The notes under the pieces were generated by a model. The model was not told the DNA's origin, did not search any database, and was given only the letters and a program-made list of their open reading frames with translations. From the NCBI GenBank assembly GCA_949710005.1, contig OX453272.1, positions 15,420,088 through 15,484,087 of the forward strand: DNA of 64,000 bases, written 5' to 3'. This stretch comes from Ricordea florida. Taxonomy: Eukaryota; Cnidaria; Anthozoa; Corallimorpharia; Ricordeidae. Positions 1 through 64,000 of this stretch are shown here, piece after piece; positions within the stretch are counted from its first letter, which is position 1; each line of letters opens with the position of its first letter. Both the position numbers and the translations under genes were made by a program.

Positions 1-291
1 CGAGCGAAAGCGTCGAGAACACTCCAATTTAGCTCGGCCAACGTCTCTTCTACCACGTGTCCTTCTTCATTACCCAGACAGCCACTGCCACCTGGAGCGA
101 ACCCGCTTAGTTATGTTCGTGGCTTCCTATCGCCGATACAGGAAATTGGTCCGAATTATCGAGTGTTTCCACACGTTGACACAACACAAGATTTCCGCCC
201 ACCTTTGACTTCAAACCCTTTTTGCGCGCCCGAAAACCTCAATGAAAACAGTCGTGTCGAAAGTGACGTTATCCATGCAGTATCCCAGTAA
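1..291 (+). CDS. Unrecognised reading frame, open at left edge
   Basis: Frame 1 is open from the first base to TAA at 289-291, about 96 residues rich in Ser, Pro and Asn, with no domain I recognise. The next recognisable sequence in the same frame belongs to the DUF6589-type gene remnant of element 1, so this may be one of its N-terminal coding segments. It may equally be chance openness, because the segment is short and its start lies outside the window. Confidence 0.3.
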   Translation, partial: RAKASRTLQFSSANVSSTTCPSSLPRQPLPPGANPLSYVRGFLSPIQEIGPNYRVFPHVDTTQDFRPPLTSNPFCAPENLNENSRVESDVIHAVSQ

Positions 292-678
292 AAACCTGAA
301 TAAGACGCTTCACGGAAGTTATCAGAAGGTTGGCAAAGCGCTCGCTCGTGGAGTGCCCTCAAGAATTGCAACAGCAGTAATGAATTGCTTGCAATGAGAG
401 TGGTCTCGAATGAAGTAACTGGTCTGTGTTCCACAGCAAATCCCTCGATTCTCAGAAAAACGGGAAAAAACGATCTGAAGAAGTTTGACATAGAGGATGT
501 CTGCAAGGAGTGGTACGAGACAGCTCCAGGTTTTTATTCCTTTCTTCTTACGTCTGCTGTCAACAAGAACATGAAAAATTCCACGTGGTTTGGAAGCCTC
601 GCTGTTGCAGGATCTGTTAAAACAGAGAAACTGTGAAATGATCGCCACTGCAGCGATTGTCGGGGTTCTTCTCAAGAG
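292..678 (+). pseudogene. DUF6589-type gene, N-terminal exon, decayed (element 1)
   Basis: Frame 1 reads through one stop (TAA near 301) into a segment ending FGSLAVAGSVKTEKL. Near 625-635 the frame shifts and continues as MIATAAIVGVLLKSK, then reaches a plausible donor (AG|GTAAG) at about 678. The order 'hydrophobic helix, then VGVLLKS' is what I know from the N-terminal half of cnidarian DUF6589-type proteins. The matching part of element 2 is the exon at 18008-18793, with CISYGAGKQMINMLSKL. A stop and a frameshift show that this copy is dead. Family assignment is from remembered pattern. Confidence 0.5.
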
Positions 679-1054
679 TAAGCCAGCGGAGATATGGTTA
701 TAATTTGTTTCAGTGACTTGAATGTATTCTTGACTTAACGCAAACGTTGCTCAGTTAGGCAAATATGGGTGCTTTAGCTGCTAATTTCCTGTTCTTTACC
801 ATAGATAAAATTTCGCTTCTTTTCCTCCTACCGTTCTCTTCCCCCACTCCATTATCCGAACGCCTAGATTTAGCACTTACCTTCCATTCATTACTTTTTT
901 ATCGTTTCTTTTTATTTTCTGCTGCAGATTGAAATGCACACATAAAGCGTATGGCCCCATGATATTCCTTTTTACTTAATAGGCTATCCACTGCAGATTC
1001 AAGCTGATGTTTGCAAACTCAAACCGCCAAACTTTGAGAACTCTGGATATTTAG

Positions 1055-1514
1055 GGTGAAAATCATGACAGCTATTTAAAGCAGACGAGAGAGAGGATTA
1101 CAAAGGAAAAGGAAGATCTGCACCTCCTTAAAGAGAAGATCAAGAGTTTAAATGATATGCATTCTTCTCATCTTTCTTCTGTATCAACGAGTAACTGCAC
1201 CGGAGAATTGTCTGTATTGAGGAAACAAGCACTTGCGTTAGAGAAGTCCAGTCATCCTGGTTTTGTGATTTCATTTGATAATTTGGATATTCAGTTGCAA
1301 AGGAAAAATATGTCAATGGAATCACAAAACCTGGATTACCACTGCATAAATCATCAGATGATTGAGAACGGTGTGTCTGGGAATCATCTCAAATCGAAAG
1401 GACCAAAAGCAATTATTAAACCTGGAGGAAGTTTCAAACCTCAAATTTCTTCCTATTATTGTCGACCAACAGCGACAACGGTCCAACCATATTATACTCA
1501 CAGCACGGATCCAG
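1055..1514 (+). pseudogene. DUF6589-type gene, 'DN' exon (element 1)
   Basis: An exon starts after an acceptor TTTAG near 1054 and stays open to a donor-like CCAG|GTTAAC at about 1514. It opens with a charged, coiled-coil-like stretch (KQTRERITKEKEDLH). It then has the block GFVISFDNLDIQL, followed by NHQMIENGVSGNHL. In the DUF6589 family this 'DN-x-D' block precedes the GDQ block; I infer that its Asp may be part of an acidic catalytic set. Element 2 has the counterpart LLLDNINLY at 23198-23484. The exon itself is open, but its gene is broken on both sides. Confidence 0.6.
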
Positions 1515-2048
1515 GTTAACTACTTTGATGCTCTGGCTCCTCTGAAGGAAGCATGTATCCTTCTTTCACAAGGGAGATGACTCAGAAGTCCACGAAGGTA
1601 TTTCCCCTTTTTTAATTTTTTAATGTGTAAAATTATTTATCTAGTACACCTTAACAATATAACCACTGACCTATATCATAAACATTAGCATGGCCAGGTT
1701 ACCATTCTATACAGACATAAGGCCAAATTAATTTTTGAGAAGTTGTCTGGTGACCATAATACACAGGGTAACCAATATTTACGGGGCCATTAGACACAGG
1801 TTTGACTGTATATTAGAAGGTAATTAATGTTAGGTAACAGGTTTGGGATTCTTACACACAGTGTAAGAGTTTGATGTCCAGTAATCTTGAGAATTTTTAC
1901 TATGATACATGATCACAGGTTCTCAAAATGTTATTGTTTTACTAACCACATCATTCTGTTTGTGCTGTGGTTTTTAATCTGCCTTACTAAGGTTTTAACA
2001 ACAACATGATACTTTAATTATCATTTAAAGTAATATGTTTACTTTTCA

Positions 2049-2296
2049 GGTTCCGCTTGGCATCACTTTCAAAAATGTTAACATCAATGAGGACAAGGTT
2101 TCCATCCTGCATCAATTCTTTTCCTACCTTCCAAAAACTGGAGATGGTGGTGTTGACGGTCAGCTATTCTCCGGTGACCAACTAACACTCGAAAGGGCAG
2201 TTAATGTAATTTCCTCTGGAGCAAATGGTTTTACCCCAGAGGATCGTTTAGAGGGCATTAACCTTCAGTTGGGTGATTGGCACGCAGCTGTGAAAG
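2049..2296 (+). pseudogene. DUF6589-type gene, GDQ/DWH core exon (element 1)
   Basis: The exon follows the acceptor TTTTCAG and encodes VPLGITFKNVN, then FSGDQLTLERA and TPEDRLEGINLQLGDWHA, which is the most diagnostic block of DUF6589-type proteins. A donor AAA|GTACCA near 2296 ends it, and the following Asn/Ser codons come from a TAATAG microsatellite in the intron. The two acidic motifs (GDQ and GDWH) recur in element 2 as GDQ (25426) and GDLH (25507). This supports a shared, possibly catalytic, core. This exon is itself uninterrupted. Confidence 0.65.
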
Positions 2297-2706
2297 TACC
2301 ACAACTATTAATAGCTAATAATAGTAGTAGTAATAGTAATAGTAATAATTAATAGTAGTAAGGGCAATAAATATTTTATTAGTTTACATTAACTTTGTCA
2401 AATGAATAGTTTTTTTAAGCATGTTTACCTGACTTTGGGTCTCTACCTGCCCAGATTGTTTCTACTCAGGCATAAGAAGAGGATAAGATTCATAATAGCA
2501 GTGATAACAGTAATGACAGGCATCCTGATCTTTACTATGGTAACTTATAAATTATCATAATTTTTATTGCAATTTTCCCCTATGTTCACCTGATACCTAT
2601 TGAACCAACAAATACTAACATATCATAAGTTACTTTTTTAAACAGCTAATTTACTCCAGATTCTTCAGTGGCAAGTCAGATTCAGATCTCTGCACCCTTT
2701 TTTCAG

Positions 2707-2995
2707 ACCGCACCCAGGTGATCCTCATTCTTCTTACAGAGCAAACAGGGACTTTCTCCATGTTATTTTCCAGTCACGAGTGATCACAGCTGCAACGACA
2801 GTGTTAGGATTTGCCGACAAATCATGAGCCCCATAACACAAACCGATGCCAAAAGACATAGAGAAAATGAGAAACGCCCAGAAACTTGAGTACCTACATG
2901 GCATCTCTGAAAAGGTGGTTGATTCTGTCATTTTCCAGTATGGTGAAGAAGTCCAAAAACAAGTGGATGGAGATGTCCATAATGTTCGCTTGATA
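2707..2995 (+). pseudogene. DUF6589-type gene, fragments after the core (element 1)
   Basis: After an acceptor TTTTTTCAG the sequence holds two partial readings in different frames: an N-terminal piece with FLHVIFQSRVITAATTVLGF, and a later piece with KLEYLHGISEKVVDSVIF. Both look like the helical region that follows the DWH block in this family. The frame changes and stops between them show decay. A Penelope-like fragment begins just after, near 3000. Confidence 0.35.
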
Positions 2996-2999
2996 AAAA

Positions 3000-3240
3000 G
3001 TATCTTATGTATAAGGCTACAAATATTAAAAAATTCACGTAAAGTTTAAAAAGTATAAAAAGTAAAAACCAAACGTTTTCGGCTGTTTGCCATCATCAGG
3101 GTTAAAAACATGACCGTCTGCACGCATGTATATATATTTTATGTAATTCCCGTAGGGAAAAGTTTTGATACATAAGAAATTACTTGTTTGTTCAAACTGG
3201 GGCGGAATTGTTGAATCATTAGCCCCTCAACGATCCTACG
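3000..3240 (-). repeat. Penelope-like element terminal fragment
   Basis: This AT-rich segment interrupts the DUF6589 remnant. On the minus strand it carries a hammerhead-like core (3070-3099) of the kind found in Penelope-like element termini. Its context, an A-rich tract beside the core, resembles the 3' flank of the Penelope element at 61000-61100. Both boundaries are approximate. Confidence 0.4.
3070..3099 (-). ncRNA. Hammerhead ribozyme-like motif (PLE-type)
   Basis: On the minus strand: CTGATGA, one unpaired base, helix II GGC/GCC with loop AAACA, then GAAAACGTT. Outer bases AACC and GGTT could form helix I. This fits the minimal hammerheads described in Penelope-like elements, but helix I is short and there are small deviations from the core, so activity is uncertain. 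Confidence 0.4.
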
Positions 3241-3317
3241 CTTGTGGAATGTCTGTGCTGAGGAAAGAACACGCCAGGTGAAAGAATATGAAGGATTTTC
3301 TCGCAGGTGTTTTGCAG

Positions 3318-3543
3318 GTTCAAGTGGATGGAGTTTTGACTGAAGAAGAAAAAGATATTTTGCAACAGAAAGAACTTACTGCTGAGGGGAGATTTCCCTG
3401 CAGATTTCCAGGATGCAATGGCAATGAAAGAAGGAACCATGAACTGTCCCATGATCCACCAGTTCAGTTGGATGATTCCATGATACTGAGCCAATCTTCA
3501 TCTGAATGCACAGCCCACAAAAGCAAGTGATGATGTATACGAC
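3318..3543 (+). pseudogene. DUF6589-type gene, zinc-finger exon (element 1)
   Basis: After acceptor TTTGCAG the exon encodes VQVDGVLTEEEKDILQQ and a Cys/His finger with RFPCRFPGC and HELSHDPP, then runs toward SDDVYDY. This C2H2-like finger is a recurring feature of cnidarian DUF6589-type proteins as I know them. The exon is cut at 3543 by the insertion at 3551-4075, and coding resumes at 4084 with the next part of the same protein. Confidence 0.55.
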
Positions 3544-3550
3544 TATTAAA

Positions 3551-4075
3551 TAGATTTAGGCAAGCCTAAAAGCGGAGCTCCTCACACAGTCCCTCCAACA
3601 ATGCTTGAAAACTTGTAGAGAGAACTCAGCTTTATGCTTATGTCCCTCCCAAAACGCTTGAAAGGAAGAAACGTAGTAGGAAGAAACGTTTTCCTCCAAA
3701 ACCGCTATGAATAATCCGTTTCTTCAGCAAAACATTGTAGACTGCTATACACTGCTGGCTGTAGGTTGTGTAGCCGCGGCAAGCCGCGAAAAGCGCGCGA
3801 AAAACAAAGCCTCATTTCGGTTTAAGACCTTCTAAATATCCCGGATGACTATAGCCGCCATGTTGGGGCAACATCGTCGTTGTCGTCGCTAGGCGCACGC
3901 GAGCCATGCCGCTAGCCACAATGACCATGAAAACTCAAACGCATGGTTTTCTCAATTTCTATCCTCCCACAGTAGTTATAGGGCTCCGCTCTGCGGCTCT
4001 TCGAGCCGCTGTGGAGCTCCGCTATAACTGTGCACTAAAGGCAGATTGCTTTTTTATTTTTCAATTTTCTTGATG
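3551..4075. mobile_element. 525-bp non-autonomous insertion with 8-bp direct repeats
   Basis: CTATTAAA occurs at 3543-3550 and again at 4076-4083, exactly at the break between the DUF6589 zinc-finger part and its C-terminal part, so it is best read as a target-site duplication. The insert has no coding capacity. Near its right end (about 3969-4035) is a strong GC-rich hairpin with arms around GGCTC-TTCG-GAGCC, flanked by GTTATAG/CTATAAC. I see no matching terminal inverted repeat and cannot assign a superfamily. Confidence 0.6.
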
Positions 4076-4083
4076 CTATTAAA

Positions 4084-4508
4084 GAGGGGGATGGAGAACT
4101 AACGATGCGGAAATACAAGTACATCATGCTTTATTGGAAGGCTGACGGATCACAAATAACAAAATACGCATTAGAATGTTTATATCAATTTTTCTTAGTG
4201 CTTGCACTGTTATCGCAGAGACAGTGAGCGGTTTGTTTGGAACCGCTCGGTCAACAATAGTCGTACAAAAGGTGCTAATATCCCAACTGATGAAGACAAC
4301 TGAACATGACAATACCATAAAGCAAGGCATTAGAAATCATGGGCCTAATGTCACAGAGAATGCTGTTCAAAAAATATCTGTTGCACGAAGTCCAGCACCA
4401 TCAATCCTGGGCAACCTTCATGATAGCATCAAACGACAGTTGCCATCCAGTGGAAATCTGCCCAGGGACTTAAATGAGCTCATGAAAAGAGCACGTGAAT
4501 TTAATTGA
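4084..4508 (+). pseudogene. DUF6589-type gene, C-terminal region (element 1)
   Basis: The segment begins EGDGELTMRKYKYIMLYWKA and DGSQITKYALECLYQFFL, then has a stop and frame changes. From 4320 it continues in another frame as RNHGPNVTENAVQKISVA and ends at TGA 4506-4508. 'EGDG...KYAL' and 'GPNVTENAV' are characteristic of the C-terminus of DUF6589-type proteins. Element 2 has the equivalents KNYWTEAL and GHDVAMDEF, then HTTVKMCERV in its last exon. This copy is a pseudogene. Confidence 0.6.
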
Positions 4509-4813
4509 AGTTGAGGGACGCAGTTACAAAATATTCAACGGCTTCCAGAGAGACAGGCTCGCTGATTTGGATGTGTCAGGTTCGCACCAATGGATAAGAA
4601 AGCACAAGAAAAACATCACATGTGGAACTATGGTAAGATGAGCATTTACAAAAATTATGGTACCTCTTATAATATTATTCTGATTTTATTTACTTTCACT
4701 TTTGAAAACAAAATAACCAATATTTCCCAGCACATGTTACTTCACCTTTGTATCAGCTTCTTTATATCAACATAGGTTACAGTATTCCATGGTACGGAAT
4801 GTTCAGTCACAGT

Positions 4814-5986
4814 TTATTTAGAATAGATCATCCAGATCATGGCCTCAACAATTGCTAGTACAGCTGAAGGAAGTTCTATTTCTTGGTAATTACAAACAGG
4901 TTTTTGCTGTAATAAAGAATCGTCTATTTTGGAAAGAGACAAATTATTTAGAATCACCTCAAATAAGTCATCGTCTTGGAGAAATTCATTCCACTCATCA
5001 AGAAGATCCTCGTCAAAATCATAGCCATTCTCCTCTAAAGAAGAAGGCTCAGATGATTGCATGCCAGTAGCCACATCATTAGAACCTCTGTTGATAACTT
5101 TCAGAATCTACTGTGCGTAACACATATCCCATATCTCCACAAGTCTATAAACATCTGATAAACTGAAAATTACATCCAGATTATCCAACACTTGGGTGAT
5201 TTGGTGCTCAGAGAATCCGAGCATAAATTGTAAATTTGTGAGTGTCCTCACATCACCATGAGCTGTTGTGTTCAACAGTCTGATAAGAATGGTCTTGTAG
5301 TATTGAACCAGGAGACCCTCTACAGTTTTTCTCCGCTCTGCATCTACTTGCCTTTTTTTAATTGATGCAACATTGTTTACTCTATCTTGAGAACAAGGAT
5401 AAGCTGCTAAAGCTCCACAATCAGGCAAACCGCATTCACAATCTGCAGCACAGTTATCACAGCATAGATGTGGAACTTTGTGTTGCCAAGTGGTGCAGTT
5501 AAAGTGCTTGAGCAACTCCTTTCTTCTGCAATGATTTGCTTTCCCATATTGTTTCATATGGCCATCAACATGCGCTAGAAGGATTCCATGGTACAAAATG
5601 TACACAGCACTTTGAGTACCATCCCTGCCTGCTCTCACAGTTTCCTGAATATAAGATTCCACATTTTTGGCAGTTCCATAATGAATGACTATATGCACTC
5701 CTTTGCAATCTACCCTCATTCCAAAAGCAATCGTGGCAATCAACAATCAAATGGCCATTTATTGACTGGAAGAAGAGAATTTTCTCTTTGTTTGCAGATA
5801 ATGTGCATTTCTTGGATCATCATCAGTTCCACCATAAATATGCTTTCCAACCATGCCTTTGATCATTCCGTATAAAATACTGCATTGCTTGATAGTCTGG
5901 CAATAAATAATTGTTCTTTCGGCTAGTTTACCCAACCAGCCACTCAAAATAGAGCGTTGGAACATTGGGGAAACGTTGCGTGACAT
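4814..5986 (-). pseudogene. RecQ-type DNA helicase, C-terminal part (element 1)
   Basis: Three minus-strand pieces form the C-terminal half of a RecQ helicase. 5986-5759 has RTIIYCQTIKQCSILY (motif IV-like). 5746-5108 has [20 protein letters not shown] (motif V) and [12 protein letters not shown] (motif VI, with Val for the usual Gly), then the RecQ zinc-binding segment RRKELLKHF...CCDNC. An acidic tail lies at 5074-4814. The pieces are separated by stops or frameshifts. The N-terminal half, with the Walker A and DEAH boxes, is missing: Helitron C begins at 6020, 33 bases beyond. The gene reads toward the DUF6589 remnant, the same convergent order as in element 2. Confidence 0.75.
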
Positions 5987-6695
5987 TCAAAAAAAGGCTG
6001 CGAGGGAGACTAATGCTAATTCCTCGCGAAGCAAAGCCGAAGGCCGAGCGTAGCGAGGTTACTGATCGTGTCGCTTCCGGTCAGACCACGTGGCTCGCAA
6101 GCCCGACTAAATCGAGCCGAGAGTTTTTATATATATATCTATATTTTAAAGGTGTCCGTTCGCAGGCCAGGTTACCTGGCAATAGTAGCGCACTCGAGAA
6201 CTGCTGAATTTCCGCCATTGGGAATTCGGTGATGCCTTTTTGAAAGTAATGTAAATTTTGTGGAAACCGATTTCACTCGTCCTGGAAGTACATCCCAGCA
6301 AGATGATCTCCGAGATATTCAAGAAAGATTAGCACGAGATCGTCGCCGAGTAAAAATTATTGAAAGAATCGTTTGTAAATTCGAATACCATGAAAATCAA
6401 CACTAGGGAAACACGACTCAAAGCAGGGATAGAGAAACGACCGCAGGGAGAATAACGACAGACATCCCAGCAAAGACAACAACTGCTCGCTCCAGAAAAA
6501 CGCAAACGAAATAGCAGGGAAAAGGATCAGCAATTCAACCAAGTTAGTTTTAAATTTGAATGTGTTATTGATAGACATGAGTGAACGATTACATAACGAA
6601 ATATATTGGCGTACTAAATTTAGCAAAACGACTTAGAAGGGAAACCGAGTAGGAACGACTTCAACGATTGCAGATGTCTCTGGAAAATAATTCTA

Positions 6696-8611
6696 CTAGA
6701 AATACGACTCCCGCAAAAACCTCGCGAAGCTAGTTTTTGAAGAAGTCACAATGCTTTCATATTTTATTCTTTATTTTTTTTTATATTATATATTTTATTT
6801 TTTATATTAGCGTAATCCCCATTATTTTATTTCTTATGCTGTGTTTGGTACACAATTAGTGACACCTGGTGCAAATTACATGATCAGTATACCGCTCAAC
6901 ACAGTGCTTAAAAATTGACCTTCATTTAGCTCTTTCACTGCCACTGAGATTGCACCAGAGGGAATAGACGTAAAATTATTTATTATCTTGACAGGGAATA
7001 CAGAGTCGATGAAGTATCACAATAATATTCACTTAACACAAATTGAAAATGATTGTAAATCTTTTGCAGGTGAAATCTTGAAGAGTTGATATGAATGCTT
7101 GTGTTTACCACGGTGTAAAGACCTGTGTTTTTTTTCTTTAGTTTTATTGTCTTAGTCTCTACTGCTTTGTCTTCTTTGTTGTACATCACTTTTGAACACA
7201 ATATGTTCTTACACAGAGGATGAGCTGAACGCTCCAATTATTTTTTGTTTATGTTTTTTTGGTTATAATTGCATGAGATTCATTGTAAGAAGAATCTTCT
7301 GATTAGATATTTTATTGTCTACTGCAGTCATTATTTCATTCCCGGGTAACCACAATTGAGAGCATTATGAATAGTGCATGTTTTAATGTGTGTACTCTTT
7401 CCAGTTGCAATGGTACCCCCAGTGGTAGATAGAAAAATTCCTCTTCCCTCAAAAGAGATGCCATATCAACAAGTTGGGGGTAAAACAATTGGATTCTACA
7501 AAAGCTTTGAATAAAGGTTTGGTAATAGTGAGTGCCCACTGTATAGTATGTGGTTGTGCTATTTTTAGGTCATATCATAAAAACAATACATGTAAGAAAG
7601 AGTTATTGAAATCTTAATATGTTCAAAAAGATTGCTGCACTACGTACTCCTGTAAAAAAATAATGTGAAATCAACATCAATCAGTCAAAAGTATATACCA
7701 CATGAAAGTTTAATTGTGCTGTTACAGAAACAGGCAAAATATCCATACCCAACCATAGAATAGTACATTATTTTGAATATATGAAAATTTCTATTATAAA
7801 AACTGCAGAAGAAAGATTTAATATAAGGACGGTATTTCATCGAAAAAGTCATGGCAGCCAGAGGTATTGAACTGTAACCAATGACATATAGTAACGAGAA
7901 GAACTATCATTATATTATTATCATTATTATTATCATTACTATTATTATTACTGGTATTGATATTATTATTGTTATATTTTTTATGTTAAACATAATATAT
8001 TTTTATGGGGTGGGATTCATGTCTTAATCTTGGTAAAGTTATTGTTACTCTACTACTAAAAGCAATACAAAAATCTTCTTAATAGGCTTTCCATCAGAGG
8101 TGGTAGTAATCAAAACAGCTCCAAACAATACCATTTCTTCTAAAAGGCTTAGAATCTAGTGCAGTCATTTGTCTAGGAAGTTTGTGTGGAAAATCATTAT
8201 TGAAAGCATAGGGCATTTAGGAAACTTGAAACACTTGTTACTACATACAGCACACTTGCAATGAATATATGAGAAAGATCATAAACATTTTGGCATTACA
8301 AAATTTATTTTCTTCTTTATAAAGTTTTTCCAATGTAAAAGGTTAATTGCATGTTGTGGTTGTTATGAAATATTGATATTTGACATAAAAATAAAGTAAA
8401 CGGCAGAAAGTAACAAAGTTAATATGTTATGTCTAACTTTGCAAATTAAGGCTTGAATTAACATTTCATTTGTGAAAAAAGGGCAGGGGTTCTAGATAGC
8501 AATATTATCAGGGGGGGGGGGGTCATTGCACTCTAAGGTAAAACTGACCCATTGTGAGAAGGCTATGAAACTTGTCTCTACACAATATTATTGAAACCTT
8601 TCAATCAGAGA

Positions 8612-8657
<46 letters not shown>

Positions 8658-9684
8658 CAAAGAGAAATACTACTCAGAATTCAGTAATCACATTTGCTTT
8701 ATTTTAAAATGATCACATTGATCACTGATAATATTGCAGAACCAGTACTTTATAGTGACACAGGGTATACATTCTGTTGAAAATGTTTAACATAACTGCT
8801 AGATCAAGAAAATTTACAATATTTTCACTGTTGCAATGATATCAGATCACATCGTTATAAATGATTGCTATAACAACTGCAACTCTCTGTGTTGGAAATT
8901 ACTTCAAACTGGAAACGCTATCGTTTTATTATGAAAAATACCTATTTACATTCTCTTGTAATCTGTTGGTCGTCTTCCGATTCCGGTTTTAGACTAATAG
9001 AATTATTTTCCAGAGACATCTCCAATCGTTGAAGTCGTTCTTACTCGGTGTCCCTTCTAAGTCGTTTTGCTAAATGTAGTACACCAATATATTTCCTTAT
9101 GTAATCGTTCACTCATGTCCTGTATTTCTATCAATAACACATTCAAATTCAAAACTAACTTGATTGAATTCCTGGTCCTTTTCCCTGCTGTTTCGTTTGC
9201 CTTTTTCTGGAGCGAGCAGTTGTTGTCTTGGCTGCGATTTCTGTTGTTATTCTCCCTGCTGTCGTTTCTCTATCCCTGCTTTGAGTCGTGCTTTCCTCGT
9301 GTTGATTTTCACGGTATTCGAACTTACTCGGCGACGATCTCGTGCTAATATTTCTTGAATATCTTGGAGATCACCTTGCTGGGATGTACTTCCAGGACGA
9401 GTGAAATCGGTTTCCACAAAATTTACATAACTTTCAAAAAGGCATCACCGAATAATGGCGGAAATTCAGCGTTCTCAAGTGCGTTACTATTGCCAGGTAA
9501 CCTGGCCTGCGAACGGACACCTTTAAAATATAGATATATATAAACATATATATAAATATATATATATACATATATAAAAACTCTCGGCTCGATTTACTCG
9601 GGCTTGCGAGCCACGTGGTCTGACCGGAACCGACACGATTAGTAACCTCGCTACGCTCGGCCTTCGGCCTCGCTTCGCGAGGAA
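6696..9684 (-). mobile_element. Non-autonomous Helitron B, nested in Helitron C in reverse
   Basis: Its 3' terminus (CTAG in minus orientation) is at 6696 and its 5' terminus (TTCCTCGCG) ends at 9684. Removing it rejoins ...AATTCTA with TTAGTTTAATCACGGAATCGG, which matches the uninterrupted sequence inside B itself near 8990 (TTCTATTAGTCTAAAACCGG). Insertion was therefore between A and T, as expected for a Helitron. B keeps a decayed leader ORF on - around 9350-9000 and is otherwise non-coding. It contains a (TA)n tract at 8617-8656, a G run at 8511-8522 and ATT repeats near 7910-7970. Confidence 0.75.
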
Positions 9685-11257
9685 TTAGTTTAATCACGGA
9701 ATCGGAAGACGACCAACAGATTACAAGAGAATGTAAGTAGGTATTTTTCATAATAAAACGATAGCCTTTCCATTTTGAAGAAATTCCCAACACAGAGAGT
9801 TGCAGTTGTTATAGCAATCATTTATAACGATTTGATCTGATATCATTGCAACAATGAAAATATTGTAAATTTTCTTGATCTAGCAGTTATGTTTAGCATT
9901 TTCATCAGAATATATACCCAGTGTCACTATAAAGTACTGGTTCTGCAATATTATCAGTGATCAATGCGATCATTTGAAAATAAAGCAAGTGTTATCATTG
10001 ACTTCTGAGTATTATTTCTCTTTGCTCTCTATATATATATGTATGTATTCTCTGATTGAAAGGCTTCAATAATGATGCAAATGAATATATGAAAGACCAT
10101 ATATTTGAACTGCGGAATAATTTGAACTGCGGTTTCAATAATATTTTGTAGAGACAACAAGTTTCATAGCCTTTTCACAATGGGTCAGTTTTACCTTAGG
10201 TTCAATGACCCCCCCCCCCCCCCTGATAATATTGCTATCTAGAACCGTTGACCTTTTCCCACAAATGAAATGTTAATTAAACCCTTAATTTGCAAAGTTA
10301 GACATAACATATTAACCTTGTTATTTTCTGCTGTTTACTTCATTTTTATGATGCAAATATCAATATTTAATAACAACCACAACATACAGTTAACCATTTA
10401 CACTTGAAAAACTTTATAACGAAGAAAATAAATTTTGTAATGCCAAAATGTTTATGATCTTTCTCATATATTCATTGCAAGTGTGCTGTATGTAGTAACA
10501 ATTGTTTCAAGTTTCCTAAATGCCCTATGCTTTCAATGATTTTCCACACAAACTTTATAGACAAATGACTGCATTAGATTCTAAGCCTTAAAGAAGAAAT
10601 GGTATTGTTTGGAGCTGTTTTGATTACTACCACCTCTGATGGAAAGCCTATTAAGAAAATTTTTGTATTGCTTGCAGTCACGGTAGTAGAGTAACAATAC
10701 CTTTACCAAGATTAGGACATGCATCCCACCCCATAAAAATATATTATGTTTAACATAAAAAATATAACAATAATAATAATATCAATACCAGTAATAATAA
10801 TAGTAATGATAATAATAATGATAAGAATATAATGATAGTGCTTCTCGTTACTATATGTCTTTGGTTACAAGTTCAATACCTCTGGCTGCCATGACTTTTA
10901 AATATATTAAATCTTTCTTCTGCAGTTTTTATAATAGAAATTTTCATATATTCAAAATAATATACTATTCTCTGGTTGGTTCTGGATATTTTGCCTGTTT
11001 CTGTAACAGCACAATTAAACTTTCATGCAATATACACTTTTGACTGATTGATGTTGATTTCACATTATTTTTTTACAGGACTACGTAGTGCAGCAATCTT
11101 TATCAACATGTTAAGATTTCAATAACTCTTTCTTACATGTATTGTTTTTATGATATGAGATGAAATTAGCCAACCACATACTATACAGTTGGCACTCACT
11201 ATTACTAAACCTTTATTTAAAGTTTTTGTAGAATCCAATTGTTTTACCCCCAATTTT

Positions 11258-11790
11258 TACCTCATGGTATGTATGTCATACCATGAGGTATAGTGATGGA
11301 TGGATTTGTCACTCCATTCCCGTTAGACAATTAATTTATGCATTAAATCTGCATTAAATGTGAATTAAACAGGTTCTCCCCTGTCTCCCCTACTAGGTTT
11401 AGTTTGTTCACAAAGTCGTGCTATTGTTTTATGTTCACATATGTGGGGGGAGGGGGTAAGACAAAGCGGCAAAAGATGTTTACAAAATGGCGTCTGTTGT
11501 GTCGATCCCGAGGTAAAGATTGTCAAGGCGGGTTTTCGTTCCTTTTGCTCCATCTTTGCTCAAAATACACTAACAGGAAATGTGTTCAAGAATGCTCGAG
11601 GGGAAAGAAATGGGTTTTAAAGTCTTAAAAGTGACGATGTCTCCAATTTGGGCGACGAGTAATCGATCAGTCGTAGCAAGAGTGCACAAAACGAACTATT
11701 CGGAATGAACGCTTTACGGTCTGCGGAAAGGACAGCACTTCATGGAATAATTACCACTAACCATGAGGTAGCTCGAAGGAGCCTTTGATT
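11258..11790. mobile_element. Small palindrome-ended insertion in Helitron C
   Basis: Comparison with Helitron A (41520-41600) and B (7430-7500) shows extra sequence here. It starts with a perfect 14-bp palindrome (TACCTCATGGTATG, 5-base loop, CATACCATGAGGTA, 11258-11290). CCATGAGGTA recurs at 11761-11770 near the right side. The right boundary is approximate, there is no coding capacity, and I do not recognise the family. Confidence 0.45.
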
Positions 11791-12202
11791 ATTTTATGTA
11801 ATGACATTGTATCTCACACTTCTGTTGATATGGCATCACTGGGGGTACCATTGCAACTGAAGAGAGTATACAAATTGAAACATGCACTATTCATAATGCT
11901 CTCAATTGTGGTTACCTAGGAATGAAATAATGACTGCAGTAGACAATAAAATATCTAATCAGAAGATTCTTCTTACAATGAATCTCATGCAATTATAAAC
12001 AAAAAACATAAAACAAAAATAATTGGAGCAAACTCATCCTCGGTGTAAGAACATATTGTGTTTAAAAGTGATGTACCACAAAGAAGACAAAGCAGTAGAC
12101 TCAGACTAAGAAAATAAAACTAAAAAAAAAGGTTTTTACACCGTGGTGAACACAAGCATTCATATTTACTCTTTAAGATTTCACCTCCAAAAGGTTTGCT
12201 GT

Positions 12203-12723
12203 CAGGGATGTAGGTACACATTTTAACAGGCGGAAATGTTGATATCATCGGCGGGTATGATGAGCCGTAGGCTCATTTTATCATGCCACTGGCACAATAC
12301 ATCTAGGAGGGTCCGGGGGGCATGCTCCAACGGAAAATTTGGAAATCTACACTCTCGGAAACGTGCTTTCCTTCATTTTGGGTGCAAAATTGATCCCCTT
12401 TGGAACTTTTCCCAGTAAATTCGCGATTTCGCATTCATTAGTTTGTTTACATAAGGTAAAAATACCGCTGACACAACGGGTAGAGCCTGCAAACAGAAAC
12501 TCGATGCGATCGTTCGAACTCTGCAAAATGGAGTGTTACGTTCAGTTGACTGAAGTAAGAAAGAAAAAATGGTGCGAGTACCTGAATAAATTGCTGAAAT
12601 TCCCCTGGAAACATTTAGGAGAGAGTAAGTCCTTTTTGAGGTGGCTACTAGCCCTTACAGCCGGAAAAATCACGCTCACAGCCGGGTAATTTTCCCGGCT
12701 CCCGGCTTTTATCTACATCCCTG
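12203..12723. mobile_element. MITE-like insertion with CAGGGATGTAG inverted ends
   Basis: The ends CAGGGATGTAGGTA (12203) and the complement of ATCTACATCCCTG (ending 12723) share 11 perfect bases. The segment is absent from the equivalent place in Helitron B (around 7050-7070). CAGGG ends recall hAT-type elements, but I see no clear 8-bp duplication. Near the right end is a second hairpin (AGCCGGG...CCCGGCT). No coding sequence. Confidence 0.55.
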
Positions 12724-13669
12724 ATTACAATCATTTTCAATTTGTGTTAAGTGAATATTATTGTGATACTTCATCGACTCTGTATTCCCTGTCAAGATAA
12801 TCAATAATTTTACTTCTATTCCCTCTGGTGCACTCTCAGTGGCAGTGAAAGAGCTAAATGAAGGTCAATTTTTAAGCACTGTGTTGAGCGGTATACTGGT
12901 CATGTAATTTGCACCAGGTGTCACTAATTGTGTACCAAACACAGCGTAACAAATAAAATAATGGGGATTACCCTGATAAGAAAAATATCAAATAAAAAAT
13001 AAAATATAAAAGCATTGTGACTTCTTCAAAAACTAGCTTCGCGAGGTTTTTGCGGGAGTCGTATTTCTAGTTATATATGTGTTTATTGCGTTCGACGAAG
13101 GAGAACGCATTCCTAATGCAGGCGAATTTGAAATATATGTATGTATGGACACGCTTTTCACCCCCCGCGAACTTGAATTGTGTAGGCTTCCTCACTGGCA
13201 GAAGAAAACGCTTTATTTTTCCGCAAAACAACGACGAAACTCCTCAAAACTTTGAGATTCGACAGGAAAAAATTAGAGCAACGTTTCGCCTGATCAAAAG
13301 TTGATAATAATCTAGGTTTTAAGACTTTTGCGCTTATTTGAAAGTTTGTTTACAAACAGAATTTGCCGTGCGCGGCGCTACTTACGCCACCAAAACAGGT
13401 TCAAAATTAAAGAAAAGTTTTGGTTATTTCGTGCTTTTTCTCAATTCTGTCATACAAATCATTTGTTGGGTTTGTTTGGTCTCATTCGGCAATTTATGAC
13501 AAAAACAAGCGGTATTTTGAAAACTTTTCTATCAAAACAAATTTTGATCACGCGTAAAATCTTAGTATACGTCAGATGAACGGGAGAGAGAATCCGTCTT
13601 TTTGATCAGGGTCTAACAACTTCAAATTTGCTTTATTTTCGCTTGAATAGCGGAGGAATCGCGATAAAA

Positions 13670-13842
13670 AACTAATTTTGATTTTGAGACGTCAATACCG
13701 CATTATATTGACGGCGTTGGGAGAAAATATATTCTTCGTATTGGGCTCCGTCGCTACTTGACTCTGCAAATACGGAATATATTTTCTTCCAACTACCGTC
13801 AATATCATGCGGTATTGACGCCTCAAGACCAAAATTAGTTTA
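13670..13842. repeat. Foldback with arms of about 65 bp
   Basis: The left arm (13670-13733, AACTAATTTTGATTTTGAGA...) is nearly the reverse complement of the right arm (13776-13842, ...CCTCAAGACCAAAATTAGTT). Both arms contain GTCAATACCGCAT and an AT-rich AAAATATATTC inner end, around a roughly 42-base loop. It would extrude or fold as a long hairpin and may be a small foldback transposon. Confidence 0.65.
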
Positions 13843-14089
13843 TGTTAGCGAGCGTCAGGGACGGTGAACGGAAAGTGGTTATACTATTTTGGTGTTAAAA
13901 AGTGTTTTAAGCAGTATTTATGGATGTCTTAAAGAAGCGTGTACGAATTCTTTTGTGACTATGAAGGCAAATTTGGGATCTGTTTTGTCAAGTCGGCTAC
14001 GTTCGAGAAGAAAGAGCTAGTACTTCGTCATGTTGAATACCGAGGATGAATTCCGTCATCGCACTTCGGTTTTACTTCGCAAGGAATGT

Positions 14090-14745
14090 TACCTACCGAG
14101 TTGTGTAGCTCGGCCGGTCAGGATTTGTGGCCGTAAAACAAAATTACTGAGTTGTGTAGCTCAGGCGGCCATGATTTGTGGCCGTAAAACAAACTTTACG
14201 AGCTGTGTAGCTCGGCCGGCCATGATTTGTGGCCGTAAAACAAACTTTACGAGCTGTGTAGCTCGGCCGGCCATGATTTGTGGCCGTAAAACAAAGTTAC
14301 TGAGTTGTGTAGCTCAGGCGGCCATGATTTGTGGCAGAAAAACAAACTTTACGAGCTGTGTAGCTCGGTCGATTTGTGTTCGAGAAATAAACTTACGGAG
14401 CTCAAGCTCATTATGCTTTGTAGCATCTGCTCATTATTGTCTATCTAAGGGCCGATTCAGCCAGATCAATGTCCTTACGTCTCTCAGGGAAATCAGCGAA
14501 TTAGTTAGCTCAATCGGCAGTAGAGATTCCACTGCTGCAAATTGTACGATTTGTGTTCGAGAAATAAACTCACGGAGCTCAAGCTCATTATGGTTTGCAG
14601 CATCTGCTCATTGTCTATCTAAGGGCCGATTCAGCCAGATCAGAGTCCTTACGTCTCTCAGGGAAATCAGCGAATTAGCTCAATCGGCAGTAGAGATTCC
14701 ACTGCTGCAAATTGTAGTAATAAAAAATTGGGGTCACCAAGCTCG
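14090..14745 (+). repeat. Minisatellite: six ~51-bp units, then two ~165-bp units
   Basis: Units of about 51 bp repeat the core GAGCTGTGTAGCTCGGCCGG and then CCATGATTTGTGGCCGTAAA. Each holds two small stems (GAGC/GCTC and GGCC/GGCC). Two longer units follow, from near 14365 and near 14545, each with GCTCATTATG and TTAGCTCAATCGGCAG. The long open frame across it (14030-14752) repeats SCVARPAMICGRKTNFT, but it follows from unit lengths divisible by three and has no other coding signs, so I do not call a gene. Confidence 0.6.
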
Positions 14746-15035
14746 TTTTTGAGTTATTACAGCTTAAAGCTAAATTTAAAGGTGTTTTCGACAGGTCATA
14801 TTGTTGCTATGGTAACCTGTTATATAAAGGGATGACCATAACCTGTTTACCAATGATTAGGCATTTGTATTATACCGTTATTGTGTTATCGCTTGTTAAA
14901 CAGTCTGTGGTAGTATTCATCCTTCTATGTGACATAGCATGACTGTAGAATAATTCGTGAGAATTAATAATTGGTATCAAAATTCAACGTCTCTATCAAA
15001 GTCGAACGCATTTCACTGATCACTGATTATTGCTA

Positions 15036-15074
<39 letters not shown>

Positions 15075-15090
15075 GGAAGATCCTATCCAG

Positions 15091-15705
15091 GTGAAACAAC
15101 AATTCGAGAAAGTTAAATCTATTCCCAGGGAGGACCTTCTTGCCCCTGCCAATAGAGAATCCAAAAAAATTTTTCCATTGGTTTTAGATTACAACCCTAT
15201 TTTACCTAGCATTGGAAAAATTCTCAATTCTCATAAACATGGCTGTTTTAAATGCAAAGGTAAATGCGATCTTTGCCGTAACTTTTTAGTTGAATCTGAC
15301 CACTTTACTAGCGCTAGTTCTAAAAGATCCTACCAAATTACACAACATCTTCATTGCAAATCCAAAAATGTTATCTATTTGGTCACCTGCACAAAATGTA
15401 GTGTGCAATATGTAGGTTCGACTAGCAATGAATTCAAAGTGCGTTTTCGGAATCATAAATCGGCCATGAATACTAATAAGAAAACTTGTGAAGTTGCGAC
15501 ACACTTCAACAAAACTCTTCATGTTCTCTGTGACTTCAATTTTACAATAATTGAACAAATTTCCAACCCAAGAGACAATAACAGCCTTGATGAACGTCTT
15601 CTAACAAGAGAAGCTTATTGGAGTGCACAACTTTGCACCCTTCAGCCTTATGGATTGAATAAAAGATCTGAATTCAATTCAAGGAATAGAATAAGATTTA
15701 ACTAA
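15091..15705 (+). CDS. PLE GIY-YIG endonuclease domain (partial ORF)
   Basis: The frame has 204 residues to TAA at 15703-15705. The N-terminal part has a Cys-rich linker (GCFKCKGKCDLCRNF). The GIY-YIG domain follows: NVIYLVTCTKCSVQYVGST gives the 'IYL...YVG' pair, then VRFRNHKSAM with the catalytic Arg and His. EAYWSAQL and PYGLNKR close the domain. The reverse transcriptase that should precede it is missing. It is clearly related to the endonuclease at the end of the ORF at 61623-64000 (IYLASCKKCNLQYIGST), but is a separate copy with many differences. As a fragment it would not work alone. Confidence 0.8.
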   Translation: MKQQFEKVKSIPREDLLAPANRESKKIFPLVLDYNPILPSIGKILNSHKHGCFKCKGKCDLCRNFLVESDHFTSASSKRSYQITQHLHCKSKNVIYLVTCTKCSVQYVGSTSNEFKVRFRNHKSAMNTNKKTCEVATHFNKTLHVLCDFNFTIIEQISNPRDNNSLDERLLTREAYWSAQLCTLQPYGLNKRSEFNSRNRIRFN

Positions 15706-15971
15706 CATCTGTCAACGGTTTTGTTTCTTTTCTTTTCACAAGTCTTATTACGTAAAGTTTTTATTCTATATATGTTAATCAAGGGCCCAATTAGGGATCA
15801 CAAATTGTATCACTAATTAGTCCCTATTCATTAGGTTTTTATTAGATGTTAGTTTTTTAAAAAATTTTTATTGTTTGTAATTTTCTTTTTTCTTTCCTTT
15901 CTCATATATAAGACACCAATATTGTAAATAATTTTTTTATTCCAAGTATTTGTAATCTTTTTAATCTTACA

Positions 15972-16013
15972 TACTGTACTGAAGAAGCCCGAATGGGCGA
16001 AACGTCTACAGTA
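15972..16013 (+). ncRNA. Hammerhead ribozyme-like motif with perfect helix I
   Basis: Helix I is TACTGTA (15972-15978) with TACAGTA (16007-16013), 7 of 7 paired. Between them are CTGAAGA (the CUGANGA core), one unpaired A, helix II GCCC/GGGC with loop GAAT, then GAAACGTC. The very short helix III (AC/GU) is as reported for minimal type I hammerheads in Penelope-like elements, which cleave best as dimers. It lies 3' of the endonuclease ORF, as expected. Confidence 0.7.
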
Positions 16014-16294
16014 TTAAACCTCATGTGAGAAGTTCGCTGTTCCTCTTTCATTCCTACTATATATATATATATATATCTATATTTTAAAGGTGTCCGTTCG
16101 CGGTCACGTGTCTCTTTTACTGGTAATTAGGCAACAGGATTATCGCGCTTTCGCACAGCGACTGATATCGTTGGTTACCCAGCAACAGGACACATTTTGG
16201 TACCGGTTTGAACCGGTTAGAACCGTTTTCATACCAGAGGTTATAAATACTGGTTACGTGCCTCGTTATGGCGTATTTCAATATTCACTTATTG

Positions 16295-16314
16295 CAGCCT
16301 CGTCCCCAGGCGCC
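16295..16314 (+). repeat. Left terminal inverted repeat of element 2
   Basis: CAGCCTCGTCCCC followed by AGGCGCC. It differs from the complemented right end only at the second base. The first copy of the direct repeat CACTTATTG is at 16286-16294. Confidence 0.75.
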
Positions 16315-16780
16315 GCTCCCTGGTCGTGCGCGGTGCACTTTGCGTTATGGGATTGATAATTCGCGGATCGCTTGGCGTTGTGGGACTGTTGCGAACGAGA
16401 AGGCGGACGCCTGGCAGATCCTGTTCGGTTTCTTGGCAAAAATAGTCGGTTTCTTGTCAAAAGCCATTTTCGCGCTTGTATCAACGCCATATGTCAACGA
16501 ATCATCACTGGAAGGTACGTGGAAGTTACTAATGTCAACATGCGGATTTTCGCTGCCATTCGGATCGTTTTTGTTGCTCTATCGTGCAAAATCTTCTCTG
16601 CGGTTTACTTGGGCGAATGTGGGCCCCTCTGCTCAAATAATTGGCGGGAAGATTTCTTTTCCCGGGCTTCATTTGATCAACTCGAAATTAGCGATTCGAC
16701 AATAAGAATGGCGGGAAATCCTGACAGACGACTGATCATGAAAAAAGAAAACCTTGCGTTCAGGGCGGCAAGATCTAGCA

Positions 16781-19400
16781 ATGGCGGATGGAGATCCTCT
16801 GCCGGCATTAGAAGACTTTCTCTTAGATGACGGTGAGTAAAGTTAAAACTTTAACCGTAGCGGTGCCAGAGGGATTTTTTCGATTTTGATACATCAAGTC
16901 TGCTTTTATATAATGTACAGTACCTCTAGATGGTGGAAGTTCAACTGTGAGCAACGCTCGTTCACTAGGAAGAGAATTCGATGAGGTAGCCAAAAATTAT
17001 GGAGAAAAGCATGACCTCACGCCGAACTCAAAGGAAAGTATTTTACCAAGTTCCAAGCGCTTGGAAGTGGGTAAGCTGATTCTTTTGTGTCATTTAATTT
17101 ATGTGAGTTGCATGTAAGCTTACATGTGTGCTTAATAACACATTCATCATGGATCTTGAACATTTATTGTGGACTTGATAACAAGTCTCACTATTATTTA
17201 TTGTTTTATTGTTATATATAATCTATGATAACTTTGCAGTAGACAGTGTGGTGGCTTTCTTGAGTTTCTTGTTATATTTAGGTAAAGTTTACTTCTAAAC
17301 CAGTTTTCTTGTATGTGATCTAGCAGGGCGTGAATTATCTGGCGCTGAGCTCAAAAAGAGGCAAGAAAACTTGCAAGCCAAACTTCACAAGGGTTTTATT
17401 GAGTCTACTGGCAAACAGGTTCTACAAGCAGTTGTTCTTAACTTCCTCAATCTTGAGAAACATGAAAAAAGTCTTTGTACAAGGGTTGTTAAGGGGGCTT
17501 TCACACCAGCAAGTATTAAGAGAATTCGCAGGAGTGGGGATGAATAGTATCCTTTTTTATTAATTTTATTATTAATTTTTTTATGCTTTTGATAATTATG
17601 CAGATGTTTTCAATGCATTACATTCTTTTAAATATCAAATTCATTGTATGTTGGTTTTTGGAGCAGGATCAGAGGTGGAGAAACCTGAAAATGTGATGGC
17701 ATATATGTTAAGATCACTCTATTACTTGTTTCCAAATATGTTTGTTCTATCTAAAGTAAACAATACTTTTGAATCTTTTTGAAAAAGCAATGCACAGTAC
17801 AGTGAAATAAATTAATAAAATATTACAACCAAGAAAACTATTTGATTTAACTTAAAACTGTAAACCGTTTTTGAAACATTTTATGCTTGAGCAAAACCTC
17901 ATCCCACGTGTGACATAAATAAATTGATTGAATGATTGATTAACCTGAACTCAAACTTAAGCCTAGTACCTCTAGATCTAGCTATAAAAGATTCTTTGTG
18001 TCTATAGGTCTGTGTAAGAAACAGGTGCTTTGAGGTTGGAGAATACTTAGAACATGTTTCAAGATTAAACATTGTTCTGACCTTAACCCTGTTGAAGCTT
18101 TGTATACACAAACATTTTGATGAAACCTTCAATGGTGCACATCCAGGAAAACACTGTTACAGTGAATGAACATGTAGACAGAATGCAAAGTCAAATAGCT
18201 GATTGTGAGTGGTGTATGGGAGAAATATGGTCAAAACTTATGACAGCTTTAGAAGAACAAGATAATGACAATACAGCATTGCAACTTGCTTTAAAGTATA
18301 AGACTGAAGAACAGAGCAGAGACAAGTATATCAAGGCACTGGTAACACTCTATCAGAATGAGATAACCAACATCCAAGCACATGGGGAAAGTCTGACAGA
18401 TATGCAGAAAAAACTAATTGGTACAGAGATGAAAAAACTTGAAGAATGTGCCAATAAGGGTTACAGAGCTGGAAAGTTTTCCACTGATACGGACATACCT
18501 AATGATATATTTCAAGGATTTCTGGAAGAAATTCAAGAGAAATGCCCACTCGTGATGTCCGCCATTAAGAGTCTTGTGGTATCAGATAATACGCACCGGA
18601 ATGCTAACAAAACAGAACATTACAAGAAGTTGTGTGCCAGTCAGTCTTTGGCCATTCTCTTGAATATTAGAAATTCAAGAGCCGTTAATGACTTTGTGTT
18701 TTTGTTTGGAATACTTTGTATTTCGTATGGTGCAGGCAAACAAATGATCAACATGCTGTCTAAACTTGGTCTCAGTGTACAGTGGGACACCCTGTAAGTA
18801 CATGTACATCTATCTTTACATGATGTATGTGGATACAAAATATACTAATAATATTATAAGGTGGTTTTATATGAAGTGTATTCATTGAACTTAGAAGAAC
18901 CTGTTTATTTTGATAGTGCCTTTAAATTGGTTCATGCTTTAGTGTGCGGAACTTTGGGGAGCACAAAAGAAGTGTAAAAATTGCTTGAGGCAATAGGTGA
19001 GAGCAACTCTAGCTTCTTGAGTGCTCTCCATCCAAACGTCCCACATGCAACACAACTTGATAGTGCACAGCTGAAAGCATGAACCAATTGTTTTATAATA
19101 TTACCAGTAGAAATGGTGGACACTTATGTATACTGAATTTAATTGCACGGCTCTGCTTATAGCTATGTTATGAGGTTCGTTAATGGGCAAACCTACCTGC
19201 TGTAGCCTGGATCCTCACCCTTACCAAAGCTGGTGATATGGGACATATGTGGCCCAAGTATGGAAAAAACATGGGATGATCTATGGTCCATATATGATAT
19301 TTCTATGGCCTTGATATGGGCTATTGCCTTCCATATCAAACCCATACATGGTCACTGTTTCTTCTCAAGAGACATCATATTGTCTACTTCTATGGGATTG

Positions 19401-19435
<35 letters not shown>

Positions 19436-22400
19436 TGATTTGTATGGAAACTGCATGGGACTACCCCATAGCAAAACCATATGATCCTGTCTTGTGTCTA
19501 TGGGATTTCTATGTATTTCGCAAAGTTCCATAGAACTTCCATAGCATTTTGGTATTGTTATTTGATATGGGGATGCTATGGGCCCTTTTTATTTTTCAGT
19601 TCCGTACCAAATCCATATGTTCCAGGAATTACTATTGTTACTATGGGAAATCTATGGTACACTAAAAAAGAAAATGTACCCATATTAAACCCATAGCTTG
19701 GTTCCCATGCACTGGAGAAACCCATAGGATTCCCATTTAGCTTATAAATAAGCTCTCTGATCATGTTGGCAGCACAGGGGAGAGAATGCCCCTGCTGCTA
19801 TCCTTTCCCCTTACGTTTTTTTTAAGAAAACGTTACCTCACACTTTGAACATAATTTCATCAGTTTAATTGTAAGGTGACCAAGCCATTGTTTGGAATTC
19901 TTCACACATCTTTGTCTTATCTAGTGATCATGAAGTTAAATTTCCAAAAATCTCTCAAATTGCATAATAAAAACAGCTAGCAGCTTGACAACTTAACTTT
20001 ATAAGTCAATACTATTACATTAAATCATTCTTGAAAACTGACAAGTAAAAGAAATGTAAAAAAAGAGAACACTATTAAAAATATGTACATGTAGATGATA
20101 AAACCCTCCTGGGTAAAATGTAGCTTAAGAATATGAAAATCTGTTAACTGTCCATATTTACTCATGTCTGAAAGCTCGAATTCGTGGAGGTCTTCTTGCC
20201 TCCATGCATTTCATATTAATTTTCTGAACCACACTGCTTGGAAGTGGCAAGTCGCAAACTTTGAACAAACTTTGCCTAGAAAAAGAAAAGAAAACACCTG
20301 CAGTTAAAGGTCTGTCGTGTTGTAATCTTTTTTGTTAGAAACTCCTGCTATGTCAACAATGACTGAATGTAAAATTCTGGTGTCACAGCACCAAAATGTT
20401 ACAAAGTTAATACAAGGGTTTGCTTTTGTTCTTCATAGCATACAAGGTACCAAATGATTTAACCAAGTCTTTTAATATTCATTAGTATAAACATGCATTT
20501 TGGATTGTTTTGCCCACATGGTAACATAAAAAGGTTTTTAGGAAGTCTACCTGCATTTCCTCAGCATAATTATTAACTGGAAAGTGTTTCATGTGTTTGC
20601 ATGCATACAGCTAACAGTTAAAAAAGTGAAGATCAGTCATTCACATGTATTAAAGTGTCTCTAGCATTTCATCAGTCTAGGTAAATTGCCAGTACACTGG
20701 TTGGTAATGACTTTTGACAAAACTAGACTGTTCATGCAATATAGACTTTCTGTAACTTTTCGCTCTGTCAAAGAGTGACGAGTAGCACCTCGATCGTGCT
20801 TGAATAACTTGCATGTATTGTTTTAGTCAAGTAAGATCCTGTGCTTAAACGGCTTTTACTGGTTAGTATAGTGTAAGTCCATCAAATAAACACTGGAATC
20901 TTCGTTTGTTGATGACAGAAAATGATCGTTTATGTCTGAGAAACATAAGCTAAAGTTTATAAATGCATACATGCGAATCCCATGTCCACATGCTTTTCAA
21001 TGTACTGAGAACAACTTACCTTCTCTGAGACGTGCTGGGATGCTTCTCTTTCTTGAGTTTCGTCCCGACATTATGGGTTTTACTTTCCTCTTATATTTCC
21101 GTCCATCTCTTTTAAAGAAAAGTACTTCTTCTGTGAAAGGCACAGGAAAAACAATCGCTTATCGAGCTTGATGAATATCCATGCTGGAATCTCTGAAGAT
21201 TTGAAATGGACGCGCTTGGCTTGATGCAGTCACGTTATTGGTTGACAAAAGACCACGTGATCTTTTGCTGAAAGGCGACAAAGGATCGTGGGCTCAAACG
21301 CATCGCAAACAAACATGACCGACAAATGTTCAGGCGATGGTATTCGAAAACAAAGAGGGCGCTATAGACAATTTTTGCGTCATTCTAATCCTTATACGTT
21401 TGCAGCAGCAAGGAGGCGAAAAACAGGCAGAGGTAGCCTCAATAAAACGGGTCGATCACGAACCGTTTCTCAAAATGGCTCCGACAGAACTGAGTGCGTG
21501 TTCAATCGAGCCATTCACAAGTGAGCTTACCAACTTGCCAGATGATGAGAAGAGCTGTCGTGAATAAGTTCAGGAAACAGACAACACCTTAAGTGGTGAT
21601 TTCTGCTGCTTTGAGGTAGAGCAAGACGAAGATGAAATAAGTCAGTTCGAATTTGAAGAGACACATGATGCCGTGACGTTGGTTATGCAGCACATTTCCC
21701 AAATCATTTTGAAAAAGATTGATTTCATCAAAAATAATTGAGTCAGCAAAGCTTTAAGTAATTTTAAGTAAAGTTCTGCCCTCCAAATGAAATTGTTGTT
21801 TCCCATTTGATTGAGACTCTAACAAGTTTGTGCTAGGTTCAGTAGTTTATCATGACATGTTAGTAAATAAAAAGTACTTCAATTATTATGGTTTGTGTAA
21901 TTCATTATATAAAGCCCTTTTAATTTTTGATGGTCAAGACTTCTTGTTTTTGCTCTCTCAAGTAATAATAGACACATGATGTGTTTACTGCAAAGGACTG
22001 GTCATCATAAGTTGGGCCCAGTATTCACAGTCATAATGATTGCAGTCTTATTGTTTCAGATTTCTTTAAGGCCATCCCCAGCATAACTTATAGCTTCCAC
22101 GTAATGCAATTTATATCGCATGTAACAAGAGGCTGTTTGAAATGGAAAATGATATTTTTCTGAGCTGTCAATTATGGGTGCTTCTTGCCACTGGAATTTT
22201 GTAACCAGCCCATAGAATATCCATAGCAAGTGATATTTGGAAAGTTGCTGGGTGATAAAAACTGAATAAAATATAACAAAGACTTTTCTGCCCCATAGAG
22301 ATTCCATATAAATTCCAATGGAAAACCTATGGAACTTGCAGCAGTGTTTTATTTGCTGGTATGGATAATCTATGGAGCATTACAATGTGTACATCCCATA

Positions 22401-25400
22401 TCACTTCCATAGATGAGGTGGAGCAAGCAAATGTGTCATTTCTATGGAATACATATGGGCATCTTAGTCCCATAGTTCCCCCATACAGTGGATGGCATAG
22501 TCTTTCCTTCCCATACATTTTCCATAGCTTGAAATTTGACAAAAATAGGGCCCATATCAGTTCCATACCATCATCCAACCTTCCCGTACCATTTCCACAT
22601 ATGGGTCAGATATGGCCCAACATTTGCCATATCATTCCCATATTTTTGCTTTGGTAAGGGCACTAACATGAAAAAGCCCTTTTAAATATGATTTTAATTT
22701 GCATTTGGTTGAAGCTGATGCTTTGGAAGTATAACCTTTATATGAATATCCAACCTCTACACATGTTTATTCTATTAAATGGTTCTTTAACATTTTTGAC
22801 AATGCAATTATTTATTTCTTTAAAAGTTCAAAGGGTATTATATATACAAGTTAAAAAACCTTGATGATGACTTTTAGTCGAAAACATTCTGTTTTATTTT
22901 TTAACTTGTATATATAATAGCCTTTGAACTTTTAAAGATTTTATCCATTTAGCGAACATTATGTTGAATTATTTATTTACTATTTACTCTACTTAGCCCC
23001 TGAAGTTATTATGCCCCCTTGTTAAGTCCCCATTTCAGGCTTGTGTCCTCTTCCTCTATTATTGAAGCTCCACTTGTGTTTGAAATGTGTGAACTTTAAC
23101 ATCACATGACATTGTTGTCTGTTTCATGTCACTTGTCATCTTAAAACATCTATTTGTTTAAACTAATACATGATGTACATGTGTATTTTGTGCACAGAAT
23201 GGCTTACCTTGAAAAACGTTGTCAGTGCCTTCCCGAAATTATAGAAACAAAATTCCCACATTACAAGCCAGTAATATTGTTGTTGGATAACATCAACTTA
23301 TACAGAGGGGATAAAAGACATCACAGACTTTTCAAGGTGTTAGGACCAAAAATGTGGAATTTTACAGGCAGAGCTGCATTGCTTCCAAATTTAAATGGTA
23401 TTGAACACCTGCTTCATGATGACAAGGCATGCTTAGAACCACAGGGATCAATAAAGGAACTTAAAGCAGAACAAGTCTTTTTAGGTGTGTGAAATTTGTT
23501 GCAATGTATGTGTACATGTACATGTATCTTCTGTCTTGAAGAATTGAAAATGTTGTCGGGTCCTACTTATACTATTGATAACAACCAGTACTACTTTCAG
23601 AATAAAACCAGAAAATCTAAATATGAACACTGCTTGCCTTCAATAGTGAACCTGGAATTTTTTTATTCCATTCTGTAGAATTTGCAAACTGAAGTGAACA
23701 ATAAGGGGAAAAAGATGTGAATTAGATCTTTCCAATTTCTTTGACCAAGTTTAAAATTTACCATTCATTTTTTTCTTTATTAATGCACAGGACACTAGCT
23801 TAGACATGGCTGACCCTAGCAGTACTATATGTACAATGTAGCATGAATGCCACATATGAACCTACATGCAGTTAATGTCCAAGCTTGCCAGGAATCTCCC
23901 TGTTTAGCTATAAGTACATGTAGTTGGAGTATCTGACCTGTGCACAAAAAGAACTGGGTTTCTTTTCCATCGGGAACTTAGATTGTTCTTAATGTCCCAT
24001 GCTTGCAACATACCAGTACTGAATTTACATCTTTCTCATTTCAAGTGAACAAATTGATTTCTACAGTCTAAAGTATTCAATAACAAGATCCTCTTATTGA
24101 ATCAATTAACTTGACATAATTTATTATTGTGGGAATTGTTTACTTGTTAATACCCTTATCCTGGTGCAGTAAAAAAGGCTTACTGTTATTGAGGGTGCTG
24201 TTGAGACCCTCAAGTAAAGTGTCTGTGTTATTCTGTTTTGTCTTTTTTAGAGGCAGATGCAAACCATTCTAGTATATGGGAAAAAGCGAAAGACAGATAT
24301 TTTTTGAACCTTTTGAATGTAGCCCTTAACCAAATACCCACAGCAGAAAAGCCATTTGCAAGCATGGAAGAAAAAGAGTTTGATGCATGGTTGAAAGGAT
24401 GTGACTTCAAGGTTGAACAAACTGCAAAGGAATACAAACTCGACACTCCTGATCTTGAAAGGGAATTTCCATTCCAGGGAAAAAGTGAGTTTTTACTTCT
24501 TCCCTTGTCTCTGGAAAACAGTGCTACTGTGACAGGCACTGCCTCTACATTGGAGCAGTTTGGTGCAGAGTTTGGAATTCCTTGTGCACATGCTGATAGG
24601 TTCTTTGCATTTGACAGAGAAAAAAAGATCTATGACATAGCTGCAGCAAGAAAACATTATGAATTTATGTTGATGCTGTTTAATCACAGGGACAGCATGT
24701 CTAATTTAGAACAGCAGCTTCGATCTATGGAGAAAAACTTGGAAGAAAGTAATTCCATCGATAGGGAACTGGCAGAAAGTTGTGATGATGATTCAGAAAG
24801 TCTTCCTACAGAAACACTAGCCAACAGAAATAAGCTTTTTCAGAGTCAGGATGGAAAGTTCAAGAAGATTTATGACAAAATTAATTCTCAAGTTATAAAT
24901 GCCATGCAGTCGCAAGAGAGTGGCCTTTTAGATAAACTTGTAACTGAACTAAGCAACAATCGAGAAACTTGGGAGACAGCCTGTGACCACGTTGGCCGTA
25001 CTGTACTCCACAATGCTGTAGAAAATGGAAACACGGCATTGACAAAGACTCTACTCTCTATTGGTGTGAACATTAATGTTCAAGAAGGATGTGGTGCCAC
25101 TCCACTTACCCTGGCCGTTCTCACAACCAACAGGAACATGTGTGAACTACTTGTAGATAACTTTGCAAGCATTTCTGGCCATTTGTTTTCTAACATGCCA
25201 TCACCAATTGAAATGGCACAAGCAATGGAACTGGAAGAAATATGTGAAGTGCTGAAAACAAACACTGATGAAGACAGTTATATTGACAATATTGTCAATT
25301 GTGGCTTTGATGATTTTGATGAGATATATTCACAGCCAGTTAATGACACAATTGTAGAAGATGTAAATGCCAATTCATTTACTTACCAGAGACATACTCA

Positions 25401-27109
25401 TGTTCAGTTTCCTACTGCTGTTGTCGGTGACCAAGGCACATGCAAAGTTACAAGATCAACAAAGAATCGTTCACAAGAGGCTTTCAAACGGGTAGCAGAA
25501 ATTCCAGGAGACCTTCATACTAAAGGATATCTGTGAGGCAGCCTATAAGACTTTAAAAACCAGTTGCTTCCACTATCTTATAAAGAAAGTTATGAAGAGA
25601 TCAAAAGTTACAGAGGAAGCCTTTACTTCAAGGAAGTTTCAGGAACAGAACTAAAAAAAAAATAGAAGAAGCTGTGAGAGATGGAAGTCTTGCTGTAGGG
25701 CTTGCTGCAGTTTGTGAGTTCAAGAACTCAGAACATTTTCCAAGTGAAGCTGAGCTTAAAGAATGCTTTTATGTGTATGGTGACCATAATCAACTGCTTC
25801 TATCATCTTTCAAGCAATGGATAACATGCTGTAGTAAAAAGGACCCATCATTTGCCTATATTATGCAGTTGGTTGTTCTTTTTGGTCCCCTTCTTCAAAC
25901 TATAATTGAAGTCATGAGAAATGGGCTTGGCACGACAAGGGAAGCTTTATGGAAGCTTCTCCTTCCAGTCTTTGCTCAGCTGCAATTTAAGAATTATTGG
26001 ACAGAAGCATTAGTGCACATTGTCAACTTCACAACCGTGTGGCCAACTGCTTTCAGAGAAGTGATGAAGAGGAACTGCTCAATAAGCATTTCTGGTAAAC
26101 TTGGGCATGATGTGGCAATGGATGAGTTTGTAGAGGAACAAGTAGTTAAGCCTTTCAAGGCATATGCATCATGTAAATACATGTTTAACTGCATACCAGT
26201 GCCAACACAGTATGTTAAAATTAAAATAATGATTCATGTTTTGAAAGCTTTTGATATCTAAGGCTGTAGCTGTGGAGTATGCAGTACACACAAATAATGA
26301 AAACTAACTGAAGGAAGAAACATGGAAATTTATTTTTGTCTGACATTAGAGTAGTATTCAGATATACTCCAGTATATTAACTGTTGCAGTTAAAACTGTC
26401 TTTCAGCAGAGATTCCCTGATGAGAAAACACATGTTCATTTTTCTGTCCCACATCAATAATTGATATTATTGTATCATACAGTCTCAGTAAAATAGCTAT
26501 TGGTACATAAGGTTTATTACACTGACTGTTACTTTTAGCAACAATGAGTGGCTTTCCACCTAAGATGTAATGAAAGTTTTACAAAACATACTGGGATCAC
26601 TTACTGGCAATATTTACTGCAAACAAAACTGCCCAAATTAAATCTTGAATGTTTTTTTTTTTTCAAAATATTCCAGCAACCCAATGAATTGAAATTAAAA
26701 TGGATACTTTTATCACTCTAATAACACACAGTTATAATTCATAGGTCACACAACTGTGAAGATGTGTGAACGTGTCATGGCAAATGTTCAGATGATCGGG
26801 GCCATAAGGAAAGGATATATGTCACCTGAAGCTTTCGATGTCCACCCAACGACGAAGCACAAAGAACAGGATCCATTTCCTGACCAGCTTAAAGGAATGT
26901 GGTTCTGTTTAAAGGAAAAGATTGTGTCATGTGTTGATGGGAAGGCAACAGTGAAAGTCTTTCCATTTGATGGCTCAGAATCAAAAAATGTACCAATTCC
27001 AAAGAAATGCTCAAATATTTACAATCAAGGCTGTAAAAAGGTAGCCGAGCACTTTAGCAGGAAAATACATGAATGCTTTCCCAGTGTAAGGACTGAACAG
27101 GCCAGTTGA
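16781..27109 (+). CDS. DUF6589-type putative transposase with ankyrin repeats, 8 exons
   Basis: Exons by GT-AG sites: 16781-16832 (MADGDPLPALEDF), 16921-17070, 17327-about 17546, 17667-17755, 18008-18793, 23198-23484, 24251-26172 and 26745-27109. Phases fit at most junctions. Exon 6 has the LLLDNINLY block. Exon 7 has two ankyrin repeats (about 24984-25175), then GDQ (25426) and GDLH (25507), which align with the GDQ/GDWH core of element 1. Next come KNYWTEAL, GHDVAMDEF and, across the last splice, HTTVKMCERV. Exon 7 contains TGA (25534) and TAA (25543) stops and a frameshift in an A9 run near 25653, and exon 5 needs a frame change near 18130, so this copy is damaged. I infer a transposase role from its place in the element; no activity is known to me. 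Confidence 0.65.
19218..22660. mobile_element. 3.4-kb element with CCCTTACCAAAGC ends, inside an intron of element 2
   Basis: CCCTTACCAAAGC at 19218-19230 is repeated inverted at 22648-22660, and CA flanks both ends. For about 500 bases inside each end, short motifs CCATA and ATATGG recur many times in both directions. Such subterminal repeats are typical of EnSpm/CACTA-like elements, so I suspect that superfamily. The middle (20150-21700) has short candidate exons but no recognisable transposase: one on - near 21145-21018 with KRDGRKYKRKVKP ending at a donor, and one on + beginning MTDKCSGDG at 21315. It lies in the intron between exons 5 and 6 of the DUF6589-type gene. Confidence 0.6.
22818..22937. 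repeat. 41-bp-armed palindrome around a hammerhead-like core
   Basis: The arms 22818-22858 (CTTTAAAAGTTCAAAGGG...) and 22897-22937 (...CCTTTGAACTTTTAAAG) match at 40 of 41 positions. The 38-base loop has TTGATGA, TGAC-TTTTA-GTC and GAAAACATT, a hammerhead-like order in which the first core C is T. It is probably a derivative of a Penelope-type terminus; self-cleavage is doubtful. Confidence 0.6.
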
Positions 27110-27399
27110 AAATGGTCAAATAGCAATTAGACATGCATATATAAATAGCATGATAGACTTGGAAGTTTTTCAATTAATTTTACATTTGTTTCAGTCAAAA
27201 ACAGTCAGTTGTTACTACCAATAATGATGTAATGAACTAGACAATGGCAAATTTCTCTTTTTTTCTTCCCCAATACACCAAAAATAAAATAACAAGATGG
27301 CATCAAACAAAAGGAAGAGAATGTCCTTGAAATTTAAAATTGTCATGACACCTTGTAGTCTAATTACATTTAACAACTGCATGGGCCACTGATGAGAAA
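27110..27399. other. Convergent spacer between the two genes of element 2
   Basis: About 290 AT-rich bases separate the stop codons. AATAAA-like signals occur on + (AAAATAAAAT near 27281). No further gene is visible. Confidence 0.5.
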
Positions 27400-30300
27400 C
27401 TAAACCATGAAAGTGAAAGTACCATCCAAAAGAAATTTACAGTCCTCCCCTAGGGTAATGAAGGGCAGTGGGCTGCGATCTAAAGTTGACCGAAGATTCT
27501 CAACAACAAATCCTCTTGTTATCAAATGATAAATAAGTCTTGTTGCCTCTTTATCATTTTTGAATGTTCCCTTTCCCTTTCCATAGTGCTGAATGGTATG
27601 CAATCCTTTTGAGACTACTTCCTTTGTTTTGTGACCTCTATACACAAGAGTTATAAGCTTCATTGAAACCTTTGCTTGTAGCTGCATCATTGACCCCTGG
27701 AAACAAAGATCACATGCCTTACATGGTTCAGGATTTGTATCATCATTGAAGTACTTCAGCATAAATTTTTTTCTGCACTTGCTGACAATGCAGTATTTTG
27801 TTATCTCATCAAGCCACTTTTTTGCATTCTCTTTGTGGCATGTATCTTCTATTTCGCTAATGTGTTTTAATATTTTGACTTGGTAACCAAAACGAAAAAA
27901 CAAGATACAATGTGCTCTATTGCCATCTCTTCCGGCTCGTCCAGCCTCTTGAAAGTAGTCCTCCATGGACTTGGGAATTGAGTGATGAATGACAAAACGA
28001 ACATTGTTTTTATCTATACCCATGCCAAAGGCATTTGTTGCACACATAACACCTGCTCTTCCATCATGCCATGCTCATGCATTCCTCTCCTGCTCATATA
28101 GGTCAAGCTGTCCATGATAATAAACAGCCTTAATTCCCTTTTGCTTAAGGAAATAAGCCATGTCCAGTGTATCACGAGTTGAAAAGCAATATATTATACC
28201 ACACTGGCCAAGAAAATCTTTAACTACAAGATCCACTATTGCCTCCATTGATTTTGATTCATGCTTCTCGTGGACTTCAAAGATCAGGTTTGGCCTGTCC
28301 AGTGGCATTTTTATGACCTTGGGGTTAACAAGTTGTAGCCTTTCAGTTATGGTTTTGACTGTTCTTTCTGTTGCTGTTCCAGTAAAGGCAACAATTTGAA
28401 TTTTGCTTTCCTTGAAAAAATGCAATTCAGAGTAACTTGGACGAAAGTCATTCCCCCAAATGCCCACACAGTGGGCTTCATCTACAATTAATCTTGCTAA
28501 ATTGTTGTTCTCCTTCATCTTCTTGATTATTCCCTTCATTTGTGCAGTGCATAGTGTCTCTGGTGTGGTAAAGAAAAACTGATATGGACATTCCTTTTCA
28601 GAAAGGCAGTGAAGCACAACTTCTTTTTCATCATCTTTCATTTTTGAGTTAAGGTAGCACACATTCAAACCACGCCTTCTCAACCTTTGCACCTGGTCAG
28701 CCATCAGTGCAAGCAGTGGTGTAACCACGACAGTAACTTGTCCAGAGAGTACTGCTGGAATGGCGAAACAAAGAGTCTTGCCTCCCCCAGTTGGCATAAC
28801 TATTACTCCATCTTTTTCATTTAATATTGTGTCAATTATTTCTCTTTGCCCTTCACGAAAGAACTGGTACCCGAAAACATTTTTCAGGGTATCCAAAACA
28901 GGATCTCCCGACATTTCATGAACTTGTACGTCACATGAAGTATCAGGAGTAACTTCTTGTAGTGGAGTGCTATTCTCAGCTAGAAAAACCTGTTAAATGA
29001 TACAAAAATCATCAGTTAATTCAAGAGTAAATTCTCAAGCTGCATGAACCAATGACTTGAACCACTGGATATTTGATTGTTTGCTTTATTTTAAAATGAA
29101 AATACTATAACTGGCAATGGGGCCCTCTATGCAATGAAAACCAGTCACAGAGAACAAGTGATAATTTCAACAGCAAAAGTGATTGCAAGAACAAATAACC
29201 AAAATTAGACACACAACTTGCCTTTAATTGCCTTGGCAATATTAGCACGCAAATTCTCCTTTTCTTGTTGTCCTACAGTGTGTGATAAAAATAGTTATAG
29301 AGGTGAGGGGGGTGGGGATCGATATACTCAAGAAAACCAGAATTGTTTTTCTTGTTGCCAGAATGATGGTGGCATGTATAAATAAAATAAAATTATTGTA
29401 ACAAAAAAAAATGCTTGATACAAGACTACAAGCAATGTCCTTGTGGTCAGAAGAAAGAATAATCTTTTTTAATCTCTAAAATATAAATAACATAACCTAC
29501 CCTTTTTACATGACAAGACTCCAGGATGATCTTATATCTTGTTGATTCACTACATGAGTACCAGGCTCTAAACTCGACAAAGACACTGTCACTGTGGACT
29601 GAAATGTTTTCAGCATCTGCCCCAGAATTAAAGGCCCTAAGTACTCCAGAGTGGCAAAGGTACATCCCATACAATTTAGCTGCCTCGGTTGCACTCATGG
29701 AATGAATGGTAGTTTCAATGCCACGATGCTTAATAACAAATTTTGTGTACTTTTCCTAAAATGAGGTTAATGGGGGTATGATCAGGTAAATAAATATAAA
29801 TATAATATAATAAAAAAATGTATTGTCTTTGAAAATAATACTACAATTTATAACATTAAATATTTTTTTAGTCCAATTCATTTCCAATAAAATAATTAAC
29901 CATCACAAGTGTGTTAAAAATATCTCCTTTATTATTGATCAGCAATTTTTTTTATTTTATTAGAGTGCTATAGAGTGTAAAAAAACAATATTAAAGCATA
30001 TATTTATGTGACATCCCAAAGAAGTTGATTGATGAATTGATTATTCATGAGTGTTGTTCCATTATTCCTGATACCTCTATCATTACTAAAGCGTCAGGTT
30101 ACAAACTGAATGGCCACCTGTCAAATCAAGGATACCGTACAGGGAAATTAAATCAAGTACGAAAATCACGATAAATATATATTTTTGATATTGACACTTC
30201 GATTTACAAGAAAAATACAGTAAAACTGATTGAATACCTGCGTGGCTCGGAGATCTGAAAATTTTTTTAAACACTTTATGGTCTCTTCGCCATGAAGAAT

Positions 30301-30567
30301 TTGAAGCCTTTTTTTGGCCTCGCGACGTTCATTTTCACCAGCTGGGAAATGGTGGACAATTCGAAAATGGTGGTCTAGGCCGTCCTCTTTGTAGAAACAT
30401 ACATTTCTTTTACAGAAGACATGCGGGCAAGGCACTTTATGCTGTAAAAAGGCTACATGCACGGGTCTTGCGCTGTTTAAAAACACGTTTTCGGCTTGAC
30501 ATATATTTTGGTCCGCCATTTTGATTGCAAGATCTGCCAGGCGCTCCGCGGCTCGCTCCCTAACCAT
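27400..30567 (-). CDS. Zinc-finger/RecQ-type DNA helicase of element 2
   Basis: Exons on -: 30567-30238, 29755-29511 and 28989-27400. Exon 1 has a Cys/His cluster ([17 protein letters not shown] then HHFRIVHHF) before the helicase. A second possible start, MADQNI, lies 48 bases into exon 1. Exon 3 holds the RecQ core in order: [10 protein letters not shown] (Q-like motif), [15 protein letters not shown] (I), [11 protein letters not shown] (II), [10 protein letters not shown] (III), [14 protein letters not shown] (IV), [10 protein letters not shown] (V) and [10 protein letters not shown] (VI), then a zinc-binding segment (KACDLCF). One TGA stop at 28077-28075 interrupts it in frame between IV and V. 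The role is presumably unwinding DNA during mobility of the element. It faces the DUF6589-type gene, with 290 bases between the two stops. Confidence 0.8.
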
Positions 30568-30620
30568 CTACCCCCGCGCCCCCTGTTTTCCCGCCTTACC
30601 GCGTCAACTGAAAACTGACT

Positions 30621-30640
30621 GGCGCCTGGGGACGAGGCAG
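30621..30640 (-). repeat. Right terminal inverted repeat of element 2
   Basis: GGCGCCTGGGGACGAGGCAG, followed at once by the second copy of CACTTATTG (30641-30649). The RecQ start codon lies only about 55-120 bases inside this end, so the terminal region must also contain that gene's promoter. Confidence 0.75.
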
Positions 30641-30684
30641 CACTTATTGAGGACCGGAGTGTACTTGATTACTCTCTTGAAAAT

Positions 30685-31180
30685 TATGCAAAATTTTGCC
30701 GAAACCGATTTCACTCGTCCTGCAAGTACATCCCAACTAGAGGATCGCCGACAGAGAATAAACCAAGCAGCCAGAGATCGTCGCCAAGCGCGTTTCAGCG
30801 CCGAAACATCAGCACAACGACAAGCGCGACTCGAAGCCGAGAGGGAGAGAACACGGCAGCGACGACAACAACAGACATCGGAGCAAAGACAACAACTGCT
30901 TGCTCAAAGAAGGCAAAGGAGACAGCAAGAATCAGCGGAAGAAGAGCCGGAGACTGGACTACCACAGGCAATAAAACCAAGGTATGTTTGAAAGTGAATG
31001 TGTTAGTGATAGACAACGAAGACTAAACGTGACAGAACAATTGCATAACGAAACTAACGAACAATGACAACAGCGACTACAAATACTGAGACAAAATTTA
31101 GCAGAACGACTTAGGCCAGAAACTGAATACGAACGATTTCAACGATTGGAGAGATTGCGGGGAAATATTTCATTAGATTA
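30685..31180 (+). pseudogene. Helitron A leader protein, first part
   Basis: Reading starts at MQNFAETDF and gives TRPASTSQLEDRRQRI, then a very Arg/Gln-rich stretch (RQRRQQQTSEQRQQLLAQ). Near 30980 a frame change leads to FESECVSDRQRRLN, an in-frame stop near 31072, and RLRPETEYERFQRLERLRGN before the LINE begins. After the LINE the same kind of repeat resumes at 35552 (RLQTESEEERQNRLRI). Decayed versions occur in Helitrons C (6258-6690) and B (9360-9000), so this leader ORF is a family hallmark. It is basic, repetitive and likely helical. I do not know its function. Confidence 0.6.
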
Positions 31181-31239
31181 GCATATGTCATTATGACGGA
31201 CGGCCACGCTTTCTAGCCGCTCCACCACCGACGCTAAAT

Positions 31240-32016
31240 TTGCCTCTGATGGCTTCAAAGGATACCTTAGAGCAGGTGAAAAACCTTTTAAAACAGGAGC
31301 TTTCTCCTGTAAATGCAAAATTGGACGGACTTACGACCAAACTAAATGAAATTGACACCGCAGTTAAGTTCTTGTCGGAAAAGTACGATGCACTATTGAA
31401 CCAGTTAAAGGACATCAACAAGAAGGTTAACAACCATGCGTCGGACATTGCAAAAGTGGACTTAAAGACCGTAGAGAAGCTCGCTTGCGATACTACTTCT
31501 GAAGTTGACGAGATCGCTCAATACCTGAGGCGAGACTGTTTAGAGATAACAGGAGTTGCGGCAAACGAGGAGTGCTCGGCAGAAGCCATCATCAAATCAA
31601 TTGGCGATATGACAGGAGTACCACTACAGGATAATGATATCTCAACAGCACACCCAATTTCCACCTACAAGGTCGGTGCACCGCCGAAGCTCATCGTGAA
31701 ATTTACCCGCCGTAGCATTAGAAACAAGTTCTATTCAAGCAGACGAAAACTGCAAAGGAAGAAGGCCAAAGACCTGTCAAATCTCAACTTGTTATCCGAA
31801 GCAGATGTATTCGTTTCTGAGTCCCTAACACCATCGAAGAAAAAGCTCTTTGGGGATGTCAACATAGTGAAAAAGCATCTTAAGTGGAAATACATCTGGA
31901 CATATAACGGTAGGATCTTTATTAGGGAGGATGAGAATAAGCCATCCTTCTCATTTGACAATGCACAAGATCTAGATAAGTTTAAATCGGAACATGCAAG
32001 TCGCACACGCCGCTAA
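31240..32016 (+). CDS. LINE ORF1 protein: coiled coil plus FP-like domain
   Basis: An intact 258-residue frame. Residues about 5-80 are a coiled coil (KDTLEQVKNLLKQELS, LNQLKDINKKVNNH). The central part (YLRRDCLEITGVAANEEC, PPKLIVKFTRRSIRN) resembles the fold seen in many LINE ORF1 proteins. The C-terminus (FVSESLTPSKKKLFG, WKYIWTYNGRIFIRED) matches the domain that Pfam names after the baculovirus FP protein and that is common in CR1/L2-type ORF1s. It is expected to bind LINE RNA as a multimer. I see no zinc knuckle. Assignment is by pattern memory. Confidence 0.65.
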   Translation: MPLMASKDTLEQVKNLLKQELSPVNAKLDGLTTKLNEIDTAVKFLSEKYDALLNQLKDINKKVNNHASDIAKVDLKTVEKLACDTTSEVDEIAQYLRRDCLEITGVAANEECSAEAIIKSIGDMTGVPLQDNDISTAHPISTYKVGAPPKLIVKFTRRSIRNKFYSSRRKLQRKKAKDLSNLNLLSEADVFVSESLTPSKKKLFGDVNIVKKHLKWKYIWTYNGRIFIREDENKPSFSFDNAQDLDKFKSEHASRTRR

Positions 32017-32130
32017 GAAAAAACGTTCAGTGAGAAGTTCACAAAGTAGAGCACATTACAGCCATAAAAAAATATCCTTCATGCTAGACGTATTTATCTT
32101 ATCAGTCTTTAATATTATCAACACATCCCT

Positions 32131-35100
32131 GTGAGTATAAATCACTATAATGTGCTCTCTGAATTTCCTTTCTACAATTTGGATCCCCAAGAGTTCCTTA
32201 GGATAACGGGAGGGTGGGTACACCATTCATATCACTCTCTAATTGAGTCGAAAGATCTATTTCGAGATATTATTGCCAGTCCTGAAAAAAAACGTGAGTT
32301 ACAAGATAATCCATACAACAGATATATTCAATCAAACTACCATACTATTAAACAAACTGGAAATTTCCTTTATCAGGCGAATAAGCACCTTGGTTTTTCT
32401 ATGATGCACTTTAATATACGTAGCCTACCTAAAAATTTAACATCGCTAAATGATCTTACTTTGACTGTCAAAGAAACTCCAGAAATCATAGCTATATCTG
32501 AAACAAAACTACAAGACGAAAACATCTATAACATTAGCATACCGGGATATGTCTTTTTGAATACTAATTCCCCAACTAGAGCAGGAGGTGTCGGCCTTTA
32601 TATTTCTCAAGAATTAAACTTCATTAGGAGGCGAGATTTGGAAATAACTGGGGACGGAATAGAATCGTGCTGGGTCGAAATTATGCGAAAAAAACAAAAG
32701 AACATAATAGTTGGTTGTATTTATAGACACCCAATGAATGACTGTGCCGAATTACATAATGCACTTAAAGAACAATTATCTAACCTAAACAATAAAGACA
32801 AAGAAGTCTTTATTCTAGGTGACATAAATATAAACTTATTAAATTACGATAGAGATAACCAAACATCAGATTATCTTGAAATGCTTCTTGACTTGGGCTA
32901 CATGCCACTGGTTACTAAAGCCACACGTATAACCAACCATACCGCAACGTTGATTGATCACATCTACACAAACGTGCCACAAAAAATAACAAAAGCGGGA
33001 ATATGTTTAGCTGATATAACGGATCACTTACCCGTTTACTGTACAGTGAGAAATCGAGTTCCTCTACGCCATGAAACAAAATATTTCCGGGATTTTTCCC
33101 ATTTTGATCAACATTTATTTCTAAGTGACCTTGGAAATAGACTTCAACCAACTCGTCGGTGAGGACGTTAATGAAAGTATGACTAATGTCATCGATGCTT
33201 TACAATCTATATCTGACAAGCATGCACCGGTAAAAAAACTATTGAGCAAAAAAATAAAACAGTCAGCGAAACCTTGGCTATCAAAAGCTATCCTTGACTC
33301 TATAAAACGTAGGCAACAGCTGTTTAAGACCCATTTCCTTAGTAAAGACCTCAATAAAGTAAAGTTTTATAAAGCATATAACAATAAATTAAACCGAGTT
33401 AAAGATGTAGCCAGAAAAAGGTATTTTCAAGAGCAATTTAAATTAAATAGCGAAAACTTAAAAACAACCTGGAAATTGATCGGCATGATAGTAAACAATA
33501 AAAAAAAATTGTGGAAAACCCCCAATTACAAAATTAATTCATAAAAATAGATCCCATACTGAAAAGGCTGATATTGCGCACCAACTAAATACACATTTTA
33601 CCAATATCGGTCGTGAACTTGCAGACAAACTCCCAACGACCAATGAAAACGCTAACCATTACATCAAATGTTCATTCCGAGATAGTTTTACCTTCCGTAG
33701 TATTCTTGTGCATGAAGTCCACGATTTAATAATGGGAATAACCCTTAACAAGTCAACAATCGGAGTTCCTAAAAAATTTATTAAACTTGCTTCTAGCCAC
33801 ATAAGTGAATGCTTAACCTTCATTTTTAATCAATCTTTACAACAGGGTATCGTACCTGATATTCTGAAAATTTCCAAGATTACACCAATTGACAAAGGAG
33901 GCGAGATTACAGATCCTGCAAATTATCGCCCTATATCAACATTATCAACTTTTACACAAATATTTGAAAAATGTATCTATAACCAACTTATCAACTACAT
34001 TGAAAAGCATAAAATCATCTTTCAATCTCAATTTGGGTTTAGAAAAGGACATTCAACAGCCCAAGCTATAACCGAAATCACAAATACGCAAAGGCAAGCC
34101 ATTGACAATAATTTATACACATGTGGTGTTTTCTTAGACTTCTCAAAAGCCTTTGATACCGTGAACCATTCGATTTTGTTAAGTAAATTGGAAGTTTGTG
34201 GAATAAGAGGGATTCCTCTAAACTGGTTTCATAGCTATCTCTCAAACAGGAAACAATATGTTGCGTTGGGTGAGGTCGAATCCCCCAAGCAGACAATGCT
34301 ATGTGGCATTCCACAAGGGAGCACATTAGGACCCCTCTTGTTTCTAATATACATAAATGATTTGCCAAATTGCTCAGAGAAATTGTGCGTCAAAATCTTT
34401 GCCGATGATACCACTGTCTTCGCTTCTGCAAGGGATCTAAAAACACTTGAACACTTAATGAACTCTGAACTAGCCAAAGTTAAAAAATGGTGTGATATTA
34501 ACAAGTTGTCAATCAATATGGGTAAAACAAACTTCATGATAATTAAATCTGTAAGAAAAAAAGATATGGAAATTAGTCTTAACATAAGTAACAGTGATGG
34601 CTCCTTCCATTCATTGGAACGAAAACAATGTATAAAATATCTCGGAGTCATGATTGACGAATCTTTAACTTGGAAACATCACATCGCATTTGTTTGTTCT
34701 CGTTTATCTCGTAATATTGGAATTATATCCAAATTACGGCGTTATCTATCTATACAACAATTAAAACAAATTTACTATAATTTAATTTACCCTTACATTT
34801 CCTATAGTATTTTAGCGTGGGGTAGTGTACACAAGACACATATAAAGAAAATCCAAGTAAAACAAAACCATATAGTAAGATTAATATTCTATGCTTAAAC
34901 GTTTGGTAGAGAAACGGAAAGTGCCAAACCTCTGCTAAATTTAGTAGACATTCTGACAGTAGATAACATCTATCGTCTTGAAGTTTTGAAATTCTCACAT
35001 CTGTGGCATAATGGCCTTCTCCCTGAAATATTTCATGATATATTTGAATATGCTAGAAATATGCATAGATACAACACAAGATATACAGCCAAACAGAATT

Positions 35101-35261
35101 TTTATAAGTATAAAGTTAGAACTAATACAGGAAAACAATCAATTTCTTTCATGGCAATTGATATTTGGAAAGACATTCCATCTTCTTTAAAAGATTTAAG
35201 TGTGTTCGCATTTCCGAAGCAAATAAAACGTTACCTCCTGTCAGAACAAAAACTTAACTAA
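32131..35261 (+). pseudogene. LINE ORF2: AP endonuclease and reverse transcriptase
   Basis: The endonuclease is in 32131-33130: MMHFNIRSLPKN, ISETKL, VGCIYRHP, ILGDININLL and the ITDHLPV motif. The reverse transcriptase follows: NYRPISTLST, FGFRKGHST, LDFSKAFDTVNH (motif A), GIPQGSTLGPLLFLIYIND (B) and FADDT (C, near 34400), then KYLGVMIDESLTW. Defects are a frameshift near 33130, another in an A8 run near 33505, and a stop (TAA) near 34896, after which the C-terminus runs to 35261. The group is jockey/CR1/L2-like. The copy is recent in look but cannot make a full protein. Confidence 0.8.
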
Positions 35262-35516
35262 TTTTCCACTAAGCTGAGTTTGTAAAGTCGTGAGTCCTTT
35301 ATCCATTTTATTCATTGTTGTGCTTTCTATTGTTTATTATTAATTACCTGCTTCTAATTCATAACTTAAATCGTACTGGGAGCTAACTAGAAAACCTAAC
35401 GGTTCAATTAGCTCCCCAGCTCGCATTCATTCTAAACCGCATATGTAATATCTTTGACTGCCTTAACAAGAGTGTAAAAAATCCAGTGTCAGTACATTTA
35501 TATGAGCTAAATAAAA

Positions 35517-35550
<34 letters not shown>

Positions 35551-35551
35551 T

Positions 35552-36271
35552 TCTAACAGACTACAAACAGAATCAGAGGAGGAACGGCAAAACAGATTAA
35601 GGATTTTACGCGAGAATACTGCTAACAGAATACAGACAGAATCAGAGGAGGAACGACAGAACAGATTAAGGATTTTACGCGAAAATACTGCTAACAGAAT
35701 ACAGACTGAATCAGAAGACGAACGGCAAAACAGATTAAGGATTTTACGCGAAAATACTGCTAACAGAATACAGACAGAATCAGAGGAGGAACGACAGAAC
35801 AGATTAAGGATTCTACGCGAAAATACTGTTAACAGAATACAGACAGAATCAGAAGACGAACGGCAAAACAGATTAAGGATTTTACGCGAAAATACTGCTA
35901 ACAGAATACAGACAATATCGGAAGACGAACGGCAAAAAAGATTAACGATATTACTTGAAAATACTGCCAGGATAAGGGGAACAGAAGCACACCAAGAACG
36001 ACTTGAAAGATTACAGTCACTTAGTACTTATAGCGAAATGAGATTACAAGTAGAATCACAGAGTGAACGTAACAGTAGATTACATAATCTTAGATTAAAC
36101 ACAAATCGCGCTTTAGAGATGGAAACCGACGAACAAAGATCTTTGAGACTCGAGATGTCGCGACAATGCAGCGCTGCACGTAGGCAGGAAGTACAGTTAA
36201 ACAGACAACACGAGGAACAGACTAGAGAATACAAAACAGCGACGGCACCAGCAGCAATGGGTTCAAAGTAG
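35552..36271 (+). CDS. Helitron A repeat-rich leader protein, second part
   Basis: The frame repeats a 20-residue unit about six times: ENTANRIQTESEEERQNRLR with small changes, which is a 60-bp DNA repeat. It then runs on with LERLQSLSTYSEMRLQV and QCSAARRQEVQLNRQ to a stop at 36271. It starts inside the LINE tail only because the LINE split it; the upstream half is at 30685-31180. The Rep/helicase frame starts one base after this stop, in a different frame. The two may be separate proteins or one protein broken by a frameshift. Confidence 0.6.
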   Translation, partial: SNRLQTESEEERQNRLRILRENTANRIQTESEEERQNRLRILRENTANRIQTESEDERQNRLRILRENTANRIQTESEEERQNRLRILRENTVNRIQTESEDERQNRLRILRENTANRIQTISEDERQKRLTILLENTARIRGTEAHQERLERLQSLSTYSEMRLQVESQSERNSRLHNLRLNTNRALEMETDEQRSLRLEMSRQCSAARRQEVQLNRQHEEQTREYKTATAPAAMGSK

Positions 36272-36272
36272 C

Positions 36273-39200
36273 ATGTCAGCTTTCCACAACAACATCAACA
36301 GCTTGGAACACAGACAGTGTCTAACATGTAAAGAAACATGGCCAACTGTGCAAGGACTTACTCTTGAGACATACCAGTGCCTAAGATGTAAGAGGGATAA
36401 AGAAACTACAAAACTGTTTTCAGTGGAGAATGACATGGATCCGGGCACAGTACCAGATGAATTACAGAATCTTACCGATGTAGAGGAGATGCTTATCGCT
36501 AGAGCTTGCCCAATAATGTGTATTTATCGTAAACATGGAGGACAGCGTGGCTACAAAGGACATGTGTTGAACCTTCCTCAAGACATTCAAGGATTCATAA
36601 CAAGACTGCCACCCAATGTAGAAGAACTTCCCTTCCTTGTGATAAGGCGATATGGTGCAGGCAACAGCAGCAGGGACTGCAGAGTTAGAAGACACAAAGT
36701 GATGCAAGCACTGGCATGGCTAAAGGACAACAATCCCTACTACTCAGACGTTGAAATCAACCATGAAGCTCTTGAGTGCCTACCATGTGTTGGAGTTCCG
36801 ATAAATTTGCCTACAGTTCATGTCCAAGAGACAGAAGAAGAGCAGCAGATACAAGAGATATGTGAACAGGTACCTTACCAGAATGAAGCAGACAGTAGTG
36901 AACAGGAAGGCAGTTCTTTCCTTCCTTTTCAACAGGTTCAACAACAGGAACAAGACGCTATTCATGCCTATATTAATGGTGAAGACCCACTGGACTGGCC
37001 ATCCAATGAAGGAGATCCCATCAATGAATTTCAGACAGAAGGACTGGCTACAATGGCCTTTCCCACACTGTTTCCACATGGAAGAGGAGACCCCACAAAC
37101 AAAAGAAGATTACGGGAGGTAACATTAACTGAGGGTTTTAAACACCTTATCAGGTATCCAGAACATTTCTCAACAGGGCAGTTTGTGTGGAGATTTGCAT
37201 CCCATCCAAGGTTTCCCTACTGGGCACTGAACACGAAGCAGAGGCATCAGTTGCTGTCACAAGCTAGGGTTTACCTCACTCAGAACCCTCAAGATGCTAA
37301 CCTTACCACAGTAGAACTACAAGAAATGGTTCAACAGATGTCTGCACAGCAACAAATGAACAGAGTTCAGCGTTATGTGGCAAAGATTCAAGGACTAAGA
37401 CAATACTGGTATCAACGCTACTTGGAACTTAAAGCTCTTATAGAACAGAAGGGAGCACCAACATTTTTCTTCACATTTAGTGCAGCTGACAACTACTGGC
37501 CTGATCTTCATAAACTGCTAGAGGAACCAAACAATGCAACACCTGCTATACGGATAAAAGCTGTCATAAACCATCCACATATCACAGACTCCCACTTCGT
37601 AGCAAGACTTGAGGAATTTAATAAACATTGGTTGGATCAAGTTTTGTATGCTGAATGGAAATGGCTTCGTTATGAATGGCAAGCTCGAGGAAGTATTCAT
37701 GCACATGGTTGTGCAAGGCTCAAGAATGACCCAGGACTCTGTGAACTTGTAAAAGAAGCTGCTCAAGGGTGGAAGCTTAAGCAAATATTGGACAGGCAAC
37801 ATGAAGAATCCAACTATCAAGACATAGTAAATGACTTTACACCAGCGATAGAAGCAGGAATTGAAGCCAAAGCAAGAGTTATTCAATATGCAGACTGGCT
37901 TCTCACCACCATGAATGAAGCTCTTCCAGATGGAAATTGGGCAGTACCAAACCCACATCCTTCTCCTATACCCATTCAAGAAACTGGAAATGAAAATGAT
38001 GACTACCACTCTCTGGTTAATTCAGTGGAACGTCACACCAGGTACAGTACAGCATATTGCTTACGTAGCAAACATGGACAACAACCACAGTGCCGATTCA
38101 ATTACCCAAAGGATTGCACTGAACAGACCAGAATTGACTTTGAGCTAATTGTTAAGGGAGATAATGGTGGACAAGATAAACTGACAGTGCAGAAGATAAC
38201 TGAGGCAAGAGTAAGAGCTTCACTTATCACCAAGAGGAATGATGACCGCATCAACTCACACAATCGCTTAATGCTTCAGAACTAGAGAGCAAATGTGGAT
38301 TTGCAAGCAATTGTTGACACTGACCAATGCGTTCGCTATATGGCCAAGTATGCAACCAAAGGTGAGCCAAGATCTCAACAGGCAACAGAGATTCTCCAAT
38401 CTGCCATCAATAAGTTACGCCATACAGACAGTGCATCATCTGCTTTACGCCGAGCCATGATTCAAGTTGCAGGAGAACGTGACATTGGATCTCAGGAAAC
38501 AGCCCATATGCTTCTTGGAAAACCTTTGTACAGTTGTACTTACAGCTTTCTCTGCATTTCTCTGGATGGAAGCCAAAGAGTACGTGGAGGACAAGATGAA
38601 GAAGTAAACCATGGTGACAGTGCTTTGGATCCCTCATTGCGTGATCATTATGCATCAAGGGTTCAGTGGCGAGAACAAGTTCCTGGAATTATGCGGCTAA
38701 ATCTACTCCAGTTCGCATCAGATTTTTATATTACAAAGGGAGACATAAGAAAACGTAAACAGGAGGTGATAATCAGAAGCTTTCCAGTGTTTTCTCCTAA
38801 TCCTTCTGGTAAGAATTATGGTAAGTACTGTAAATTTCAGCTGGTAAAGTACAAGCCATGGCATCAATCAGTAGACTCTGCCTGGGATGGACTTGAGGAA
38901 AGTGATGAAGTGTTCATTGAATGCTATAAGAATTTCCTAAATTCTGAGACTGGACAGCAGTGTATACCAACATTTGCTCAGGAGCTTGAACAAGCAATGG
39001 TGCACAATGGGAACAGTGAAAATGATGGGGATGAAAACGATGGTGAGGATGATGAGAATATGATGCACCAACAGCAAGAGGAAGTTGAAGAATGGATGCT
39101 GCTTTGTAGGTTTAACCAAGACTTCAGTAATAGCACAGCTAATGATGATGCACCTGATTTTCACTGGACATCTGCCTCAAGAAATATGCCTTCGAACCTC

Positions 39201-40706
39201 CTTCGGGAATCAGAGAAGTGGATAGCAAAACAACGAAATGAAGTGAGAGAAGCTGCAAACATACAAGAAATGGAAAGGCAACCTGTGGATTTAACAGCAC
39301 TGAACCACAGACAAAATCTTGCATACAGAATTGTTCAGCAACACAAAAGAAGCCTAAATGAAAACGTACCTACAGAACCTCTACACATGATTATCACAGG
39401 AACCGCTGGCACAGGAAAGTCATTTCTAATTAATACATTGGCTCATCTTCTGGGAGATCAGTGTATTCTCACAGGAACAACTGGAATTGCTGGTTTCAAC
39501 ATTGCTGAAAGCACTCTTCACTCTACCTTACAACTACCAGTACGCACTCTAAACAAAACAGATTTGCAAGGAGCAGCCTTACAACGTCTACAACTCAGAT
39601 TACAGGGTAAACATTATCTCATTATAGATGAATTCTCAATGCTTGGACAGAGAACTTTGGCATGGGTTGACAAGCGCCTACGTCAAGCCTCAGGAAAACT
39701 CAACACACCTTTAGGAGGATACTCGGTAATCCTTTTTGGTGACTTTCCACAGTTACCACCTGTAGGAGATAGACCACTTTATTCACCACCAGCAGCTACT
39801 GTGTTAGCACAACAGGGCTATTCAGTTTATACTCTGTTTGAAAATGTGGATGTATTGAATGAGAGTGTTCGACAGAATGGAAATAACCCTGAAGCAGAGG
39901 AATTTAGAGAACTACTATTGAGGATGAGAGATGGAATAGTAACAGAAGAAGACTGGCACACACTTCAAGAAAGAGCACCACAAAATGTAAACATGCAAGA
40001 TTTCAAAGATGCGGTAGGACTGTTCTATGATAAGGAAAATGTTGCAAGGTACAACTATGAGAAGTTGTGCACACTTGGTAATCCTATTGCAAGAATATCA
40101 GCAGTTCACTCAGGTATAGGAGCCAGTGCTGCAACGTCTGATGATGCAGGAGGCCTGCAGTCTAAAGTGTTCCTTTCTCCAGGTGCAACTGTCATGCTCA
40201 CTTCTAACCTTAGGCAAGAAGTTGGACTGTGCAATGGGACAGTTGGCACAGTTCAGGAACTTCTGTTTCATCCATATAAACCACCACCATGCTTACCCGT
40301 AGCTGTACTTGTACACTTTCCCACCTACAGAGGTCCAGCCTTTATAGATGATGACCCCCTTTCTATACCTGTACCACCTCACCGGTTTGAATGGGAAAAT
40401 GACAACAAGAAACTTTCTCGTCTTCAATTGCCACTTCGATTGAGCTATGCAATGACTATTCACAAGTCACAAGGACAAACACTTAATAAAGTAGTCATAG
40501 ACATTGGAAAATCAGAAAGAGCAGCTGGATGTACCTTTGTTGCAACATCAAGAGTTCGGTCTTTACAGCATGCTGTAATTCAGCCAATGCCATTCCAAAG
40601 ACTTCAGGGCATAGGTAAGTGTAAGCGTTTGCAAGAACGACTGACAGAAGAACAAAGACTACTTGACTTAGCAGACAACACATCCAGGATTTACCAACAC
40701 TTTTAA
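36273..40706 (+). CDS. Helitron Rep-helicase (DUF6570, HUH Rep, Pif1-like helicase)
   Basis: The N-terminus has a Cys finger (CLTCKETW...YQCLRCKRDK) and a DUF6570-like part (ACPIMCIYRKHGGQ). The Helitron-like N domain follows, then the Rep HUH motif in ARGSIHAHGCARL (near 37690) and the two-tyrosine motif in VRYMAKYATKGE (near 38335). The Pif1-type helicase has GTAGTGKS (39400), IIDEFSMLG, GDFPQLPPVG and YAMTIHKSQGQT (40447). A TAG at 38283-38285, in QN*RANVD, is the only break across 1,478 codons; related proteins have Trp there, so TGG to TAG is likely. It is expected to nick and unwind DNA for rolling-circle transposition. Confidence 0.9.
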
Positions 40707-42281
40707 TTTTTTAATGAACTTATTCATTTTCAAGCAGTAAAGACAGCTGCTACATATAATCATCCAGGTAAGTTGGTATCTCTTAAAAGTAGCACAATGT
40801 GTTAAAAAAAAATCACAACAAATTTGGATAACAGGTATATTCTAAACTCTCTCACTCCCTATAAATGAGCAGTTCTTCTCTTCAAATCAATTTGTTTTAA
40901 GTCAGTTGGCAGAATTACGAGCTACATTGAAATTGGCCAATTTGATCTTAAGTATATTGATATTATAAAAAAATACCAAATTGATATTTTCCAGATAATA
41001 AATACATTATATTTCCATTATGAAGAGATTTCCAGTGTAGAGTTGGCAATGAACACATTGCAAATTGTACAAGCACTGTTTGTATAATATTGTTAATAGT
41101 AGTTTCATTTATTGGAAAATAAAGCATTTCTTATTACAAAAATCTAAGTTGTGCTTCTGATCGTTACTGTATATCAGTTCAGTTATATCGATACTGTATA
41201 TTTCTCTTCTGCAGTTTCTAGAATTGAAATTTTCATATATACTATCCCTGGTTGGCTAGGGATATTTTGACTATTTCTGTACCAGCACAAGTAAACTTTC
41301 CTCTGGTGTATACTGTTGACTACTTGATGTTGATTTCACATTAATTTTTTTAAAGCAATATGTAGTGCAGCCATCTTTTTCAGCATATGAACAATTAAAT
41401 AACTCTTTCTTACACTGTTTTTATGATATGTTCTAAAAATACCACAACAACCTACTATATAGTCGGCACTCACTATTACCAAACCTTTATTCGGTCTTTG
41501 TACAATTCAATTCTTTCCTCCTCCCCCCCCCCCCAATTTTTTTTTAATGTTATGACATTAGATCTCACACTGTTGATATGGCATCTCTTTTGGGGAAAGA
41601 GGAATTTTCTATCTATCACAGGGGGCACAAATGTAACTAAAGAGAGTACATGCACTATTCATTATGTTCTCAATTCTGTTTTCCTAGGAATGAATTAAAT
41701 AATGTCTGCAGTAGACAAAATACCTAATCAGACGATTCTAATTACAATGAATCTCATGCAATGATAACAATAGAATATAAACAAAAAACAATAGGAGCAT
41801 TCAACTCATCCTCGGTGTAATTAGAACCTATTGCGTTAAAAGTGATGTACAACAAAGCAGACAAAGCAATAGAAACTAAGAAAATAAAACCAAAAAAATC
41901 ACAGGTTTTTACACCGTGGTAAACACAAGAATTCATATACATTCTTCAACACTTCACCTGCAAAAGATTTACAATCATTTTCAATTTCTGGTAAGAGAAT
42001 CTTATTGTGATACTTCATCGACTCTGTATTCCGGGTAAGGACAATAAATTAATTCTATTCTCTCTGGTGCACTCTCAGTGGAAGTAAGAGAGCTAAGTGA
42101 AGGCAAATTTATAAGCACTGTGTTCAGCGGTATACTGATCATGTAATTTGCACAAGGTGTCACTAATTGAGTACCAAACATGAAATAACGAATAAAATAA
42201 TGGGATTAGGCTGATAGCTAAAACCATTGTGACTTCTTCAAAAACTAGCTCTGCGAGGTTTTGCGGGAGTCGTATTTCTAG
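40707..42281 (+). mobile_element. Helitron A 3' region and terminus
   Basis: Non-coding. Homologous blocks occur in Helitrons B (6740-7700, reversed) and C (11040-13070). The terminus has the hairpin CAAAAACTAG...GAGGTTTTG, then GCGGGAGTCGTATTTCTAG at 42263-42281, followed by T. Confidence 0.75.
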
Positions 42282-42411
42282 TCCTAAGTTTACTGTAAAC
42301 AACAACACAAAGAGATCTTTTGATCCCAGACCTTTGGCACAAAGGTCTGTTACCATCTCCAGAAATCTTAGACATTTGAGCCCGCGTAATGGTGCGCAGC
42401 TTTGCTTAACA

Positions 42412-42725
42412 CAGGAAAAAATTCAGAAATTCCAAGTTGGACTTTTATTGGAAAATAACAAAATTAACATTCCAATATTGGAATAATATTGGAAAAACAT
42501 TGGAATACTACATAATTTCTTCTGTACGATAAAGTTAGTTGGTAGATTATTGGTATATCATTCATTTAAAAATCCAACTTGGTTTTTTAATGGTAATTTA
42601 TTGGGACATCATAAAACACAACATTGGAATACCACTGAAGTATTTGGTAGATTATTGGTTTATCAGGCATTTAACAATCCAAGTTGTTTTTCTATGGTGA
42701 TTTATTGGAATATTATGTCCAGCAG
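42412..42725. repeat. Left subterminal repeats of the CACTA-like element
   Basis: Repeats of CCAATATTGG, AACATTGGAATAC, GGTAGATTATTGG and CCAA(C/G)TTGG in both directions. They are probable transposase-binding sites by analogy with CACTA elements. Confidence 0.6.
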
Positions 42726-43168
42726 GTGAAAAGTCCAAAATATATATAGATATATGTATATATATATTATATGAAATCATGCCAAACTGAATGCTGTACT
42801 GACTAAAATAACCCTCATCCCCCCAAAGTTATAAAAATTGTTGTACCCTGATTGCAAAATTTGAAAAAATAGAATTACATGTACATGTATCCTTGTTTCA
42901 AGTTCCTTCATTTAAAATAACAATTACTTTTATGGCAAAAGAGTATAGACAATCTTTCAAAACTGTGAAAGCAGTTTGGTTTTATGTGGGGTTACACGCA
43001 GTTTCAATTTCTACAAATGTGCATGGCTACTTTTGTAGTTACAGTGTATCATTTACGAACTATCACTGGAAGCTGCTGCCAAGCGCTTTATAATTTATGT
43101 AGATCAATAAGGTTAGATAAAAAGGCCTCTGAATGCCACCCACATGATAAGACCTGTGGAACTGATTG

Positions 43169-46100
43169 CTAATCTTCTTCATCGACCCAAGAAGAATGTT
43201 CCACCTGCCAGTGACCCTTTGCAATTCCAAGTACACTGTTAAAGTGAATGATCTGAACTGGGCTTCTCTCAGGTACCCATCTGCCAATTTGTGTGACATT
43301 CTCTATAAAGAACTTGGCATTAAATGTCAAATGGGTAAGGTTGAAGGACAGCACACGAGCTTTCCAAACTTGTCCATCATCTCCTTTGATTTTTATCATG
43401 TCATTGACAACAGGATAGTAGGGGACCACAACTGTCCCTTCAGTGACTGGACAGACCCTTCGCATGTAGTCCACTAGGATAAAGCATTGACGTTCATCAT
43501 CATCGTCATCATCATCATCATCATTTCTTGCACATAGCATCACCTTTCTGCTGAGAACAGAAGCTTTAAACAGGACTGTGGTATCTGTTGGGCTTACCAC
43601 CTTGAGGCCAAGGTCCGTTACTCCATCATATTCAAAACGCTTTCCTTTACAAAAGAGAACTGGTACATCATCAATAGCAACAGTGTCTCCTTCATCTGGA
43701 TCAGCAAAGATCACATGTTCACCAACTCTGTACAGAAGGCCCTCAAAAGAGTGTTTTGGTTTCCACAAACTTCTTGAACACCAGCCAATACATGCAACAC
43801 TGTCATCTGGAACAGAACATGCAATGCTGATAGTCTGGCAGTCCCTATCTGACAGTTCCAAAGTTTTCAGACCCCCAACAAGAATGCCCACTGATAATCG
43901 CTCATAATAATCTGTTTCCTTGGAGTTCTCCAAGAGCTTCTTTGCGAATTGCAATGAACGTGCCGAAGCCTAAACAATAAAATAGAGGGTTAATAGTAAC
44001 TGAAATAAAAAATGCCTTAAACAATACATGTACATGCATGTACTGTTGACTCTTTTAGCCACATTTGTCAACAAATAAAATGTAAGTTTTCACCAAGTAT
44101 GTACAATTAAAACAAACATGCATGTAGCAGAAGGTTTCGATGAGAATTACTGTTAAGACAGTAACAGATGTACCGGGTGGAATGTGAACAATTCACATTC
44201 TAAAGTATGCAGTTGTTGATAAAGTGGAGGCCTGTAGCAAATACACATGTAAAAGAAAGTGATATGAACTGAACACAACAAGGTCTGCACCCCAAACTGA
44301 ATCACCTGATTCATCTGATTATCATTAAATTTAATTGTCAGTGACAGAAAAGGTCAGATAGATTATGTGTTTTTTTTAGTAGTTAATTAATTACCTTAGA
44401 AATGTCAGCTTGGCGGACTGCAGGAGGATTCAGAACATCTTCATGTTGATTTAGTTCCCGCAGTTTAAGAAATTCCCGCCTTGCCTCACTTAAAGCAAAA
44501 GTAATTTCAATGTTTTTGTGGTTGTTAGAGGCAAGAATGTAGCGCCTAACAGCCCGTTCCTCTGTCCAGCATGAGTAATTATCTAATGAGCTGAAACGAG
44601 CAATGTCATCCTTGAAATGCAGGAGATTGTGTAATGTGATTACACAGTTTTCAACCCCCGAGGACTCTTCTACTAGTACAGCATATCTCACGCACATTTC
44701 ATGAAATGTGAAAGCATCAGCTTGACTCCAGCCATTTCTTGCATGATTACCAAGAAACTCAACAATGCGGGCAAGGCAACAAAGAATTTCACGAGTTTCA
44801 GTGTTGTTTTGCAGCATGCCACCTAAGCAGGATTCCATGGCAGGAAATGCAAAGTGGTTGAAATCTTCTGCTTTCGAATAACCAAATCGCTTTGTGATAC
44901 CTGAAGGCAACCTTCCTGTCCTATGCTCATGAGTCCATGGGAACGTTTGGAGTCGCTCATCAACTACCTGCCAGTTAAGGTCTTCATCACCACTTTCTAG
45001 TAAGCATTGAATCTGTCGCTTGACAACGTTCAAGGGAATCCCATGCATTTCGTCATACACAAAGTCTTTGTCATAAATAAATTGATAAAGGGGATACAGT
45101 CTATGAAATATTGACAGTCCTGTATACCCAGTGTTTTTGGATTTTTCCTGCTTAACAGTGATCCGCTCTTCTTCCTCTATTTCCTTTAAGATTTCAATAC
45201 TGTCAAGTATGGACTTGTTTTCCCATGGAAATCTGCCTTGCAATCTAAAACCAGGGTAATAGTAGTGATTGGAAGCTGGCACAAACACCCCATGTAATTT
45301 ACACCGTCTGCATCCCTTTTTACCACACTTAATAAACTTTCCAGCTTCACATTGTCCATTGTGATCGCCTTTCCAACAAAGCAGTAGATGACGTATATGA
45401 GTTGGACCTGGAGGAATGCCAGCAACAGTAGCTGCATAGTTAACAGGAATTCCATTGATAAACCCTTCCTCTAAATCCTTGATCAGTGGTTCAAGAAACG
45501 GGTCCAAAGCCTGGCTCCTTTTCTTTGGAATAAGGTAACTTGGGACAAAACCAACCACGTATATCTCGTCAGTGTGACAGCGGTGTACTTTTGACATGGT
45601 GGCTAATGAGACCTCTATGGCTCCACATCCACGAATGGTACTAGAGAATGGCTGCCAACCATCCCAGTGGCCTAAAAACACATTGACAGGTTAAATTATT
45701 AATTTCGCTGCACAAATTTTCATATTCAAATAACAGAAATGCTAAGCTTTCTATGTTAAATGTGAAAATTATATGTATGTTGTGGTTAATTTTTATCCTT
45801 GGTTTAAATTGTATTTTCCTTTGTTTCAAACTCATTTTCATACATTATCCAAAAACAAAGGAAAATCAAATTCAAGCCAAGGAAAAAGTTGAACCAGAAA
45901 TGTCAATCAGTAGAAGATTGCATAATCATTCAGATCATTTTTACCATAGTTTACTACAGAAGCAGCGACACTACTTGTATGAGTATAATTTATTATTTGA
46001 TAATCTATGGACCTTAAAAATGTATAGCACTTGTTAAAAAAGACTATCATATGTATATGTTAATACATGAAACTTTAAAAAAAGTTTGAATCATGATAGA

Positions 46101-47430
46101 AGGAAATGAAAGGAAAATTTCTTATTATTTGCTAGATGTTATAGGAAACCATGGTGTTTAGCAGAGCCTGGACATTCTGGCAGACTGTCTAGCTACATTT
46201 TACAGCAAAACTACAAACTACATGTACATTGCAGGAAATTGGTACTTACCACAATAAGCAATATTACCAGGATCTCCCCGTGTTTCTTTTGGAGAATGGT
46301 GAAATACTGTACCACAAGATGAACACTTAATCCTTTTCAGTCCACCACCACCTTCAGGTGAATTGATAATTTCAGTTGCAGAAATGACATTATTGCAACC
46401 AGGATATTCGCACCTTACAGGGAGTGTCCACACTGCATTTGGATCCCAAAAATATGCAAGATTAGCAAACCTTGTTCCATCCCAAATTTCATGCTTTATT
46501 GGCCACCCCCAGCCATCTTTCATCTCATCAGGAAGCCAATGACCATGTTGTGACCAATGAGCAGTCAATTTCTGACACATTTTAGGGCAAGAACACCACT
46601 TTTTTACTTTATCAGGCAAACCTAAGTAGTAATAGGGGATTGTCCCTGAACGACCGCAATGGGGACAAAGTTCATCTTTTGATTCCATCAGCCCATAATG
46701 ACAAGGATGGTCTTTGCTAAAACAAATCCAAAAATGTTTTGGCTCAGAAAAGCCCAGTTCCTTAAGCAATGATTGCACCTCATCCCACTTTTCTGGCCAG
46801 TGAATTGCAGCATTGATGTTTCCACTTGTATGCAAGTCTTTACCCCATTTTAGGAGCTCTTCAAAATGATTTATGGAACATCCCATTTTCTGCTTCATTT
46901 CCACCAAGCGAAGAATGCTTTCCTGTACGAATTTCTTTACATTCTCTGTCTCGTCATCATCACTGCCAACCCCTCCTTCATCATCACTGTCAAGCAGTAC
47001 TGAATCATCACCACTACTTCCCTCATGATCAGTGGATGTTCTGTCATCTTCATGGTCCTCGCGCTCACGGTCAGCTCCAGCACAAACATCCGCACTGGTA
47101 TGTGCAAACTCAGTGTAGCTGTCTTCAAAAACAAAAAACCTGTTCAGGATCAAAATCCAGTTCTTCGTATTCTACTAGAGGTTCTAAAGTTGAGCACTCT
47201 GGTTCTTCGAATGTTTTTCGTAGTTTCTTTACTGGTGAAGGCCGCGTTAACGACCCTTCATCTCGTAAATTCTGCAAATGTCTCCATACGGTCATACGCC
47301 AAGTTGCTCTTCCATTGCATTTGTCGCATGGGCAGTGTACATGAGGTTTTCCAAGTTTGCTGATCTCTCTTGCTTCTGGAGTTACTTGACAATAACAGCT
47401 AGTTAGAATCTCTTCTTCTGACGGCTGCAT
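43169..47430 (-). CDS. EnSpm/CACTA-like transposase, 3 exons
   Basis: Exons on -: 47430-46250, 45671-44395 and 43969-43169. Exon 1 starts MQPSEEEILTSCYC with a zinc-finger like the Transpos_assoc type (CPCDKCNGRATWRMTVWRHL), then an acidic stretch, then EIWDGTRFANLAYFWDP and Cys pairs. Exon 2 begins GHWDGWQPFSS (first Asp), then WKGDHNGQCEAGKF followed by GCRRC (second Asp), FVYDEMHGIPLNVVKR (likely third acidic residue) and VITLHNLLHFKDDI. This order matches Tnp2-like transposases. Exon 3 is a C-terminal region with an Asp run from a CAT microsatellite. A T6 run near 47140 shifts the frame inside exon 1; one T fewer restores Q-VFVFEDS. Apart from that the gene looks intact. Confidence 0.8.
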
Positions 47431-47654
47431 ATCTTATTAAATCAAGTCGATCCATCGATCGCGTTCGCCATTTAACATTCTTCTTCGATACATGCACTGA
47501 CCAAACAGATCGTGGGCGCCGGGTACGAGCCGCTGACTGCGCATGACAGATTACTGCACGCGCCATTTTCCGCGCCAAAATACTTCTGTACTGTTCGAGA
47601 GGTCAACCAGGAGTGAAAGGAGCGGGAAAAGAGAGTTCAGAAAATTATTTCCAA
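47431..47654. promoter_or_regulatory. Divergent promoter region of the CACTA-like element
   Basis: 224 bases separate the start codons of the transposase (-) and the SAM gene (+). It is the most GC-rich spot of the element, with CTGCGCATGAC (NRF1-like half site) and TTTTCCGCGCCAAAA (E2F-like). No TATA box is visible. The functional reading is inferred. Confidence 0.45.
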
Positions 47655-50600
47655 ATGGCAAGTTGTTCGTCCGAAAGAGGAGAACTTTCTAGCCCAGGTA
47701 ATTTTATTAATACGAGTTTCTAGTTGGTCATATAGATAAAATCGCGACGTGATGAAATGAGCTCTTTACCAATTACAAAGGCACTGGTTTTTTATTTCTC
47801 GAAACTGATTAATTTCAGTACAAACGACTTGATGTAAAACGACTAACGTATGCCAGAATGGCGACAACAATCTTCAATTTTGATCAGCAAAATCACTTAT
47901 TACCTAAAAGCTTGAGTTTACATTTATACATAACGAAACACTTTAATTTCACAGAAGTTCTTTGACCTCGAAATCCCTGAAATTCCCACAAAAGTCTGAT
48001 CTGCTTTTCATGCTAACTTCGGCCTTTTTGTCTGCAATATGCATATGGCCGTAGTGGAATTTTATCACCGAGTGATTTTATTAGCTGCAGTCTGTGACGT
48101 GACTCTAAAATGACCATTAACTTGAAATTTTTAAGCCCTCCGGTTCTTGTTATAATTCAGAGTTACAGTTAAATGAAAATGAAGCGGAAAAATGGAGCCC
48201 CAGTGACGTGGCCATGTGGCTAGAGAGTGTTCAGCCTGAAATGAAAGAGGAAGCAAAACTTTTGCAGGGTGAGTTGAGTTTGTGGTGGGCTCTTCATTCT
48301 ACTTTTGTTTGTTTCTGTAATTTGATGAGAAATATCCTTTATATCATTGTTTAGCCATTTATACACATTGCTTTGTTTGTGTAGAATCTGAGATATCTGG
48401 AAAAACATTAACCATGGTTGATAGGGCATGCCTCAGGGACATCAACATAACATCAGTCGGTAAACAACTGACCATTTTGAGATGCATACAGGAACTGTTA
48501 GGTAACGTGACCTATAATTCACTTGTAGTAACTCCTTGCAAAACATTTCTCTATTTAAACATTACTATCCACTCTACTTTCCTTAAATGTTTGTTATCTC
48601 TTTATTTAACTTTCCTTCAGTGTAATATGTTTTACAACGAAGACAGAAAGTAAGGTTATCTCAACAAACATCTCAAGCATTCCAAACTTGCTCATACAGT
48701 GTAACCCTGGGAATTGGTTGCTCATTGCCAATTTACTGACTCCCAGGGTGGGGTATTCACCAACCTTGTCAGGTGGGGTGGGGTTTTCCTTTAAGTGACT
48801 CTAGTTGGGAATTTTACACTGACTGTAACTTTTCTGTTCTTGTTCTCCCGTCCCCCTCCCCCTCTATATTGGTCAAATAAGATTGTGTGCCCACTCACAG
48901 CCAGAACAACACAGGTGAGCTCATGAGGAGTCACATTGAACATTTCTAGCACCTATGCCTTAACTTGGAATTCACAAATCAACCAAGTTCTCAGGACTGA
49001 ATATAAAAAAACTTGCAATACAGGAGAAAACTGCTTTAACTTACATATAGCATAGATACTAAATGTAAATTAAAAGTCGTTTGTGCCATGTTTCAGACAA
49101 AAACGAAAACCAACAAAAGGGAAGTTTGCCAAATGTGTCTGACACAACCATGAAAGTGAAAATAACAAAAAACGATAAGAAAAGCTGGACTCCAGAACAA
49201 AGAGCTCTGTATCAACGCAAGTAAGTAATGATGATTTTTTTTTAATTGGTGAGACATGCATCCAACTAGTTCTAATTAATTTTCTATTTACTTGTTCTCT
49301 TTAGGATTAAGATTATTCGGAAGGAATGCCAGAACAAATGGCAAGGAAATGCCAAGATTTATTTTAGGTCCAACAATAATAACAGTTTGATATTGTCAGA
49401 GTTAGTTTCTTCACTCCAGGCCCCTTGTGAACTTCCAGAAATAGGATTTGGCCAAGGTTAGGACAAGTATACGTAAATAGCTGTCATTTGATAGTTTAGC
49501 TGAAATTTTCTTTTTGTTTAACAAGACCTGTGCATGACTCATCACCATGCTAGTGAACATTCAGATAAAATAATCCTCATTCCATTATCAGATGTTAAAG
49601 AGTAACCCCTTAACCGACATGTAGCTTTGATAAAAGCTGCTACCCTTGCGGTATTTTGTTATAAATAAGTTTGCAACTTGACAGTGCCTTTTACTATAAT
49701 ATACTGGGCTTTTTGTTGACAAGAATAAATGTTATTATGGATTCTAGTTGTACGAGACTTGCTTATAGCAATTTAACCAGTATGGTAATGGCTCATATCA
49801 TTATCAAGACTGGAATTTAAGCATTCCTCCAGAGAGAATTAATGCAAATGTAGCAATCTACAAGAACAGTTCAATGGCCCAATGACCAGTTTTCCTTATA
49901 TTAAGCCCTATATATTTCTCTGATTTTTTTTTTCAGCGGCTATACGAAGCCACATTATTCAATGGATTAACGAAAAGAATCGGAAAATAAATGATGGGTT
50001 TGATTTTGAGGTACTTGAAAAGTATATTCATTTGTTACACACATTTACAAACTCCTATAACATACGTACTAGCTTTATAACTACCATGATACTTCTGTTT
50101 GAACTAAAAGTGTTACATAATTGACAATTTTTGTTGGACTTTTGTTTAAATAGAAATCGAGAAGACCAGCAAAAAGGGCCATAATTTCAAGTGAACCAGA
50201 AATGAGCAAAGCCCTCGGTAAGTTAATGATGACAAATGAGGTCATGCAACTCTTGCTGTTAATACAGACAAGGGCAAAAAAAAATTATGATAGCTTTGGT
50301 AACTCCCACAGACATTGTTACAAATTAAATTTACTGGTAACATATAACAAAACAATATTAGGCCATCCTGGACTTCAGTATACCTTGCTATAATCAAACT
50401 ATTCGAAATATTGGCTTAAATATGCTGCGAATTAAAGAAAACACAACTTGGAACTGTTAATTAAATGAAGTAGTTTGAAATCATGGCATTCCAATCATTT
50501 GCACTGTAAACCTAGTAACAGCACACATTGCAATTTTGAAACTATGCCAATATCAAACATACCAAGTAATCCCCCCTAGTTCTGTACCTCTGTGAAGTCA

Positions 50601-51184
50601 CAAATAAGTAGCAGTCATTGCATGTACACATGTATAAATGTTATTAAAGCTTGAGTTACACCTAGATACAGTGTCTGAATTTTAGCACATTGCATTTATC
50701 TTCTTCACAGTAAGTAACCTTATTCTTACTTTTTTTGCTTGCAGCCGAAACAGATACAGAGAAACCTAAAGAGACTGATGAAAATTCTGAGCCTAGTGAA
50801 AATGTGGATGAATTGTCTGATTATAGTGCACAGCTGTTGTGTGCTGTTGTATTTCATGTTCCTGCCTTTAGAAATCTCAGCCTTAAAAAACACCTTGCTG
50901 AAGCAGCCAAAATACTGCAGATCAAATCACGAGGTTGTGGAAAGTATGAATTGGCGAAAAAAAATGCAATTTCCCTCGTCAAGGAAGTGTATGTTCGAAT
51001 TCAGTCACCAGTAAACTTCAGAGATTTGACAAGGAAACAAATAATCATTATCAAAGAGCTTCAGCTGCCATCTTCACGCTCTTCATCTAACAGCAGTCCT
51101 GATCTCAGTTGTTCCTCTTCACATTCTACTGAGTCTGTGAATGAAACAGATGACTCCATGGTGTCAGAACCATCTGATGAGTAA
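47655..51184 (+). CDS. SAM-domain protein carried by the CACTA-like element, 8 exons
   Basis: Exons with GT-AG sites: 47655-47697 (MASCSSERGELSSPG), 48161-48268, 48385-48501, 49097-49220, 49305-49456, 49937-50010, 50154-50217 and 50745-51184. Exons 2-3 form a SAM domain: WSPSDVAMWLESV, ISGKTLTMVDRACLRDINI and LTILRCIQELL. Exon 4 has SWTPEQRALYQR and exon 5 IIRKECQNKWQGNAKIYF. The last exon has YSAQLLCAVVFHVPAF, LKKHLAEAAKILQI and a Ser-rich acidic tail. I do not recognise the C-terminal part. No stop or frameshift is evident. Its place inside the terminal repeats, divergent from the transposase, suggests the accessory (TnpA-like) role known in CACTA elements, such as subterminal repeat binding; that is inference. 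Confidence 0.7.
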
Positions 51185-51479
51185 CACTGCTGAAACGATA
51201 GTGGACATTGAAACCTAAATACTGTGTTAGTGGATACTGTTGATTATCACATTAGTTTATTACTGTGGTGACATGCAAGTAAATATAAAGAGACAGTTGT
51301 TGTTCCCATTTTTTAATACTTTAATGTTTTGCAAGTGATATAACATTGCACACTGATCATTGTCACATTTGTGTGGCAGCATAAGAAAGGAGTCAGTTAC
51401 TGTTCATGTTGAATTGTTTTACCACTTTTATGTGATAATAATTTAATTATTACATTGGAAATGTGTTTTTATAGCATTT

Positions 51480-52110
51480 TTACAGTGGCAATATTATTGC
51501 AACGAACAGAATAGTTCCTTTTCCTTTTAAGTAAAAATAAAAAGTGATCTTTATTATTCTTGCTTGGACATTTTCTTAAGCAACTTTGGTCATATATGCT
51601 GTTTGGTTGTGTTCTTTCACTGCTGGACACTGTAAAGCAATAACCAACCTTGGTTATGCTCATTACAGTGTAGGACAATTTTAAGAATAACCAACATTGG
51701 TAACAATCTTTCCCAAGTTGGAACCTCGAGAAAAAATCCAACCTTGGTAATGCACTTTTCAATGTTGGGCAATTATTTTTAAGAATAACCAACCTTGGTA
51801 ATGGTCTTTACAATGTTGGACAATTTTGAGATTAACCAACATTGGTAATGCTCTTTCCCAAGTTGGAACATCTAGAAAAACTCCAACCTTGGTATTGCTC
51901 TTTCCCATGTTGGAAACTCTTTTAAGAATTACCAACATTGGAAATTCACAATAGATTTCCAACCTTGGATTCGTATAAATGACTTACCAATGTTGGAAAG
52001 TGTATCTCTTTTCCCAAAATTGGTACACTTGCTAATTTTCCATTAAATTCCCAATGTTTTACCAAAAAATAACCAATGTTTACCCAAATTTGTAATTTCA
52101 GAATTTTTTC
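51480..52110. repeat. Right subterminal repeats of the CACTA-like element
   Basis: Dense repeats of AACCAACCTTGGTAATG, CAATGTTGG and TTCCCAAGTTGGAA in both orientations, with spacing of about 25-45 bases, running up to the right terminal repeat. They resemble the left subterminal set in motif (CCAA...TTGG) but not base for base. Confidence 0.65.
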
Positions 52111-52134
52111 CTGTGTAAGAAAGAGAAATTCAAG

Positions 52135-52287
52135 ATGGTGGAAAGAAAACGTTCATGCGAGAAAGTAGACTATGTTCAGCTTAATTCTCTATCTTCTGTC
52201 GTCCTCTACAACCCATCAACCAAGAAGAGTCGTGGGGGGCGATTTTACGAAGCAGAAAGGATCGTTGAAAGGAGAAAGGCCCAATTT
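52135..52287 (+). CDS. Unrecognised first exon (51 residues)
   Basis: Directly right of the CACTA-like element, ATG at 52135 opens MVERKRSCEKVDYVQLNSL, continues with GGRFYEAERIVERRK and ends at a good donor (TTT|GTAAGA). The basic, 'YVxL...YEVER' layout reminds me of proteins that continue into a chromodomain, but no such domain follows before the LINE. The next + strand exon I can support is 57676-57790, so a long intron holding the LINE and PLE is possible. Low certainty that they are one gene. Confidence 0.4.
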
Positions 52288-54548
52288 GTAAGATTTCCTG
52301 ATTACTTATTTTAGTGATCAATAAATAAAACTCCACACGTACTGTGATCATGAATTTTGTGCCGTATCTGGTGCTGTACTACTAGTATAATTACGGAAAT
52401 CATATCGGTTGTTTTCGTTTTATATCGTTTTCAAAGAAAACAAAGATCCATAACCAAAATGGTAATATCCACTGCAAGACTTGGGTGTGGGCTCATGTTT
52501 TAGGGAACGCCGATGCTCAAAATCAGTGGAGAAAAACAGGAAGCATGCCCCTGTAAAGGCCGCAGACCAACGTGATCGATAGATATTTTAACAATGGAAG
52601 AAAGAACCTTTTAAATGATGCCTTTTGAGCGAAATGTTTGGCAATTGTGGCCGAGATATCGCTTCTTGAACTCGGCATATTTTGCGGATTTTACCCTGGG
52701 ATTTCAATGGGTTGTGCTCGACGGTATTTGTGGATGGTTTTCAATCCGAGCAAATACACAGGAAAGGTAAACTACACAGCTTATTAACGGTTTTTTCAGC
52801 TAGGTTAAAGCATGTTTTTATTACGGTTGCACATTTCTCCCATCACGCTTACTTTTTCGGAAATCACATTTAAAAACTATGTTTCTTCCCGAATTCGTTG
52901 AAAATGTCATACAGATCCTGTTAAATTTAATGAACTCCAACTCAAAGAGAAACGTTTCGCAAATACATATTCATTTCGTTTACTTTGTCATGATTTTCTC
53001 AAAAACTTCTCAGTATATGTCAGTAGTATACACAGAAGGATTGATTAATTTATTCACATCACATGCAGGTATATTTGAGGGAGGATGGAGGGATAAGGGT
53101 TGGGAGGTGTGTGTGTGTAGTGGGAGGCACGGAATGGAGAGGTTGACTCCATGTTGAATATTGAATGAGGTTAGTTGCAGTATTGAATATTTAATGAGTT
53201 TTGAAGAGAGAAGTGTGTTGTACCGTACTGTTACGTACCCGCCCAACCACCCGAGTGGTATCGCAAATATATAGCTATCGAGAACAATGGAAAGAGCTTT
53301 GGTCCAATGAGAGAACGATGACATCACGATCGACCAATGAGAAAACGATGACATCATCATCGACCAATGAGAAGTCACTGACGTTATGAATGTAGAATAA
53401 GTTAGTTCTTTTGGGAACCAGACAAACAGGTTTCTTGAAGATCGGATACAGGTTTGTAAGAGAAATACTTTTAGGCGCTTTACTTTAACCACCGAAATTC
53501 TTTTTCCTGTTAAACCGGAATGACACAAACCAGCATACAAGAAAGTGAACGTTTCTGCTAATAATTTATGACTAAAGTAACTGCATGGATGGAACAAATG
53601 ATCAACAAACAACTCTTTGCGTTGGACATGGACGCATTATACTATCGTTTTTAACCGACTGTGTCTGGGTGAGAAAGTGATACCATGTCTGAATGAGCTT
53701 TGGAATCGATATTGTAATGAACTGGAACGTGGCATGAACAAACAGGCGCGGTTCAAGACGCGTATTCATTGCATGGACGTATCCGTTGTATAAAATTGCA
53801 AGAAAAAAAAGACCTTTTGTCAACAACATCCAACTCGTTGGAAAGTATGCCTTAAAGGATTATTGGACACTTGTTACGACAAATACTCCTTATTCCGTGG
53901 TTACTGGCCGTAACCCAGGAGCTCAATAAACAGACATTTCTATGTGGTGCAACAATAAATGTATTTCATAAAACTAAGGTGAATTTAAAACGTCAGGAAC
54001 AGTTTCTTGAGGAGCAAGTCACATATCCACGAAAGGCAAAAACAAACGAGTGAAGTCAAAACTTTGAACGTTATTTACTTCGATGGGTAGAATATTACAC
54101 AACAAAGAAACACAAAACAATAACACGAGCTTCAAATAAACCTAAAGTCTATGCGAAAGGTTAAACTGAAAGGAAACAAATTGTTCACAATGTGTAGCTT
54201 ACAAACTCAAAGACCAAAAAAAAGTATCAAGCCAAGTTAACCGGGAACCCTTCCAAAAGTGAATTCGCAAAAGTTTTGTTTTTCTTGACAAAGAGAAGTT
54301 CTGAATTCGCATATCATTAACATCTGCGAATGAAAAGTGAAAACAATGAGATGTAATTAGATTTGAAAATCGCTCATTGAAAGCGGACAAACATTTAAAA
54401 CATGCTTACCTCTTAAGCACTGAGAGATGTTTGAGAAATTTGCAAAACATGAATTAGGATTAGATCTTCGGTTCAAACACAAAGTTCTCTTGGTCGTAAA
54501 AACAGACGACTTTACAAACAGTGTGCGAATTTCGGCTGACTGAACACT
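52288..54548. other. Non-coding stretch with a short CCAAT-type direct repeat
   Basis: I see no supportable gene. At 53312-53375 a unit of about 30 bases is repeated nearly three times (CCAATGAGAAAACGATGACATCA), each with CCAATGAG and the first two with TGACATCA. Further right are only short chance reading frames. The sequence could be the intron of the gene starting at 52135 or remains of other elements. Confidence 0.4.
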
Positions 54549-56825
54549 TTGGTATCTGGAATGAGTGACCACTTAGTGGTCCTCTTTAACATTAATGTTA
54601 AAATATCTAGATCCTGCAAGCCTCCTCACAAGGTTTACATGTACAAGAGAGCAAATTTTGACGGCCTAAATGAATCTATGGAACATTCCACAGCTGAATT
54701 CTTTGCCTCCAACCCTCAAAACATCTCTGTAGAAGATAACTGGTCACACGTCAAATCCACTTTGATCAAGGCTATGGATGACTTCATCCCACAACGAAAG
54801 TCCTCAACTCGATACAAACTTCCCTGGATTAATCCAGGGATTAAACGCCACATGCGAAAGAAAGACCGCCTACATAAGAAAGCTCTCCGCACCCGTAACC
54901 AAGGTGATTGGGAGGCATTTAAGAGTGAAAGAAACTTAGTCTCAAGGCTTGTTAAACAATCTCACAGTGTCTACTTGAACAATGTGATTGGTGCTAGCCT
55001 GGAAGTAAATCCAAAGAAATTTTGGTCTTATATTCGCACCTGCAAATCGGAAGAAAATGGCATCCCTCCCTTACGATCTGGCAACAAGCTGTGTTCCTCT
55101 GATAAAGACAAAGCTGAGGCCTTGAACTCCTATTTTCATTCTGTCTTCACCAAGGAAAAATTACCAATTCCTACCAAAGTTAATTCGCCATATCACTCCA
55201 TCCCTAACCTCATGATTTTTGTTCAAGGGGTACATAAACAACTTCTACAACTGAATTATAACAAGGCTTGTGGCCCAGACGAAATACCCAGTCGGGTCCT
55301 TAAGGAACTAGCACCGTCCATTGCACCCTGGCTATGTTTCATATTTCAACAGTCATACGACACAAGTACTGTTCCGTCCGATTGGTCCAAGGCACTAGTG
55401 TCTGCTATTCACAAAAAGGATGCAAGATCGAATCCTGCCAACTACCGTCCCATTTCTCTTACGTGCATATGTTGCAAGATGTTTGAACATATAATGCTAC
55501 GTCACATTGCCAAGCACTTATCTACCAACGACATTCTCATTAATCAGCAACATGGCTTTAGACAAAATTTTTCCTGTGAAACTCAACTTGTCTCAACCAT
55601 TAATGACTGGGCTAAAAGTATTAATCAGCGCACTCAAACAGATGTGATTCTTCTTGACTTTAGCAAAGCTTTTGACTCTGTCCCACACCACCGTTTATTA
55701 TCTAAACTGGAATTCTATGGAATTCGTGGCAGACCTGCAGCCTGGATCAAGGCCTTTCTTAACAATCGTACTCAAGTAGTATCTGTCAATGGATCACACT
55801 CTAACCCTCAACCTGTTACTTCTGGTGTCCCCCAAGGATCAGTCCTGGGTCCAGTCCTTTTTCTGCTCTATATTAATGATATTACGGATAACATTAAATC
55901 CCAGATACGCCTTTTTGCAGACGATAGTGTTATATATAGAGAGATCAACGATCAGCAAGACCACTCGATACTCCAGCGGGATTTAGACAACTTGAGTGTT
56001 TGGGCAGACCTTTGGCAACTGAATTTTTATATTACTAAATGTTACCACTTAGGAATCACCAATAAGTCTGTTCCACATTCTTATAATTATTTATTGAATA
56101 ATCGTGCCATCTCTGAAACAACCTCCACAAAATATTTAGGTATTATTATAAACCAGAAACTTAATTGGAATCAGCATTGAGATTACATTTGCAGCAAGGC
56201 TAATGGAACACTTGGCCTATTAAGAAGAGTCCTGTGGGACTGTAACAGGGACGTGAAATCAAGAGCATATACCACCCTTGTACGTCCCAAGTTAGAACAT
56301 GCTAGTTCTGCGTGGAATCCACGCACTAAGCGTAACATCAATCAAATTGAAATGGTCCAGCACAGAGCAGCTAGATTTGTCTTACGCGACTATTCTAGAT
56401 TTAGCCATGTCTCCCCCATGATTAAACAACTTGGCTGGGTCACCCTCGAACAACGTAGATTATTGTCGCAACTAAACTTGTTCTACAAGATCCAACAGGG
56501 CTTAATAGGTATCTCACTCCCTCCTGAGGTGTGTCCTCTGGATAGGACCTCTCGCCTTCCAAATGTTTCCCCCTATCGTCATATCCAATCTAATTGTGAT
56601 ATATATATAAATATTCATTCTATCCAAGATCGATCGTGCTGTGGAATCAACTACCTATACGTAATCTACCTTTGTCAAATTTTCAATCAACAATTACGCC
56701 AACCATTAAATCTATGGTATGATGCCACTAATTTAGTTAGGATATTAATTAGATTTTATTTTTATTTAAGAATTAGCTTTTATGAATTATATTTCACTGA
56801 TGTAAATTTAGCCCTCCTAGTATAG
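54549..56825 (+). pseudogene. 5'-truncated LINE (jockey/CR1 group)
   Basis: It begins in the last endonuclease motif (VSGMSDHLVVLFNINVK). Then come KAFKSERN-type linker sequence and the reverse transcriptase: NKACGPDEIPSRVLK, NYRPISLTCICCK, HGFRQNFSCETQL, LDFSKAFDSVPHHRLLSKL (A), GVPQGSVLGPVLFLLYIND (B), FADDS (C, near 55915) and TKYLGIIINQKLNWNQH. A TGA at 56178-56180 breaks the frame, which continues with KANGTLGLLRRVLW, AYTTLVRPKLEHASSAWNP and QHRAARFV to 56825. It is a different family from the LINE at 31183-35551. It is dead by truncation and the stop. Confidence 0.8.
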
Positions 56826-56846
56826 TTTTTACTGTTTTAGGAGTAT

Positions 56847-57400
56847 CTTATTAAAGCATTAAAGCAACACAAACGAGCCACGAGAAATGGTGATACCAAC
56901 AATCATATTGCTGTACGTCATCATCAACTGACAAACCACAACATTGACTGGGACTCTGCTCATTGCTTAACCTATAGTACAAACTATTTTCAACGACTGA
57001 CTCTGGAAAGCTGGTACACCAACTTGGAACGAACACCTCTTAACAGATGTCAACAACTATCGGCGCCTTACAAACGACTTATCCATGACGAAAACAAAAC
57101 CGACAAACGGACTTCTAACAAACCGACATAATTTGACTAACTATAGACGGACCAAAAACCGACCTATTTGACAAACAATAGACCGATCGAAACCGACCAA
57201 TGACTGGTAACAAACTTTACACGAGTCTTTCAGCCAATACCATCATGGCTAAACTGACTAATCACGTTTAACAGACCAGACTTATAACATCATCGTCTGA
57301 CAAACACTATTCACTTGACTCTGAAGATGACTTCTGCTCAGGTTGTCGAAACGTCAGTCACCAACAACAGTTCTTTTCAGAACTACCCTCACCCGGACGA
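56847..57400 (+). mobile_element. Penelope-like element 3' fragment
   Basis: From 56847 an open segment reads KALKQHKRATRNGDTNNH, then NIDWDSAHCLTY, RLTLESWYTNLERTPLNRC and APYKRLI before a stop at 57129. This is the C-terminal end of a PLE GIY-YIG endonuclease region as I know it from cnidarians. A hammerhead-like motif follows at 57316-57360. It abuts the LINE 3' end and is a different PLE family from those at 15070 and 61000. Confidence 0.65.
57316..57360 (+). ncRNA. Hammerhead ribozyme-like motif (PLE-type)
   Basis: Helix I is TGACT (57316-57320) with AGTCA (57356-57360), fully paired. Core CTGAAGA, one unpaired base, helix II closed by GAC/GTC with a large internal loop, then GAAACGTC. 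It has the same layout as the motif at 15972-16013, with a weaker helix II. Confidence 0.55.
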
Positions 57401-57675
57401 TCAATTTTATTTGATAATACATGTATTTATTCTTGTAAAAAGAAACAAAATGTTTCTCCAGGGAAAAAAAACACCCTCTGACCCCACAAATAGTTTTTGG
57501 TTTGTCTCAGCAGACATTCCACTTAAGGCTTTGTGTTTTCCTTTAAAATGTAGGTCATGAGACCCCCATCCCTGGGGGATTGTCGATATGGAGCCACACA
57601 ATTATTATACTACCTTACCTCATATGTTTTAAACTTCAAATCAGAGGTATAAAAATTACTTTTTGTTCTTTCCAG

Positions 57676-57790
57676 AGAAAAAGCAAAAAGATACGTGAGT
57701 CAGGCTCAGAATCCTCAGAATTTGCTTCAACATCTGCTGGTAATGACGACATTTTGTCGGATAATGACTCTTCCAGTGACACATCCAATG
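57676..57790 (+). CDS. Acidic Ser-rich exon of an unrecognised gene
   Basis: Between acceptor TTTCCAG and donor ATG|GTAAGG lies KSKKIRESGSESSEFASTSA then NDDILSDNDSSSDTSN. It is a low-complexity acidic linker after a basic start. It probably joins the exon at 58732 (phase is compatible) and perhaps the exon at 52135. No domain is recognised. Confidence 0.4.
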
Positions 57791-58731
57791 GTAAGGTACG
57801 GAAGATTTTTATTTCAGCTTTTTATTATATTGCATGTGGTCCGACCACATGCTTATTGTTTTCCTTGTAGAAGTTCGCATAAACCGTCCTGATAAATGGT
57901 GTGACTAAGCGAGGTTTGACTGGATGTTTTGTTATTTATAATTTAAGCTTTTCATCACAAAACAGAAAGTTAGGGTTATTAGAAGTTTGCTCGTCAGTTT
58001 AGGTCTCAAATGTGAAAGTGATACTTGACTTCATACTTGAGTTTTGGCTTATCATGATTGTGGCTTCTTTGCCATCGTTTAGCTTTGTGCTTACTATATT
58101 TTTTTGGAGTGCTTATACCATGCAATGTGTTATGTCTATTAAAGAGCAAATTGTCAGTAAAACGTCTACTGCAAGTTAGTGACTTGGCAGCGGATGCTGG
58201 ATTTCAATCATCCCTTAAAGAAAAATAACCGTTTCAGATCAGGCAAGTCAGATTTTGGGGCCTTGGTCAGATATTTTGAAGTGCTTTCACTGTTTACCAA
58301 TGAAGCATGACAGAGTAATGTCGAGCTGAATAATCTTATCCAAAGGTTGTCTTAAGAAGACAATTCCCTTCATCATAGTCCAACAACGCAACTCTAAGTC
58401 AACAATAGCAGTCACTGCACTTGTAATCTTATTTTCTCATTTAAAAGTCATTCCCAAATGTTTTGATGTAGCATTTCATGGCAAAGCATTCCAAACAAAC
58501 ACCCATGCAGAAAGCAATAACCATGCAAGAAGCAATCTGAAGCCTTGAGCAAAGTATAAGTCAAAAATTATTATTCGACTGATCTCAGTTTCTTCGTGTT
58601 ATTTGTGTGTCTTTGTGCACTTTATTTGTAGAGTCAGTATCAAATCATAGCCAGTGTTAAAGTGAACCGATTAATTCATCTACTAGTTCCTTCACTTTAT
58701 CCCTAAAAACTGTTAATTATCCTATCAACAG

Positions 58732-59063
58732 CTGCGAGCCTCTGTATGCCTCTGCAGTCAGCAGAACAAATAGTTTGTAAAGTGTTTGGAAAGACAACAT
58801 CAAGTCATGCGCAGTTGCATCGTCATATTATACCTGCATGCAGGTATCTCAAGGTTCATGGAATTAGAGGGAAATCCAAAGTGCATAGTTTAAGAAACCT
58901 GGCATCTGCTTTAGTAGAACAAGAAGTTGTTAAAATAGAGAATGATGTTAAGGTGCTGACAGGCGATGACATTGAGTTGTCTGGTGATCGAAATTTGCTT
59001 GTTGAAATTAGGGCTTGGGAGGAATCAAAGAAACAGAATAAAGAAAATAAGCCTAAAAATTAA
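58732..59063 (+). CDS. Helical exon of an unrecognised gene
   Basis: After acceptor ATCAACAG the frame reads LCMPLQSAEQIVCKVFGK, HAQLHRHIIPACRYLKVHG, KVHSLRNLASALVEQEVV and a Lys/Asn/Glu-rich end before TAA at 59061-59063. The predicted helices and charge are like a small DNA- or protein-binding module, but I cannot name it. The protease-like exon starts only 67 bases on. An alternative splice from here into it is possible, but no obvious donor is seen. Confidence 0.4.
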
Positions 59064-59129
59064 TGAGGTTTTGTATTTTCATATTATTGCATTCTCAAAG
59101 TAAATATAAAATTTCATACCTCTTTGCAG

Positions 59130-59765
59130 AGGCAATACAAGTATGGAGATGCAGACCTCAAATATCTCAAGGACATCTAGGAGGAAGAGATGGTAGTAAT
59201 TCGTGCACTCTGATAGCAATTATTTTGGGAAGAATGTTTTGTTTAAGTGAATCAGAATTGGCTATTCCCAATGAGAACAGTAATCCTCTGAAAAATTCTT
59301 GGGTTCATGCTTTAGCAAATGCTATCGTTGATGGTAACACAGTATATGACAAGAATAATTTGAACCACCAAATTTCACCTTCTTGTTACTTAGATGTTGA
59401 AACAGCTTTCGCACTTGCTCGGAAAGAGTTTTAAATTGCCACAGTTAATGAACCTCTGCCTGTTTGGTTTCAAGATTCAGATGATTCACCATTAGCAACA
59501 ATTGATTATCAACTTTTTCTGTTTTCTCTTAAGAAGGGGAAGCATTGTTCAATATTGACATCAAATGGTAAATCAAGTGTTATTTTAAGTGAGGGTAAGG
59601 GTAAACGTTTCCTTATAGACACCCATTATGACATTTTGGCCGGCAGTGGCTCAAAATTTGTGATGGGAAATGCACAGGGAGTATGAGAGTTTATAAGAAA
59701 AGAAGCACGTCAGTTCACAAAGAAATTAAGGTATGGTGTATTAACAATGGTTGAGTTTTCATCAT
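59130..59765 (+). pseudogene. Cysteine-protease-like segment, decayed
   Basis: After acceptor TTTGCAG the frame reads HLGGRDGSNSCTLIAIILG, with Cys in the G-S-N-x-C context expected of a nucleophile. It continues NSWVHALANAIVDGN and DVETAFALARKEF. An in-frame TAA near 59432 is followed in the same frame by FLFSLKKGKHCSIL and RFLIDTHYDILAGSGSKF, where the D-T-H resembles the Asp-His part of a catalytic set. A second stop is near 59685. The Cys and DxH arrangement recalls papain-fold deubiquitinase-like proteases, including the herpesvirus tegument protease type, only by motif order. Two stops make it a pseudogene, or unrecognised introns remain. Confidence 0.4.
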
Positions 59766-60717
59766 AGTATACTAGATGGCATTCATCTTTTAAACCCAGC
59801 CCAGCTTTGAGGGTTACAGTTTTAGCATCTTAAGTTTTTTTTACTCGCACACAATTTGTTCTGTAAAGTGATATTAAACCTGGCACTTCAGTGCTTAAAT
59901 CACAGTCACTAAATTCATGATCACTTCTATCCATTTTTGAGAACAGTTTTGAAGAAGGAATTATGCCTAAATTAAAACACATCCACAACAAGTGGGCAGG
60001 TCTTAATGAGACACCTGCTAGAACTTTTTAATCTGTGTACAGTGAAGGAAGTTTGTTTTCAAAGTGAATTGTAGATGCTAAGACAGTAACCTTTAAAGAA
60101 AAATGTTCTGGTTGCAGTTTAACGTGGTAGCTGTTAGATTTATTTCCTGCATTTCAAACATAAGAAAACACTGAAACAAAGTTATTGAATAACTTTTATT
60201 TGTTGAAGTTTACTATTCAAATTTATGGCTGAAAACTTATAAAAGATGTGAGGCCTTATGGTACATCCTAATTGAAATTATTGAAAACAGATAATTTGTA
60301 AGTTTAGTTTATAAGTTAAACTTATAAATACAGTATTAAGGTCGAGTGCTTTGTTGCTGCTTAACAAAGGTTATGATTTTTTGCCATCTTGCATTAACTG
60401 GTTATAAACAAAACTGTAATAGTTGAAAGCTGATATGTATTTTATAACACACCAATGTATATGTTATGTGACTGATACACTAAAGAAAGTTTGTATTCCA
60501 GCAAGCCTCGTTTGATTTCATCACAAAAATATTGTCATAAATGTATCCTGACCAAGGACGTTTACTTAAACTGTAAGAATCAAGTACCACGAAATTTAAA
60601 TAGAAAAAATCCCAAGTATAGACTTGGCAATTCCCAAGTTTTCAAGGTAAGTCTTAAACAGTTGAATTCCCAATATTGGAACATTTTCCAATATTGGAAA
60701 TAATAGGGAATAGTAAA
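59766..60717. other. Non-coding stretch
   Basis: AT-rich with no supportable gene. Near 60662-60700 are CCAATATTGG-type motifs (CCCAATATTGGAACATTTTCC) like those at the left end of the CACTA-like element, perhaps the end of a related degenerate copy. Confidence 0.45.
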
Positions 60718-60882
60718 TTAAAGGCTTGAATTAACATTTCATTTGTGGGAAAAGGGCAAGGGTTCTAGATAGCAATATTATCAGGGGGGGGGTCATTGAA
60801 CTCTAAGGTAAAACTGACCCATTGTGAAAAGGTTATGAAACTTGTTGTCTCTATGCAATATTATTGAAACCTTTCAATCAGA

Positions 60883-60939
<57 letters not shown>

Positions 60940-60940
60940 C
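60718..60940 (+). repeat. Helitron-derived block next to a (TA)n tract
   Basis: 60718-60886 matches Helitron B at about 8447-8616 (AAGGCTTGAATTAACATTTC, GGGGGGTCATTGAACTCTAAGG, AACCTTTCAATCAGAGAATA) and, reversed, Helitron C at about 10060-10285. In all three the block ends at a TA microsatellite, here 60886-60938. Confidence 0.7.
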
Positions 60941-61041
60941 AATTGTGGAACACGAGGACGGACAACTTCGAGCGAAAAAAAAAGAAATATATATATATAC
61001 AGTAAAAAATCTAAAAAAAGTTTAAAAATTTAATAAAAATA

Positions 61042-61068
61042 GACGTTTCGGTCAATGACCTTCATCAG
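61042..61068 (-). ncRNA. Hammerhead ribozyme-like motif of the PLE
   Basis: On -: CTGATGA, one unpaired A, helix II GGTC/GACC with loop ATT, then GAAACGTC. The core and helix II are perfect, but I find no convincing helix I in the flanks, so cleavage might need a dimer or tandem arrangement. Confidence 0.5.
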
Positions 61069-61622
61069 TTGCAGTGCAAGTGAATAAGAAATTACAATGT
61101 CCTTAAATAGGTTTACAGTATAAAAGATGACATAATATAACAAAGATGATTACATAACAGGGCGTGGTAACACATGAAAATGAAAAAATTAACCAATGAT
61201 AAACAATCGGTGATTACTAAGCGAGAAACTATGACAATGCGATACAAAACTCAAGAAACGCAAACCAAATATGAATAAATAATCGGATATAAAACAAAAA
61301 GATTAATGTTAAAAAACTATAACATGATTCGTCAAGTCAGCCAAAAGTGTGAAGGGACCCGCATGTAAAATATTCACAGTATTCATAAAAGGCCATCCTA
61401 GGAAAAGCTTGTAATAAAAACCCCAAACAAAGCCCTTGAAGCTATGCCGCGGCAAGGCACAACAGGCGCCCTGAACAGGGCCCTTAAACAACAATAATGT
61501 AATAAATTCCCCGATGGGGGCCCCTGAGAAAACCTTGCACTAACAAAGCTAACAAGATCCAAGGTCAGGGCCTTTGAACACCTGAACTAAGATAACCGCC
61601 AAATTAGCAAGTTATTTTTATG

Positions 61623-64000
61623 CTAGTTGTAGTTTATTCTTTTTTTCGAGTGGAATTCCTGACGTTTATTCAAGCCAAAAGGTGCCAGAGAGAACAACTG
61701 TGCGCTCCAATATGCTTCTTTAGTGATTAAAAGCTTTTCGATGTTACTTGTATTGTTAGCATTTATCTGCACTTGATCAATACACTGGAAAGAAAAATCG
61801 TTTAAGTCGTGCGGTGTTCTGTTGAAATGAACCGCTACCTCACAAGTCTTTTTCTTGGTCAGCATGGCAGACTTGTGGTTGCGAAATCTAACTCTAAAAT
61901 CTGTTGTTGTAGAACCAATGTATTGTAAGTTACATTTCTTACACGAAGCCAAATAAATGACATTTTTTGAATCACAAGAAAGTTTCGATCGTATCTTATA
62001 GCTCTTGCTTGTTTGAAAACTTTGGAAAGAATTTGATTCGACAAAGTAATTGCAACAGAGATCACATCTTGTTCTTTTGCATTTGAAGCAACCCCTAACC
62101 TCAATAGCCTCTTCAACTTTAATGTTAGAGCCATAACGAGATGGCGCTAACAATTCCTTAAGGTTTTTAGATCTTCGAAAAGAGGCTATGATGGAATTTG
62201 GCGGGAAAAATTCTTTTAATTTGGGGTTGGATTCCAAAATACCTAGGTGTTTTCTGATGATGCGACCAACATCAGGTAAATTTGGATTAAATGTTGTTAC
62301 AAATGGAAACAATTTCTTCTTAGCTTTGGCACATGTTCTAAGTAAGTCAGTTCTAGATGTAGTTAAGGCTTTAGAAAATTGATCTTCCACTAGTTTTGTG
62401 GGATAACCCTGATTGACTAGATAACCCTTGTATTCAGTTGTTCTCTCGGCAAGAAATACTTGTTCAGAGCAGTTTCTCTGTAACCTAGTTGCTACGCCAT
62501 AAGGGATAGCCTTGAAAACGTGTTTGGGGTGAGCACTTGATGGTGGAAGATACAAGTGGCTATCAGTTGGCTTTGAATAAACGTCTGTCTGAATGAAACC
62601 CCCGACGAGATGTAGAGTTAAATCTAGCACGTGAAGCTCGCTTTCAGAAAAAACTAATTCAAATTGAATGGTAGGATATAGAGAATTTATAAAGTCAGTA
62701 AACTCATGCAGTGCAGGGAGGCCTTGTTGCCAGAGATCAAAAACATCGTCACGGTATCGCCACCATAAGGCCGGCTTTATGGGGCCAGAAAATTTAGCTT
62801 GATAATCTATTTCCCCCATGGCAAGATCCGCGTAACTACAGGCGTTCTTTGGGCCCATGGCTGTGCCATGAATTTGTAGGAAAAAGTTTTCCTTAAAAAC
62901 CGAGTGATTGCTCTTCAAACAAATTTCTACTGCTTCTAAAATGCAATTAGTGGATGGAAGCTGGTTTTCTCTAGCATTCAGTGCCTTCTTGACTGCAGTA
63001 AGACCGAGTTGATTATCTATGTTGGGGAACATTGACACAACATCCCAAGAAACTAAAAGGGTGCCTTCGGGGAAAGGGCCACTCCTATTAAGATCCTCAA
63101 TTCTGTTAAGTAAATCGGTCGTATCCTTGATGAAAGATGGCAACTTACGAGCCAACGGTTGCAAGTAAAATTCACTGAAGGCTGAAAGATTTTCTATAGC
63201 CGTACCACAACACGATGTGATGAGCCTGAGTGGGTTCCCTGCTTTGTGGGTTTTAATATTACCGAAGGCGACCCCTGGTTTGGCTTTTTTGTTAATTATC
63301 CAATTAGCTAATTGGTCTGAAATTTCACCTTTTCTGACCCATTTGTTGCACCAACTCTGAACTACAGCTAAATGCCTATATGTAGGATCTTCCTGTAAGG
63401 ATTTATAATGGAGCTGGTTATGAAGCTGGCCAAACATTTTATCTTCGTATTCCCCTTTATCAATTAAGACGAAACGAGAACCCTTATCTTGTATACGAAT
63501 TACTACATCAGAATTTCTAAATTGCTTTAACGCTACCCGTTCCCCTTTGGTTAAATTATCTCTAGCTGATTTAATGTTACGAGGGTTTATCAAATCACGC
63601 CTAACGCTAGCTAGAAAAAGTTCAAGTTCTGGATACCTTGATGGCGGTGGCTTCCATTTCTTTTCCTTTGGAACTTGAGGAAGGTGACTAGGTGGTTCTT
63701 GGCTATCCTCAGGATTGCCTTCAATGAAAAATACTGCTGTCCGCAAGCGGGCTTCGAAAGCTTCCAAATCATCATATACACGCTGCCAATCAACATCTTT
63801 TGGCATGGGGCAGAAAGATGGTCCTTTCTTGAGTAGATTGGTTTGGTCATGATTGATGGACTGGCTTGAAAGGTTGATGGGATCCAACTGATGTGAATCG
63901 TTAGCAGTCGTTGTAACAGGCCTCCTGCGCTTTCGACGAAAAAGTTTACGTTTCCTCAGTAGCCTGTGTAACCCGTGGAAACGACGGTTTTGTGTGGCAG
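61623..64000 (-). CDS. PLE reverse transcriptase with GIY-YIG endonuclease (N-terminus off window)
   Basis: The frame is open from the right edge (RRKRRRPVTTT basic stretch) to TAA at 61623, at least 790 residues. RT motifs: LLVSWDVVSMFPNID (A, first Asp), IHGTAMGPKNACSYADL (B), WRYRDDVFDLW (C, the DD pair near 62750) and LHVLDLTLHLVGG. The Cys linker GCFKCKRTRCDLCCNYF precedes the endonuclease, KNVIYLASCKKCNLQYIGS with VRFRNHKSAM, and PFGLNKRQEF ends it. There are no stops or frameshifts in the visible part, so it may be functional. PLE RTs are close to telomerase; they prime at TA-rich or nicked sites. The same protein type, truncated, is at 15091-15705. Confidence 0.9.
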   Translation of the reverse strand, partial: ATQNRRFHGLHRLLRKRKLFRRKRRRPVTTTANDSHQLDPINLSSQSINHDQTNLLKKGPSFCPMPKDVDWQRVYDDLEAFEARLRTAVFFIEGNPEDSQEPPSHLPQVPKEKKWKPPPSRYPELELFLASVRRDLINPRNIKSARDNLTKGERVALKQFRNSDVVIRIQDKGSRFVLIDKGEYEDKMFGQLHNQLHYKSLQEDPTYRHLAVVQSWCNKWVRKGEISDQLANWIINKKAKPGVAFGNIKTHKAGNPLRLITSCCGTAIENLSAFSEFYLQPLARKLPSFIKDTTDLLNRIEDLNRSGPFPEGTLLVSWDVVSMFPNIDNQLGLTAVKKALNARENQLPSTNCILEAVEICLKSNHSVFKENFFLQIHGTAMGPKNACSYADLAMGEIDYQAKFSGPIKPALWWRYRDDVFDLWQQGLPALHEFTDFINSLYPTIQFELVFSESELHVLDLTLHLVGGFIQTDVYSKPTDSHLYLPPSSAHPKHVFKAIPYGVATRLQRNCSEQVFLAERTTEYKGYLVNQGYPTKLVEDQFSKALTTSRTDLLRTCAKAKKKLFPFVTTFNPNLPDVGRIIRKHLGILESNPKLKEFFPPNSIIASFRRSKNLKELLAPSRYGSNIKVEEAIEVRGCFKCKRTRCDLCCNYFVESNSFQSFQTSKSYKIRSKLSCDSKNVIYLASCKKCNLQYIGSTTTDFRVRFRNHKSAMLTKKKTCEVAVHFNRTPHDLNDFSFQCIDQVQINANNTSNIEKLLITKEAYWSAQLFSLAPFGLNKRQEFHSKKRINYN

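Follow-up and report, generated by a model that had tools for sequence, protein, structure and literature searches.

The 64-kb window (the whole stretch of DNA that was analyzed) very probably contains a decayed AcademH-type DNA transposon, inserted into the leader of a Helitron-like element, where "AcademH-type" is set by the length of the target-site duplication, the inverted ends and the helicase gene, with the transposase as a putative member of the Academ family. The transposon is 14,346 bp long (16295-30640 of the window). The sequence-only reading of this DNA had proposed a discrete two-gene DNA transposon, in which a DUF6589-type protein is likely the transposase, partnered by a RecQ protein, and that proposal is well supported by the analysis presented here.

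Ends of the element and site of insertion

The limits of the element are given by the following features.

16286-16294, no strand: left 9-bp target-site duplication CACTTATTG
16295-16314, plus strand: left terminal inverted repeat CAGCCTCGTCCCCAGGCGCC, 20 bp
16393-16423 (plus strand) and 30528-30558 (minus strand): subterminal inverted repeats, 74% complementary
30621-30640, minus strand: right terminal inverted repeat CTGCCTCGTCCCCAGGCGCC (given as reverse complement), 20 bp
30641-30649, no strand: right 9-bp target-site duplication CACTTATTG, an exact copy of the left one

The two terminal repeats, CAGCCTCGTCCCCAGGCGCC and CTGCCTCGTCCCCAGGCGCC, are identical at 19 of 20 positions. We scanned the window for an exact 9-bp direct repeat immediately flanking 20-bp inverted repeats that differ at no more than one position, the two sides being 1-30 kb apart. 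Among the 12,208 repeat pairs at this distance (9-mers with more than 60 copies were left out), the pair bounding 16295-30640 was the sole match, and such a structure arose in none of 300 first-order resampled sequences. Chance repeats are thus rejected as the source of the ends, and the earlier reading of the inverted ends and of the 9-bp repeat beside them is borne out. Under looser limits (12-bp ends with two mismatches), at least one chance pair appears in 21 of 30 resampled sequences; since these limits are often met by chance, the weight of the argument rests on the length of the terminal repeats. No further copies of the end sequence with up to three mismatches were found elsewhere in the window, where none would be expected, and a comparison of the 17-base core of the ends with viral contigs gave one match.

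The same window holds two copies of the Helitron-like leader without the 14-kb insert, at 6128-6516 (plus strand) and 9186-9552 (minus strand). On the left, 16066-16101 matches the first copy at 100% over 36 bases, the left flank matches the second at 95% over 44, and on the right, 30677-30927 matches the two copies at 68% and 75% identity. When the flanks are joined and aligned, 66 of 80 bases agree in the 100 columns to the right of the junction, versus 37 of 94 and 39 of 94 to the left. It had been claimed that the leader becomes continuous once the segment is removed. This holds insofar as the two insert-free copies match both flanks in order, but the left match stops at 16101, leaving approximately 190 bases before the insertion point, and the spacing between the blocks that match is 71-76 bases in the leader copies versus approximately 220 in the joined flanks. 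The two paralogues, in which no exact empty site was seen, share 85.5% identity and are possibly not independent witnesses. As judged from these alignments, insertion into the Helitron leader is supported, and the basis for mobility is one insertion together with two leader paralogues that lack the insert.

The Helitron-like element itself continues to the right of the insertion, with the leader at 30650-31171 and a body at 36201-40706 (plus strand) that contains DUF6570, Helitron_like_N and PIF1. A reverse-transcriptase open reading frame (33495-34898) sits between leader and body, and with the transposon in the leader, the Helitron thus seems to have been hit twice.

Two facing genes, both broken

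The transposase gene, on the plus strand, is made up as follows.

16781-17070, plus strand: exons 1 and 2, ATG at 16781 and exon 2 from approximately 16921; modeled from open frame and splice-like sites, outside tblastn coverage
17329-17523, plus strand: exon 3, homology-supported part (tblastn with P0001)
18267-18794, plus strand: exon 4, homology-supported part (tblastn with P0001)
23199-23483, plus strand: exon 5 (tblastn), with LLLDNIN (candidate first catalytic Asp) and MWNFT
24265-25533, plus strand: exon 6, first part, with LPLSLEN, an acidic linker, ankyrin repeats, VVGDQGT (candidate second Asp) and PGDLH
25529-25651, plus strand: exon 6, second frame, at the first frame break (tblastn frames +1 to +2)
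25638 to approximately 26171, plus strand: exon 6, third frame (tblastn frame +3), DUF6589 core with NYWTE (candidate Glu)
26744-27109, plus strand: last exon, ending in TGA (tblastn with P0008 to 27091)

The helicase gene, on the minus strand, approaches it from the other end.

30519-30238, 29755-29502 and 29272-29222, minus strand: upstream exons, ATG at 30519; modeled from open frame and splice-like sites
28989-27400, minus strand: main exon, with the RecQ domains DEAD, Helicase_C, Zn-binding and RQC
28075-28077, minus strand: in-frame TGA stop, through which tblastn with P0017 and P0018 runs in one frame

Searches by tblastn with five relatives confirm that two genes face each other inside the element, as had been read from the sequence, and both are broken in this copy. 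Two frame shifts interrupt the transposase, one near 25530 and the other at an A run close to 25650; there is no intron at these places, and the relatives read straight through them. In the helicase, the chain continues past the TGA site in all of those RecQ relatives, 12 of the 17, whose stretch was caught by the pattern, as is expected of predicted proteins. With two frame changes in the transposase and a TGA in frame within the helicase, this copy is probably non-autonomous, unable to move alone, unless the breaks are assembly errors. The two frame breaks and the TGA, as well as the ankyrin block within the transposase, are new here and were absent from the earlier reading.

At the domain level, the transposase has a Pfam DUF6589 match at 4e-8. 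In a six-frame Pfam search of the whole interior, nothing other than DUF6589, helicase domains and ankyrin repeats was named at E 0.01, with no other transposase and no nuclease domain; weak single-ORF matches below Pfam's own cut-off (e.g. Vps5 at 0.0044 and NleF_casp_inhib at 0.0051) were taken as chance. The upstream exons of the helicase may include a zinc finger and gave no significant family match; the third of these pieces (29272-29222) is followed by GC, not GT.

This gene content bears on the possibility that the ends come from a different element, such as a MULE, which engulfed both genes. A 9-bp duplication would fit such an origin, as duplications of this length are typical of MuDR elements and MULEs. 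Against it, no MULE or other transposase domain was named in the interior in any of the six frames at E 0.01, and the modeled ATGs lie only approximately 490 bp (transposase) and 120 bp (helicase) from the ends, with the converging genes filling the element from both sides, as expected if both belong to it. We therefore consider an engulfing MULE very unlikely.

Two further observations concern the noncoding parts of the genes. The long intron of the transposase gene holds a MITE-like hairpin of 122 nt (22817-22938), with 42-nt arms that are 98% complementary. In addition, ATGGCGGA stands at the start of both modeled genes (16769-16788 and 30535-30512), shortly preceded by CAAGATCT in the plus-strand gene and by AGATCTTG in the minus-strand gene; going by the letters, the two 5' ends may be related, or the motifs may be binding sites.

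Relatives of the two proteins

Searching with the joined exon translation of the transposase (residues 1-1150 of 1230) gave 16 proteins, of which 12 were taken as true relatives (31-43% identity over 55-93% of the query). The other four, P0013-P0016, were dropped, ankyrin repeats being the sole part in common. In this search and in that with the RecQ protein, only the approximately 8000 candidates that had the most words in common with the query were scored. Among the 12 relatives, Pfam names Ank_2 in all and DUF6589 in 11. A second query without ankyrin repeats was the C-terminal part of P0008 (residues 785-1155). It retrieved 29 proteins including the query, nine of them already known from the first search; all 29 carry ankyrin annotation and 25 carry DUF6589, in a search that admitted proteins of 0.55-1.75 times 1155 residues and so possibly missed shorter, ankyrin-free relatives. 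Sources of the relatives include Paramuricea clavata and Branchiostoma belcheri, and one relative in P. clavata carries the name BRCA1-associated RING domain 1.

We aligned 32 relatives with the window protein (33 rows) and counted residues among the rows that have letters at a given site. Invariant are D400 in LLLDNIN (24/24), D859 in VVGDQGT (33/33), D886 and H888 in PGDLH (33/33 each) and E1051 in NYWTE (30/30), all of which the window copy retains. From this pattern, D400, D859 and E1051 could be proposed as a catalytic triad; the proposal is a guess, because other acidic residues (E247, D666, E896, D943, E1030, D1090 and E1094) are just as invariant. The ankyrin block falls between D400 and D859 in 24 of the 33 rows, and the other nine have no letter at D400. 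No Pfam match was found upstream of the ankyrin block, so that the half of the protein with the first Asp has no match to the Pfam DUF6589 model.

In a search against sequences of solved structures, each of the best 60 of 551 matches had its best stretch in the ankyrin part. A comparison of genome contigs with the DUF6589 alignment produced 28 pattern matches, of which one contig (L002, titled uncultured Alistipes) was retained; it was then rejected as a relative of the transposase, as all five of its aligned pieces fall at query residues 625-741, in the ankyrin part. Viral contigs gave 16 pattern matches to the same alignment and no relatives.

For the helicase, the search returned 7623 proteins, of which we examined the best 120. 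Within these, 17 (P0017-P0033) score at least 415 bits, versus at most 327 for the rest, and P0017 is 80% identical to the window protein. In a tree of the window protein, these 17 (a group defined by score) and 16 of the other 103 RecQs, the window protein and the 17 stand apart from the 16 with support of 88/82 (not starred; 88% of 200 bootstrap trees), although P0035, a long-branched member of the 16, joins the 17 in the tree as drawn. The window protein lies inside a starred set of six (100/100). A second, diverged RecQ-like fragment is present in the window at 5108-5746 (minus strand), with a Helicase_C match and a RecQ Zn-binding match just under the cut-off; proteins related to the element's helicase match it at 30-34% identity.

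Probable assignment to AcademH and a possible mechanism

AcademH belongs to the Academ superfamily and was reportedly described by Kojima in 2020 (Mob DNA 11:15) under a title that names animals and fungi; we know it here from papers that cite that work. In the excerpted text of one, AcademH duplications are given as 9 or 10 bp and AcademX duplications as 3 or 4 bp, the groups being linked to a helicase and a nuclease (PMC10045372). The sequence-only reading had taken the 9-bp duplication as a sign of a distinct group. This is not borne out: with AcademH printed at 9 or 10 bp, the length of the duplication argues for AcademH, not against it.

Several other features agree with AcademH. First, the element has terminal inverted repeats, of 20 bp with 19 identical. 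Second, it carries a RecQ-type helicase gene with DEAD and Helicase_C, domains that excerpts of one paper associate with AcademH and KolobokH (PMC10799480); the parts seen of another state that 81% of fungal Academ copies have recognizable protein domains, such as PF00270 (DEAD-box) and recQ_fam (PMC6416283). The former also describes AcademH as low-copy in fungi (PMC10799480, excerpts). AcademX would be of the same superfamily if the assignment is right, but differs in having 3-4 bp duplications and a nuclease in place of the helicase (PMC10045372, excerpts); it was rejected in view of the 9-bp duplication and of the six-frame Pfam search (E 0.01), which found no nuclease domain in the element.

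Kolobok elements, for their part, duplicate TTAA. The duplication here is the 9-bp CACTTATTG, not TTAA, and Pfam names no other transposase domain in the interior, which makes a KolobokH-like element with a transposase and a RecQ gene extremely improbable. The likeness that speaks for it is in architecture: in the available excerpts of PMC9587614, Kolobok lineages (KolobokH, Kolobok-1_CCri) also combine a transposase with RecQ, in one lineage on the complementary strand.

The ankyrin block within the transposase is a possible difference from the AcademH elements described. The window's element could instead represent a DNA transposon superfamily apart from Academ, with an ankyrin-DUF6589 transposase and a RecQ helicase, that has the 9-bp duplication and the helicase in common with AcademH by coincidence. 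The ankyrin repeats in all 29 proteins of the ankyrin-free search (query included) would favor such a reading, as would the literature, where Academ and ankyrin occurred together, among the matches listed, only in a honey-bee genome paper. Oppositely, the duplication length and the RecQ gene both fit AcademH and Academ as printed in the excerpts (PMC10045372, PMC6416283), and no other superfamily with a 9-bp duplication and RecQ was met in the parts of the literature that were searched. A separate superfamily thus seems improbable, and we retain the assignment to AcademH. As a further and rather unlikely possibility, elements with ankyrin-DUF6589 and RecQ genes might constitute a separate group of animal transposons, unrecognized in the literature searched. 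Its ankyrin module, set within the catalytic region between the two Asp residues of the active site, would perhaps attach the transposase to a host protein of chromatin or DNA repair.

For the AcademH-type element, we infer the following route of movement. The DUF6589/ankyrin protein, most likely a DDE-type transposase, would bind the 20-bp ends and the subterminal repeats, excise the element by cut-and-paste, and join it to a target whose two strands had been cut 9 nt apart; repair of this target would leave the 9-bp duplication. The RecQ helicase would most likely unwind DNA at the ends or at the target, or help to resolve and repair the joined product.

These results link the ankyrin-bearing version of DUF6589, a Pfam family of unknown function whose name was not found in the papers searched, to a single bounded element that has ends, a duplication and a helicase partner. 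Elsewhere in annotated animal genomes, DUF6589 and RecQ-like genes may accordingly be transposon genes too; the P. clavata relative named BRCA1-associated RING domain 1 would be a case in point. The ankyrin block within the transposase, should it turn out to be new to the literature, would make an unusual protein-docking module for the core of such an enzyme.

The remainder of the window holds other repeated and mobile-looking sequences. A repeat family with several inverted and direct copies, approximately 77-92% identical, occupies 6016-13071 and 41197-42282. Three minus-strand open reading frames of 266, 435 and 317 aa (43169-47171), which have no Pfam match at E 0.01, lie inside 42915-49168, a segment with 9-bp repeats AAATAACAA and 12-bp inverted ends carrying two mismatches; pairs of this kind are those found in 21 of 30 resampled sequences. 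To the left of the transposon, an open reading frame at 15076-15705 (plus strand) encodes a GIY-YIG domain, a domain also found in Penelope-like elements.
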